This document shows positions 1 through 64,000 of a stretch of 64,000 nt of DNA, one piece after another. This stretch comes from Phorcus lineatus (Eukaryota > Mollusca > Gastropoda > Trochida > Trochidae): positions 33,487,764-33,551,763 of the forward strand of contig OV121092.1 in assembly GCA_921293015.1 (NCBI GenBank), in the 5' to 3' direction. Below the pieces are notes generated by a model. The model searched no databases, was not told the DNA's origin, and saw only the letters and a program-made list of their open reading frames with translations. Made by a program: the position numbers and the translations under genes. The number at the start of each line of letters is the position of its first letter. Positions within the stretch are counted from its first letter, which is position 1.

Positions 1-350
1 CAGTCTCTCTCACTGGCAAATTTTTAGCATGCTTCAACAGTTTATCACAAGTGCTTACCAATTGTTATTAGCTTATCTATGGTTCATTAATCAATATGAT
101 TATATGAATATAAATAAAAGTTGCTTTTGTTTTGTGATAACATATGTACATTTAATCTTTTCTAAATCACTGTTGTTCAAATTTGAGTTATTCTACTGAT
201 GTTCCTTTTACCTATTTCCCCTTTCTTATATTTTTCATTTTTATTTTACATTCTTATTTCAAGGTGGTATTGGCTGAATTACCAACCAAGCAATATTTGA
301 CAGTATGTCACTGTCACTCTGGAAAATAATGTTTTTGGTTTTTATTTCAG

Positions 351-3300
351 GTCATCAACAGACTTGGGTTGAACTCATTAGGTGTTTTTAGTCCAAAAGA
401 GAGAATTATTGAGTAAGTTGTTCCTAAGCTTTTTCAACATTGGGACTTGCAAACTAAAATAAATTGGTAATATGTAACAAAGTAGAATGGTAGTTCAAGG
501 ACTTTTATAAAATTGGAAGTTGGTGGTTTAGCTTTCAAATGAAGTTGGAAGATGAGGCAACCCATTTCATTGCGATTTCTCTATGAAAACGAGGGGAGGG
601 TATGGTTTGAAACTATTGGAAAAGAGTTGATCGAAGTGATAGCGTCACATTTAGACTAGTTGAAGTGCCTTAAAATCATTTTTCAAGTGCAGAAGGTCCC
701 TGTTCAGTTCTTCACAAAGGTAATCAAACAACTTAAAGGTCAAAAGTGACAAGGAAATGATTGTGTTCTTAATGAAAATAAGGCAGCTGTTTGGGCATTC
801 TTTATAAGAAATATTAAGACAAATGTAGCTGCAAATTGAGGGTAACTTTAAGACTATTGTCAAAATATTTTCTAAACTATTGAAACATTTAAAATAGTCA
901 TTATATGATTATATATCCAATTTAAAAAAATATCATCCAAACTTCTATATAGATAGGCATGTTTTGGATAAATTGGATAAAAACATAAAGATGCATGATA
1001 TGGCTTACCCTTAAATCCAAATGACCAATGATATAATATATATGCGCGCAGTGTCAATTGAATATGTATAATGGTTCCTTTAAATGCACTTACTTAAGAC
1101 ACTGTTGCACATTCTTCTTTGTTATATTTGTTCAAATTTGCCTTCTTTTAAGCTTAAAAACTATTTTTTCTATAGAGGGTAAAACATGTGACTTCTTACT
1201 TCATCATTCATAGTCATAGCTAAAGATGTATGAAATAAAATCTTCCATTTAAGTGTGAGCGGTAAGTTTTCTTTTTAGATTTCTTTCCCTTATTCCAATT
1301 AGAATGTGCCCAACACAACAGTGCCTTTAAAAAAAGCCTTGCTAATATAATTCCATTATGATACAGGTACATGATACAGACAGATGAGGACGGCCCGCTG
1401 GTCAGTATGGACGTGAAGGACTTCATCATGACCATTGGCTCTCGGTCCCCCACACCAGGGGGCGGAACTGTTGCTGCTCTCTGTGCATCTGTGGTCAGTT
1501 GCTCAAACTCTTAATGTGCTTTTATATGTTCTCAGAACTCTTGTTTGATTCTTTACAGTGCTCAAGGTTATTCATGGGACTTGATGAATGCAAATAACTG
1601 TCAGATTCTCTGTCACATATCTTTGGTCTGTCATTTTTGCATGGGCTGATTTTTTATTGTGACTACAAATCATTCATGAGTGTTATTTTATCTGACCATA
1701 TTTGTTTTGTGTGACTGTTTCTGTACCGCAATATGTATTGTCAACTTTAGAATTATTTTAGTTTCATAAAATATCAAAATTATATAGCACACAAAATTTC
1801 AAGCTCTATGTTTATATTAATTGTAAATCTATGATATTTTATCATGTTTTATATTATTTTGTATCACTCTTGGATATCATGTTATGTATCATATCATGAA
1901 ACATCTGTATCGTCACAACTTTATGTATCTGTCAGGGAGCGGCTCTGTCTGCCATGACTGGGTTCCTGACGTACGGCAACAAGAAGTTTGCTGACCTCGA
2001 CTCCCAGATGAGGAAGCTTATCCCCCCTGTATACGCAGCCATGAAGGACCTCATCCCCTTCATTGATGCTGACGCCGGTGCCTTCAGTGAATATATGGTA
2101 CATGGCTTAAAGTGACACTCAATAATTCATGACATACTGTTTGGCTTGGACACAAACCTAAATGCTATTTAGGGGTATTTTAGGAATCGAAAGGTAAACT
2201 GTCACTAGCCTCTACCTAGACCAGTTATGGTGTAAGAGCTTATGTAGTAATTCATCTTTATGATTTTTTAACCCTTCTCAATCTGAAAGAATATTTATTT
2301 TATTATAGAGCATGCAATGATGTTGTGAAATGAATAATTAACAGTCTCTAGCCTATACAGATACTAACAATTGTGTTAGAGTTAATGTTAAAAGAACACT
2401 TTCCGTTAATGTACCTTTGAAGATAAAAATTCCTTTTTTACAGCTTGCAATGAAACTTCCCCATAAAACAGAGGAGGAAACTGAATAGTGAGTAATCTTT
2501 CTCCATAATATCTGTTGTTCAGATTAAATCAATTTCTGAGGGCAACAAGAAGTTTGCTGACCTCGACTCCCAGATGAGGAAGCTTATCCCCCCTGTATAC
2601 GCAGCCATGTATACGTTCATTGTATATATGAAATTGTCCTGTGTAGATACCCTGCCTACCATGAAAAATAGCTTTCTGTGTTTATATCCATAATCATTTA
2701 GTAATGTAATGAACATTAGTTTTTGTTCCATATCATATTGTTAAAGACCTCTGGACTGTCTCTTTGAAGTTGTTATGTCGTGTGAACTCCTTGTTATCCT
2801 GTGTATTATCATTTCAGCCGTAACTTAGCGATGGAGCGAGGTCTTCTCACAGCAGTGCAGGTTCCTTTGTGTGTGGCTCGTATAGTCAACTCTCTATGGC
2901 CAACACTCACTGAACTAGCTCGAGTCGGAAACATCAACTGCAAATCTGATATGCAGGTGTGATATAATTACTGATATTATTAAATGTTTACTTTTTTCAA
3001 CACATATATTTCTTTTAAGAACAAACCGCTGAAATATTGCCCAAGCTGCACAAATCAATAATTCACACATTCACTTTTTATAAAAACCAGTGATCAACTT
3101 CTGGTTTGTGGAAAGAAAATAATTTGCAGTAATGAAATACAAGATTTAATGAATATAAAACTTCATTATTAACAGAATTGGATATATGACAACAATAGAA
3201 TGTGTATAATGTGATGAATATCAAACTTCTGTATTCACAGAATTGCAATTTTTTTATATGGCATATGCTTAAATACGTCATAGCATCTATATTGCAACAT

Positions 3301-4815
3301 TGTAATTCTGTGGTTATATAAAGTTTGATGTCTATAAAAGTTGGACTTTATAACTCAACAACTAGAATGCCAATCAAACAGTACAGGCACTTTTACCATT
3401 ACTGAATGAAAATTATCATAATAAAGAAGTTGATAATCCATAAATTTGATGAAACTTAAATATTCTTGAGAGTAAACTCATCAACATGGTTCTTCTCTGA
3501 CAAAGGTGTAAGCAAACACTCTGAAACAAATACTCTTGTGTGTTAATTCTGTTTCTAAATGTACGAATGGATGTTCTTTGCGATAGGTTGGAGTGAGAGC
3601 ACTTGAGACAGGGGTGTGGGGAGCTTACTACAACGTGAAGACCAATCTGAAGGACATCAAGGACGAGGAGTTTCGCAATAAGGTGGGTGTGACAATACCA
3701 TGATACACAAATATTGTGATACGCCTTTAGGATGGTGTTGGTTAACCAATAGGATGGTGTTGCAATAGGTTGGTGTAACAATTAAGTGGGTAAACCAATA
3801 GGATGGTGTTGCAATAGGTTGGTGTAACAATTAAGTGGGTAAACCAATAGGGTGGTGCTGCCATAGGGTGGTGTAACAATAAAGTTGGTAAACCAATAGG
3901 GTGGTGCTACAATAAAGTGGGTGTGACTATAGGTTGATGTATCAATAAGGTTGTAAATAATTAGGGTGGTGCAAAAGTATAATGGTGCAAAAGTTGGGTG
4001 TGTACAGCGATAGGATGGCTAAAACAATAAGGTAGGTACAGCAAAAGAATTTCAATGCAGCAATGGTGCGGTAAAAACAATAGAATGGACTCAACAATAG
4101 GGTTGGTCAAACAATAGTGTTGGTACAACAACTGGAAGAATAACAATAGCATGGGTACAAAGATAAGATGGATACAACAACAGGGTTGGTAGAAAAACTA
4201 AAAGAAAATTGGTTCAATGAATGGAAGAGTAAACAATAGGATGTGTAAACAGCAAGGTAGGAATAGGATAAGGTGGTATCAACAATATGGTGGACACAAC
4301 AATACGATGGGGCCAGTACTGGGTTCGATACAACAATAGGGTTGGATAAAAAATAAGATTGATGCTCTTATACAGTGGTATAGAAGGATTGCAACATCAG
4401 AGTGGGTACAATTACAGGTTAAGTGCAAGGGTATGGTAGGTACATCAAAAGGATTGGTAGTGGTATAGCGTTGATACAACCTAGATAAGTACAACAACAA
4501 TATAGGATTGAGTCAGAAAGCGAATTACACCAAAGATTTTAGTCAAATATCAACAATAGTTGTTCAAAGTTGCAAGCATCAGAGGCTTGCTGAGGATATT
4601 TTTCTGTATCATCGAGTGTGTGATGCTGCCCCTTAATAGATCTCCAGTGTTTAGAATAGTCTACATGCACCTTATCATCCACAAATTTCATCCATTAATA
4701 ATTTCGAGAAATTGATATTTGATCCTTGCAGACCGAGACTGAGATTGAAGCGGCAATAAAGACAGCACAATCTGGGTGTCAAGAAATCCTTAAAATATTG
4801 GACGAGCGACAATAA
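351..4815 (+). CDS. FTCD: Formimidoyltransferase-cyclodeaminase, 3' part (cyclodeaminase domain)
   Basis: Seven exons: 351-412, 1367-1493, 1936-2097, 2444-2487, 2818-2956, 3587-3682, 4732-4815 (TAA at 4813-4815). All junctions are GT/AG and reading phase is continuous, giving 237 residues. The first visible residues contain FSPKERIIEY, the linker into the cyclodeaminase half. Then come the glycine-rich TPGGGTVAALCASVGAA segment, LTYGNKKFADLDSQMRKLIP, DADAGAFSEYM, VPLCVARIVNSLWPTL, and CKSDMQVGVRALETGVWGAY, all typical of FTCD. In other animals FTCD transfers the formimino group of formiminoglutamate to tetrahydrofolate and then removes ammonia (histidine catabolism). The transferase domain lies upstream of the window. 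No frame break was seen. The family call is secure; only the first exon border is less certain because its upstream neighbour is missing. Confidence 0.95.
2541..2609 (+). repeat. Exact 69-bp copy of FTCD exon-3 sequence inside intron 4
   Basis: Bases 2541-2609 are identical to 1975-2043 of exon 3. The copied piece is exactly 23 codons and starts and ends on codon borders of the parent exon. It sits 53 bp after the exon-4 donor. The flanks do not match the parent exon or its introns. The preceding AG (2521-2522) is only about 35 bp from the donor, so use as an extra exon is unlikely. Confidence 0.93.
3683..4510 (+). repeat. Degenerate minisatellite filling FTCD intron 6
   Basis: The intron consists largely of diverged copies of a 15-20 bp unit such as GGTGGTGTAACAATA, with a higher-order period near 60 bp in its first 250 bp. 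It begins at the exon-6 donor. The exon/intron junction sequence (CAATAAGGTGGGTGTGACA) recurs almost intact near 3908-3930. Weak open frames on the minus strand here are a by-product of the repeat. Confidence 0.8.
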
Positions 4816-5290
4816 TCTGTCTCCATCATCACACATCAATCATCAGCTCCATGTACAATCTGCAGCAAGAGCTTTTACATGAAGAATACAGAAGTTGAAA
4901 AGGGAAAACAGCGGGAGATAGCCATCAGGTTAAGACTCAACTTTTGCTTAATGCTTTTCTAAGTTGTTACGGTTTTAGTTTTATTTGTGATAAAACTTTG
5001 AAAACTATTAAAATTGGCACAATCAAATTTAATTTTGATAAAAAAATCATAATTGTCAGATTAGGATGCAAGGAAAGTTATTATACTTTAAATCCACTGA
5101 TAACGAGTAACTGTAATATTAACGGATTTTGTTACTGGAAAGAAGAAGGGCATTTTTAGTTATCTGGTATTGTAATATATGCATTGAAGTCACAACTGTC
5201 AAAAATTATATTTGTTGAATGTCCAATTGTCATGATGGTTGCTTAGTTTTTATAACTGCAATTACATTACGGTCAGGCCCTGTCATTGTT

Positions 5291-5410
5291 AGGGGGTACT
5301 GGTTAGCGCATAAGGCTTTGGAACGTTAGGTCCATGGTTCGACTCCCGCCAGGGGCTCGGCAACATGTCTGCAGTGGAGAGCTGTTCTACACGCAGTAAG
5401 GTTTGGGTGC
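5291..5410 (+). mobile_element. tRNA-derived SINE
   Basis: The head resembles a tRNA promoter: an A-box-like TGGTTAGCGCATAAGG and a B-box-like GGTTCGACTCC. It is followed by a body (GCTCGGCAAC..CTGCAGTGGAGAGCTGTTCTAC) that matches the copies at 35914-36050 (reverse) and, for the head, 41901-42040. It is too diverged, and without tRNA cloverleaf support, to be a working tRNA gene. Confidence 0.75.
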
Positions 5411-5843
5411 AATGCTTCACTTAATTACAGGGCAGTATCAACCATGGTTTACTAGTTCCAGCCGAAGCTCGCATGTTTCACTGCCATGCATAGCCACCAT
5501 GGTGTTGCGGGCTTTCTCCCTGCAAGCGTCATTAAACCGCACATCACCTCACTTCAACTCCCCTGACATTGTTGATGAATATTCATGAAGTTTTATCCTC
5601 ATACAGCCATTGGTTCACTAAGCTGAAAGAAATCTGATTGTTGCTAAAAATATTATGTAGTTGTGGCCATAGCCTTATTGTGATAAGACAAGAGTTCTTA
5701 TTATGCAAAATACTTTGCAAGGTTCTTCGCAAGGTGAAACTGTGATATTTTGGAAAAACTTTTTAGTGAAAACTAAAAAACGTGATAAGCAGTTGAATAT
5801 CTTAAAGTATTACGTTTTACACTCTTTGTGTATTGTAAGCAAA

Positions 5844-5966
5844 TTAAAGGGACATAGAGTATGTTTTTGAGTCACTTATGTCAAATTCTTTTAATATTTT
5901 CATATGTGAATATATATCAGCGCCGGTGAGCAACAATTGTGATGGTACTAGGCGCTATATAAATGA

Positions 5967-5998
<32 letters not shown>
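5844..5998 (+). repeat. MITE end fragment joined to a retroelement tail with (ATT)n
   Basis: TTAAAGGGACATAGAGTATG at 5844 is the terminal motif of the MITE family at 11365, 21886 and 35451, here only about 55 bp long. It is followed by GGCGCTATATAAATGAATT and (ATT)n to about 5998, a 3' tail style seen in SINE/LINE elements of many invertebrates. Confidence 0.6.
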
Positions 5999-7079
5999 CT
6001 TGAAGTACTGACTGTTGCTGTAAGGCATCATTTTAGTGCTTTTTGGTTCTTATAATGATAAAGTTTAAAGTCATGATATATGATATCAGCGAGCACCATT
6101 TAGTCAGGCTTATTTTAGAAACATTTGTATATGGCAGACAAAGATGGAATTTTGGTCGACAATATTTAATATGTTCTATAACTAGTATTCATGTAAATGA
6201 TGTGTGATGTCATGCACACATCTAAAGCTGTTTTGACAATCTGTATATTGAAAACTATTAATTTTCACATGTTTGGAATATTTGGACGTTCGCGGTGGTT
6301 TAAACTAAAAACTGTACATATGGTAATTTGATGCATATGAAATACAAATTAGAATCAATTAAAATTCTATTTGTCACTTTAAAGGTAAATAGCGAATGTT
6401 TTATTAGATTTTATTTAGCATTGACACATGCCAAATTACCATTTGTACTCACTTACCTTCAAGTCACCTCTTTAAATTGATATATATTCACACATAAGCC
6501 ATAAATATGACGTTCACATGTTCTCATAACTAAATTATAAAAATGCTGTATATGATCTTAGAAGCCAAATTTCAATGTCCTATTTCCATGTTAACTAATT
6601 AAATGACATATCTGACATTACCAATTTATAGTTTTCGTTTTGTCCTTGACAGACAAGCTTCCAAGATGAAGTTGACCTATTGGTGTCTACCATTTGCTAA
6701 AATTGTCTGGTTTTCAAAGACAAATTATGACTAATACAGTTTTATTGTCGCAATTATCATTAACATTGTAATTTCCAGTATCAGTCAGAAGTACTTGATA
6801 AAACAACACCTTTAAAAAATTTTGACATTCTTCCAACAATGTCAACATACATTCTCTATGTCACTTTAATCAATCCTGTTGTTACGTTTGAGCTTTTGCT
6901 TCTATTGTGAAAAGTTATTTGTTTGATCCTTTAAGAAAGTTTTATTGAAATATATTGTGTGATGTCAATGGATAATATTCACAACATATTATGGCCTTTG
7001 CTTTTATTGTGTATATCAAGTTTTATTTTTGTTTCCTTGAGAAATTGTTATCGAAAAGGGGCAATGTTTACGTCATGTT
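5999..7079. other. AT-rich intergenic sequence, no feature seen
   Basis: No open frame with coding character, RNA gene or clear repeat was found in this stretch downstream of FTCD. Part of it could be FTCD 3' UTR, but no convincing AATAAA was found near the stop. Confidence 0.5.
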
Positions 7080-7560
7080 TTATCTTAAAATATACTGACT
7101 GAATTATAGCCACCATCCTTTGTTGATCGAATCAAATTTGAATAATATATATGAGAATTGTATATGATGCCGCCATATTGTTTTGGCTATTACTTGAATT
7201 GTTACAAGTTATCTGTTTGTTGCCTTTGGACTTGTTAATATTATTAAATGAAAATTAGTTGTGTTAACAACATGCTAACTTTTATGAATTGACTGATTTA
7301 TGGTATATTAAGTAACTGTTCCATCCTATGTTAATTAAATCTGAATAACATATTCTAGAATTGTACACCATACTGCCTAGTATTGAAGTCAAACTATATT
7401 TTTTGGTTGGCAATCACATTATAACATGTTATCTATAAATATATTTACTGATTTATGGGTTATGTTCCATCCTATGTTAATTAAATCTGAACAAATTGTA
7501 CATCATACTGCCAAGCATTGAAGTCAAACTATACTTTTTTGTAATCAATCACTTTGATAA
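7080..7560. repeat. Diverged tandem repeat, about 3 units of 120-150 bp
   Basis: Units share CCATCCTATGTTAATTAAAT, TTGTACA(C/T)CATACTGCC and ATTGAAGTCAAACTATA. The last two copies (about 7296-7440 and 7443-7560) are close. A weaker first copy lies at about 7090-7210 (CCACCATCCTTTGTTGATC...GATGCCGCC). Confidence 0.65.
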
Positions 7561-8467
7561 ATTGCTTTAAGGTGAAAGACAACTCAATCAAAATATCATA
7601 CTCTATCTTCAGTTGTCATAATCTATCAAACATCAATGAGTCGTTTTTGTTATTGTTTCGTCTTTGAAAACATGAAATATTGTTAATTGTATGCGCAAAT
7701 TTATTTTAGACTTTAGTACACAAACAAATTAGATGATGTACACAGTTCTAGATTGTGTACTGTAGTTTTATATGTCAGTTAGTTGCTGATACTCTCAAAA
7801 TTGAAAATTTATTTTCAGTACACAAAAACTTATCAGATTGTGTACTCTTGTTGTGTGTGGTGTACTCAAGTGTTGAATTTGGTAGGTTGTTGTAGGTGCT
7901 TTTTGTGAAGTGTATTACAACAGCCGAGTTATAATTTTAGTAAGAAGGTCATATTGCTTTGATCTCCTATTTACGTTTTCAAACTATGTGCAGGTTCAAC
8001 TTTAAAGGGAGGATAAATCAGGGTAGTTTCTAGGGATTGGTATCGTCCTAATTTATTGTGATTTATTGCTATTCAGAATAGCGTATTGTGATAAGCATTG
8101 CGATATATTGGTAGTTTCTAAATTTACCATGTTTTCGTGGATAAATTGAAGCAACAGAACAGCAATCAATGCTTTGCTATCTGTCTTTTTGGAAAGGGAG
8201 ATATTTCCATGACTGGCTATGAGCTTGAACATGTTTAAACTGTTTTCACTTTACAACTTCACGTTTTATTTGGTTTTCTTACTGCAATTTTAGATGAAAA
8301 TGATAATTTTGAAACGTCCAATATATTGGTTATTATCAGTAGTCTGTACCAATACGTATCGTATTCTCACTGTATTGCAAAATACCGATATGTCGATGAT
8401 ACTGCGCACCCTTAGTATTTTCATGTGGAAGCTAAAGAAAGAGGGCATTTCTGTTAGTACATTTAAT
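7561..8467. other. AT-rich intergenic sequence, no feature seen
   Basis: Short direct repeats of GTGTACT/GTACACA motifs occur around 7715-7865. Nothing else is supportable. Confidence 0.4.
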
Positions 8468-8615
8468 AAATAGAGTAGCATTGACCAACATGTGTTTTGC
8501 AATGAAGAACAGTTTTGCCCTGAACTATTATAGCTGAGTAGTTTGACGCTATTAATAATTCAGGTCAAAACTGTACTTTCTAGTAAAACACATGATGGTC
8601 AATGCTACTCTATTT
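8468..8615. repeat. 148-bp hairpin (foldback) element
   Basis: The left arm from 8468 (AAATAGAGTAGCATTGACCA...) is the near-perfect reverse complement of the right arm ending at 8615. The outer 30 bp carry one mismatch. The inner part (ACAGTTTTG..CCTGAA) also pairs imperfectly. It is likely a small inverted-repeat transposon relic; a transcribed hairpin is possible. Confidence 0.8.
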
Positions 8616-9591
8616 CTTTTCTAGCATGTCGATTTCAATTATTATAAATAAATTATATTTCATCCAAAATAAACATAAATGAAATTAATCGAATTTGGCA
8701 GTGAATTGAAAATGCTCAACTAGGTCCATTACTAGTCATGTCATAACACTATTGTTGTTGACATCATTGGGCATTGTTTTGTGACGTCATTTAAAAACTA
8801 TACTTTATTGCGGAATAAAGGATAGGCGGTGCCTTTGATCTTTACTGAAACAATACTAGAATTTATTATATGATGACGTGTAAGTATGGGGATCAACCAA
8901 TGAAATTAAACCACTAATGAAAATAACATTTTAACAATGATCTGATGAAACTGTGCTCTCAAGAATGACAAACTTATGATCTCTTGTTGTTGCTTAGGCA
9001 CCAAGCTCATTAGGGTCAATTCAAGGTGATGTGAACATTGAAACGATTTGATTATGTCATATAAAATTTTCTCTCTTGACAGATATCATGTTTTTCTCAT
9101 CTTGGGAGGCAGAAAAGTGAATTATCATTACTCATGGCTACTTCACTTGTAATATTATTAACCTTCTACCTCTTTCACCCAATGAGAAAAACATGGTATT
9201 TGACAAGAAAAATTTGTACAGCATTTAGTTCTTCATCTCTCTTCATTAAGGAAAGGCAGATGCCTGATAGAATGATCCCTTTGAATTCAGTAAATAGATA
9301 TTAAAATACAGCAGTGACGTCATTGTATTGTTTCAATCATACATTATCCTACAAGAATCTACTGCTTCTATGTGGACAATTGAGCAATAATAATTTTGAG
9401 ATGGTCCCCGGAAGGGAACTGGTTTCATTATTTGATAGCACAACATCATCCTCTGAAGAAATGTCTTCGAAGTGTGGATACTTGGCCATGTCTTCCCACT
9501 CAACAACAAAATTGCCATACATAATGTCTAAGTTGAATTAAGACCACCTTCCTTTTATACCAAATCCCAAGCTGATTGCGGTTTCAAACGT

Positions 9592-9766
9592 CTTGCACGT
9601 GAATTAAGCTGGTAACGTTGCACGTGCATTAAGAATGTACTAGCTAGATGGTTACATTGCACGTGCATTAAGAATATACTGGCGAAATGGTAACGTTGCA
9701 CGTGCATTAAGAATGTACCGGCAAGATGGTTACGTTGCACGTGCATTAAGAATGACCGGTGAACCA
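9592..9766. repeat. 39-bp minisatellite, four to five units
   Basis: GCACGTGCATTAAGAAT begins at 9620, 9659, 9698 and 9737, exactly 39 bp apart, with a degenerate unit before them. Because 39 is a multiple of three, the minus strand stays open and reads as a 13-residue repeat (FLMHVQR...). That is a consequence of the period, not evidence of a gene. Confidence 0.88.
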
Positions 9767-9899
9767 GTTGGGACCATCTCAAATTTTGTTGAAAAACGTT
9801 TTTTGTGTTATAATTATGCAATGAAATACGAATGTTATTATCATAAACCAAAGCAGGTCATACAAAAAAACACTTTAAACTAGACTGTATTTTAAGTCA

Positions 9900-9999
9900 G
9901 ATAACATACTCGTAACCGTACATTCGTGAAAGCAATGTCCTCGCCGCTTCGCGGCTCGTACATTCTTTTTCACGAATGTACGGTTACTTGTATGTTATC
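9900..9999. repeat. 100-bp hairpin element with 32-bp arms
   Basis: The left arm 9900-9931 (GATAACATACTCGTAACCG...) pairs with the right arm 9968-9999 (...CGGTTACTTGTATGTTATC) with about two mismatches. The loop has a GC-rich core (CCGCTTCGCGG) that can form a second small hairpin. Confidence 0.85.
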
Positions 10000-10000
10000 C

Positions 10001-11364
10001 TTAACTGAATAAGGGATGTTTGCCTCGGGCAAATGAAACAGGTAAACATCATTGCTTCTTTATAATGCCTGTTGGTCATGTTTTATGATAGGTTATGGTA
10101 GGTATATATATATATAGGTATATGTCATATCGTGTTTACCTCACGATGGTTGGTAGTACTCAAGTGAGGAAGAGATTGCTATGTAGGCATGAACAGTGTA
10201 TACATGGGATTATATGGACGAAAATATTATATACTTTTGATTTCTCAAATTTTGAAATTTAGGAAAATGAGTCAAAATTTACTTTTAAAACCTCATGTTT
10301 GCTAGAGACCGACCTTATCCTCAATTAGAATGCAACACCAGAGGGGTTGTTGGGTGTACCGTATTGACCATGAAGTGAAAAATTACACAAGGTATTCCCT
10401 TTCTTATCCTTTTTTCCCCAAGAAGTTTTCAATGTTTGTTGTAATCGTACATGTGTTTGAAGACCTGGAAATCAAAGCAATATGACACTCACTTTGTATA
10501 GTGTTATGTCCTGGGTGCTCTCTATGATCTGTGATGGCATTTGGGTAACTCGTTTGCTTTAATCGTCAATAACATATAACAGTATGATAATTTTAGTATT
10601 TTGTGTTTTGACAATCATTATTGAGTTTGCATTTAGTTTTTGTTACTATTTGTTTTTCCCTAATTTCATAGATTTAGTTTCTTTTAGATATTGATTAAAA
10701 ATGGCAGCAATAATTTATATTTTGAGTTTGATGTGTTAACCAGTTTGGGTTCTTTAAAATTCTTATATTAGAGCAGTACCTTTTTATTCACATGTCAAAT
10801 TCATGTCAAGATTGTTTTTAAGAAAACTTTTTAATATTTACTTCAAGTATTCAAAATATTGAAAAAATATTAAACATATTATTTTGACATACAGCCCCCC
10901 TTACCTCACTTCATAACCATTCCAAAAATAACAAGTATTATCTTTTAGTTATTGAAAGTTATATGAATATATTTTCAGGTATGGGAAATCAAAATTCAAG
11001 CATGTTATATTTTCCAATCATTCATTCATTTAAATACTTAATGACTGGACCAATAATATAACATTGAACATTTGTATTTAACTTTTTTGTATTTGTTCTG
11101 TATATATGTGATGTCAATGTATATGATAAAGATACTAGAAGTATTTTTAATTTGAATACAGTGTACTTTCTTGAGAACTGAGCTGGCAAAATACGTAATT
11201 ACTTAATTTTTATCATTTGCTGCGTTATTGATTTCAATTTGATGTATGGAACAAAAATTAAAATAACTTTTTAAAACTTTACATGTGCCATATCAGCATA
11301 TTATTTCAGTATTTTATTTCTATGCTTTACTTATTGTAACTGTTTAAGTGTTATATAATGTCTG
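10001..11364. other. AT-rich intergenic sequence, no gene seen
   Basis: Only AT-rich DNA and a short (TA)n near 10105 were seen. Confidence 0.4.
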
Positions 11365-11997
11365 TTAAAGGGGCACAGAGTATGTGGTTGGAGTCAAATA
11401 TGTCAAACTTCATAAAAGATGTTCTTTTATCAAAAAGTAGTGGTTTTTTTCAGAAAATCTGAATCCTAATGCTTTTCAGTTCAATATTTTGACATTAAAC
11501 AGGTTATAGTCCTGATTTGTGATCAAAAACCGGACAGTGGCGCCCTAATGACTCAGTCGTTTTTTTGGAAACTCGATCATTTGCAGCAGAAACATTTTCC
11601 AATTATCAGTCGATTTTACCTAACTCAGGTCATTAGATATATTGGCTCTTACTAACGCCACATTAAAATCATGAAACATACTCTGTGCCTCCAAAGTTAT
11701 GTTGATAAAGTTTGAATTTTTTCATAACCAGTATTTAGACGGGAGGACATACATTTTAGGCCATTTAACTACCATACATGTTAACTGGACACATCATTTT
11801 GAATAATTTACATTATAGAGCCAATTTCTGATTATCATTAGAAAAAAGAAAATAACATAATTTTGGCATTTTAGAAATAAAGATGCATGTTTACGGGGCG
11901 ATTTTAACTTAACTCAGGTCGAGAGGTATTTTGGCTCTTATTAAAGCCACATTATAAAATAATGAAAAACGCTCTGTGTCACTTTAAGCAATCATCT
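11365..11997. mobile_element. TIR MITE, family with GGGACACAGAGTATG ends
   Basis: It starts TTAAAGGGGCACAGAGTATG and ends in the reverse complement form (GCTCTGTGTCACTTTAA). An internal end-like sequence at about 11673-11697 (CATACTCTGTGCCTCC) suggests two copies fused or nested. The internal motif ATCAAAAACCGGACAGTGGCG is shared with the copies at 21886 and 35451, and with the related family at 20803 and 47081. Confidence 0.8.
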
Positions 11998-14900
11998 ATT
12001 TTCCTACATAGAAGAAAATTATTTTGTGAAACTATCCTCAGTTTTAGAATGACTATAGAAACAGATAGGGTGTAATACAGAAAAACATCAAGGAGTCTAC
12101 CTTTAACACACAAATGTGCCTGGTTCTTCATCATTACTTTAAATGTCTCTGCATATTTAATAAATGTTTAGTAAAAATATTTTATTTATCATCTTTATTT
12201 AATCCTTTCAAGTTTTTTCTCTTTTATTTTAATCCTTGCAAATTTTATCTCTTTTGACATTAAAAGAAACCTTTTTACAAATTTGAATGTATTGAGTTCA
12301 AAATGTTTCACTCTGATTTCATTTTTTCTTCTTATCCATATATTGGTACTTTTTATTATTTGCAGGTATATATAGTAACTATTCTTTCTTGTATGATTTA
12401 TTAGATATGTTCAATTCGTAACATAATCTTAATTGAATATAATCAAAAAAATGTATTTCTTGAATATTACAAATGTCAATTTCACAATGTTCTTAACTAC
12501 CTTGATTCAACTAATAATTAAACATATTTTATTGCATTTTATAAGCTTAATTTTTGCTTACATTTCCCTTCAATATATATTTTTCCTATTTTTGATTTTA
12601 CAAATCATATGCTTTTACATATATTTTTATGATATTGATTATATTATGATTCTCTCAAATGACATATCTTAAACTTTTATTGCTTATATTTTTGTTTTCA
12701 ATAATACTTTCAAAACGAGTTGGTATGCATTGTTTCCAAAAAACTGGTCCCCATTCATATTTATGAAATGTATATGATATTTTCATAAGAAAATAAAATG
12801 ATGTCTGTATCATAAATCTAAGAATTAATGTAAGGGTTAAGTTAGTTTTTGAATGACATGAATTGCAGGAGATTTATTGAAAGGGGAATGAAATAAGTGG
12901 ACACAAATCTAAGGTGTGTATTCCAATTTATTCATAAGTTATATTCATTACATTGTTAGCAATAGGTTTGGATGCACTAAGAGGAATTCATACCTTTGAG
13001 ATTGGTCCACCACAATCAACAATATCAGTAATGGATACCAGTTCTTATTATGATCTCACATTGTACCCTGAAGAGTAGAAAGTTGATGTTGTACTTAGAA
13101 AGTTATCAAGATCTCATTAGCAAATAGTACTTAGTGTAAATGGTGTAGTGTAAATTAGTTTATTATGCAAAAACGTAATACTGTATCGACAGATCTCAAC
13201 TTGATTTTGAAAATATCTCTAAATATTTGTGACATGTCGTAACGCTAAACTCACCAGTTAAAAATAGGAGTCTATTCATATTTGAATCCTCCGATTGGCA
13301 AAATGGAACATAGTGAGCAGCATACCTTTTGTAACAAACAGGAATATTATTTTGTAGCTGTTAAATGAAAAGGCACATAAATGAAATTTCCCTTCTTCCT
13401 CCATAACAATCTGATGTTGTTTCTAATTATTGTTATGTTTGTTTTACTCTGATTGGCCATGTCCCTAACCAATCAGATGGTTTGTACATGGTAACCATCC
13501 AATCAAAGAGCTTGTATCATTTCACCAATCAACTGCTCAAAACATTCTGTGATGGGGTTAATGATAACGTTGATTAACATTTACCAGAATGAAATTTTTG
13601 ATATGTGATTAGTTTTTTTAAATGATTATTTTTGTTTGAGAATAAACTATGTGATAGTTGTTGCGGGGTTTCTTTCTTTGTTTTTTTCATCAAACTCGAT
13701 GAAAATAAATTGGTTTGTGAAACTACAAAAAAACAACACATGACGACTTTTCATTGGCTGCAAAAATGCATGTATATTCCATTAATAACAAGTAACCGAT
13801 ACGGCGCATATGACTTGATAGATATCAGAGCATTGAAGGTACTCTCCGGAGCAATAACGCTTACTATGCTTTGAACTATAACACTGAAGAAGAAATAAAA
13901 TAAGATGTCAATGGCAGTGTTTCTTGTTTTGGTGAAGCTTCCTTGTACGATTTCGAAATGAACAATTTGTGCCAGTTATCCTAAGTTATCTTTTAAACTT
14001 TTCAGCTTTCCAAATGCTATACCAGTATTCTGATTAATGTAAAACTACAACATCGAGGTGTTGATTGACGATTTGTAGCTTGTATGGTTCATACATATGA
14101 TATGCACAATGTCGTCGCGGCGTTGGAATAAATTGGGTTAAAAAAAAATCTAAATCTTTCTGAAGTCGAAATGAAATGGATGGCTTTGCGTCATGGAAAG
14201 ATAGGACTTACATCAGCATAGGTTTTCTCTCTCTATTTTTTAGAATGGTATTTATTCAGTCTTTGACAGAAAATGTCTTGTATCAATAATTTATTATCAA
14301 TTTGTCAAGATCACAAGATGAATTATCGCGTACGCGACAGCAATCCCCAAAATAAATTTGTAATATCTTACAGGTGCGTTTTCATATGACAGTTTAAAGG
14401 GATACCTAAAACACGATTCATTTTAAACATTTGTTTCGATGCTTTCTATTATTCCGCGTGTATCTTTTCATAAGTGAATATAAGCCTAATGATTTTTTTA
14501 AAAAATGTTTGACGTTCAGATTAGAAGTATTCTTTCATCCCATATGTATATAGTCCACATTCTTCAAAACATGACTTTATATGTACATACCGCGCATTCA
14601 GATAAATCCCATCTGATTGTATATTTTGAAATCTAGTATAAGTTCAAATTACAAGATCATTTTTAAAAAATAAACCTGCTTCAGTTAGAAACTGAATTTC
14701 ACGTTATCAGCTCCGCCGTTCATGCTGCTAAGTTTAAATTTCAAGACAAACTATTTTAAATTCTAGAGGAAAGTTTCTCTTTAGAAAGTCTACCTTAGGC
14801 AGAAGAGACTTCCTTATGCCAAACATACATAAAACCATAGACGGATATGGAAACAGCACGAAAGATGCATAGAGAAGAATCTAGTTTGGCCCTCTAAATT

Positions 14901-15033
14901 TATTCAAATTCATAATATGTGAAACTGTGAGCAACTCCAAACAGTTTATAATAAATTTAGTACAAAACCAATTTTTATGAAAACGTTCTTAGAAATCAAG
15001 ATTTATGTTATAAAAGTAAATCCGATGAGTATA
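11998..15033. other. Intergenic sequence, no gene seen
   Basis: It is strongly AT-rich (a TA-rich open frame at 12433-12672 has the composition of non-coding DNA). An exon-like open stretch at 12964-13078 was noted but could not be connected to anything. Confidence 0.4.
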
Positions 15034-15076
15034 TATATACATATGCATGTATGTATGTATGTATGTATGTATGTAT
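15034..15076. repeat. (ATGT)n microsatellite
   Basis: About ten ATGT units follow a TATATATA run. The same tetranucleotide forms the much longer array at 37257-37674. Confidence 0.9.
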
Positions 15077-15445
15077 TACCTTTCGTGAAGGAACCTTACG
15101 AATTATGCACTTATTTGAATATAATGTAGAAATCTGACATTTTATATTCCAGAATAAACATCTTTGGGCCCGTTAGGCCATTTTATGCCATTTATAAGAA
15201 TTTTAAAGAAATACGGAGCGTTTAGATAAAGCCTGTATTTCCTTTTAATATGATCAATAATATGATTTCGTTGTCAAACCATTGTTGACTGATTATCCTA
15301 CCAAACTATATAGTTTGATACACAATATTTGAAAAATACCTTGATAGAAATGTAAGCCTGATGAAGTGCTTTTTAATTATCATGTCAATGAAAGATATAT
15401 TAGAAATGATAAACATCATAAAAATGTTCAGTATATAACATATTT

Positions 15446-15680
15446 AAGATGGTAGCTAATATTAATACTGTAGTTTCACTGGAAAACCCTTTTTGGCAAA
15501 CTTGATTGGAATCCTGGAATACATGTGATGGCAACTATATAAGAGATATTTTGAATTGGAGATAGTATATTCAAAATGGTAGCTAATATTAATACTGTAC
15601 TTTCCCTGGAAAACCCTTTTTGGTAAACTTGATTGGAATCCTGGAATACCTGTGATGGCAACTATATAGGGGATATTTTA
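15446..15680. repeat. Tandem duplication, two units of about 126 bp
   Basis: Both units contain ATGGTAGCTAATATTAATAC, GGAAAACCCTTTTTGG and CTTGATTGGAATCCTGGAAT, followed by TGTGATGGCAACTATATA. They differ at only a few positions. Confidence 0.9.
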
Positions 15681-16784
15681 GCAGCGGCTCTATGGGTTAA
15701 TCGTCATATTATTCATCCAAGCTTTATTATCAAAGCTAAGTTCTCAAATGGACTTAGTACTATTAGATGAATATGTTATTCTTTAGGTATGTAGTCTTTT
15801 CCACAATTAAAAAATATATACGACTTGGATTGCACTATATTACAATACAGGTAGATTTTATTGAATACTACTTTTCAAAGGACAAAATATATTTCAAATG
15901 AACACTTTGTCGAAGAAAATGTCGTTAAGATTTTCCAAATGTGGTAGAAACTTTTCTGACATCTTGATAAAGAAAGACAACCTACCCATGGTCTGTGCCT
16001 AATGTGAAACCCAATTTCCTGAAGATATGGACTGGTAATCTTTATTTACTTAATTAAGAAAATGTACAAAAGATGCTAAACTTATCCCAGCCAAAAAAGC
16101 AATAAATACTATGAGCATGAAAAGGAAAACTCCTGTATTTCAACTTTTGAACAAATCTGTCGTAAAGATAATTAAAAAGGAAAGATATTAAAATAAAGAT
16201 TACATATTTGAGCAAAACATGGAGAGCAATGTTGATTTATATGCCTCGTCAGCATCATCTTTGTATGTTAAAAGTTTGACAGTATATCTAGACCATATAA
16301 AAAGATATGTATTCGTTATACCTATGTTATTGTGCAAAACGTTGAGTGATTCAAGATGATATGAATTTATGTAAAGGCCATGGAATCATTGTCTTTTAAA
16401 CTGAATAAAAAATATAAACAAAACAAATGGTCTATTTCATGAATGAAAATTCTCATAATTAGGCCATGGCGATGCATTGCTATGTCTTGAACCTTATAAC
16501 ATCAGCTAATGAAATAACGTCATGCAAGGAGCACGAAGCAGGATATAACAGTCATGTAATCCGGGTACTGCTGCTATTGGTCGAGGCAAAGTCATTCATT
16601 GGCTGGTTATAAATAGCTCTTAGCGGCTATACATCCGGTTGTCTCGGGTACAAAAACGAAAATAGTTCCTCAATTAACGAACTACATGGAGTTGAATTTA
16701 TTGAGAAAAGGTCTATCTTGCCTTTTGGTCCTAAAAAATTAATCATACGAGAATAATTAATTTGGCCTTGTCTCCATTGCGCCT
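15681..16784. other. Intergenic sequence, no feature seen
   Basis: No coding signal or clear repeat was recognised. Confidence 0.4.
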
Positions 16785-17262
16785 ACGTCAATGGTTCTTG
16801 AGATAAATTAAAAATTGTTGTTTGTGGATTTGCGTTTTTCACGGAGCTGAATCTATGGGGCAATAAGCTCATGTGGCATTAAAGGCCTGAATAAGTTATT
16901 AGGGCCATGCCCCTTTTGCATTTTACCAATGTTTCTTGAGAAGAATAAAAAAAATCTTGTTTGCGGATTTACGTTCTAAATCTATGGGCCAATAAGTTCA
17001 TATGGCATTATTGGCCTGAATATGTTTTTAAGGCCTTGCCCCTTTGGCATTTTGGCCAATGGTTCTTGAGAAGAAGAAAAAAAGCTTGTTTGTGGATGAA
17101 CGCTGTACATTGAGCTAAATCTATGGGGCAATAAGCTCATGTGGCATTACGGGCCTGAATAAGTTTTTAGGGCCTTGTCCCTTTGGCATTTTGACCAATG
17201 GTTCTTGAGAAGTAGTAAAACATCTTGTTTTTAGATGAACGTACGACACGGAGCTGTATTTA
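16785..17262. repeat. Tandem repeat, about 3.5 units of 115-140 bp
   Basis: Each unit starts with CAATGGTTCTTGAGA (about 16789, 16924, 17053, 17196) and contains CTTGTTTG(C/T)GGAT, AATCTATGGG(G/C)CAATAAG and GGCATT..GGCCTGAATA. The last unit is partial. Unit lengths differ by small indels. Confidence 0.85.
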
Positions 17263-18427
17263 AATGTAACACGATTGACACATTCTGTCGGAGCCAATCA
17301 TCCTCAACCATCTCCAATCCAACAGCTTCAATAAGGGCTTCTGAAACGGACCTTCGACATGCAATAACAACAGGTCGATCAGTGACAACCGAATATTTTC
17401 GTTATACTTTTTGGTTTATGACCGCAAATGTTAATCCGATATATTAACAAATGACATGATGTATCTTAGGAACAAACGGAATAGAATTTCATAATGATGA
17501 ATATCTGTATCAGAGCCTTAATTAAATCAATAGCTTTGATATCAGATTGCATTTTAAATTCAAAACAAATTATACATCAATTTATCATACTCTCAAATCA
17601 TGATTTGATTTAACCTCTTATCTGTATCATTAGTTCAGTCAACAGATAAACATTTCTATATAAAAGAAAGTCCATTTCTTTTATACATATACATTGTAAC
17701 TGTACAGACAAACTTGATAAACTGTTTCTTGTTTTACGTAAGACAGATTATACGAAACCCTTTATGGCGTAAGACAAGGTTGTTAGCTTTCACCTATAAT
17801 ATTCTATTTGTATCTAAGTTGTATAACGGCGGGATAAAAAAAAATCTGGCATAAAAGTTCTCAGAAAGGTTCAAATCCATTCTGATACCTAATAAATTTT
17901 GTCAGGCTAATTATTGCATAACCAGTTTATTTTATATCATATCATTAAATATCATGTTGTGTTATGTGAAGTTATGTTATATTGAAATAAAGCCGATTAA
18001 AATACAATATCAAAGGTATCAAGCAGTTGTTTTAGATAAATGAAATGATCTCTAGAAAATGAAAATAAATGTCAATTGCAAAACGATGTTTTTTAATCTT
18101 AAGATTACAAAACAAAAGTACCATGATCGGTTAAGCTTTGCTAATCCATGTTTCTACCTGAAATGATTAAAAGCTCTACATTCTAACATTGATGCAAGTG
18201 GTTTTTGCTTGAAACTTAATTATTTCTAAGGATGACTGGGTCCATGAGGTTGAGTGACGAAATGTTTCGACCCTTTGATAATGTATTAGGCATTAACTAA
18301 TGTTCATTAGGAAAAAGTTGAAATAATAAAACTTTTAAAAACGTGCTACCGATCCCTTAAATGGACTAAATAACCTTACTTAATCATGCCTTGTGATAAG
18401 ATGTTTTAAATGCAGTTAAAATATTGA
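17263..18427. other. Intergenic sequence, no feature seen
   Basis: AT-rich, with no coding frame of convincing composition. Confidence 0.4.
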
Positions 18428-18436
18428 CCTTAGTGA

Positions 18437-18505
18437 CATCTTCCTACGCAAAGCTAACTTGGACAGTTCAACACTGGCGATAGTTAAGCTTTGCGTAGGA
18501 AGATG
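18437..18505. mobile_element. 69-bp hairpin element with 9-bp target duplication
   Basis: The arms 18437-18458 and 18483-18505 (CATCTTCCTACGCAAAGCT and complement) pair with one bulge. The element is flanked by exact 9-bp direct repeats CCTTAGTGA at 18428-18436 and 18506-18514. The insertion borders are therefore visible, which makes this a real mobile unit despite its small size. Confidence 0.88.
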
Positions 18506-19589
18506 CCTTAGTGAAGCATTTCTGATAACCATGCCGTTTAATTTCAGTTGATAACGTCCCTATGATATACTTGTTATAAAATACAAAATCAAATTTTAAT
18601 TCTCGGATTTCTCCCATTCACCTGATGAGAAACCTTTTTGAACTTGTTGACCCTATTCGTGCGCTGATCAATCAAGTAGTGTCACTTGTAATTGTAAATA
18701 AATGTCAGTAATATCCTTCATGATGTTTGATATATAATATATGCCGAAACAAGAAGCGTCAGAAATTCATTAGATTTTGACAATCAATCCTTATATTCAC
18801 ATTGTAAAGATTTACTTCTTAAAAGTTGTTTTTATAGCAAATTTACCGATTAAATAAATTCAAATGAGGAGAAAGTTCGATAACCTTACGTCTAAATTTT
18901 TTACATGCGATCTATTTTCAACTGAAAATCAAGTGATTTATCAAAACTTGAAAATCACAGCCTATATCCATCATTCAAAAAATTGATTGAGCGAATTCAA
19001 TTTATTTCATCTATCCTAAAGAAATATCATTCATAATAATTTGACAGTCCTCCTGTGCCTCAAATCAAATATATGTTAAAAATTATGTTTGCTTTATAAC
19101 GTGTTTTTTCAATTGGAAATAGTGTACATGTTAATTCGTTTTTAATACATTTCATTGACTCAAACGTTGGGAAATTTACTCACAGCAGAAACAAGATTTG
19201 GGAATGTGAACTAGGTCATTTAACTAACTCATGAATAAATTACACATAATTTCAACTTCTTAACATTTGTATGGGTTTTTTTTTTGAGTATCGAGTATAA
19301 AACAAGAGAATACTTAATATTTGGCAATTTAGAGAAAAAGATGAATGTTTATGAAATCGATTTGAAATTATCACTCATATTGAGTCAAAATGTTTTTATG
19401 AAACATACTGTGTGTCACCCTCCACATTTTCTCCTTAGCAATTACTTGATAATGCTATCATGCTCTCTACCTGAAGGCATCCTTATGAATTTACACCGTA
19501 CACCAATGCTCCCAAATAATATCCACCATGTGAATCGGCGCATCAATGACATAATCTATACCTATTTACATCTATCTCAAGGACTTTAT

Positions 19590-19815
19590 ATGCACAGGCG
19601 CCAGACTCTGAATGTACAATATCATGTAAGTATATATACATATAGCTATATAACATAAACAAGGTATGACAGAGTCGTGTCTGCAAGAGCACTATACTGA
19701 TCTCCTGGCTCTCCTGGTCCTGTGTAAACTTCGTAGACAGATCCCAGTTCCTATATCCGTTCCCTTTGCAGATCTGTCTCTGTCGTACCTTGTTTATATG
19801 TATATGTTATTTAGC
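19590..19815. mobile_element. Inverted-repeat element, AACAAGGYMTGACAGAG family
   Basis: The left part has TAGCTATATAACATAAACAAGGTATGACAGAG and the right part its complement ending TTATTTAGCTA (about 19815). Inside is a segment related to GTAAACTTCGTAGACAGAT. Preceding CACAGGCGCCA and these motifs recur at 34313-34455 (reverse) and 63875-64000. Confidence 0.75.
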
Positions 19816-20615
19816 TATAGTAGTGAATACTTACATGTATAAATAGAGTCAGGTACCTTTGTTTATATGTACACTTTAAGTGATCACCGAGCTGTGATTC
19901 TTTCTTGTCGGTACGTTTGTACATATTAGAAAAGTCCTAATTCTGTCTAATTTCAGTGATTGACTCATTTGATGTGAATTGGTCGATGATTTTCCCGCGA
20001 TCTCCCCATGTGGGTACATACGATTACGTATTTTTACGATGAGTTCTCTTTCTTTTCCAGGGGCTGTCTCTACATATCTGTATATCGATTCTTCTTACAT
20101 AAGTTGACGTATTTCTCACAATTTTATGTTTCCCAAATACTTAAACCTTCATCTGAAGAAATCAATTCTTCTTCGTGGTTAGATAATTTAGCATATTTAA
20201 CAAGGAGTCAGAATTTTATCTTTTTCGGAGACTCGAAACTGCATCTGAAGGATTCAATTCTTCTTCGTTGATACGTCTACATAACTTAATGTACTTTAAT
20301 GAACAGTCCCAGTTCGGTACGTGACTAACTCTGTAGATGTGAAGTGTTCTATGATTTGACAGTGATTCTTCCGTGGGTATGTAAAATAAGTCAAAGGAGG
20401 TCTAGACGCCTATATTCACCTCCGCTCAATCACCCATATGACAGACAAGAGGACAGCTTGAGGACACCTACACAGGCTTTATTCGGATAAAAGATTGGAA
20501 ACAGCCTTTCAAACCGAGGTGGATACCAGCTTGGTAGTCGCTAGCAGACGACAATTTTAAGGATCGTTTGTCGTTAAAAAATCGAAGAAAAACTTACACG
20601 AAACTGAAATTTGAA
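19816..20615 (+). other. 5' flank of the carbonic anhydrase gene
   Basis: No clear TATA box was identified. Two local copies of TTCAATTCTTCTTCG lie at about 20160 and 20250. The 5' UTR probably lies in the last few hundred bases, but its start cannot be seen. Confidence 0.35.
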
Positions 20616-23600
20616 ATGGTGTTAAGGATTTTGGAAATGGTGTCGTCGGCTAGGTATCTGTTGTTGGTTGTTCTGTGTGTCCGAAACGCCTTGACCAAGG
20701 CTGCCAAAGGAGATTTCATCCCCCCAAAACAGTGCCCACTTGCCAAGGGAATGACGTTCAGCTACGATAATGTGGCTACCGATGGTAAGTTGACGCACGT
20801 TCTTAAAGAACAACTCCGTGATTTTCATAACATATTTGGTGATATTAAATCAAAACATCTTAACTTTTCATGTCCTAAAGGCATGTATATGACAAATACT
20901 GTTTTTTCCATGAAAATCTAAAAACAGCCTTCTAAATGCACAAAAGTGTAGATATCATGTCCAATATACATGGATACAAGTTAAATAACCTAACAAACAC
21001 TATCAACTCCTAACTGCCCTCCTTGCTGTTTTAGAAAAGTCTCTAACATTACGTTTGACTATTTGACGCGCGCCATTGTCCAGTTTTCGATCATAATTGC
21101 GACGTTCTACGTTCATATTGTCACTGTACAAAACAAATTAGCTTTAAAATGTTTCTTTTTGGTACCAGTGGATACTTTGCGATCAAATGACACCATTGAT
21201 GAAGTTTGACATATATGACTCAAACAGCTCACGGAGTGGCTCTTTAAGTGGGGCTATCTAACATCTTCAGTGGAATAAAGAGTACGAAAGAATATGACGG
21301 CTTAATCTAATAATGTCTTTTATTTTTTTAAAATCTGTAATTACGACACATAAAGGTGTAATTACAACTTATGAATTGAATATTCAAATTTTGAAAGTTG
21401 TAATCACAATTTTAATGTCTAAATTAAAACTTGTAGAGTTGTATTTTCAATTTTGATGTTTTAAATTCAAGTTTTTGATGTTGTTATCACAAAAGTTTGA
21501 GGTCGAAATTATAAATGAAAAAGGTGTATATTCAAAATGCATATTCAAAAGCGGCAATCACAACCTTTACAGTTTAATTCTAAGTTATTCATTACGTATA
21601 ACCAAGTGTCACGTGTCAGATAAATCATTAGAAAAAAGCAGATGATAATATGTTCAAAAACATTTATACATTGACATTAATTATACTGGTCCAGTTAATA
21701 CCCGACATTTCCTTTTAAGGGAAATATTTTCTTATATATACTGTCAATCAAATATTATCATTTGTCAAAATGTACTCGGTTGTGACATGTTTAACAGCAT
21801 TATTTTTAAGGTGCTGTGAAAATATCTTTCATGAAAAGATTTAAATACGTACTGTTGAACAGTTCGCAAAGGGGGTTGATCCTCGTTAAAGGGACACAGA
21901 GTATGTTATTTGAGTCAAATTTGTCAAACTTTATCAATGATGTTAATTCAACGAGAAACATCGATTGTTTCTGAAAATCACAATCTTTGAGCTTTTAAGT
22001 TCAGGTGAGAGACAATAAACAGGTTTTAGTTGTAATTCACGATCGAAAACCGGACAATGACTGAAACGCAGTTTTTGAAACTTTTCTACAGTATGCACAA
22101 TTACAAATATTTGTTGATAGTGTTAACTATGTATTTTACCTGATATTAATGTAGTTCGACTTATTGACATCTATCAGAGTGTGTTTGTACTATCACCGAA
22201 AACAGGTTAATATCATAACTTTGGCAATTGAGAGGTAAAGATGCAAGTTTAGGGAGCATCTTTGAACTTAACTCAGGATATACGGTATTTTGAATCTTAT
22301 CTAATTATAAACCACATGGAAAATCAGAAAACATACTCTTTGTCACTTAAATAAAAGTCTTTAGCAGCATTCAAAATCATCATTCCACTAAAACATATTT
22401 TTTCCCTGTTACAACTGGCGATTGGTAAAGTTGTTCCTTCATTTATCAAAAATCCATATCAATTGTATTCTTAATCAAATGCCATTAGTCTTTAACCTAA
22501 TTCACCGAATGGATAAACCTTCATCAAAACACCCATCCCACAGGTCAATTCAATCCTTTCACCTCCAGGCCCCGACAACTGGCGCTCAATGTCGCAGTGT
22601 TGTTCAGGACGATGGCAGTCGCCTATAAACATCATAACGAACGATTGTCGCTGTAACGTCCCTCATCGTATCATCTATACTGAACATCCTCGGGGGCGGA
22701 TTCAGGGAGCCATGTACAATGCAGGTGAGTTGCAAACAAGAGACAGCAAAAGAAGGTTTATCCCCGGCTTACATACACGTACATGGGGAAGTCAATAAGT
22801 TTATAGAAGTGAGTCCTGATACACCTCTGAAGACATCATCGTTGATGTTATTAATGAGCCTGTTGAACACAGGTACCCTCCCGTAATCATTGAAAGTTCC
22901 AAAACTGAGCATCGTGTGGTTATCAAGTTTCTCACGAAAGAAGGGGTGAATGCGACCGAAGTACATATGACCAATGAGTATTGGAAAGAAGCCCCTCAAT
23001 ATTCTACTGTTACAAAATGATCAGCTGAGTTTAAGTCAGGTCGCAGCTCCTTGGACGATGACCCACGGTCAGGAAGGTTTGTTGAAACCATTACAGATTA
23101 TATGGTTGCGCGGGTCCAGGGCTTAATCATAACTAGATCGTAGAATAAAGATGGCCGATATCTTCGGATTTTGGTATTTCAAATGGAAGTGTTTGCACAA
23201 TAATTCATGAGCACTTGCACATGTCCAAGGTGTCTGCAAGATTGGTGCCACGAAACCTTATGCTAAAGATCAACACCAGAGAGTTGAACCCAGTTGTGAG
23301 CTCTTGGACATCTACAGTATTGATCCCGATAACTTTCATGCCCATCTGGTTACAGGGGACGAAACGTGGATTCATCACTCGGATCCATCCACATCTTGCT
23401 GAGACCAAGCAAGAATCCATGCAATGGAAACATAAGCACCCTCCTGCACACCAGACGTTCAGAACTCAGCCTCAGCTGGCAAGGTCATTTTCTTTGATTC
23501 AAAGGCCACGATACTTAGGGACTGTAAACCACCCAAAACTACAATAAAAGGAGCCTACTATAATGACTTATTGAAGGAATTGAGTAAAGCGATCAAGAAG

Positions 23601-24466
23601 AAGAGCGCGGAACGTTGACTGCTGGAGTTATGCTTCTTCACGACAACGCTCCAGTGCACAAGAGTCGTATTTCACAGGCTACACTTCAACAATGTGCCTT
23701 TGAACAACTCAACAATCGGCCTAGTCTAAATCTTGTCCCAAGCGACTTCTATCTGTTTCGCAATTTGAAATCACACTTGCGTGATGCAAGATTTGGCGAT
23801 GATGATGGCAGCTACTGGGGCGTGGCTGAGGGGCCAGTCAGAAGACTTCTACCGCAAGAGCATAGCCAGTCTCAGAGACAAATGGGCAAAGTGCATAAAG
23901 GTTAAGGGAGATTACATTGAAAAATACAGTCAATATCACAACAATTGGCTACTGTTTTATATCCACCTCTATAAACTTATTGACTTCCCCTTGTAGCTTC
24001 ATTGATCAGTTTAAACAGTATATAATTGAAAATTCTTATGTTAATATTTTCATGCGATGAAATTCTTCATAAGCATTTAAAAGTTGTTGTGATACAATAC
24101 AGAATCCAGAATTTGTAAAAGGGGGTTCACCTATTAACGAACACTGTTCATCCTTGCATTTCATCAAATTTACGGTCGTATTTAGAAAAACCGGGTAGAC
24201 GATCCCCGACCCCCAAACATTCTCTCGCCCTCTTCTCTCGATCAGCCACTGTAATACGATTTATATCTCAAATGCTGAAATCTTTATGAGGCCGAGTGAC
24301 TGACAAGACTGTTATCCCGTACGCAAATCACAGTCGATGTGAAGACGTTAATGGGGGTGATTTTACACGATTTCCTAAGTCTTTATATTCATTGGCGGAG
24401 TAAAGTCTGGATTTCCATGTGTCGGGTTGTCTCGGGTATCCATGAATTCAAAGCTCGGTGTACCCT

Positions 24467-24500
<34 letters not shown>

Positions 24501-24661
24501 TATTGTGTTTCATGACAGTCTCGTATGTATGTATGTACTGCCTGAAGCATGACTTGACAATGATTTATGACATCAAAACAATCAAGGAAAATAAAAAAAT
24601 ATACCTGAATATATTTTGGCGTGATATTTTTGGTTTACTTAGAAAATAGCAAAAAAAATCG

Positions 24662-24718
<57 letters not shown>

Positions 24719-27700
24719 GGGACGGGGTTGGGGGACAACACTTTAAAGACTGTTTTTAAACTGAGTGGTTACAAAGATGTTTTACATCCTTACATTGTTG
24801 TTTCATATATTATTAAAGAACTCGAAGGCGAGAGTTTTTGGTATGGATTCCTGTTAAAAATTCTAAGGGACGATTTGTGAAGAGTATCGGACATTAAGCC
24901 CTGGTTGACCGAGGATGGGTAGCGGCGTTAAAACTCACAAAACCTTTTTTCGCTGTAGGCTACGCTGTTAATATGGACTTCAGCAAGACAACGACCCCTG
25001 CACTGAAGGGAGTCCCTTACTGGGAGGACGAGGAATATGTGTTCGGCTCGCTGCACTTCCACACGGGGAAAACAGGGCAGAGCTCCGAACACCAGGTCAA
25101 CGGGAAGCCTTTTGACGCGGAGGTAGTCTCATCTTAAATAATCACGTTCATTATTACTATTAATTTACATTGGCCCGTAGAGATGTTATCCTCAAGCCCT
25201 CTGGTGACCGGGAAGCGGAGGTAGTCAGATTTCAAATAACCGAGTTCATACCCGTCATTTCAACAATTTACATTGTCCCATAGAGATGTTTTTCTCGAGC
25301 CATTTGGTTAATATGACGTTTTTTGTCGTAAAGATAGATTACAAATAATCGAGTTAAATATCCGTCATTACAGTTGTACAGTATTGTCCCATGTTTTCGT
25401 CTTGTCTTCTCGATCAGCTTTTATATGCGATTTACACCATAATACTTTTGTTGTAAACATTGACATATTTGTATCAACATATCAACATCACTGTACGTCA
25501 GAGAGAACAAAATTTGAAGAAGTTAAACACAGAATCCTACAAATGGTTAAATAAATTATTTCTTCTTTATTTCACTTGAAGTTGGCTGTTAAGAAACTTC
25601 GGCAAACCTCATTTTGATAGGTTTCCCCGTAAAGACCCTTCCTTATCTTGGAAAATTCTTCACGAAACTTTTGGTTTCATTGTCTACGAAAGCTCTCTCT
25701 TTATCATCCGTATCTTTAGGCACTAGTTCACACCTATATTTCGTTTATACAACGAATGCACGAATAATGCTTATCTATTGATATTACTAACGATCCTCAC
25801 TCGGGTTATCTTCCTTGTAAGTTATTTAGTAAATTAGTACGTATTCGGATTAAGAAGTTGATTTTTAAATGACCGGTAGTATTTTATGCAAAGTTGCAGT
25901 AAATCCGCATTAACCACGATAAGGGAAATATTCAATTTTGCCTACATTCAGAAAAGAGAAAACGGCAGCCCCTATTGTTAAACCTATAACAATGCCGATA
26001 TTATGTTTATGAAATCGGTTTATTTCATGATTGCTCTAATTAACAATATTTCATCATTTATCCTCGGTTCAGAGTTTAGATAAATTCAAAGCTGCACACA
26101 TTTTAAGTTCAGCTGTTTTTAAATGTCGATATTGTTGGCAGGCTGAAGCTAGCAAGTTTTTAGTTATTAGTTATTCATTATTCACATAACGAATAACTAA
26201 CTGGTTAGTTATTCGTTATTCCAATAACGAATAACTAACTGGTTAGTTATTCGATATTCAAATAATGAATAACTAACTGGCAGATTTTGAATAATGAATA
26301 ACTAACTGGTTAGTTATTCAATATTCAAATAATGAATAACTAACTGGCAGTTTTTGAATAACGAATAACTAACTGATTACTTATTCGATATTCAAATAAT
26401 GAATAACTAACTGACAGTTTTTGAATAATGAATAACTAACTGGTTAGTTATTCAATATTCAAATAATGAATAACTAACTGGCAGTTTTTGAATAACGAAT
26501 AACTAACTGGTTACTTATTCGATATTCAAATAATGAATAACTAACTGACAATTTTGAATAACGAATTACTAACTGGTTTCTTATTCTATATTCAAATAAC
26601 GAATAACTAACTGGCAGTTGTTGAATAATAAATAACTAACTGGTTACTTATTCGATATTCAAATAATGAATAACTAACTAGCTAGTTGTTCGTTTTTTGA
26701 TAAGGCACTTGTGACTCACTTCATGGTCTATTTGCGTATCTTAAAGTTTAGCATTGGTAACTTTAGGGGGTAAGGGAGGGGTCGGACATGTATCACAGCT
26801 TTCTCACTTCCAAAAGGTATTACCAGTCACTTGTAGAGAAACATCTTTTCAATCCACTCGCTCCCATCGAATCACACTACCCTGATGAACGTCCATCCCG
26901 GCCCAAAATACAAATCCTTTTATCCCATTTCATGCAATGTCTATAACTTGCATAGACATATATAGAAAGTACACGTAAAGAATACTCAACTGGCAATTTT
27001 GAATAACGAATAACTAACCAGTTAACGAATAATAACTGGTTAGTTATTCGATATACAAATAACGAATAACTAACTGGCAGTACACGTAATGAATAACTAA
27101 CTGGCAGTTTTTGAATAATGAATAACTAACTTTCAACAACCCTCCGCCCCACCCGCATCCAAAACAGGATCAATGTCCACCCTAGACTAAAGTATATAAC
27201 CTTTCATCCCATTTCATGCAATTTCTATTTTGTACATGAACACAAACAGAAAGTTAACGTAATTAATAACTAACTGCCAGTTTTGAATAATAAATCACTA
27301 GTTGGTTAGTTATTTATTCTTCTAATAATGATGTAGAAACGGGCGAGTTTTTCGTTTTTTGAATCATGTTCTGTTGACTCATTTCATCGTTAATTTGTGT
27401 ACATGAAAGTTTTGTGAATTATGTCTGCACTGCTGTAAACTGCAAAATAATGTGCTTGAGGCATATAGACTGCCTACTAGCTAGTGGTCATTAATCCGTT
27501 TAGTTAATCTTCCAAAGCTAACCTCTGTTTGCAGTATTATTCATTTTCCCAACATTTAACCGCTTCGCCAATCATATTGTTCTTAATTCTGATTAATAGT
27601 GCATGCTGATGCTATAAGAATCAACTGTAGTCTATCCTTGACACTGACGCGGGCGAGCAGAGAGTACTATCTATGTTCCAATCACATCTCCCTTCATGCT

Positions 27701-30700
27701 TTACCATCACCTTCAGTTGTTAAATAGTAGGTAAACATCTTAAACTCGAACCCCAACACACCATTTGAATGTAATGTTATGTTAAATAGGTCTTTAATCG
27801 GATCATATCATCACAGATCATGTTCCTATGGTTTATTTGCATATTTACTTATACCATCCCTTTTCTTGAAAGAAATTCAAATTTACAGATAGTCAACTTC
27901 TCTATTTCAATTAATTTTACGTGTGATATTAAAATATATTATTGGAGAAAATTATCACGCGGATGGACGAGGGGTTAGTAGTAAAGACATGTGCTTGAGA
28001 AATAGAATAATAATCACGGAAAATAAGGTGATACTCAGTGATGGAAGAGTACTTTGAACTTATTTATTGAACATTATCACTAATTATAGCATTATATACT
28101 TTTTTGGTTAAACCAAAATATGACTACTTTGTTTAAACGATGAAACGTCACTTTTGTTGCACTAAAAAGATGGTTATCCTTATCCATAAACTTTGTTTTA
28201 TCTTAACTCTACAACTTTTAAAAGCTTCTTAAAGAATATGCTTTACTCATATTTAGATTTGTATAATAACTGTATTATATAATTGCATTCAAACCGTTTA
28301 TTTGTATCGCATGTATGGAGTATGTACATCCTCGTATGGTGCTGCTTAGGTCAACAAAGATCAGTCCGTTTCAGTTTCAATAGATGTCACTACATGTTAT
28401 CAAAACGACAAATGTTTAAAATGTGTTGACACCATATCTAAGGTTATAGTGGCACTTTACTTACTTTGGTCAGATCAGATATATACTTAGTAATAACACT
28501 CAAAGGTAGGGCGTATTGTATCTTGAGGTTCACATCAACTTCAACATAGATAGATACGTATGGTATTATGTGAACTTTATCATCCTTAACTGACAAATAC
28601 CCTCAAAGAACGAAGTAATAAAATATTTATTCGTTTTTTACAGAAGCAGGTGATATATTTGGCTTCTCTCTTGATATAATAACTGTTTAAGTAAAGTGCT
28701 ATTAGTTTTGGTCTTATAGGAAGCTTATGTGTAAGTGCTGATAATATTCATGTTAACTGTTTTGCATTGAATTCTGAGGAACAATAAGGACAAGTCATGC
28801 ACAAAAACATTAAAACGACATACGCAAACAAGGCACTTAATCGTTGAAAGTAAAAAAGAACCGATACCTGTCTAAACAATCCAATTTTCTCTATGTTTGT
28901 GTAATTTGTAGGATTGACCTAAAATGAGAACAACTATATATCTGGAATTGAGAGTGGTTTGGATGGGAGCAGTGTGGAAGGAAAACTTGTTTCTCTATCA
29001 GTGCCTTATTCAAAAGACAAATAACTAGCTATTTAGTTCGTTATTCTTTATTCAAAACAGTCAGTGAGTCATTCATTATTCAAATATCGAATAACTAACC
29101 AGTTAGTTTTTCGTTATTCAAAATTGTCAGTTAGTTATTCATTATTTGACTATCAAATAACTAACCAGTTAGTTATTCGTTATTCAAAATAGTCAGTTAG
29201 TTATTCATTATTTGAATATCGAATAACTAACCAGTTAGATATTCATTATTCAACAACTGCCAGTTAATTATTCATTATTTGAATATCGAATAACTAACCA
29301 GTTAGTTATTCGTTATTCAAAATTGCCAGTTGATTATTCATTTCGTGTACTTTCTATATATGTCTATGCAAATTATAGACATTACATGAAATGGGATAAA
29401 AGGATTTGTATTTTTGGCCGGGATGGACGTTCATCAGGGTAGTGTCTTTCGATGAGAGCGGGTGGATTGAAAAGATGTTTCTCTACAAGTAACTGGTAAT
29501 ACCTTTTGGAAGTGAGAAGTTATGATACATGTCTGACCTCTCCCTTACCCCCTAAAGTTACCAATGCTAAACTTTAAGATACGTAAAATAAACCACGAAA
29601 TGAATCATCAGTGCCTTATTAAAAAAACGAATAAGTAGCCAGTTAATTGTTTATCATTTGAATATCGAATAACTAACCAGTTAGTAACTCATTATTCAAA
29701 AACTGCCAGTTAGTTATTCATTATTTGAATATCGAATAACTAACCAGTTAGTTATTCGTTATTCAAAATTGCCAGTTGAGTATTCATTACGTGCACTTTC
29801 TATATATGTCTATGCAAGTAATAGACATTGCATGAAATGGGATAAAAGGATTTTTATTTTGGGCCGGGATGGACGTTGATCAGGGCAGTGGGTTTCGATG
29901 AGAGCGGGTGGATTGAAAAGATGTTTCTCTACAAGTAACTGGTAATACCTTTTGGAAGTGAGAAAGCTGTGATACATGTCCGACCCCTCCCTTACCCCCT
30001 AAAGTTACCAATGCTAAACTTTAAGATACGCAAATAGACCATGAAGTGAGTCACCAGTGCTTTATCAAAAAACGAATAGCTAGTTAGTTATTCATTATTT
30101 GAATATCGAATAAGTAACCAGTTAGTTATTCATTATTCAACAACTGCCAGTTAGTTATTCGTTATTTGAATATCGAATAAGTAACCAGTTAGTTATTCGT
30201 TATTCAAAATTGTCAGTTAGTAATTCATTATTTGAATATTGAATAACTAACCAGTTAGTTATTCATTATTCAGAAACTGCCAGTTAGTTATTCATTATTT
30301 GAATATCGAATAACTAACCAGTTAGTTATTCATTATTCAAAAACTGTCAGTTGGTTATTCATTATTTGAATATCGAATAACTAACCAGTTAGTTATTCGT
30401 TATTCAAAATTGTCAGTTAGTTATTCATTATTTGAATATCTAACTAACCAGTTAGTTATTCGTTATTCAAAACTGCCAGTTAGTTATTCATTATTCAAAA
30501 ACTGCCAGTTAGTTATTCATTATTTGAATATCGAATAACTAACCAGTTAGTTATTTGTTATGTGAATAATGAATAACTAATAACTAAAAACTTGCTAGCT
30601 TCAGCCTGCCGATATTGTTTTCATTTTCTGCGCTACTGACAAAATATTTGTTGTATCGGCCGTCTTAACTTTTTCATTGTTGATTCATTTGAAAATTAAT

Positions 30701-33700
30701 CTTACTTGCAACTTTTTTTATTGTTGATTCCGGGTCAATTGTAAAGAATAATATATATTCCAGTTGATTGATTGGAAAAGCCTATTTATTTTTACCGAGA
30801 AATTTGAAGATTAATCTTACTTGCAGCTACACATGGTCCATTATAAGAAAGTTTACGGTGGTATCGCAGAGGCTGTGAAACACGCTGACGGTCTGGCTGT
30901 CGTTGGAATCTTCATTACTGTGAGTATTCCTGAGGAGTATATACTTGAGAGGCCAATAGCACCGAATATTCGGGGGGGGGGGTGTAAGGTTCTCATTTTA
31001 TATAATGCTATGCCTTCTTTTTCTAAAATGAATGATATGTATATAGGTTTGCAATGAAATAAATAATTGCTAACAGTTTTACAATAACCACTTTCAACTC
31101 CAATTGACGCAAGAGAGCCGCGGTAAATTGTCCGATTTTCCATGAATTTAATCGACACTTGAAATAGTCAGTACTTCTTATTAATTTGTGTACGCTATTA
31201 GTGTAACTCCTTTCCTTATATGGTTCGAGGCTTCCTGTCAAAACTAAATCTCAAGATGTATTGACCATATTGTCTATAGCCTACTAACTATATATACTCA
31301 AGTTCTAAACCTACTTCACGTGGTAAATGCGGTTTGCGTTAATTAAGTTTACAGTCATTTTTGTTTCAATGTCAAGAAATTGACAAAGATTAAAGGCATT
31401 TCTTCGTACAAGAAATAAAAGGTCTTACTCCCTGCAAAAGTAGAAAATGTTGTACTTTTAAGTAGAAGGCCCTTGTGGCATTCCTCTTAAAGACACGAAT
31501 ACTTAAGAAAAGATGTAGGTTTATTAACTTAAATTGGGACTCTAAATAAGAATTTCAAACGTTTTTGACAAATGATTATTATGAATTAACAAACGTTATC
31601 GTTGTCTCATTCTATCGACAGCAACATACTTTTGCTGAAAAGAATCAATTAGAGCGAGGCTGCGTCTACAATAGAAATGTGACCCTATGTGACCCTTTGT
31701 TGACAACGAGCCACGCTACTGCAACTAATAACGGTCGTTAACGATGAATGTCATATCTATTAAGGATCGGTCTGATTTGGTATAAAAGGGTCATTACATT
31801 GAAAATATATAGTTTCTAAAGGCCCACTATTACGAAAACTGGACGGCTTGTTCATTAACTATAAGAGAGTTTGGAATCTTATCTAAATCAACAGAGCAAA
31901 TTGGAGGTGATAATGTCTAATAGATTATGAAGCTCGTGTTCTGGTCAAATTGACGCGCCATTTTGGCTTATGCAAAGATATAAGTCTATAGGTTTTCGTT
32001 GAAACAAAAAAATATTCACATTTGGCATGTCGGGTTAAATGCTAATAAATATTCATGAGATTTATACATATATGAGCACATGTTATTGAGGCATAAATGT
32101 GTGAATTCTTTGAATAAAGTTTATATATATATATATGTTATTTTGTAATTTTTCAAAACACAGTTAAATGTCATGAAAGAAACGGATAGTAGAAGACTCT
32201 ATCTCTAAACATGTTGTGAAGTTGTTAATTATTCTCAACAGGAAGAAAATCTATTCCCAAATGTTGAAATGGAGCGGCTAATCACAGCCACTGAACACAC
32301 AACCACTAAGAAGACATGTAAGTATACAAAGACATCCTAGCAACTTTTATTCATCACGCCACTAATCACTCCGTGACCTGGTCTTCCATTCCGAAAATAA
32401 TAAATAAGAACTTTTTGTTGCTGCCAAGGATATAAGTATCTTATTCGCATTGCATATATCGCACCAGTTCAAATCACTCGCTAATCTCAGCCTTGCTGCA
32501 TTTCGTAACTTTTCTGTGCCAACCCTTCAGCCTACTGCACCTCAGATTGAATGTCCGATCAAATACACCCTGGAGGTTTGTTCCCTAGCCAATATGGACG
32601 TTTCATTAAAACAAGGGAACATTGGCCAAAATGCACCAATCCTTGTTTTAGTCGTAAATGAAGTTTTGGCTAGCGGAGGAAGTTGTTTATCCTAAATGCA
32701 GTTATAAATGTCCTCTTTGATGCCATTATCTTTCTTTATTCCAAACACCAGGTGACAGAGTTCTCTAAGATGCCATTATCTCTCTGTATTCTCAACTCCA
32801 GGTGTAAATGTCCTCTTTAAAACAATGGTTTCTTGACGCCTTTTAACTCTCTTTATCCCAACTCCAGATGACAAAGTCCTCTTTGATGTATATTGTATCT
32901 CTTTATTATCAGCTCCAGATGACAAGGTCCTCTTTGACATCTTTTATATCTCTTAATTCTCAACTCCAGATGACAAAGTCCTCTTTGATGTATATTGTAT
33001 CTCTTTATTATCAGCTCCAGATGACAAGGTCCTCTTTGATGTATATTGTATCTCTTTATTATCAGCTCGAGGTGACAAGGTCCTCTTTTACACCTTTTAT
33101 ATATCATAATTCTCAACTCCAGATGACAAAGCCCTCTTTGATGTATATTGATTCTCTTTATTATTGGCTCCAGATGACAAGGTCCTCTTTTACACCTTTT
33201 ATATCTCTTTATTCTCAACTCCAGATGACAAAGTCCTCTTTGGTGTATATTGCATCTCTTTATTATCAGCTCCATGTGACAAGGTCCTCTTTTACACCTT
33301 TTATATCTCTTTATTCTCAACTCCAGATGACAAAGTCCTCTTTGATGTATATTGTATCTCTTTATTATCAGCTCCAGATGACAAGGTCATCTTTGACATC
33401 TTTTATATCTCTTTATCCCAATTCCAGATGACAAAGTCCTCTTTGATGTGGACATCAGACAGCTATTTCCCTGGAACAAAGACTTCTATGTGTATCACGG
33501 CTCTTTAACCACACCATCCTGCTCGGAGTCCGTACGCTGGATGGTGTTCAAGGATCCTATAGCGGTCAGCACTCAAAAGGTGGGCTCGTTTGACTGATAT
33601 AAGCATATACAACATCAGGATTTAAATTCTTCCTAGAATATCAATGCAACTGCAGCCCTCTTTATAATTTGACACTGGACAAGTGGGGAAAATTCACACA

Positions 33701-34057
33701 CAATTCTATAAAAATGTTATTAACATTTACTATTTATAATATTTGTAATTAACTCAATGAATTCTATCGTGAAAAAAATCCAAAAAACATGATGACATGA
33801 CCTTTGCGAACGTCACGTTTTCATCGTGCCGTCATGATAAAGTCAAGTCAACTTGTCAGCACCAGATGTTTATTAAACTCATTTATATTTTAACAGGAGA
33901 ATGATAAAATAACTTAACGTTTCAGATAAACATATTACGCGCTGCCAAGATGTGGGACGGTTCTCAATTGTCTCTGAAAGGAAACTGTCGCCCTATTGCT
34001 CCGACGTACGGGAGGATAGTCGAAACAAACTTCAACTGCAGCACGGTCGCCTTGTGA
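20616..34057 (+). CDS. Secreted alpha-class carbonic anhydrase, seven exons, complete
   Basis: Exons 20616-20784, 22569-22724, 24959-25122, 30827-30919, 32242-32317, 33428-33579, 33926-34057 (TGA 34055-34057). All have GT/AG borders with consistent phase, giving 313 residues. The ATG at 20616 (or 20637) opens a hydrophobic signal peptide (SARYLLLVVLCV). Hallmarks in order: NW at 60-61, QSPINI at 73-78, FGSLHFHTG with zinc ligands H141 and H143, SSEH with E152, LHMVHY with third ligand H168, GLAVVGIF, and YHGSLTTPSCSESVRW with T247 (the Thr199 position). The family reversibly hydrates CO2, and this one should be secreted. The residue aligned with proton-shuttle His64 is Tyr110. Extra cysteines (C67, C68, C83, C85) are present; C251 likely pairs with an N-terminal Cys as in other secreted members. 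A calcification role is possible but not shown. Confidence 0.95.
20803..21247. mobile_element. TIR MITE, ACTCCGTGA family (CA intron 1)
   Basis: It starts TTAAAGAACAACTCCGTGA and ends TCACGGAGTGGCTCTTTAA, a terminal inverted repeat. It begins only 18 bp after the exon-1 donor. Closely similar to 47081-47555, including GATTTTCATAACATA, TGACGCGCGCCA and TTTTCGA..ATAATTGCGACGTTC. Confidence 0.85.
21248..21885. other. Intron 1 sequence, no discrete element
   Basis: Contains loosely repeated TTGAATATTCAAATTTTGA / GTTGTAATCACAA phrases (about 21345-21560) that look like degenerate tandem repeats. Confidence 0.4.
21886..22350. mobile_element. TIR MITE, GGGACACAGAGTATG family (CA intron 1)
   Basis: Starts TTAAAGGGACACAGAGTATG and ends ACATACTCTTTGTCACTTAA. 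Same family as 11365-11997 and 35451-35866. Confidence 0.82.
22782..23993 (+). pseudogene. Dead mariner transposon with TIRs and TA target duplication (CA intron 2)
   Basis: The terminal inverted repeats contain GGGGAAGTCAATAAGTTTAT at both ends (22786 onward; complement near 23970-23990). TA dinucleotides flank at 22780-22781 and 23994-23995. The interior reads, across several frames and stops, as a mariner transposase. The N-terminal part has VVIKFLTKEGV, WSAEFKSGR and LDDDPRSGR. The catalytic motifs follow: TGDETW near 23352-23369, HDNAPVHKS near 23639, and PSDFYLF near 23738, with about 33 residues between the last two Asp (D34D class). Frameshifts and stops make it inactive. Confidence 0.93.
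24468..24500. repeat. Poly(C) tract
   Basis: About 33 consecutive C, in carbonic anhydrase intron 2. Length is likely unreliable in assembly. Confidence 0.95.
24664..24714. repeat. (AT)n microsatellite
   Basis: About 25 AT units followed by a G-rich stretch, in carbonic anhydrase intron 2. Confidence 0.95.
25123..26127. other. Intron 3, left part, no element recognised
   Basis: Starts with two or three diverged copies of a segment resembling the exon-3 end and donor (GGTAGTC..TTAAATAATC; GTAGTCAGATTTCAAATAACC). Otherwise plain AT-rich DNA. Confidence 0.4.
26137..27340 (+). repeat. Left arm of the foldback element
   Basis: Units of about 65 bp contain ATAACTAACTGG..AGTTATTCGATATTCAAATAATG. 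The array is interrupted by a roughly 290-bp spacer (about 26695-26985, containing GTTTAGCATTGGTAACTTTA and GGGGTCGGACATG) and a more diverged spacer at about 27136-27260. Confidence 0.88.
27341..28994. other. Core of the foldback element, no coding region
   Basis: Begins with a further diverged spacer fragment (to about 27420), then unique AT-rich DNA with stops in all frames. No transposase signature was seen. Confidence 0.6.
28995..30610 (-). repeat. Right arm of the foldback element
   Basis: The same tandem units as the left arm, inverted. This arm contains two copies of the 290-bp spacer (about 29345-29630 and 29790-30070) where the left arm has one well-preserved copy, so the arms have expanded unequally. 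Confidence 0.88.
30920..32241. other. Intron 4 of the carbonic anhydrase gene, no element recognised
   Basis: Contains a 9-10 base G run near 30974 and a short (TA)n near 32130. Nothing else is supportable. Confidence 0.45.
32700..33427 (+). repeat. Minisatellite made of copies of the intron-5 3' splice site
   Basis: A roughly 51-bp unit, in two alternating subtypes, repeats about 13 times. Each carries a pyrimidine-rich stretch, CTCCAG and then the first bases of exon 6 (ATGACAAAGTCCTCTTTGATG). Copies start near 32752, 32803, 32868, 32918, 32969, 33020, 33071, 33121, 33171, 33222, 33273, 33324 and 33375. The true acceptor is the last one (AG 33426-33427, exon at 33428). Most copies keep CAG; two have lost it (CGAG near 33070, CCATG near 33272). 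Long open frames on both strands are by-products. Confidence 0.93.
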
Positions 34058-34205
34058 GCGCCTAATATTTAGCGCTATTGCCGATCACGGCAAGCGGACA
34101 ATTAATGATAAATGGTCAACTCATGGGAGCCTTAAATTTTTACTTGCCATGTTTTAAAGAGATTTATACATATTACATAAAATCATTTGCTGTGTATACT
34201 CACAT

Positions 34206-34211
34206 AATAAA
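34206..34211 (+). promoter_or_regulatory. Likely poly(A) signal of the carbonic anhydrase gene
   Basis: AATAAA lies about 150 bp after the TGA at 34055. No closer canonical signal was seen. Confidence 0.5.
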
Positions 34212-34312
34212 TACATTGGACAGAGACTTTTTCTCCTAGTATAGTTACACCACCCTCAAAAATCAACATAAGCGACATGGAATCGTTGAGCATTTAGTAA
34301 TTTTAGCCTTAA

Positions 34313-34455
34313 CGAACTGGAATCTGTCTACAAAGTTTACAGAGGGTAACCGAGCCAGGAAACCATTTCCGGTCCTATTGCAGACATTACTCTGTCACTG
34401 TACATTTCCTTACATGATATTGAAAATTAAGGCGTCTGGCGCCTGTGCTTTGTAC
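34313..34455 (-). mobile_element. Copy of the AACAAGG..TGACAGAG inverted-repeat element
   Basis: CTGGAATCTGTCTACAAAG, TTTACAGAGG(G)TAACCG, TTCCGGTC..ATTGCAGACA and the complement of CACAGGCGCCAGACG match 63875-64000 and, less closely, 19590-19815. The rest of the stretch to 34893 holds only a 21-bp tandem doublet (34751-34792). Confidence 0.65.
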
Positions 34456-34893
34456 ATATCCTTAATACAAAATTGGCCAATTAATGTGATATGTTCGGTT
34501 GTATATTGTGTTATATTATATACGTTTAAGCCACAGGACCAGTGCGTTTACAATTTGTACATTGTGGCTTAAAATGTACGTGCAGAAATGTGACTGAAAA
34601 CCATTTTTGCGATGTATGCTGTGTAAAAGGTAATTATTTTTCCAAAAATGCAGCTGCATTACGAAAGATTGATCCCTCAACACTCTATCTTAGTGCAAAT
34701 AGCAAGTCCTTTAGGTTTAGATTGGACGTCAATAAAGTCATTCAGCAGAATTGACATTATCCATGTGTAAATTGACATTATCCATGTGTAAATGAGCCTT
34801 TCATTCACTCATCTAAGGATAGGATAAGCAGGTCTATGAACAGGTATATGTAGTTTAGATTACTTTGACTAGCGTAGGATTATTAAGATTTCA

Positions 34894-35002
34894 GGGCCTA
34901 GATTTTCGAAGCTCTCTTAGTGCTAAGATAGTCGTAAGCCAATGCTAATGTATGGTACTTACGACTATCTTAGTGCTAAGAAAGCTTCGAAAATCTAGGC
35001 CC
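34894..35002. mobile_element. 109-bp hairpin MITE with 45-bp arms
   Basis: Arms 34894-34938 (GGGCCTAGATTTTCGAAGC...) and 34958-35002 pair almost perfectly around a 19-bp loop. The inner motif TCTTAGTGCTAAGA is itself palindromic. No exact target duplication was found. Confidence 0.9.
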
Positions 35003-35450
35003 AGATCTTTATTCTAATTTGTTTCTGGGCATCACTAACGGGAACAAAACCCAACATATTCATTTGCATTTTATTTTTGTCTCGAACTTAGACAGTATTC
35101 TGGGTCTTAGACAAGTTTCGTCCTTCTTTGATCACCAGAGAGTTTCCGTTTTACCTGCACAGAAGAAGCTCAAGCCATTCCATACTACGCTATAACCTAT
35201 CTACTTGCGTTACTTTCAAATGATTTGGCAGATTACCCTAGCGTTAAAATTTGCTATACAAGCTTTCTGAAAAATTTCAGCCAATGAAAAGACTTCTTGC
35301 TTCTTGTCAACGAGTCCGATGCCCTGATTCAATCGCCGTATGACGTGAAATTAGTGTCATCGAAAAGACTCGTGCGCACAGAACACAATGGAACTAATTT
35401 TAGTTTTCCAAAGCAGGAAGACATGAGCAAGAGTGTTTCGAATGTTCATA

Positions 35451-35866
35451 TTAAAGAGGTTCAGATTGTGTTTATGCTTTTTCTATGCCACTTAAATACG
35501 AGCCAAAATACCATCTATCCTAAGTTCTGCTCAAATCGCCTCCTAAAATTACATCTTTCTCTCTAAAATGCCCAAATTATGTAATGTTCTTGTTTTCAAT
35601 GAGAATCGGAAAAAGGTCGTAGTATTGTTACGAAATGGAATTTACATGTATCTTACTTACATGACCTTGTGTTAGCGCCTGCTGTAAATAAGTTTTCAAA
35701 ATTACGTTTGAATAATTGGCGAGCACCACTGTCCGGTTTTCGATCACAAAACACGACTTTTATACAGAACTTATAAGCGTCATTTAAGATTTTCAGAGAC
35801 AAACACTACTCCTCTGTAAAATAACACCATTCATTAAGGTTGACAACATACTCTGTGCACCTTTAA
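35451..35866. mobile_element. TIR MITE, GGGACACAGAGTATG family
   Basis: Ends ACATACTCTGTGCACCTTTAA at 35866. Its first half (GAGCCAAAATACC..., CTAAAATGCCCAAATTATGT) is the reverse complement of the end of 11365-11997. It contains CCACTGTCCGGTTTTCGATCA. Confidence 0.78.
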
Positions 35867-35913
35867 GGGAATATAAGTATGGCTTCTTAATTTTTTGCTC
35901 GGAAAGGGTTAGA

Positions 35914-36050
35914 GTGAGTTAAGTGAACCTGACTGCGGGTAGAACAGTTCTCTACTGCAGATAAAGTTGGCGAACCCCTAGCGGGATTCGAAACACGAAC
36001 CTCTTGATCCGACGCCGAACGCGCTAACCACTGCGCTATCCCGCCCCCCA
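35914..36050 (-). mobile_element. tRNA-derived SINE with 12-bp target duplications
   Basis: On the minus strand the head reads GGGATAGCGCAGTGGTTAGC (A-box region) and TTCGAATCCCGC (B box), with a body matching 5291-5410. Flanking direct repeats GAAAGGGTTAGA lie at 35902-35913 and 36051-36062, as expected for LINE-driven insertion. Confidence 0.9.
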
Positions 36051-36062
36051 GAAAGGGTTAGA

Positions 36063-37256
36063 ATTAAAAGACTTTACGTAAGAGGCAATAGCTGTACCCA
36101 CTACTTCTTTATAAGTATTGACTAAGCATCTTGTTTTAAAAAAGGGTTTATTAGTTTGATCATGAAGGAGATAGACATGGCAGACAACAAGGCGTCACAG
36201 TTAATTTAGTGTACATGTTCTGATTTTCAGAATATATCCCTCTCTTTTAAAAGGAGCAGTGGGAATTGTAGTCAATGAATTATGTTAATGCTAAACGCGT
36301 TATCTTTAGACGGTCAAACTTTTGAGAAATTCAACTCGATTTTCCGGTGTCTTAGAAAAAAGTATAAAGTTTCAAGTAAAAACTGACGGTGGACAATTAA
36401 GTGTGAACGCCTTTTATTCATTAAGGTAGGAAATGGATTGGCGTAGCTTAACCGATTATCAATGTTCGTATTAAGTTAGATGTTGATGTTGAATCAGGCG
36501 TGTTCTTTTCAGCTTTGGTTGGACGTAGTTTGGGCTATGAATGGTGCCATGTTCACTGTAGCAACGACAAAAACTGATGATCCACCTAATTTTTTCAATA
36601 CTGACATTTTAAATCAAAGACACAACTGAAAAATTGTATATTGGGGAGGTTCGGGACTTTCTGATGTGTATGTATAAACAGTTTGACTTATATGACGATG
36701 TTAAGAATCTTAACTCTTCTGAGTCTCACTGACAGAAACTGTTATGGTTTCGCGGAAATCAAATGGTGTTTTGGTGTTAATTTAGAATGGAAGCAAAAGG
36801 CTCAGTTATGAAAATACAAACGTGTTCTAACACTAACAGCAATAAGTCACAGATAAATGAGAGCTTTTAAATTGTATTTCAGTTACCTTTATTCATAAAT
36901 GATGACATGACACAATGTTATTTATATATGCATATTTTATTCAATAACAACAATGTTACATTTTTATGATAATTTTTCAATGAGACTTCTATACGGCATG
37001 TCCTCTTCTGATCTATACTTCGGCACCGCTGTGAATAAAAAAAATATATTATAAATACATATATAAACTTAATGATGGCATTTGTATATACGAGACATTT
37101 CTGTAATCGACCCTAACGCTTTTCTTCTTACAATTCCCCCAAGGTGAATCTGTTCTTATAGTATAACCGACTCGTGTATACCTAGCCTGAATGTAAATAT
37201 TTTAATACGACAATGCAAGTGTTTCACTATTGTTCAGTTGCTTCCTTTGACATTGT
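36063..37256. other. Intergenic; possible unlinked minus-strand exon at 36964-37028
   Basis: On the minus strand an acceptor (TTTTTATTCACAG) precedes an open stretch of 21 codons, PKYRSEEDMPYRSLIEKLS followed by TAA at 36964-36966, with AATAAA-type signals downstream. It could be a 3' exon of an alternative transcript of the large gene, but no phase link to 37889 could be shown. The rest is featureless. Confidence 0.25.
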
Positions 37257-37284
37257 ATGAATATATGTATGTATGTATGTATGT

Positions 37285-37316
<32 letters not shown>

Positions 37317-37359
37317 TGTATGTATGTATGTATGTATGTGTGTATGTGAGTATGTATGT

Positions 37360-37390
<31 letters not shown>

Positions 37391-37457
37391 TTTTTTGTAT
37401 GTATGTATGTATGTATGTATGTATGAATGTATGTATGTATGTTATATGTATGTATGT

Positions 37458-37489
<32 letters not shown>

Positions 37490-37594
37490 TGTATGTTATA
37501 TGTATGTTATATGTACGTATGTATGTATGTTTGTTTGTATGTTTGTTTGTATGTTTGTTTGTATGTATGTATGTATGTATGAATGTATGTATGT

Positions 37595-37626
<32 letters not shown>

Positions 37627-37666
37627 TGTTATATGTATGTATGTATGTATGTTATATGTATGTATG

Positions 37667-37746
<80 letters not shown>
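37257..37746. repeat. Long (ATGT)n then (AT)n microsatellite
   Basis: About 410 bp of ATGT units with scattered TTATATG and TTTG variants, then about 36 AT units. The long tyrosine/valine/cysteine open frames here are repeat artefacts. Confidence 0.97.
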
Positions 37747-37748
<2 letters not shown>

Positions 37749-37888
37749 TTGATTGATATATAGACACACACACACACTTTTGTTATTCTACACATTGCCA
37801 CCTGATAAAGTAGAAAGCATATACTCCGATAGTCCAGAAGTTTACATGTAAGAAGTTTTTATCCAGAAAATTTGAATATCTATATGAT

Positions 37889-38239
37889 TTATTTTAACAC
37901 GCACCAGATCATGCAACTGCAGGATGTTATCTTGACAACTTCAATAGGCATAACACTGGCTACTGCGTTCGGTGCGTCGCAGGGTACATTGTAGGTTACA
38001 GCTTCAGTGGTGCCTGGGGCGCAGCATTTACAGGATGATTCCAACATATTGTTGTTCTCGAAACTGAAGGATGCAACGCTGTTTGCACAGCCACCCTTGC
38101 ATGAATATTCTTTGATTGGGAATGAGCCGGTGCAGTTTTCCAAAGCAATATTAACATTCTCAGCGACCGGTTCACAAGGCTTCTTCCTACATTGGAACTT
38201 GCAGCATGGATCCGAATCATTCTTGAACCATTCGAAACC
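37889..38239 (-). CDS. Last exon: end of VWC/linker and CTCK cystine knot
   Basis: Starts FEWFKNDSDPCCKFQCRKKP, then the knot: ENCTGSFPIKEYSC, KGGC, SSCKCC, VTYNVPC and the C-terminal SCSCMIWC before VLK and TAA. The Cys pattern (K/S-GC, C-x-CC, C-x-C-xx-C) is that of CTCK domains, here as in other family members the last domain. Confidence 0.9.
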   Translation of the reverse strand, partial: GFEWFKNDSDPCCKFQCRKKPCEPVAENVNIALENCTGSFPIKEYSCKGGCANSVASFSFENNNMLESSCKCCAPGTTEAVTYNVPCDAPNAVASVMPIEVVKITSCSCMIWCVLK

Positions 38240-41200
38240 CTAAAAGAGACGATTGATTAAAAAATTTATTACGGTTTCAGATGGGTGCAAAATGAAATGT
38301 TCCATTAAACAATGATTATCAATCAGAAATACTGATAGAAAAATGAGTAGTTTTAATTTGGAGAGAAAAAATTAAATGGTATTTATTACATATGTAAAGT
38401 GTAATTCTATTTTGAATTTTTATCGTTGGAAGAAAAGGTTCATTTAAGCATGCACAATTCCAATTAATCTTTTGATAAAACTATTTTAAACACCATTAAT
38501 TTCATATTTTAAACTTTTCCTATTATGGTAAACAGATCAACGGTGAGTATTACTAACATTTTCTAAATCGCAGGTTTCGTCACATTTGTCCTTGGGTTCT
38601 AATACGCCCTCCTCACAGATGTACTCAGCGCATTCGTCTTCGGGGTTGGTCACTGGAGAGCCGTCCTGAAAAATATGCAATAGTCATCAACAACAATATC
38701 CATATGATTTCCTGGCTTTTCATAAACTTTTGAACTGCAACTTTTCTTTACTACTGGTTGTTTTTTGCTTCCTAGTTTTAGCATTATTTCTTTTGCTACT
38801 GATTTTAAATATTAATAATTGCCGCTTCTAGTCCGTATTGTTGCGACCTATAATACCCATGCGATAATTTTTACTATTAAATAGTATTTATATCGATACA
38901 GTTGATAATTCTGCTACTCTCGCATTTCACGATAAATGCTGTAAGGTCATTGTGTTTAAAATGCATCCACTTTCCAATACAGCTGATATTTCTACTACTA
39001 CCACGTTTTACCACACCTATGATGGACATATGGTCTCCTCGATGGTTAAGCTAGCTTACAAAATATTTGATTTTAATTTAAATCTAATTTCTTACCGGAT
39101 AAACTACTCCATTGTAGACACAGTCACTACAGTTTTTGAGTGGGACACATTCGCCGTCTCTGTTGTACATATTCTCAGCGCATATACAACCTGACTCGAG
39201 CTGAGTAGCGCAGCCTTTGGATTCCGTTCTCATCGAACAAGTCTTTTCACAGCTTGTGGAGTTGGTATACACCTTATCTGGATCTTCGCATACTTGAAAA
39301 TGATGAAAAACACCATTAGTTATGCTAACGTTAAAGGGAAACAATTATTTTTTAAGCATCAAGCGAAAAGTGCTTGGCGATCAAAAGGAAAACACGAAAT
39401 TATTATTTCCTTGATCGAAGCAAAGATATGGTTTGAATCCTTTACCCTGAGACTACAAAAACACAGAACACGAAAAATCAATAATTTCTCCTTTCTCAAT
39501 CGAAGAAAATATTTGTTTGAAATTTTCAAGCTTTCTAGTTTGAATTTTTAAAGCTTAAAACAAAAGACCAAAAAATTACTTACCGCATTCGTGACTGAAG
39601 CATTGTTTAGTCTGTTCACTCTCAAGGTCTGAGCAAGCCGGTGCACTATCGGTGTCACGTGTTCGTGTAACGGTTTGAACTCCGCATTCATCTGAGCAGG
39701 TGCCCCATTCTGACCAGGGGTAATCCTCGACACCTGAAGGAAACTCAGTTATTTCAAAATACATATAAACATTCAGAGTAACAACATCGACACACTGTTA
39801 AAGAACTGCACATAGCCAAATTAGAAGAAACTATTTCTCATTTCTACGACCGTGAAAACGTTGCTAGGCCATCACAAGGCATTATGGACTGGATTGATAG
39901 AAGAATATGTTGGTACTGAATTGAAACATATGGTTTATCTATATGTTGATGTCTGAATACTTCAAGTACAATTAAATTTCTTTACAATTATTGAACTCAG
40001 GAACAATTAATCAAACTATACTTCAAGATGCAGCGTTTAGAAAAGCCTTCAGGGACATCTTTCAACAAATCATTACAAAAAGGTTACCTTTAGAGCTAAC
40101 GTAACCCTTTCATCCTTGCCGATCTATTCGAAGGCGGGCAATGCAGCCTTAAAGTGTTTCTTGGGGTTAAATATTTAAATTCGAACCGATAAAGTGTACT
40201 AAAGTCACTTGAGTATTTAAAGGTTCACAGCTTCTCTTTGGTTGTCCATTTAGAACGAACAAAAAGAAAGCTCAACTCCATTAGAGCAATATTTATTGCA
40301 GCTGTTTCAACTTACAATCACATGGTTCGCCACACGCTTCTTGTTGCTCTGGTGGTTCCTCACAACCTGCGTCGTTTGCGTTTCTGAATGCATAGGTCCT
40401 GTTACGTACGCCAGACACTCCATTTCTTGTGCATTCCACTGAACAATCAGTCCATGTGGCCCATACGACTTCACAACCTTGTGAATGAATACGCCATACG
40501 ATTAATTCATATTTCATACAAAATGAAAATTACATAGTACATATAATAGTTTTTGTCTGGTATGTAGTGTTTTTTTGTGATACATATTTTTGATAAACAA
40601 CATTCATTCCATTCGGCCAATTCGACCTCAAAATCTGTTGAATGATTACACACGAGAATTAATTTATGTTTCATACAAAATGAAAATTACATGAAAATAA
40701 TTTGTGTGTGGTATATAGTACGACCGAATGGAGTGACTGTGAGTAACAATGTAAAAATTTAATAGAAAACTAACTTATGTTTCTTCAATTATGTCAAACT
40801 TCGGATATAATGTATAATAATTAGATTTATAAGTAGTGGTTGTTTCTGACTATCAGCATCTTAATGCTTATGAATTCATTTTAGTGGCAAAAATAGATAT
40901 AAGTCGAGACTGCCCCATCGAGAACCCTATATCATGCCAAAGACTCCATTGAAAATTGTAAAAATTATTTACAGCAGACACAATGTCAAAAAGAAGTTGG
41001 AAGTGCTTAATAGTTCATTGAACTAATGTATATATGTAAACGGGTCGCAGGATTTTGACATTTTATTGATAAAGGTGTCACTTTAGAAGGGCGATTAATA
41101 ATTAATTAATAACGAATGGTGGTTCGTCTCTTAATCAAGCCACAATAAACAACGTGCATAGTTTTTATCACTTTTGATTAGTTCAGATTCTCGTGACAAG

Positions 41201-42448
41201 CCTTACATTCCTCCTCTGAACATGGCATTTGTTCTTCTCGCTCAACGCCCTCGCAAGTTTCTTCACCACAGGTACCATCAGTGCAGGATCTTGTTCTGAA
41301 CTTGATCATGTCTCTGCAGTTGCTGACTAAGCAATTCTGTTCATCCCACACTGTCCATTCAGTGATGACTCGTGGAACTGACGAGAAAGATCATAATTTG
41401 TAATCTGGTAATATGAGGTTAAGACAGTTTGGAAGAGCCATTAAAACTTAGGCTTTGTGTGAATTGATAACAGTTTCAAGAAGCAATCATTGCTGCAGAT
41501 GATACACATGATATGAACTGATCATGATTTCAACTTGTTACTGTAGTTAATGTGCAAGGTATGAATTGACCTTTGTTTAAACATGCAAAACAGTCGCATT
41601 ATCTAATATCAATTATATTATGCTTCGGTTTGAATTGATAAAGACATATATGAAAATTGAAACGAAATCAGATCGATGTTGCTTTTGACAAAATAAAATA
41701 TTAACACCTCTGTTTAACCAACGCCTTCTCATTCACATAAAAACTCTCACCTGGGTCAATTGGAGTTGGGATAACTGTACCATTGTCGCAAATACTGAAA
41801 TAATGAAATTGTGTGAAATCGTCAGCATAACTGGAATTTGTATTTTCACAATCCGTTTTCAAATTTTTCTCAATCAATATGTATTTATACCGAATGCCAA
41901 GGGGCGGGATAGCGCAGTGGTTAGCGCGATCGGCTTCGGATCAAGAGGTCCGTTGTTCGAATCCCGCCAGTAGGGTCAAACACCTCATTACTCAACCCTT
42001 AAGTTACTTTACCTAATAACTTGCCACTGTACCTTTAAATTGTTCAAATAACATATTATATTTTGAAAAATGTTACTCATCGAAAATATTTTCTTCCTTT
42101 TCTTCATAAATGAATTCTATTTTAAGAATACATGATACATTTGCATCGAAGGCAACGACCTGTTACGTCGCTGTGAACATATGCTTAAAACAACATGATT
42201 ATTTGACATTATGGAAAGGAACCAACTGTTTAATGCAACTTTCTTCATCCACAGATTCGTCGCCATCACTGAGTGTTTGATTTTCATATATGCATGGACA
42301 CAAATCTCTTGTACAGACTTGACTTTCGGTTTCGGTTGACTGACCACAGTCGGCTGCGTTGTTCGAGGCTCTGACAAAGAAAATGTCAAGATTTGAAATA
42401 ATAATAATAATAATAATAATGGTGATAATGATGATACTACTACTACTT

Positions 42449-42479
<31 letters not shown>

Positions 42480-45400
42480 TACTACTACTACTACTAGTAC
42501 TACTACTGCTACTACTAATACTACTACTACTACTACCACTAATAATGATACTACTACTACAACAACAACTACTAGTATTACTACTACTACTAATGATAAA
42601 AATAATAATACTAATAGATATTATTTGATTTGACCTCTGGTCAGCGAGAATAGGACACTACAGACTACCATCGTTTTTTACAAGATGCCTAATTACTGCT
42701 GGGTTGACAGAGGCACCACTTCCTACAATTGTGTCAACTCACGCCTCAGCGCTCGGCAGGGAATCTATCTTTCTATCTTTCAGTTTACTCAGAAATGAGG
42801 TCACCCACCCGTCAAGCGGGTCAAACAAGTAACTTGATTGATGCGCTTCAAAGGATGAAAATATTTTGAAGGAACTTACCTTGAACGTGTTTGGGTTCCT
42901 TCGCCGCCACATTCTGGCATACAAGCAGTCCATGGCGTCCAGTCATTCCAGTCACAACCTTGAAAAGTCACATTTGTAAACGTTATTCAAATAAGGGTAC
43001 CGAGTTTTTTGTTTTTACTAAAAGGCACAAATGAAGGCCCCAGCCCTTATCAAAACTTGAATAGTTTGAGATTTAAATAACTATTTGAAGTTTAAACAAC
43101 TATTTTTATTTGACAGTGTTAATTATTTATGCATTAGGAAAATGATAACGATGAGAGAAATGCGAAGAAGTACGATGCGGCAACCAACTAAAATAGACAA
43201 TAAAATTCCGTATCTTCCCTGGTCGAAAACTGACCTTCTGTTCACGATTTAATAGTCAGTTCAAGTTCTTCAAAGGTAAATTGAACTAGCCCAATCCTAT
43301 ACCCCTTGATGTAAAAGTAAACAATGAGAATGTATAACATTACATCTACACTTACTAGATTGAAAAACAAATTTGACGATAGCTGATACACAAATCAGGG
43401 GGGGGGGGGGGGAGAGAAAACTAAAACGGTTCAACTTAACGCTCTCCAGATTTAGTCAGAACCTGATATACTGACCTTGTAAGGCAGGGATAAACTGATG
43501 CAGAGTTTATTGCAGTGGCATTGCATTCTATATAACTGTCTGTTTTGTGCTTACGACTGTTCTACAAAAGCATATATTCTGCAATAGTCTTGTTTATGTA
43601 CCGTTAATGAACCGTTGCCGAAAATCATACAACCTCACTGATAAATATTAGTCATCGATTAAATATTACAATGTAGAAGATTTTTAAGACTAAGGTGCGA
43701 TTGTGTCTAAATAACGCGTGATTGTCCCTTTAAAACATTAATGAGATGAACATATTTTGTTTATTTATTGTAAGATGCATCCGAATTCATAAATATATCC
43801 ATTGCTGGGAACTTACAATTTTCAACCTGGGTGCATGTTGGTGTCGTTACTACGCAGCGACTGGAAAATAAATGCAATATTGATCATACAAATGTTGTGA
43901 CAAATATTGTCAGCAAAGCAGTATGAGACCTTATATCTGAAATATCGAAAACTGAATTATGTTGTAAACTATAAAATTGGCAACGGACAATTGGAAATTT
44001 TCAAACTGAAATGGAGCATTATAGGCATTTTTGTAAGAAAAGCTTACATTTGGGGATCATGTACACCCTCTTTTCAAAGTCACCTTTAATTAACGTTAAA
44101 TAATTATTCCGAATCGTTAGTTGCTCACAGTTCTATGACATAAACATTCAAAGCAATAGAAATCTTGCAAAACTTCAAGATCAACGATAACTGATTCGCT
44201 ATCTTGCACAGTGATTTATTTGTAGACTCTATCGTTTTTCAAACAAAGTGATAAATTTGGAACTGAGTTAATGAATATAGAAAGCATGAAAAAAGTTCAT
44301 TTGGTAAAGATATGATCTGATATGAATCAACTTCCAATTTTATGTAGATCTGGAGTTGAGAAAATTAGAACACAATATTTAAGACATGAATAACCATGTG
44401 ACTTTACATGAACTTCATGGAATACATTAAATTTTTTATGACACAGCAGGCATCGTACAGTGATTATGCTTGAAGAGAAGGGATAAAGACCTATTTAAGA
44501 TTGATACAGTAACATGTCATAAGTCAAGCATCTATTAATGAATGTCCTTTCATCCAGTGCGTTTTATCAGTGAAATATGTTTTAAAGATATATTCGTGTG
44601 AGAAAAGCAATCTTGAATGACTGAATTCTTACCATTCTTCGCACTGGTTATCGCTGGGCAGAGATTCACCGTCAGGGTAATTAGTACCTTCGATCCAACA
44701 TCCACACTCTTTGTCCAAAACGCAGGTGTCATTCAGCATGGAGTAGCCTTCTTCGCAAACACAGGTCTCGCCAAGCACACATGAGTCAGTACTGCATTGA
44801 ACAGCGTCTCCTAAGACTTCTCTGGCACACGTGTTGCAGACTTCAGTGCAGTCTTCAACGAGTTTCATATTTTCTCCACAGACAGCTGTTAAGAAAAACG
44901 AGAAATTAAAGAGGTGGTGAATTGGAAAATGATAGGAGAAACTCCTGGTAGTTTGATAATGAATCAGTTAGCGTACGATTGTTTCACAGTAACAAAAACA
45001 TTGTTAAGAAACACGAAGAGTAACTTAGGAGGTGAATCGGAAAGTGATAGGAGAAACTCCTGGTAGTTTGAGAACGTATCAGTTAGCGTACGATTGCTTC
45101 ACAGTAACAAAAACATTGTTAAGAAACACGAAGAGTAACTTAGGAGGTGAATCGGAAAGTGATAGGAGAAACTCCTGGTAGTTTGAGAACGTATCAGTTA
45201 GCGTACGATTGCTTCACAGTAACAAAAACACTGTTACGAAACACGAGGAGTAACTTAGGAGGTGAATCGGAAAGTGATAGGAGAAACTCCTGGTAGTTTG
45301 AGAACGTATCAGTTAGCGTACGATTGCTTCACAGTAACAAAAACACTTTTAAGAAACACGAGGAGTAACTTAGGAGGTGAATCGGAAAGTGATAGGAGAA

Positions 45401-48400
45401 ACTCCTGGTAGTTTGAGAACGTATCAGTTAGCGTACGATTGCTTCACAGTAACAAAAACACTGTTACGAAACACGAGGAGTAACTTAGGAGGTGAATCGG
45501 AAAGTGATAGGAGAAACTCCTGGTAGTTTGAGAACGTATCAGTTAGCGTACGATTGCTTCACAGTAACAAAAACACTTTTAAGAAACACGAGGAGTAACT
45601 TCCCAGCAGGCAATATGACCTTGTATCAACGTTGAAATGACGTCGTTTACCAACGTTGAAATAACGTTGAAATTTGATTGGATTTGAAATTTGCGGCGAC
45701 GTCGAAATCCGACGTTATTTCGACGTCGGTTCAACGTTGAAGCCAAGACGTTGTATTGACGTTGAAAAGACGTCATTTCGACATCAAAGCTTGTTGATCA
45801 GTCAGGTTATGTTAGCTTTATTTCATTCTGATATTTGAAGCTATGTGTCATCTGTAAAGCTAAGCTTTCAACTTCAGCTTAACCATTTGCCTCGGTTCAA
45901 GAGATAAATGGCTGCTCCTGGATATCCATGTAATGGAAATTAAATACGATGTGAGGGTATTAATGTTTATATGACACTGCAACGATTTAGACTTAAGTGT
46001 CACCAAAAAATTTTTTGTTACAAAGGCGCAATTACCGTTTTGTAAGAACTACTAACTTTATGCAAATCGAAAATTTATGTTTTCAGTTGTGAACATAACT
46101 GAAAAAATAAAAACTGTTGAAAAATACCATATACCTTGTTTATTCTAATTAGACATAAGGAGAGAGTTACTTCCCTTTATTGTGAAATTGAAAGAAATTA
46201 ACCTTTATTCATCTAAATCCAATATCAATAACACTTTTAAATGTCAATGATAGCTGTTCGTTTTTGCATTTTTTATTTCATTTTTTAAAACACTCCGTAA
46301 CTCATTTGATGTTAATAATAATAATAAAATGTTATGAAATTAATGACATGTCAATTTTAAGTTGTTCTGATGACGTTGAAACAACGTCAAAACACCAACC
46401 AAATTTCAACGTCAGTTAAAAAACGTTCCGACGTCGAAAATTGGTTGATCGACGTCCTGACCTGAAATCAACCAAATTTCGACGTCGAAATGACGTCAGA
46501 TGCCTGCTGGGTAGGAGGTGAATCGGAAAGTGATAGGAGGAACTCCTGGTAGTTTGAGAACATATCAGTTAGCGTACGATTGCTTCACAGTAACAAAAAA
46601 ACAGTGTTAAGAAACACGAGGAGTAACTTAGGAGGTGAATCGGAAAATGATAGGAGGAACTCCTCGTGGTTTGAGAACATATCAGTTAGCGTACGATTGA
46701 ATCCATGGGTCATTTAATCAGCCTTTGACGGAACTCCACAACTTATAATAGTAACTTACGTGTTGTTTCACAGTTGTTTGGACAGAGGTCCTGATCGACA
46801 GTGGTGTCAGTTTCACAGCTGCAGCTGGGGTTGTCCGAATTGCATGTTCTGCTTCGTTGTCTCATTACGGCCACGATGCTACAGTCATCGGGACAAGCTT
46901 GGTTCCATGATCCCCATGATCCTAGGCACTCATCTTCTGTTGCTGTAATGAACATGTAAGAACATTAGGACCCTTCTGCAATTGGCTGAACCAAGGGTTG
47001 GGCCGGGGATCAGAATGAAAAATGAAGAAATTCGTAAAAATAACAAACTGGAGATACCCTTCGAGTATCAGTTCAACAAGTTTAAAGAGCCACTCCGTGA
47101 TTTTCATAACATATTATTTACCTTTGATACGAACCTAAATGTCATATGCCGTAATACAAAGTCAAACATCTTAACTTTTCATATCCAAAAGACGTATACA
47201 TGACAATTACTGGTTTTCAATTAAAATCTAAAAACAGCTTTATAAATGCACAGAGGTGTAGATAACACGTCCAATATACATGGATATTAGTAATATAACC
47301 TAAAAACGCTATCAACTCCTAACTCGCCTCCTGGCTGTTTAAGATAAGATTCCAAAATTACGTTAGACTATTTGACGCGCGCCACTGTCAGGTTTTCGAG
47401 TATAATTGCGACGTTCTACCTTCATATTGTCACTGTAGAATAAAACAATAAGCTTTAGAATTTGTCTTTTTGGTGACAGTAGATACTTCGCGATCAAATG
47501 ACACGATTGATTAAGTTTGGCGTATATGACTCAAACAACTCACGAAGGAGCCCTGTCATCATCAGGGTTGTATACAGGTTGTATAAATACCTCATATCAA
47601 CTGCCTGTACTTTTATAACTTACAACTTCTATTTACTGTACTTCTGTTACATTACAATTCTAGATGAAAAGAGTTCTAGAAAATATTTCTGCATCACACT
47701 TTTTAACAACTCACTCATTTTCGCATTTTACCCAGCAAAATATGATGTCAATGCGGTGTCTACACATATCAAAACGACCATAGACCATTAATTCCTACTA
47801 TTTTGTTTTATCAGCGAATGAAATCAAAGACACGTTCTTAATATCATTATCAAGTACCACATCTCGTTCTAAAGAACTATGATTTAAGCGAGAACAATTA
47901 TGTCCAAAACACAATATTTCTTTACATGATTGAAATGATATGACTTCAGTATCATTAAAAGGTGACTTCAGTTTTATACTTACGAGACGTTGTTGTGATG
48001 ATTGTTGTTGCTGTAGTTGCTAGAAAATGATAATAAGACAAGATCAATGCATGCTTTACTATCAATTTTTTTTAAAAAGCCAATAGGTTCAAATGAAAGT
48101 AAAAATATTAACGGGAGGTATATCTATTTACCAACTAGCACATAAAATGTAAAATAATTTTAATAAATAACAACGACAATATGACCTGCACTAAAATTTT
48201 TTTTAGACATTTCAAACTCACGCACGATGCTTAAAAGCCAATCGTATTTCCGCATAGGACAACCAAAATATCCCAAAACTCTTTATTGATGATATTGGAG
48301 AATATACAACATGAAACCATATGAAACGAAATAGGATGTAAAAAAACAACAGGAAACATCAAGATTATATTTTTATTCGGGATAATATTTTCCTCGGAAA

Positions 48401-51400
48401 AGGAAGAGAAGTTGATCATCACCAAAAGCATTAATGGAGGGTATTCCGGAGGCAGTTGGGTTGTGTATGGAGGGAGAACTGGTAAAAAAACACTTGATAG
48501 ATAAATATTAATATAAACATGTAAACATAAATTAATAAACAAAAAGAATCATAAAACGGGAACAAGGTGTAATATGTGGAGCTAGTGCTGTGATCTCGAT
48601 AATAAATGAACACATTATCTGCATATAAATTACAATATATATATCTATAATATAAATTACTTATATACTATATACCATATATATAATATATACTTTATTT
48701 GAAACATAGTTAAGGATCATTTATTTTGACTAGATATATTAAGTTGTGACCCCATCGATAAAGATTCGACTATCTATTGATTATATAAAACATTATAATA
48801 AAAAAAAATTGATGCAAGGTTTCTATCTTACCTTTCTTGCATACTTTGATTGAAATTTCTGAAGTATCACCTTGTACGACAATCAAAATTATATTTGGTC
48901 CATCCTTAAAGCAGAAAAAAAAGAAACATGATTTAATTTATTTTTTAAATTTCAAAACCTTTAAATATTTCAGGCCTGGGACTAAGAGAAGTTGCAGTAA
49001 CAACTTTTCTAACATGTGGTGACAAAAAGCAGAGCGATCATACCATAGATAGGAATGTTTTGGTAGTGTGTCCTCCACAAGAAACTAGATAGTATATAAC
49101 AAAAATATGAATATGTCATATATCAAAGGCACTTAACATCATTTCGGTATCACCATATTTAAAAAAATAATTTTTGTATCACCATTCAATCATTTGAGGC
49201 AGGGATTTCGATTTCCCCTTGATTGGAATATTACTTTTAAATTTTCTTTAAAATGTACTACTGCCCCTTTAAATTATAATTTTATTTAAAATTATAATAT
49301 AAAATGTGAATTGTGTAGCAGAAGATTGAACGTATACCAGGAATATTTGAGACGGATATACATTGGTAGACGAAAACATGTTTTTGAATCTTAGACATCT
49401 TGCTGCCAACCAAAAAATGGTAGAACTTGGTCGTTTATTTTGACTCTATGTCTACCGTCTAACGAATACAGAATCAAAGAAAGAAATGTGTCAGTCTTGA
49501 TAGAAAATTCAAATACTTATGTTTACACCTGTGAGCAAGCAAAGGTTAATCTTATTAACAAATTGACAGTCAGACACATGCAAGGTGCTCAAATTGAAAG
49601 AAAATTCGCAAACTAAGGCTTACATGTGTACCCTTATAGACATGAAATAAATAAATGTATCCGACTTGTTAGATAATTCAAATACTAATACTTACACCTG
49701 TGGGCAAACTGTCAGGTGTGAAGTAAACGAGAGTGCGGACTGTACTGTCTGTAGTGCCAGTGTATAGAAGATTGTTGCTTTCATCAGGAGTTACTATTGC
49801 TAGTGACCCATCCTTGTACAATTTAACTAGATTTTCATCAACTGAAACAATAATTTCAAATATCTCTTGATGTAATCGTAGACTTGCATGTGCTAAATGC
49901 TATCTAAAGATTGAATCCTATTACTCCTTTCATTGCAAAGAGTAGACCAGTGTTATGGTCAGCGTTCTCAATGTTCATATCTTCAATAAGTATATAAAAG
50001 AATAGGGAAGAAAATAATTGCTAAAAAGTACCTGAGGTTGTCACTGGTGTTTTGTTCTCAACCAACACTGGGTTCTGTGAAGAAGTACCCTGAAAGCAAT
50101 GGCAGAAATGACATAGATGAATATATTATTACAAAATATTTAGATTGAAAGCGATATAAGGCTAACACATTCGGTGTTTTAAAATATATTCAATTGCACA
50201 GGGCAACAAACAAATGATAAGAAATTTGATTACAAATGAATATCCATATATACATCTATGGTCAATAGAGCATTCTCAACACTATATCAACTTTTTGATT
50301 TTTAAAAAAATCATTTGATCATTTTTGATAAAAATTTATAATAAATTAAAAAACAAAGGATACTGAATATCACCAGTTCAATATTTCATAATGATAAGTA
50401 TACCAAACAATTCTTACAGGTATATGATTCATATCAAACCGTAAAGAACAATATAGTTCCGTCTTGACTTTTGTCAAAAATATCTTGAATATTTACATCA
50501 CTTACAGTTAGTTCTTCTCCAATTACGTTAAAATCGGCATCTGTTGGTGCACCCGAGATTGTCATCAAAGTTCCATCAATAGTCACTTTGATTAATTTAG
50601 TGGGGTCATTTTCGTTTAGGATATCGCCACTGTTGAGTGGTATATCTTCTTCATTTCCATCAATACATACTTCTGTAAAAAAGAGGAGGATTACGACTTT
50701 GTGTATGTTTGACACACCCATAAAATATTTCACACGAAAAAGATACAATGTTTATATATATGCTCGCATATTGGCTTGGAGAGGTTCTCATAAAAGGTCT
50801 ATCTTAACTTGATATGTGATGCAGAAGAACAGATTTACATGACTAAAGTTCAAAATAACTAGAAAAATTGATTACATTAATTGTCTGTTAGCTGAGAAAA
50901 TTGAATTGACCTTTCTTAATAATTGACTAAAGATTGATGAATTTTGGTTCTCCTCGAAATAGCTGAGTGAATGTTCAAAGAGCCAAAAAGTATTGTTTAT
51001 TGTCTCGGTATGAAATAAATATAGATTTGTTACCTGCTGGCGTTTCACCTGGAGTCACTGATGGTGTTACACTTGGTGTGACTGACGGTGTTACACTAGG
51101 TGTGACTGATGGTGTTACACTGGGTGTGACTGATGGTGTTACACTGGGTGTGACTGATAGTGTTACACTGGGTGTGACTGATGGCGTTACACTGGGTGTG
51201 ACTGATGGCGTTACACTTGATGTGACTGATGGCGTTACACTTGGTGTGACTGATGGTGTTACACTAGGTGTGACTGATGGCGTTGCATTAGGTGTTGGTT
51301 CAGTAGCTGCAATGAAATTTGATGTCCTTCTTGAACAGGCTTCATCTTGAACATCTTCACTAAAAGTGTTATTATGCCTCAGTTTTGGCAATAACTGATA

Positions 51401-54400
51401 AAGACAGCACCTTTTATACATATTAAAACACGTGGGAAAATGATATCATAACTTCAGAATAGAACTCTTACAGTGGTTGCATGTGAAGAAAAGGTACAAT
51501 GGCTATGGTACCATATGAAAGTTAGTAATTTGGTTAAGGTTTTATAGGAGCGGATAGTCTTAATTTAATTATGAACATTGTTATTCTTGGCAACTTTAAT
51601 CGTTCTTAATTGTTACAATGACAAATTGATATTCATAGAATTAAACCTATCATGTCGCAAAATGTTTGCTGTATTTCCTAAATAATTTTAACTGATTATG
51701 TATAGATATTCTTGAATTGCTTTTGAAAGTTCCAAATGACTTTTTCATTTATATATTTAAGCAATAACATTACAGAACTCAAGGAATAACATATTGATAC
51801 TGTATAGCTATCTCACCTTCTTTGCATACTTTGAATGTTACTGTTGAAGCATCAGCTCCAGCTGGAAGAACAACCAAGACTGTTCTTGGTCCATCCTAGT
51901 CACAAATAACAGAAGAATATATGATCAGTGAAATCGGTTATTTCTTTGCAATACTATGGTTGTCTTACTCTTATGGGTTTAAACATTCACATAATTCTTG
52001 ACGTAGACCTAAAGAATGTTGATATTTTCAAGTGACAGGACAAGAGAAATAAGAGCAGTTTTACTATTGATATTTTTTCTTAATGAATTGATCACTGTTT
52101 TACTCATCAACTGTTTCCTCTTCAAATGAACTTTCGAAAGATATTACGCAATCCAAATGTGTATTGATATTCAACTTTATCATAATATACAGTCCGCGGA
52201 GTGATAGATAAAGGTTGTTGGAATTTTAATAATGCAAAAGGATCCTGAAAATCAACAAAAGATGCATATTAACTGACTAACTCTCTTACTGCCTTTTGTT
52301 TATATAATTTTCTAACAAGTGGTTGTAACTGATAGAGCAGAGACTGAAACTATTGTTGAAGATGCTGTTTTTATGTTCCATCTTACGTGAACTAAGATAG
52401 TGACTAAACAAGCTTTTTTGCAATGAATTTTGACAAAGTGCTCAGTCTATGGATTCCTCTGAAATGTTTCCTAACAAAATAGGTATTTCACTGACAAATC
52501 CAAAGGAAGAGCAAAGGTTAATCTTATTAACACATTGACAGTCAGACACATGCAAGGTGCTCAAATTGAAAGAAAATTCGAACACTAAGGCTTACATGTA
52601 TACCCTTATAGACATGAAATAAATAAATGTATCCGACTTGTTAGATAATTCAAATACTTATACTTACACTTGTGGGCAACCTGTCAGGTGTGAAGGGAAC
52701 GAGAGTCCGGACTGTACTGTCTGTAGTGCCAGTGTATGGAAGATTGTTGCTTTCATCAGGAGTTACTATTGCTAGTGACCCAGTCTTGTACAATTTAACT
52801 AGATTTTCATCAACTGAAACAATAATTTCAAATATCTCTTGATGTAATCGTAGACTTGCATGTGCTAAATGCTATCTAAAGATTGAATCCTAATACTCCT
52901 TTCATTGCAAAGAGTAGACCAGTGTTATGGTCAGCGTTCTCAATGTTCATATCTTCAATAAGTATATAAAAGAATAGGGAAGACAATAATTGCAAAAAAG
53001 TACCTGAGATCGTCACTGGTGTTTTGTTCTCAACCAACACAGGGTTCTGTGAAGAAGTACCCTGAAAGCAATGGCAGAAATGACATAGATGAATATATTA
53101 TTACAAAATATTTAGATTGAAAGCGATATAAGGCTAACACATTAGGTGTTTTAAAATATATTCATCTGCACAGGGCAACAAACAAATGATAAGAAATTTG
53201 ATTACAAATGAATATCCATATAAACATCTATGGTCAATAGAGCATTCTCAACACTATATCAACTTTTTGATTTTTTAAAAGATCATTTGATCATTTTTGA
53301 TAAAAATTTATAATAAATTAAAAAACAAAGGATACTGAATATCACCAGTTCAATATTTCATAATGATAAGTATACCAAACAATTCTTACAGGTATATGAT
53401 TCATATCAAACCGTAAAGAACAATATAGTTCCGTCTTGACTTTTGTCAAAAATATCTTGAATATTTACATTACTTACAGTTGGTTCTTCTCCAATTACGT
53501 AAAACTCGGCATCTGTTGGTGCACCCGAGATTGTCATCAAAGTTCCATCAATAGTCACTTTGATTAATTTAGTGGGGTCATTTTCGTTTAGGATATCGCC
53601 ACTGTTTAGTGGTACATCCTCTTCATTTCCATCAGTACATACTTCTGTAAAAAAGAACAAAAATCAGTTAGTTGAGGATTACGACTTTGTGTATGTTTGA
53701 CACACCCATAAAACATTTCACACGAAAAATATAAAAGGTTTATATATATGCTCGCTTTTTGGCTTGGAGAGGTTCTCATAAAAGGTCTATCTTAACTTGA
53801 TATGTGATGCAGAAGAACAGATTTACATGACTAAAGTTCAAAATAACTAGAAAAATTGATTACATTAATTGTCTGTTAGCTGAGAAAATTGAATTGACCT
53901 TTCTTAATAAGTGACTAAAGATTGATGAATTTTGGTTCTCCTCGAGATAGCTGAGTGAATGTTCAAAGAGCCAAAAAGTATTGTTTATTGTCTCGGTATG
54001 AAAAAAAATATAGATTTGTTACCTGCTGGCGTTTCACCTGGAGTCACTGATGGTGTTGCACTTGGTGTGACTGACGGTGTTACACTGGGTGTGACTGATG
54101 GTGTTACACTAGGTGTGACTGATGGTGTTACACTGGGTGTGACTGATGGTGTTACACTGGGTGTGACTGATGGTGTTACACCAGGTGTGACTGATGGCGT
54201 TACACTGGGTGTGACTGATGGCGTTACACTTGCTGTGACTGATGGCGTTACACTTGGTGTGACTGATGGTGTTACACTAGGTGTGACGGACGGTGTTACT
54301 CTGGGTGTGGCTGATGGCGTTGCACTAGGTGTTGGTTCAGTAGCTGCAATGAAATTTGATGTCCTACTTGAACAGGCTTCATCTTGAACATCTTCACTAA

Positions 54401-57400
54401 AAGTGTTATTATGCCTCAGTTTTGGCAATAACTGATAAAGACACAACTTTTGATACATATTAAAACACGTGGGAAAATGATATCATAACTTCAGAATAGA
54501 ACTCTTACAGTGGTTGCATGTGAAGAAAAGGTACAATGCCTATGGTAACATATGAAAGTTAGTGAGTTGGTTAAGGTTTTATAGGAGCGGATAGTCTTAA
54601 TTTAATTATGAACATTGTTATTCTTGGCAACTTTAATCGTTCTCAATTGTTACAATGACAAATTGATATTCATAGAATTAAACCTATCATGTTGCAAAAT
54701 GTTTGCTGTATTTCCTAAATAATTTTAACTGATTGTGTATAGATATTCTTGAATTGCTTTTGAAAGTTCCAAATGACTTTTTCATTTATATATTTAAGCA
54801 ATAACATTACAGAACTCAAGGAATAACATATTGATACTGTATAGCTATCTCACCTTCTTTGCATAATTTGAATGTTACTGTTGAAGCATCAGCACCAGCT
54901 GGAAGAACAACCAAGACTGTTCTTGGTCCATCCTAGTCACAAATAACAGAAGAATATATGATCAGTGAAATCGGTTATTTCTTTGCAATACTATGGTTGT
55001 CTTACTCTTAAGGGTTTAAACATTCACATAATTCTTGACGTAGACCTAAAGAATGTTGATATTTTCAAGATACAGGCAAAGAGAAATAAGAGCAGTTTTA
55101 CTATTGATATTTTTTCTTAATGAATTGATCACTGTTTTACTCATCAACTGTTTCCTCTTCAAATGAACTTTCGAAAGATATTACGCAATCCAAATGTGTA
55201 TTGATATTCAACTTTATCATAATATACAGTCCGCGGAGTGAAAGGTAAAGGTTGTTGGAATTTCAATTATGCAAAAGTATCCTGAAAATCAACAAAAGAT
55301 GCATATTAACTGACTAACTCTCTTACTGCCTTTTATTCATATAATTTTCTAACGAGTGGTTGTAACAGATAGAGCAGAGACTGATACCATTTTTGAAGAT
55401 GCTGTTTTTATGTTCTATCTTACGCGAACTAAGATAGTGACTAAACAAGCTTTTTTGCAATGAATTTTGACAAAGTGCTCAGTCTATGGATTCCTCTGAA
55501 ATGTTTCCTAACAAAATAGGTATTTCACTGACAAATCCAAAGGAAGAGCAAAGGTTAATCTTATTAACACATTGACAGTCAGACACATGCAAGGTGCTCA
55601 AATTGAAAAAAAATTCGCAAACTAAGGCTTACATGTGTACCCTTATAGACATGAAATAAATAAATGTATCCGACTTGTTAGATAATTCAAATACTAATAC
55701 TTACACCTGTGGGCAACCTGTCAGGTGTGAAGGGAACGAGAGTGCGGACTGTACTGCCTGTAGTGCCAGTGTATAGAAGATTGTTGCTTTCATCAGGAGT
55801 TACTATTGCTAGTGACCCATCCTTGTACAATTTAACTAGATTTTCATCAACTGAAACAATAATTTCAAATATCTCTTGATGTAATCGTAGACTTGCATGT
55901 GCTAAATGCTATCTAAAGATTGAATCCTAGTACTCCTTTCATTGCAAAGAGTAGACCAGTGTTATGGTCAGCATTCTCAAATGTTCATATCTTCAATAAG
56001 TATATAAAAGAATAGGGAAGAAAATAATTGCAAAAAAGTACCTGAGATCGTCACTGGTGTTTTGTTCTCAACCAACACTGGGTTCTGTGAAGAAGTACCC
56101 TGAAAGCAATGGCAGAAATGGCATAGATGAATATATAATAACATAATATCTAGATTGAAGGCGATATAAGGCTAACACATTAGGTGTTTTAAAATATATA
56201 CATCTGCACAGGGCAACAAACAAATGATAAGAAATTTGATTACAAATGAATATCCATATATACCTCAATGGTCAATAGAGCATTCTCAACACTATATGAA
56301 CTTTTTGATTTTTTAAAAGATCATTTGATCATTTTTGATAAAATTTTATAATAAATTAAAAAAACAAAGGATACTGAATATTACCAGTTCAATATTTCAT
56401 AATGATAAGTATACCAAACAATTCTTACAGATACATGATTCATATCAAACCGTAAAGAATAACATAGTTCCGTCTTGACTTTTGTCAAAAATATCTTGAA
56501 TATTTACATTACTTACAGTTTGTTCTTCTCCAATTACGTAAAAATCGGCATCTGTTGGTGCACCCGAGATTGTCATCAAAGTTCCATCAATAGTCACTTT
56601 GATTAATTTAGTGGGGTCATTTTCGTTTAGGATATCGCCACTGTTGAATGGTATATCTTTCTTCATTTCCATCAGTACATACTTCTGTAAAAAAAGAACA
56701 AAAATCAGTTAGTTGAGGATTACGACTTTGTGTATGTTTGACACACCCATAAAACATTTCATACGAAAAATATAAAAGGTTTATATATATGCTCGCTTTT
56801 TGGCTTGGAGAGGTTCTCATAAAAGGTCTATCTTAACTTGATATGTGATGCAGAAGAACAGATTTACATGACAAAAGTTCAAAATAACTAGAACAATTGA
56901 TTACATTCATTGTCTGTTAGCTGAGAAAATTGAATTGACCTTTCTTAATAATTGACTAAAGATTGATGAATTTTGGTTCTCCTCGAAATAGCTGAGTGAA
57001 TGTTCAAAGAGCCAAAAAGTATTGTTTATTGTCTCGGTATGAAATAAATATAGATTTGTTACCTGCTGGCGTTTCACCTGGAGTCACTGATGGTGTTGCA
57101 CTTGGTGTGACTGACGGTGTTACACTAGGTGTGACTGATGGTGTTACACTGGGTGTGACTGATGGTGTTACACTGGGTGTGACTGATGGTGTTACACTGG
57201 GTGTGACTGATGGTGTTACACTGGGTGTGACTGATGGCGTTACACTGGGTGTGACTGATGGCGTTACACTTGGTGTGACTGATGGCGTTGCACTAGGTGT
57301 TGGTTCAGTAGCTGCAATGAAATTTGATGTCCTACTTGAACAGGCTTCATCTTGAACATCTTCACTAAAAGTGTTATTATGCCTCAGTTTTTGGCAATAA

Positions 57401-60400
57401 CTGATAAAGACAGCACCTTTTATACATATTAAAACACGTGGGAAAATGATATCATAACTTCAGAATAGAACTCTTACAGTGGTTGCATGTGAAGAAAAGG
57501 TACAATGCCTATGGTAACATAAGAAAGTTAGTAAGTTGGTTAAGGTTTTATAAGAGCGGATAGTCTTAATTTAATTATGAACATTGTTATTATCGGCAAC
57601 TTTAATCGTTCTCAATTGTTACAATGACAAATTGATATTCATAGAATTCATGTCGCAAAATGTTTGCTGTATTTCCTAAATAATTTTAACTGATTGTGTA
57701 TAGACATTCTTGAATTGCTTTTGAATGTTCCAAATGACTTTTTCATTTATATATTTAAGCAATAACATTACAGAACTCAAGGAATAACATATTGATACTG
57801 TATAGCTATCTCACCTTCTTTGCATACTTTGAATGTTACTGTTGAAGCATCAGCTCCAGCTGGAAGAACAACCAAGACTGTTCGTGGTCCATCCTAGTCA
57901 CACATACCAGAAGAATATATGATCAGTGAAATCGTTGATTTCTTTGCAATACTATGGTTGTCTTACTCTTATGGGTTTAAACATTCACATAATTCTTGAC
58001 GTAGACCTAAAGAATGTTGATATTTTCAAGATACAGGCAAAGAGAAATAAGAGCAGTTTTACTATTGATATTTTTTCTTAATGAATTGATCACTGTTTTA
58101 CTCATCAACTGTTTCCTCTTCAAATGAACTTTCGAAAGATATTACGCAATCCAAATGTGTATTGCATATTAACTGACTAACTCTCTTACTGCCTTTTGTT
58201 TATATAATTTTCTAACGAGTGGTTGTAACTGACAGAGCAGAAACTGATACCATTGTTGAAGATGCTGTTTATATGTTCCATCTTACGTGAACTAAGATAG
58301 TGACTAAACAAGCTTTTTTGCAATGAATTTTGACAAAGTGCTCAGTCTATGGATTCCTCTGAAATGTTTCCTAACAAAATAGGTATTTCACTGACAAATC
58401 CAAAGCAAGAGCAAAGGTTAATCTTATTAACAAACTGACAGTCAGACACGTGCGAGGTGCTCAAATTGAAAGAAAATTCGAACACTAAGGCTTACATGTG
58501 TACAATTATAGACATGAAATAAATAAATGTATCCGACTTGTTAGATAATTCAAATACTTATACTTACACCTGTGGGCAACCTGTCAGGTGTGAAGGGAAC
58601 GAGAGTGCGGACTGTACTGCCTGTTGTGCCAGTGTATGTAAGATTGTTGCTTTCATCAGGAGTTACTATTGCTACTGACCCATCCTTGTACAATTTAATT
58701 AGATTTTCATCAACTGAAACAATAATTTCAGATATCTCTTGATGTAATCGTAGACTTGCATGTGCTAAATGCTATCTAAAGATTGAATCCTAGTACTCCT
58801 TTCATTGCAAAGAGTAGACCAGTGTTATGGTCAGCATTCTCAAATGTTCATATCTTCAATAAGTATATAAAAGAATAGGGAAGAAAATAATTGCAAAAAA
58901 GTACCTGAGATCGTCACTGGTGTTTTGTTCTCAACCAACACTGGGTTCTGTGAAGAAGTACCCTGAAAGCAATGGCAGAAATGGCATAGATGAATATATA
59001 ATAACATAATATCTAGATTGAAGGCGATATAAGGCTAACACATTCGGTGTTTTAAAATATATACATCTGCACAGGGCAACAAACAAATGATAAGAAATTT
59101 GATTACAAATGAATATCCATATATACCTCAATGGTCAATAGAGCATTCTCAACACTATATCAACTTTTTGATTTTTTAAAAGATCATTTGATCATTTTTG
59201 ATAAAATTTTATAATAAATTAAAAAAACAAAGGATACTGAATATTACCAGTTCAATATTTCATAATGATAAGTATACCAAACAATTCTTACAGATACATG
59301 ATTCATATCAAACCATAAAGAATAACATAATTCCGTCTTGACTTTTGTCAAAAATATCTTGAATATTTACATTACTTACAGTTTGTTCTTCTCCAATTAC
59401 GTAAAAATCGGCATCTGTTGGTGCACCCGAGATTGTCATCAAAGTTCCATCAATAGTCACTTTGATTAATTAGGTGGGGTCATTTTCGTTTAGGATATCG
59501 CCACTGTTGAGTGGTATATCTTCTTCATTTCCATCAATACATACTTCTGTAAAAAAGATGAAAAAATCAGTTAGTGGAGGATTACGACTTTGTGTATGCT
59601 TGACACACCCATAAAACATTTCACACGAAAAAGATACAAGGTTTATATATATATGCTCGCAAATTGGCTTGGAGAGGTTCTCATAAAAGGTCTATCTTAA
59701 CTTGATATGTGATGCAGAAGAACAGATTTACATGACTAAAGTTCAAAATAACTAGAACAATTGATTACATTCATTGTCTGTTAGCTGAGAAAATTGAATT
59801 GACCTTTCTTAATAAGTGACTAAAGATTGATGAATTTTGGTTCTCCTCGAAATAGCTGAGTGAATGTTCAAAGAGCCAAAAAGTATTGTTTATTGTCTCG
59901 GTATGAAATAAATATAGATTTGTTACCTGCTGGCGTTTCACCTGGAGTCACTGATGGTGTTGCACTTGGTGTGACTGACGGTGTTACACTGGGTGTGACT
60001 GATGATGTTACACTAGGTGTGACTGATGGTGTTACACTGGGTGTGACTGATGGTGTTACACTGGGTGTGACTGATGGTGTTACACTGGGTGTGACTGATG
60101 GTGTTACACTGGGAGTCACTGATGGTGTTGCACTTGGTGTGACTGATGGTGTTACACTGGGTGTGACTGATGGCGTTACACTGGGTGTGACTGATGGTGT
60201 TACACTGGGTGTGACTGATGGTGTTACACTGAGTGTGCCTGATGGTGTTACACTGGGTGTGACTGATGGCGTTACACTGGGTGTGACTGATGGCGTTGCA
60301 CTAGGTGTTTGTTCAGTAGCTGCAATGAAATTTGATGTCCTACTTGAACAGGCTTCATCTTGAACATCTTCACTAAAAGTGTTATTATGCCTCAGTTTTG

Positions 60401-62659
60401 GCAATAACTGATAAAGACAGCACCTTTTATACATATTAAAACACGTGGGAAAATGATATCATAACTTCAGAATAGAACTCTTACAGTGGTTGCATGTGAA
60501 GAAAAGGTACAATGCCTATGGTAACATATGAAAGTTAGTAAGTTGGTTAAGGTTTTATAAGAGCCGATAGTCTTAATTTAATTATGAACATTGTTATTAT
60601 CAGCAACTTTAATCGTTCTCAATTGTTACAATGACAAATTGATATTCATAGAATTAAACCTATCATGTCGCAAAATGTTTGCTGTATTTCCTAAATAATT
60701 TTAACTGATTGTGTATAGATATTCTTGAATTGCTTTTGAATGTTCCAAATGACTTTTTCATTTATATATTTAAGCAATAACATTACAGAACTCAAGGAAT
60801 AACATATTGATACTGTATAGCTATCTCACCTTCTTTGCATACTTTGAATGTTACTGTTGAAGCATCAGCTCCAGCTGGAAGAACAACCAAGACTGTTCTT
60901 GGTCCATCCTAGTCACAAATAACAGAAGAATATATGATCAGTGAAATCGTTGATTTCTTTGCAATACTATGGTTGTCTTACTCTTAAGGGTTTAAACATT
61001 CACATAATTCTTGACGTAGACCTTAAGAATGTTGATATTTTCAAGTTACAGGCAAAGAGAAATAAGAGCAGTTTTACTATTGATATGTTTTCTTAATGAA
61101 TTGATCACTGTTTTACTCATCAACTGTTTCCTCTTCAAATGAACTTTCGAAAGATATTACGCAATCCAAATGTGTATTGATATTCAACTTTATCATAAAA
61201 TACAGTCCACTGAGTGATAGGTAAAGGTTATTGGAATTTCAATTATGCAAAAGTATCCTGAAAATCAACAAAAGATGCATATCAACTGACTAACTCTCTT
61301 ACTGCCTTTTGTTTATATAATTTTCTAACGAGTGGTTGTAACTGATAGAGCAGAGACTGATACCATTGTTGAAGATGCTGTTTTTATGTTCCATCTTACG
61401 TGAACTAAGATAGTGACTAAACAAGCTTTTTTGCAATGAATTTTGACAAAGTGCTCAGTCTATGGATTCCTCTGAAATGTTTCCTAACGAAATAGGTATT
61501 TCACTGACAAATCCAAAACAAGAGCAAAGGTTAATCTTATTAACAAACTGACAGTCAGACACATGCAAGGTGCTCAAATTGAAAGAAAATTTGAACACTA
61601 AGGCTTACATGTGTACAATTATAGACATGAAATAAATAAATGTATCCGACTTGTTAGATAATTCAAATACTAATACTTACACATGTGGGCAACCTGTCAG
61701 GTGTGAAGGGAACGAGAGTGCGGACTGTACTGCCTGTTGTGCCAGTGTATGTAAGATTGTTGCTTTCATCAGGAGTTACTATTGCTACTGACCCATCCTT
61801 GTACAATTTAATTAGATTTTCATCAACTGAAACAATAATTTCAAATATCTCTTGATGTAGTCGTAGACTTGCATGTGCTAAATGCTATCTAAAGATTGAA
61901 TCCTAGTACTCCTTTCATTGCAAAGAGTAGACCAGTGTTATGGTCAGCATTCTCAAATGTTCATATCTTCAATAAGTATATAAAAGAATAGGGAAGAAAA
62001 TAATTGCAAAAAAGTACCTGAGATCGTCACTGGTGTTTTGTTCTCAACCAACACTGGGTTCTGTGAAGAAGTACCCTGAAAGCAATGGCAGAAATGACAT
62101 AGATGAATATATAATAACATAATATTTAGATTGAAAGCGATATAAGGCTAACACATTAGGTGTTTTAAAATATATACATCTGCACAGGGCAACAAACAAA
62201 TGATAAGAAATTTGATTACAAATGAATATCCATATATACCTCAATGGTCAATAGAGCATTCTCAACACTATATGAACTTTTTGATTTTTTAAAAGATCAT
62301 TTGATCATTTTTGATAAAATTTTATAATAAATTAAAAAAACAAAGGATACTGAATATTACCAGTTCAATATTTCATAATGATAAGTATACCAAACAATTC
62401 TTACAGATACATGATTCATATCAAACCATAAAGAATAACATAATTCCGTCTTGACTTTTGTCAAAAATATCTTGAATATTTACATTACTTACAGTTTGTT
62501 CTTCTCCAATTACGTAAAAATCGGCATCTGTTGGTGCACCCGAGATTGTCATCAAAGTTCCATCAATAGTCACTTTGATTAATTTAGTGGGGTCATTTTC
62601 GTTTAGGATATCGCCACTGTTGAGTGGTATATCTTCTTCATTTCCATCAGTACATACTT
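37889..62659 (-). CDS. SCO-spondin/mucin-like secreted protein, 37 exons, 5' end not identified
   Basis: Read from high to low coordinates. There are five tandem cassettes (62659-48832), a Thr-rich linker exon (48019-47984), then exons 46942-46760, 44885-44633, 43860-43817, 42958-42880, 42370-42227, 41794-41751, 41377-41207, 40477-40316, 39733-39584, 39292-39096, 38665-38558 and 38239-37889 (stop 37891-37889). About 5.7 kb of coding sequence keeps a consistent phase at every junction apart from two damaged exons (stop at 59470-59472, insertion near 56658). The tail contains TSP1, TIL and VWC-like domains and a C-terminal CTCK cystine knot, as in SCO-spondin, gel-forming mucins and VWF. In that group CTCK domains mediate dimerisation. 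It should be extracellular and O-glycosylated on its VTPS repeats. No signal peptide is visible, so the 5' end probably lies beyond the window. Confidence 0.88.
38558..39292 (-). CDS. Two exons: TIL domain followed by VWC-like domain
   Basis: Exon 39292-39096 carries a TIL-type Cys pattern (VCEDPDKVYTNSTSCEKTC, GCICAENMYNRDGECVP) and begins the VWC (CVYNGVVYP). Exon 38665-38558 completes it (DGSPVTNPEDECAEYICEEG). Phases are 1-0 and 0-0. Confidence 0.88.
39584..41377 (-). CDS. Three consecutive TSP1-repeat exons
   Basis: Exons 41377-41207 (TEWTVWDEQNC...RTRSC), 40477-40316 (WATWTDCSVEC...VRNRTY) and 39733-39584 (YPWSEWGTCSDECG...VTRTR) each encode one TSP1-like repeat with W-x-x-W/C-x-x-C features, all flanked by phase-1 introns. 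Between 40478 and 41206 the intron holds a diverged doublet of ATTTCATACAAAATGAAAAT (about 40515 and 40670) and nothing else clear. Confidence 0.9.
41751..42958 (-). CDS. Three exons: TSP1 repeat plus short VWC/TIL-like segment
   Basis: Exon 42958-42880 begins a TSP1 repeat (CDWNDWTPWTACMPECGGEG), and 42370-42227 finishes it and starts a VWC-like stretch (CPCIYENQTLSDGDESV). Exon 41794-41751 (ICDNGTVIPTPIDP) completes that stretch. The donor of the middle exon (CA/GTTGGT at 42226) is weak and was chosen because it is the phase-2 option that joins correctly to the next exon. Confidence 0.75.
41901..42040 (+). mobile_element. tRNA-derived SINE in an intron of the large gene
   Basis: Head GGGATAGCGCAGTGGTTAGC with B box GTTCGAATCCCGCC; nearly the same head as 35914-36050. 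No clear target duplication was identified. Confidence 0.8.
42396..42620. repeat. Compound (AAT)n/(ACT)n trinucleotide microsatellite
   Basis: Runs of AATAAT, then ACTACT with TACTTCTAC interruptions, lie 26 bp upstream (on the minus strand) of the acceptor of exon 42370-42227. The poly-Leu and poly-Val open frames are artefacts. Confidence 0.95.
43398..43411. repeat. Poly(G) run
   Basis: A run of about 14 G in the intron between exons 43860-43817 and 42958-42880. The rest of that intron shows nothing. Confidence 0.8.
43817..44885 (-). CDS. Two exons: TIL domain and VWC-like domain
   Basis: Exon 44885-44633 encodes VCGENMKLVEDCTEVCNTC, a TIL Cys set ending CVCEEGYSMLNDTCV, then CGCWIEGTNYPDGESLP. 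Exon 43860-43817 closes the VWC (RCVVTTPTCTQVEN). Same order as in SCO-spondin and mucin TIL-VWC units. Confidence 0.88.
44913..46700. repeat. 115-bp tandem repeat, eight units, split by a transposon
   Basis: GGAGGTGAATCGGAAAGTGA starts at about 45028, 45143, 45258, 45373 and 45488 (115-bp steps), with an earlier diverged unit at 44913. Two more follow at 46513 and 46628, beyond the insertion at 45602-46511. Units contain GATAGGAGAAACTCCTGGTA and CAGTTAGCGTACGATTG. Confidence 0.95.
45602..46511. mobile_element. 910-bp element with CCCAGCAGGCA terminal inverted repeats
   Basis: CCCAGCAGGCA at 45602-45612 and TGCCTGCTGGG at 46501-46511. Both subterminal regions are rich in AACGTTGAAA and GACGTC motifs in opposite orientation. 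It interrupts the 115-bp array, so the empty site can be read from neighbouring units; at most one T is duplicated. No transposase frame was seen. Confidence 0.9.
46760..46942 (-). CDS. TSP1-like exon
   Basis: Encodes TEDECLGSWGSWNQACPDDC, then RQRSRTC and CSCETDTTVDQDLCPNNC. A single phase 1-1 exon following the Thr-rich linker. Confidence 0.88.
47081..47555. mobile_element. TIR MITE, ACTCCGTGA family
   Basis: Starts TTTAAAGAGCCACTCCGTGA and ends near CTCACGAAGGAGCCCTGTC. High similarity along its length to 20803-21247. Located in the intron between exons 48019-47984 and 46942-46760. Confidence 0.85.
47984..48019 (-). CDS. 36-nt Thr-rich linker exon
   Basis: Encodes TTATTTIITTTS between a TTTTCTAG acceptor and a GTAAGT donor. 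It joins the last cassette (KVCKK) to the first TSP1 exon with correct phase 1-1. Confidence 0.75.
48832..51306 (-). CDS. Cassette M5 (last copy) of the tandem module
   Basis: Exons a 51306-51034 (TEP then VTPS repeats, 273 nt), b 50672-50440, c 50089-50032, d 49841-49696, e 48904-48832. Residue landmarks: b EVCIDGNEEDIPLNSGDI and DGTLMTISGAPTDADF; c GTSSQNPVLVENKTPV; d DENLVKLYKDGSLAIVTP; e DGPNIILIVVQGD ending KVCKK. Exon e here differs from the other four (73 versus 79 nt), and intron similarity to other cassettes stops near 49535, marking the edge of the duplicated unit. Module function is unknown; alternating hydrophobic strands suggest a beta-sandwich. Confidence 0.85.
51817..54343 (-). 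CDS. Cassette M4 of the tandem module
   Basis: Exons a 54343-54023 (321 nt VTPS array), b 53644-53412, c 53061-53004, d 52813-52668, e 51895-51817. All are intact. Exon e reads DGPRTVLVVLPAGADAS...KVCKE. Introns are close to base-for-base copies of those in M2 and M3. Confidence 0.85.
54854..57311 (-). CDS. Cassette M3, exon b frameshifted
   Basis: Exons a 57311-57063 (249 nt, the shortest array), b 56684-56451, c 56099-56042, d 55850-55705, e 54932-54854. Exon b is 234 nt instead of 233: one extra T on the plus strand near 56658-56660 (GAAGAAAGAT instead of GAAGAAGAT). This puts the rest of the exon out of frame and soon hits a stop. It may be a homopolymer error or real damage. Confidence 0.8.
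57815..60319 (-). CDS. Cassette M2, exon b with in-frame stop
   Basis: Exons a 60319-59927 (393 nt, the longest array), b 59546-59314, c 58962-58905, d 58713-58568, e 57893-57815. In b the codons reading ACT AAA in M1 and M4 are ACC TAA (stop at 59470-59472, minus strand). The other four exons are open. Confidence 0.8.
60830..62659 (-). CDS. Cassette M1 (first copy), lacking the VTPS exon
   Basis: Exons b 62659-62427, c 62075-62018, d 61826-61681, e 60908-60830, all open. Similarity to the other cassettes runs on to about 63008 and then ends just where exon a would be found. No VTPS exon is present upstream in the window. Exon b starts in phase 1 and needs an upstream exon that could not be identified. 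Confidence 0.8.
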
Positions 62660-63671
62660 CTGTAAAAAAAAGATCAAAAATCAGTTAATTGAGGATTACG
62701 ACTTTGTGTATGTTTGACACACCCATAAAACATTTCATACGAAAAATATAAAAGGTTTATATATATGCTCGCTTTTTGGCTTGGAGAGGTTCTCATAAAA
62801 GGTCTATCTTAACTTGATATGTGATGCAGAAGAACAGATTTACATGACAAAAGTTCAAAATAACTAGAAAAATTGATTACATTCATTGTCTGTTAGCTGA
62901 GAAAACTGAATTAACCTTTGATAAAAATTGACTAAATTTTGATGAATTTTGGTTCTCTGTGAAATAGCTGAGTGAATGTTCAAAGAGCCTAAAAGTATTG
63001 TTTATTGTTTTGAGGATTTTGTCGTGTTTTTTTTCAACGAAAATGTGACCTGTTCAATGGCTTGAGAGAGAAGATCGTAGATTGCCAAGGAATTATCTCG
63101 AGATAACTCCTCCTAACAAAGAAAATCCAGTCATGTGTTAATCTGCCCACTTTGTTCATTTTATGCACGACCTTGCCAAACTACGCCTCTTGCATGGATT
63201 TACCATCCGTATGATAAAGGTATTTACAACCAAGTTTGTTGCAATGTCATAGTAGCAGTCATTTTAATTGGTTCGCTTGATTCATGGCATAGACACCTAA
63301 CTTGCTTTCACATCATGCTTTCTAGTTTTTCAAATACACAGCGAATCGATCTCGTCTTTGAATCCTGGGTGTAAGTTGAGATTTATCGGAATTTATCCCC
63401 GGATTATCAAGGATGGTGTACAATACGACGGGGCTGCTTCGCTGCGGAAGTTGACATAAATATCTTATTATATGAATGGATTATTTCGTCTTTCTGATTG
63501 GCCTACTTGGTCACATGACAGCAATGACGTCAGGCGATGTCAATCTGTGTGGATCGCGAGAGGCTGTTATAACAATCCAAACACCTCCGGTTGATAACAA
63601 TAGATTATGAAAATACCGGTCTACCGAAAATATAAGAAGAATGGTAATTCAAGGCCTAATTCATATGATAA
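62660..63671. other. Upstream flank of the large gene, no exon identified
   Basis: From 62660 to about 63008 it is cassette intron. Beyond that is unrelated sequence. A short exon-like minus-strand stretch near 63058-63120 did not fit the required phase. Confidence 0.4.
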
Positions 63672-63773
63672 AACAATTATAGACTTCAGACTCGGTTGAT
63701 CGAATGATTTATATTACATGTGCAAGGTCGATAAATCATTGGATCAACCTTACTTGAAGTCAATAATTGTTTA
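63672..63773. repeat. Hairpin element, about 44-bp arms
   Basis: AACAATTATAGACTTCA..GGTTGATCGAATGATTTAT on the left pairs with ATAAATCATTGGATCAACC..TGAAGTCAATAATTGTT on the right with several mismatches. Confidence 0.75.
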
Positions 63774-63874
63774 ATGTTGACATTCGATGTGAGTGATTAT
63801 GTGACTGTCTGGTTGATTCCTTAGCCCCGCTTGGGCAATATGTCGGCCACTAGCGGCATGAAATTCACTATGTA

Positions 63875-64000
63875 CCACAGGCGCCATACTTCATATGTAA
63901 AGGTAGCTAAATAACATTAACAAGGCCTGACAGAGTAGTGTCTGCAATATGACCGGAAATGCGAACTGGAATCTGTCTACGAAGTTTACAGAGGTAACCG
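63875..64000. mobile_element. Partial copy of the AACAAGG..TGACAGAG element, cut by the window end
   Basis: TACCACAGGCGCCA, TAGCTAAATAACATTAACAAGG, CTGACAGAGTAGTGTCTGCAA and CTGGAATCTGTCTACGAAG match 19590-19815 and 34313-34455. Confidence 0.7.

Follow-up and report, generated by a model that had tools for sequence, protein, structure and literature searches.

Five tandem cassettes of about 3 kb lie in a 64,000-nucleotide stretch of the Phorcus lineatus genome (contig OV121092.1, here C19, positions 33487764-33551763; referred to as the window), and the question is which gene they belong to, what the module they encode is and whether all five serve a working protein. The preliminary description of the window had read them as an amplified, unrecognised extracellular module in a SCO-spondin- or mucin-like gene. 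The repeat proved real but its setting differs from that reading, and the interpretation was supported in part. Another 140 kb past the right edge of the window, to C19:33691763, was also read. The strength of mucus is thought to be set partly by small folded modules between the glycosylated rods of gel-forming mucins, and a giant mucus-protein gene here appears to carry an undescribed small extracellular module. Probably the window carries a tandem duplicate, truncated on its 5' side, of the 3' end of a giant gene of the gel-forming-mucin type. In the main gene the module would lie between long Pro/Thr/Ser-rich (PTS) stretches and immediately ahead of a TSP1/TIL/cystine-knot tail.

The repeat units of the window

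Self-comparison gave five repeat units of 2.9-3.1 kb at window positions 49538-63008 on the minus strand, 94-97% identical and the fifth partial, that carry exons b, c, d and e with PTS (mucin) exons in between (Table 1). The similarity of the five units is far beyond chance, and their number, spacing and near-identical introns, as first described, were borne out by self-BLAST and by exon-by-exon comparison. The AG and GT borders are intact in every in-unit exon copy (five each of b, c and d, four of e). The phases chain without a break, from 1 to 1 for the PTS exon, 1 to 0 for b, 0 to 1 for c, 1 to 0 for d and 0 to 1 for e, and intact exons b and c together make 225 nucleotides in frame. PTS repeat numbers are copy-specific in this array.

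Exon b starts, on the minus strand, at the higher of its two coordinates in Table 1. The positions given for it earlier (50440, 53412, 56451, 59314 and 62427) are open-frame ends; a GTAAGT donor lies 66 bases earlier in all five copies. Because exon b had been extended 66 bases beyond this donor, the module was estimated at about 172 residues, whereas the correct splice sites give 150 residues (148 if the older exon e is used). That exon, assigned to the last module, is present, but as an older, diverged version situated beyond the repeat unit. The proposed KVCK end of the module was found in four of the five copies; copy 3 ends in KLCK. A single Cys at each end does not hold for all five copies, since copy 5 has a third Cys at residue 124.

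Table 1. Features of the window and of the adjoining part of C19 (window positions unless marked C19)
Feature	Position	Strand	Remarks
Exon b copy 5	62493..62659	-	phase 1 to 0; intact; AG/GTAAGT, open frame
Exon c copy 5	62018..62075	-	phase 0 to 1
Exon d copy 5	61681..61826	-	phase 1 to 0; extra Cys at its end
Exon e copy 5	60830..60908	-	phase 0 to 1
PTS (SVTP repeat) exon	59927..60319	-	phase 1 to 1; 131 codons; 24-bp repeat
Exon b copy 4	59380..59546	-	stop TAA at codon 26
Exon c copy 4	58905..58962	-	
Exon d copy 4	58568..58713	-	
Exon e copy 4	57815..57893	-	
PTS exon	57063..57311	-	phase 1 to 1
Exon b copy 3	56517..56684	-	one extra base; frame lost after codon 9
Exon c copy 3	56042..56099	-	
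Exon d copy 3	55705..55850	-	
Exon e copy 3	54854..54932	-	KLCK
PTS exon	54023..54343	-	phase 1 to 1
Exon b copy 2	53478..53644	-	intact
Exon c copy 2	53004..53061	-	
Exon d copy 2	52668..52813	-	
Exon e copy 2	51817..51895	-	
PTS exon	51034..51306	-	phase 1 to 1
Exon b copy 1	50506..50672	-	intact
Exon c copy 1	50032..50089	-	
Exon d copy 1	49696..49841	-	
Probable remnant, older exon d end and donor	49473..49538	-	left edge of array; 82% to unit over 66 bases
Older diverged exon e closing copy 1	48832..48904	-	outside repeat unit
Small Thr-rich exon	47984..48019	-	phase 1 to 1, by eye
TSP1-like Cys-rich exon	46760..46942	-	by eye; no Pfam match
TIL-like Cys-rich exon	44633..44885	-	by eye; no Pfam match
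Cys-rich tail exon piece, no assigned type	42226..42366	-	open, identical in three blocks; two chance-level Pfam matches
TSP1-like exon piece	41199..41369	-	by eye; no Pfam match
TSP_1 domain exon	40314..40475	-	Pfam PF00090, E 6e-5
TSP_1 domain exon	39585..39731	-	Pfam PF00090, E 1e-5
TIL domain exon	39096..39293	-	Pfam PF01826, E 1e-5
C-terminal cystine knot, to stop codon	37889..38212	-	PF03045 (DAN) E 9e-6, over cut-off; PF00007 (Cys_knot) E 2e-4, just under
Block 1 of three tandem 3'-end blocks	35135..64000	-	extends about 600 bases beyond window
36 PTS-exon cassettes, about 1.5 kb	C19:33590964-33624561 and 33669237-33687626		window-extended 103201-136798 and 181474-199863
4,273-aa stop-to-stop frame, GTPS-type repeats	C19:33629626-33642444		window-extended 141863-154681
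Diverged module, main gene	C19:33666022-33668618		four exons, same phases

Copies 1, 2 and 5 are open throughout; copy 3 is broken by a frameshift and copy 4 by a stop codon. Over the 10 pairs of copies, divergence was 1.1-4.9% in exons and 2.2-4.7% in introns. Pooled nonsynonymous divergence was 0.0296 against a synonymous value of 0.0347, a pN/pS of 0.85 from ten pairs that are not independent, leaving aside two copy-3 frameshift codons, the codon pairs with the copy-4 stop and exon e of copy 1. The array in the window is thus close to neutral. Among its 25 variable codons, 8 vary synonymously only and 17 are residue-changing, the stop included. The 44 informative sites are clustered by pattern, and none of 5000 permutations in a mosaic test was equally clustered, which suggests that the window copies probably exchanged tracts. 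The mosaic test and the copy tree agree with the recent duplication, with exchange between copies, that had been proposed.

Tandem 3'-end blocks and the main gene

The 3' part of the gene forms three tandem blocks, with block 1 at 35135 to about 64610, block 2 reaching to about 87263 and block 3 starting at 87264 (window-extended coordinates). The window holds the outermost block, without the 5' part. Exon b is found five times in block 1, three times in block 2 and once in block 3, with one diverged copy further upstream. Of these 10 copies in the sequence read, three carry lesions, two of them in the window (copies 3 and 4) and the third in block 2. The five-copy array is thus not the whole story, as there are further module copies outside the window. 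Nor was the notion of five working modules in one gene supported, given that two of the five are broken, the array is near neutral and it stands in one of three copies of the 3' end.

The nine b-c-d copies show graded divergence of 1.3-4.6% and a tree structure across blocks. The copy tree pairs units from different blocks, which fits three units predating the block duplication. The extra base of copy 3 recurs 25 kb away, in a block-2 exon b at C19:33569318-33569485; in the tree, these two frameshifted copies (1.3 and 2.2) group as sisters, with 1.28% divergence. A frameshift common to two sister copies was most likely inherited, rather than being a sequencing slip.

Blocks 1 and 2 end at an identical point, 30 bases short of a PTS exon, and are followed there by junction sequence. 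In the genome search, the 40 scored of 650 candidates contained no match to the unique part of the junction beyond the two block junctions, and no copy of the 5' end of the main gene at a block junction. The other junction matches were to a dispersed repeat inside the junction sequence. A VWD domain or long PTS part in front of block 1 was not found in the sequence read, and frames at window 62660-64000, checked by eye for a block-1 first exon or signal peptide, gave nothing convincing.

In the Cys-rich tail of block 1, two TSP_1 domains and one TIL domain scored over the cut-off; two TSP1-like exons and one TIL-like exon were recognised by eye only. The tails of the three blocks were compared over 8 exon pieces and 517 codons, the small Thr-rich exon, for which there was no tblastn match, standing outside the comparison. 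All three tails are open over these codons. Between blocks 2 and 3 there are 6 synonymous changes and no nonsynonymous ones, against 8 and 6, respectively, between blocks 1 and 3 and 4 and 6 between blocks 1 and 2. Since blocks 2 and 3 agree in residues, the six amino-acid changes of the compared tail belong to block 1. The cystine-knot frame of block 1 stops three codons before those of blocks 2 and 3 (window 37889). An array of 115-bp units lies beside the TIL-like exon at window 44886-45601, with a further piece at 46512-46699, and alignments suggest that its length varies among the three blocks.

Upstream of block 3 there are 23 cassettes of about 1.53 kb with one PTS exon apiece, followed by PTS frames of 4,273 (72% Pro/Thr/Ser) and 2,567 residues (67%), both measured stop to stop, more PTS frames, the diverged module and another 13 PTS cassettes. 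Identity among the 36 cassettes is 90-100% over both groups and has a median of 98% within each. Their exon ends and phase 1 were read by eye, the donor pattern matching in 0 of 36, and one cassette (window-extended 181474) ends unlike the others. On the same (minus) strand, VWD was matched in two pieces at C19:33719425 and C8 at 33717632 and 33726237, the last carrying an internal TGA. From strand, order and family logic across C19:33691764-33717924, we infer that VWD/C8, PTS region and tail form one gel-forming-mucin-like gene of about 150 kb. The marks of a gel-forming mucin found here are VWD-C8 on the N-terminal side, presumably continuous with the PTS region, a long PTS region and a C-terminal cystine knot. 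The TSP_1, TIL and DAN/Cys_knot matches of the tail, together with these upstream VWD and C8 exons, bear out the original placement of the array in a mucin/SCO-spondin-like gene.

Because phase 1 marks both borders of the module and of the PTS exons, unequal crossing-over can add or drop cassettes with the frame kept. In the window such crossing-over would have run to five copies, which would since have drifted nearly neutrally, with exchange; two of them are broken. With these lesions, the contribution of the array to a working protein is probably slight or nil, unless splicing leaves out the damaged modules. The tail of block 1, open in all 8 exon pieces (517 codons), counts against a dead block 1, as this is not needed of a dead copy. 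Block 1 may have a new first exon.

The possibility was considered that the tandem blocks and arrays are an assembly artefact, in which haplotypes or mis-ordered repeats have been set side by side. The block junction is 99.7% identical at two places and blocks 2 and 3 are 98.5% identical over 8.5 kb, a level that fits the range of allelic difference in marine invertebrates. However, the graded divergence of the nine b-c-d copies and their tree across blocks, the frameshift common to two places and the copy-specific PTS repeat numbers make an artefact unlikely. Moreover, haplotype duplication should yield pairs, not five, and the assembly of the 958-Mb genome in 74 contigs, with C19 at 47.9 Mb, suggests that it was made from long reads.

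It is also doubtful that a single gene makes alternative use of the three tandem 3' ends, a phase-1 PTS exon being spliced into block 1, 2 or 3 so that the protein receives five, three or one modules. Exon b starts in phase 1 in all copies and PTS exons end in phase 1 (by eye in the 1.5-kb cassettes), all tails are open over the 517 codons compared, and the blocks, all downstream of the main gene, share one strand. Chimeric transcripts that join exons of neighbouring tandem mucin genes have been reported for stickleback spiggin (PMC4989455). Such use of the blocks would, however, need read-through past the end of block 3 and skipping of exon b where it is broken (copies 3 and 4), and the six amino-acid differences seen among the compared tail pieces all fall in block 1.

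An improbable alternative is that block 1 works as a short gene in its own right, with a separate promoter and a first exon beyond the module array. The open tail pieces and the three intact modules of five would suit such a gene, but copies 3 and 4 would stop its translation, the frames at 62660-64000 held no obvious signal-peptide exon by eye, and the unique part of the junction was without a match elsewhere among the candidates scored.

The module as a domain

The diverged module of the main gene retains both end Cys and has exons of unchanged length except for one codon in b. It is identical to the block-3 module at 76 of 147 residues with a dN/dS of 0.40 (bootstrap 0.24-0.62) and to the module of window copy 5 at 77 of 149 residues with a dN/dS of 0.38 (0.24-0.59), the bootstrap resampling codons within one pair at a time. 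The phases, lengths and Cys pair kept by this copy and the dN/dS of about 0.4 indicate that the module is a constrained domain. It is under long-term purifying selection, unlike the near-neutral window array. That exons b-e are non-coding and their open frames due to chance in a non-coding repeat is very improbable, for although the near-neutral pN/pS, the similar divergence of exons and introns and the lesions in two copies would fit, the diverged module keeps frame, phase, Cys and exon length (but for one codon) at a dN/dS of 0.40.

Searches of Pfam, NCBIfam and PHROGs gave E 0.12 at best and PDB sequences gave no significant match, in keeping with the earlier statement that the module matches no known domain. 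With a 3-sequence profile, an fn3 domain of MyBP-C was met in PDB at E 0.81; it was absent with a 5-sequence profile and was taken as chance, and the Pfam fn3 models did not match the module. The 5-sequence profile met two unrelated PDB proteins, at E 0.52 and 0.76, also taken as chance. An internal repeat (b against c-d-e) was rejected because 1223 of 2000 shuffles scored as high. Among prokaryote genomes, 58 stretches fitted a pattern and none was a relative. Two module queries of the P. lineatus genome gave at least 37 and at least 29 matches among the best candidates scored, all at C19:33.53-33.67 Mb.

Structure prediction was applied to pieces only, with pLDDT 48.6 for exon b alone and 50.2 for exon d alone, and each showed two short strands and no helix. 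The module may form a small domain, probably rich in beta strands, that a single disulfide closes. Open-access PMC titles and abstract starts contained no description of the module or locus, papers there not being searchable by sequence. The new aspect looks to be the module and its place, the mode of amplification being already known.

Comparison with known mucins and SCO-spondin

The gene resembles gel-forming mucins of the MUC2/MUC5AC/MUC5B type in its upstream VWD and C8, its huge PTS region interrupted by a small module and its C-terminal cystine knot. It differs from them in that the locus has no CysD match and instead an undescribed module with one conserved Cys pair, in the TSP1 domains of the tail and in single-PTS-exon cassettes repeated with their introns. 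The CysD domain (Mucin2_WxxW, PF13330) likewise stands between PTS stretches in several copies, nine in MUC5AC (PMC11933400). Unlike CysD, the module has no PF13330 match, and the five aligned module sequences have no Trp and two conserved Cys. None of the 25 genome matches listed for PF13330 is at this locus; 21 of them are at C19:6.88-6.91 Mb. A second mucin-like locus on the same chromosome (C19:6871451-6914118) has VWD, C8 and at least 21 CysD matches.

Placed like CysD between PTS stretches, the module is likely, by analogy, to have the role of a folded spacer or cross-linker. It might space or weakly cross-link the glycosylated rods, in the way CysD does in vertebrate mucins. If so, the presence of an unrelated module in the place of CysD, alongside a CysD mucin in the same genome, would suggest that such a role has been filled more than once. 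A stronger version seems a long shot, namely that the module founds an undescribed domain family acting as CysD does elsewhere, and that the blocks, with their one, three and five modules, serve as alternative gene ends by which splicing or unequal crossing-over tunes the number of cross-linkers.

SCO-spondin features LDLa, EMI, F5/8C and SCOR domains. It also has TIL domains, as this tail does, and the likeness found here is in several TSP1 and TIL domains and a C-terminal cystine knot. TSP1 repeats with a cystine-knot C-terminus are common to SCO-spondin and the limpet adhesive protein P-vulgata_6, whose four TSP1 domains and cystine-knot end make its tail the nearest described one met here (PMC7333891). 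The present gene differs from both in its PTS region, which is of mucin type and thousands of residues long, and in the b-e module.

In the SmPoMuc genes of Schistosoma, too, coding exons are repeated along with near-identical introns, under concerted evolution, and the same paper cites spider silk genes likewise (PMC2576457). Unlike SmPoMuc, there are here four exons per module plus a PTS exon, and whole 3'-end blocks are duplicated too. Spiggin of stickleback consists of tandem MUC19 genes, for which the authors propose unequal crossing-over (PMC4989455). The spiggins described there have VWD, whereas the extra copies here keep the 3' end, without VWD in the sequence read. That selection is strongly relaxed on newly arisen repeat copies has been reported to be a general pattern (PMC5120217). 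The present locus is a clean natural case in which phase-1 cassettes and whole gene ends have been added, exchanged and broken.

Several other features were seen in the window. Exons of a carbonic anhydrase gene (PF00194) lie on the opposite (plus) strand at 22517-22795 (E 2e-5, just under the cut-off) and 33469-33579 (2e-13). Two AT-rich stretches with 67-bp tandem arrays, at 26137-27024 and 29741-30610, form an inverted pair that is 94% identical. On the plus strand, 23588-23902 looked by eye like a mariner-type transposase fragment, without a Pfam match, and 41903-41969 gave an Rfam tRNA match barely over the gathering score and none with ARAGORN, so that it may be a tRNA-derived repeat.
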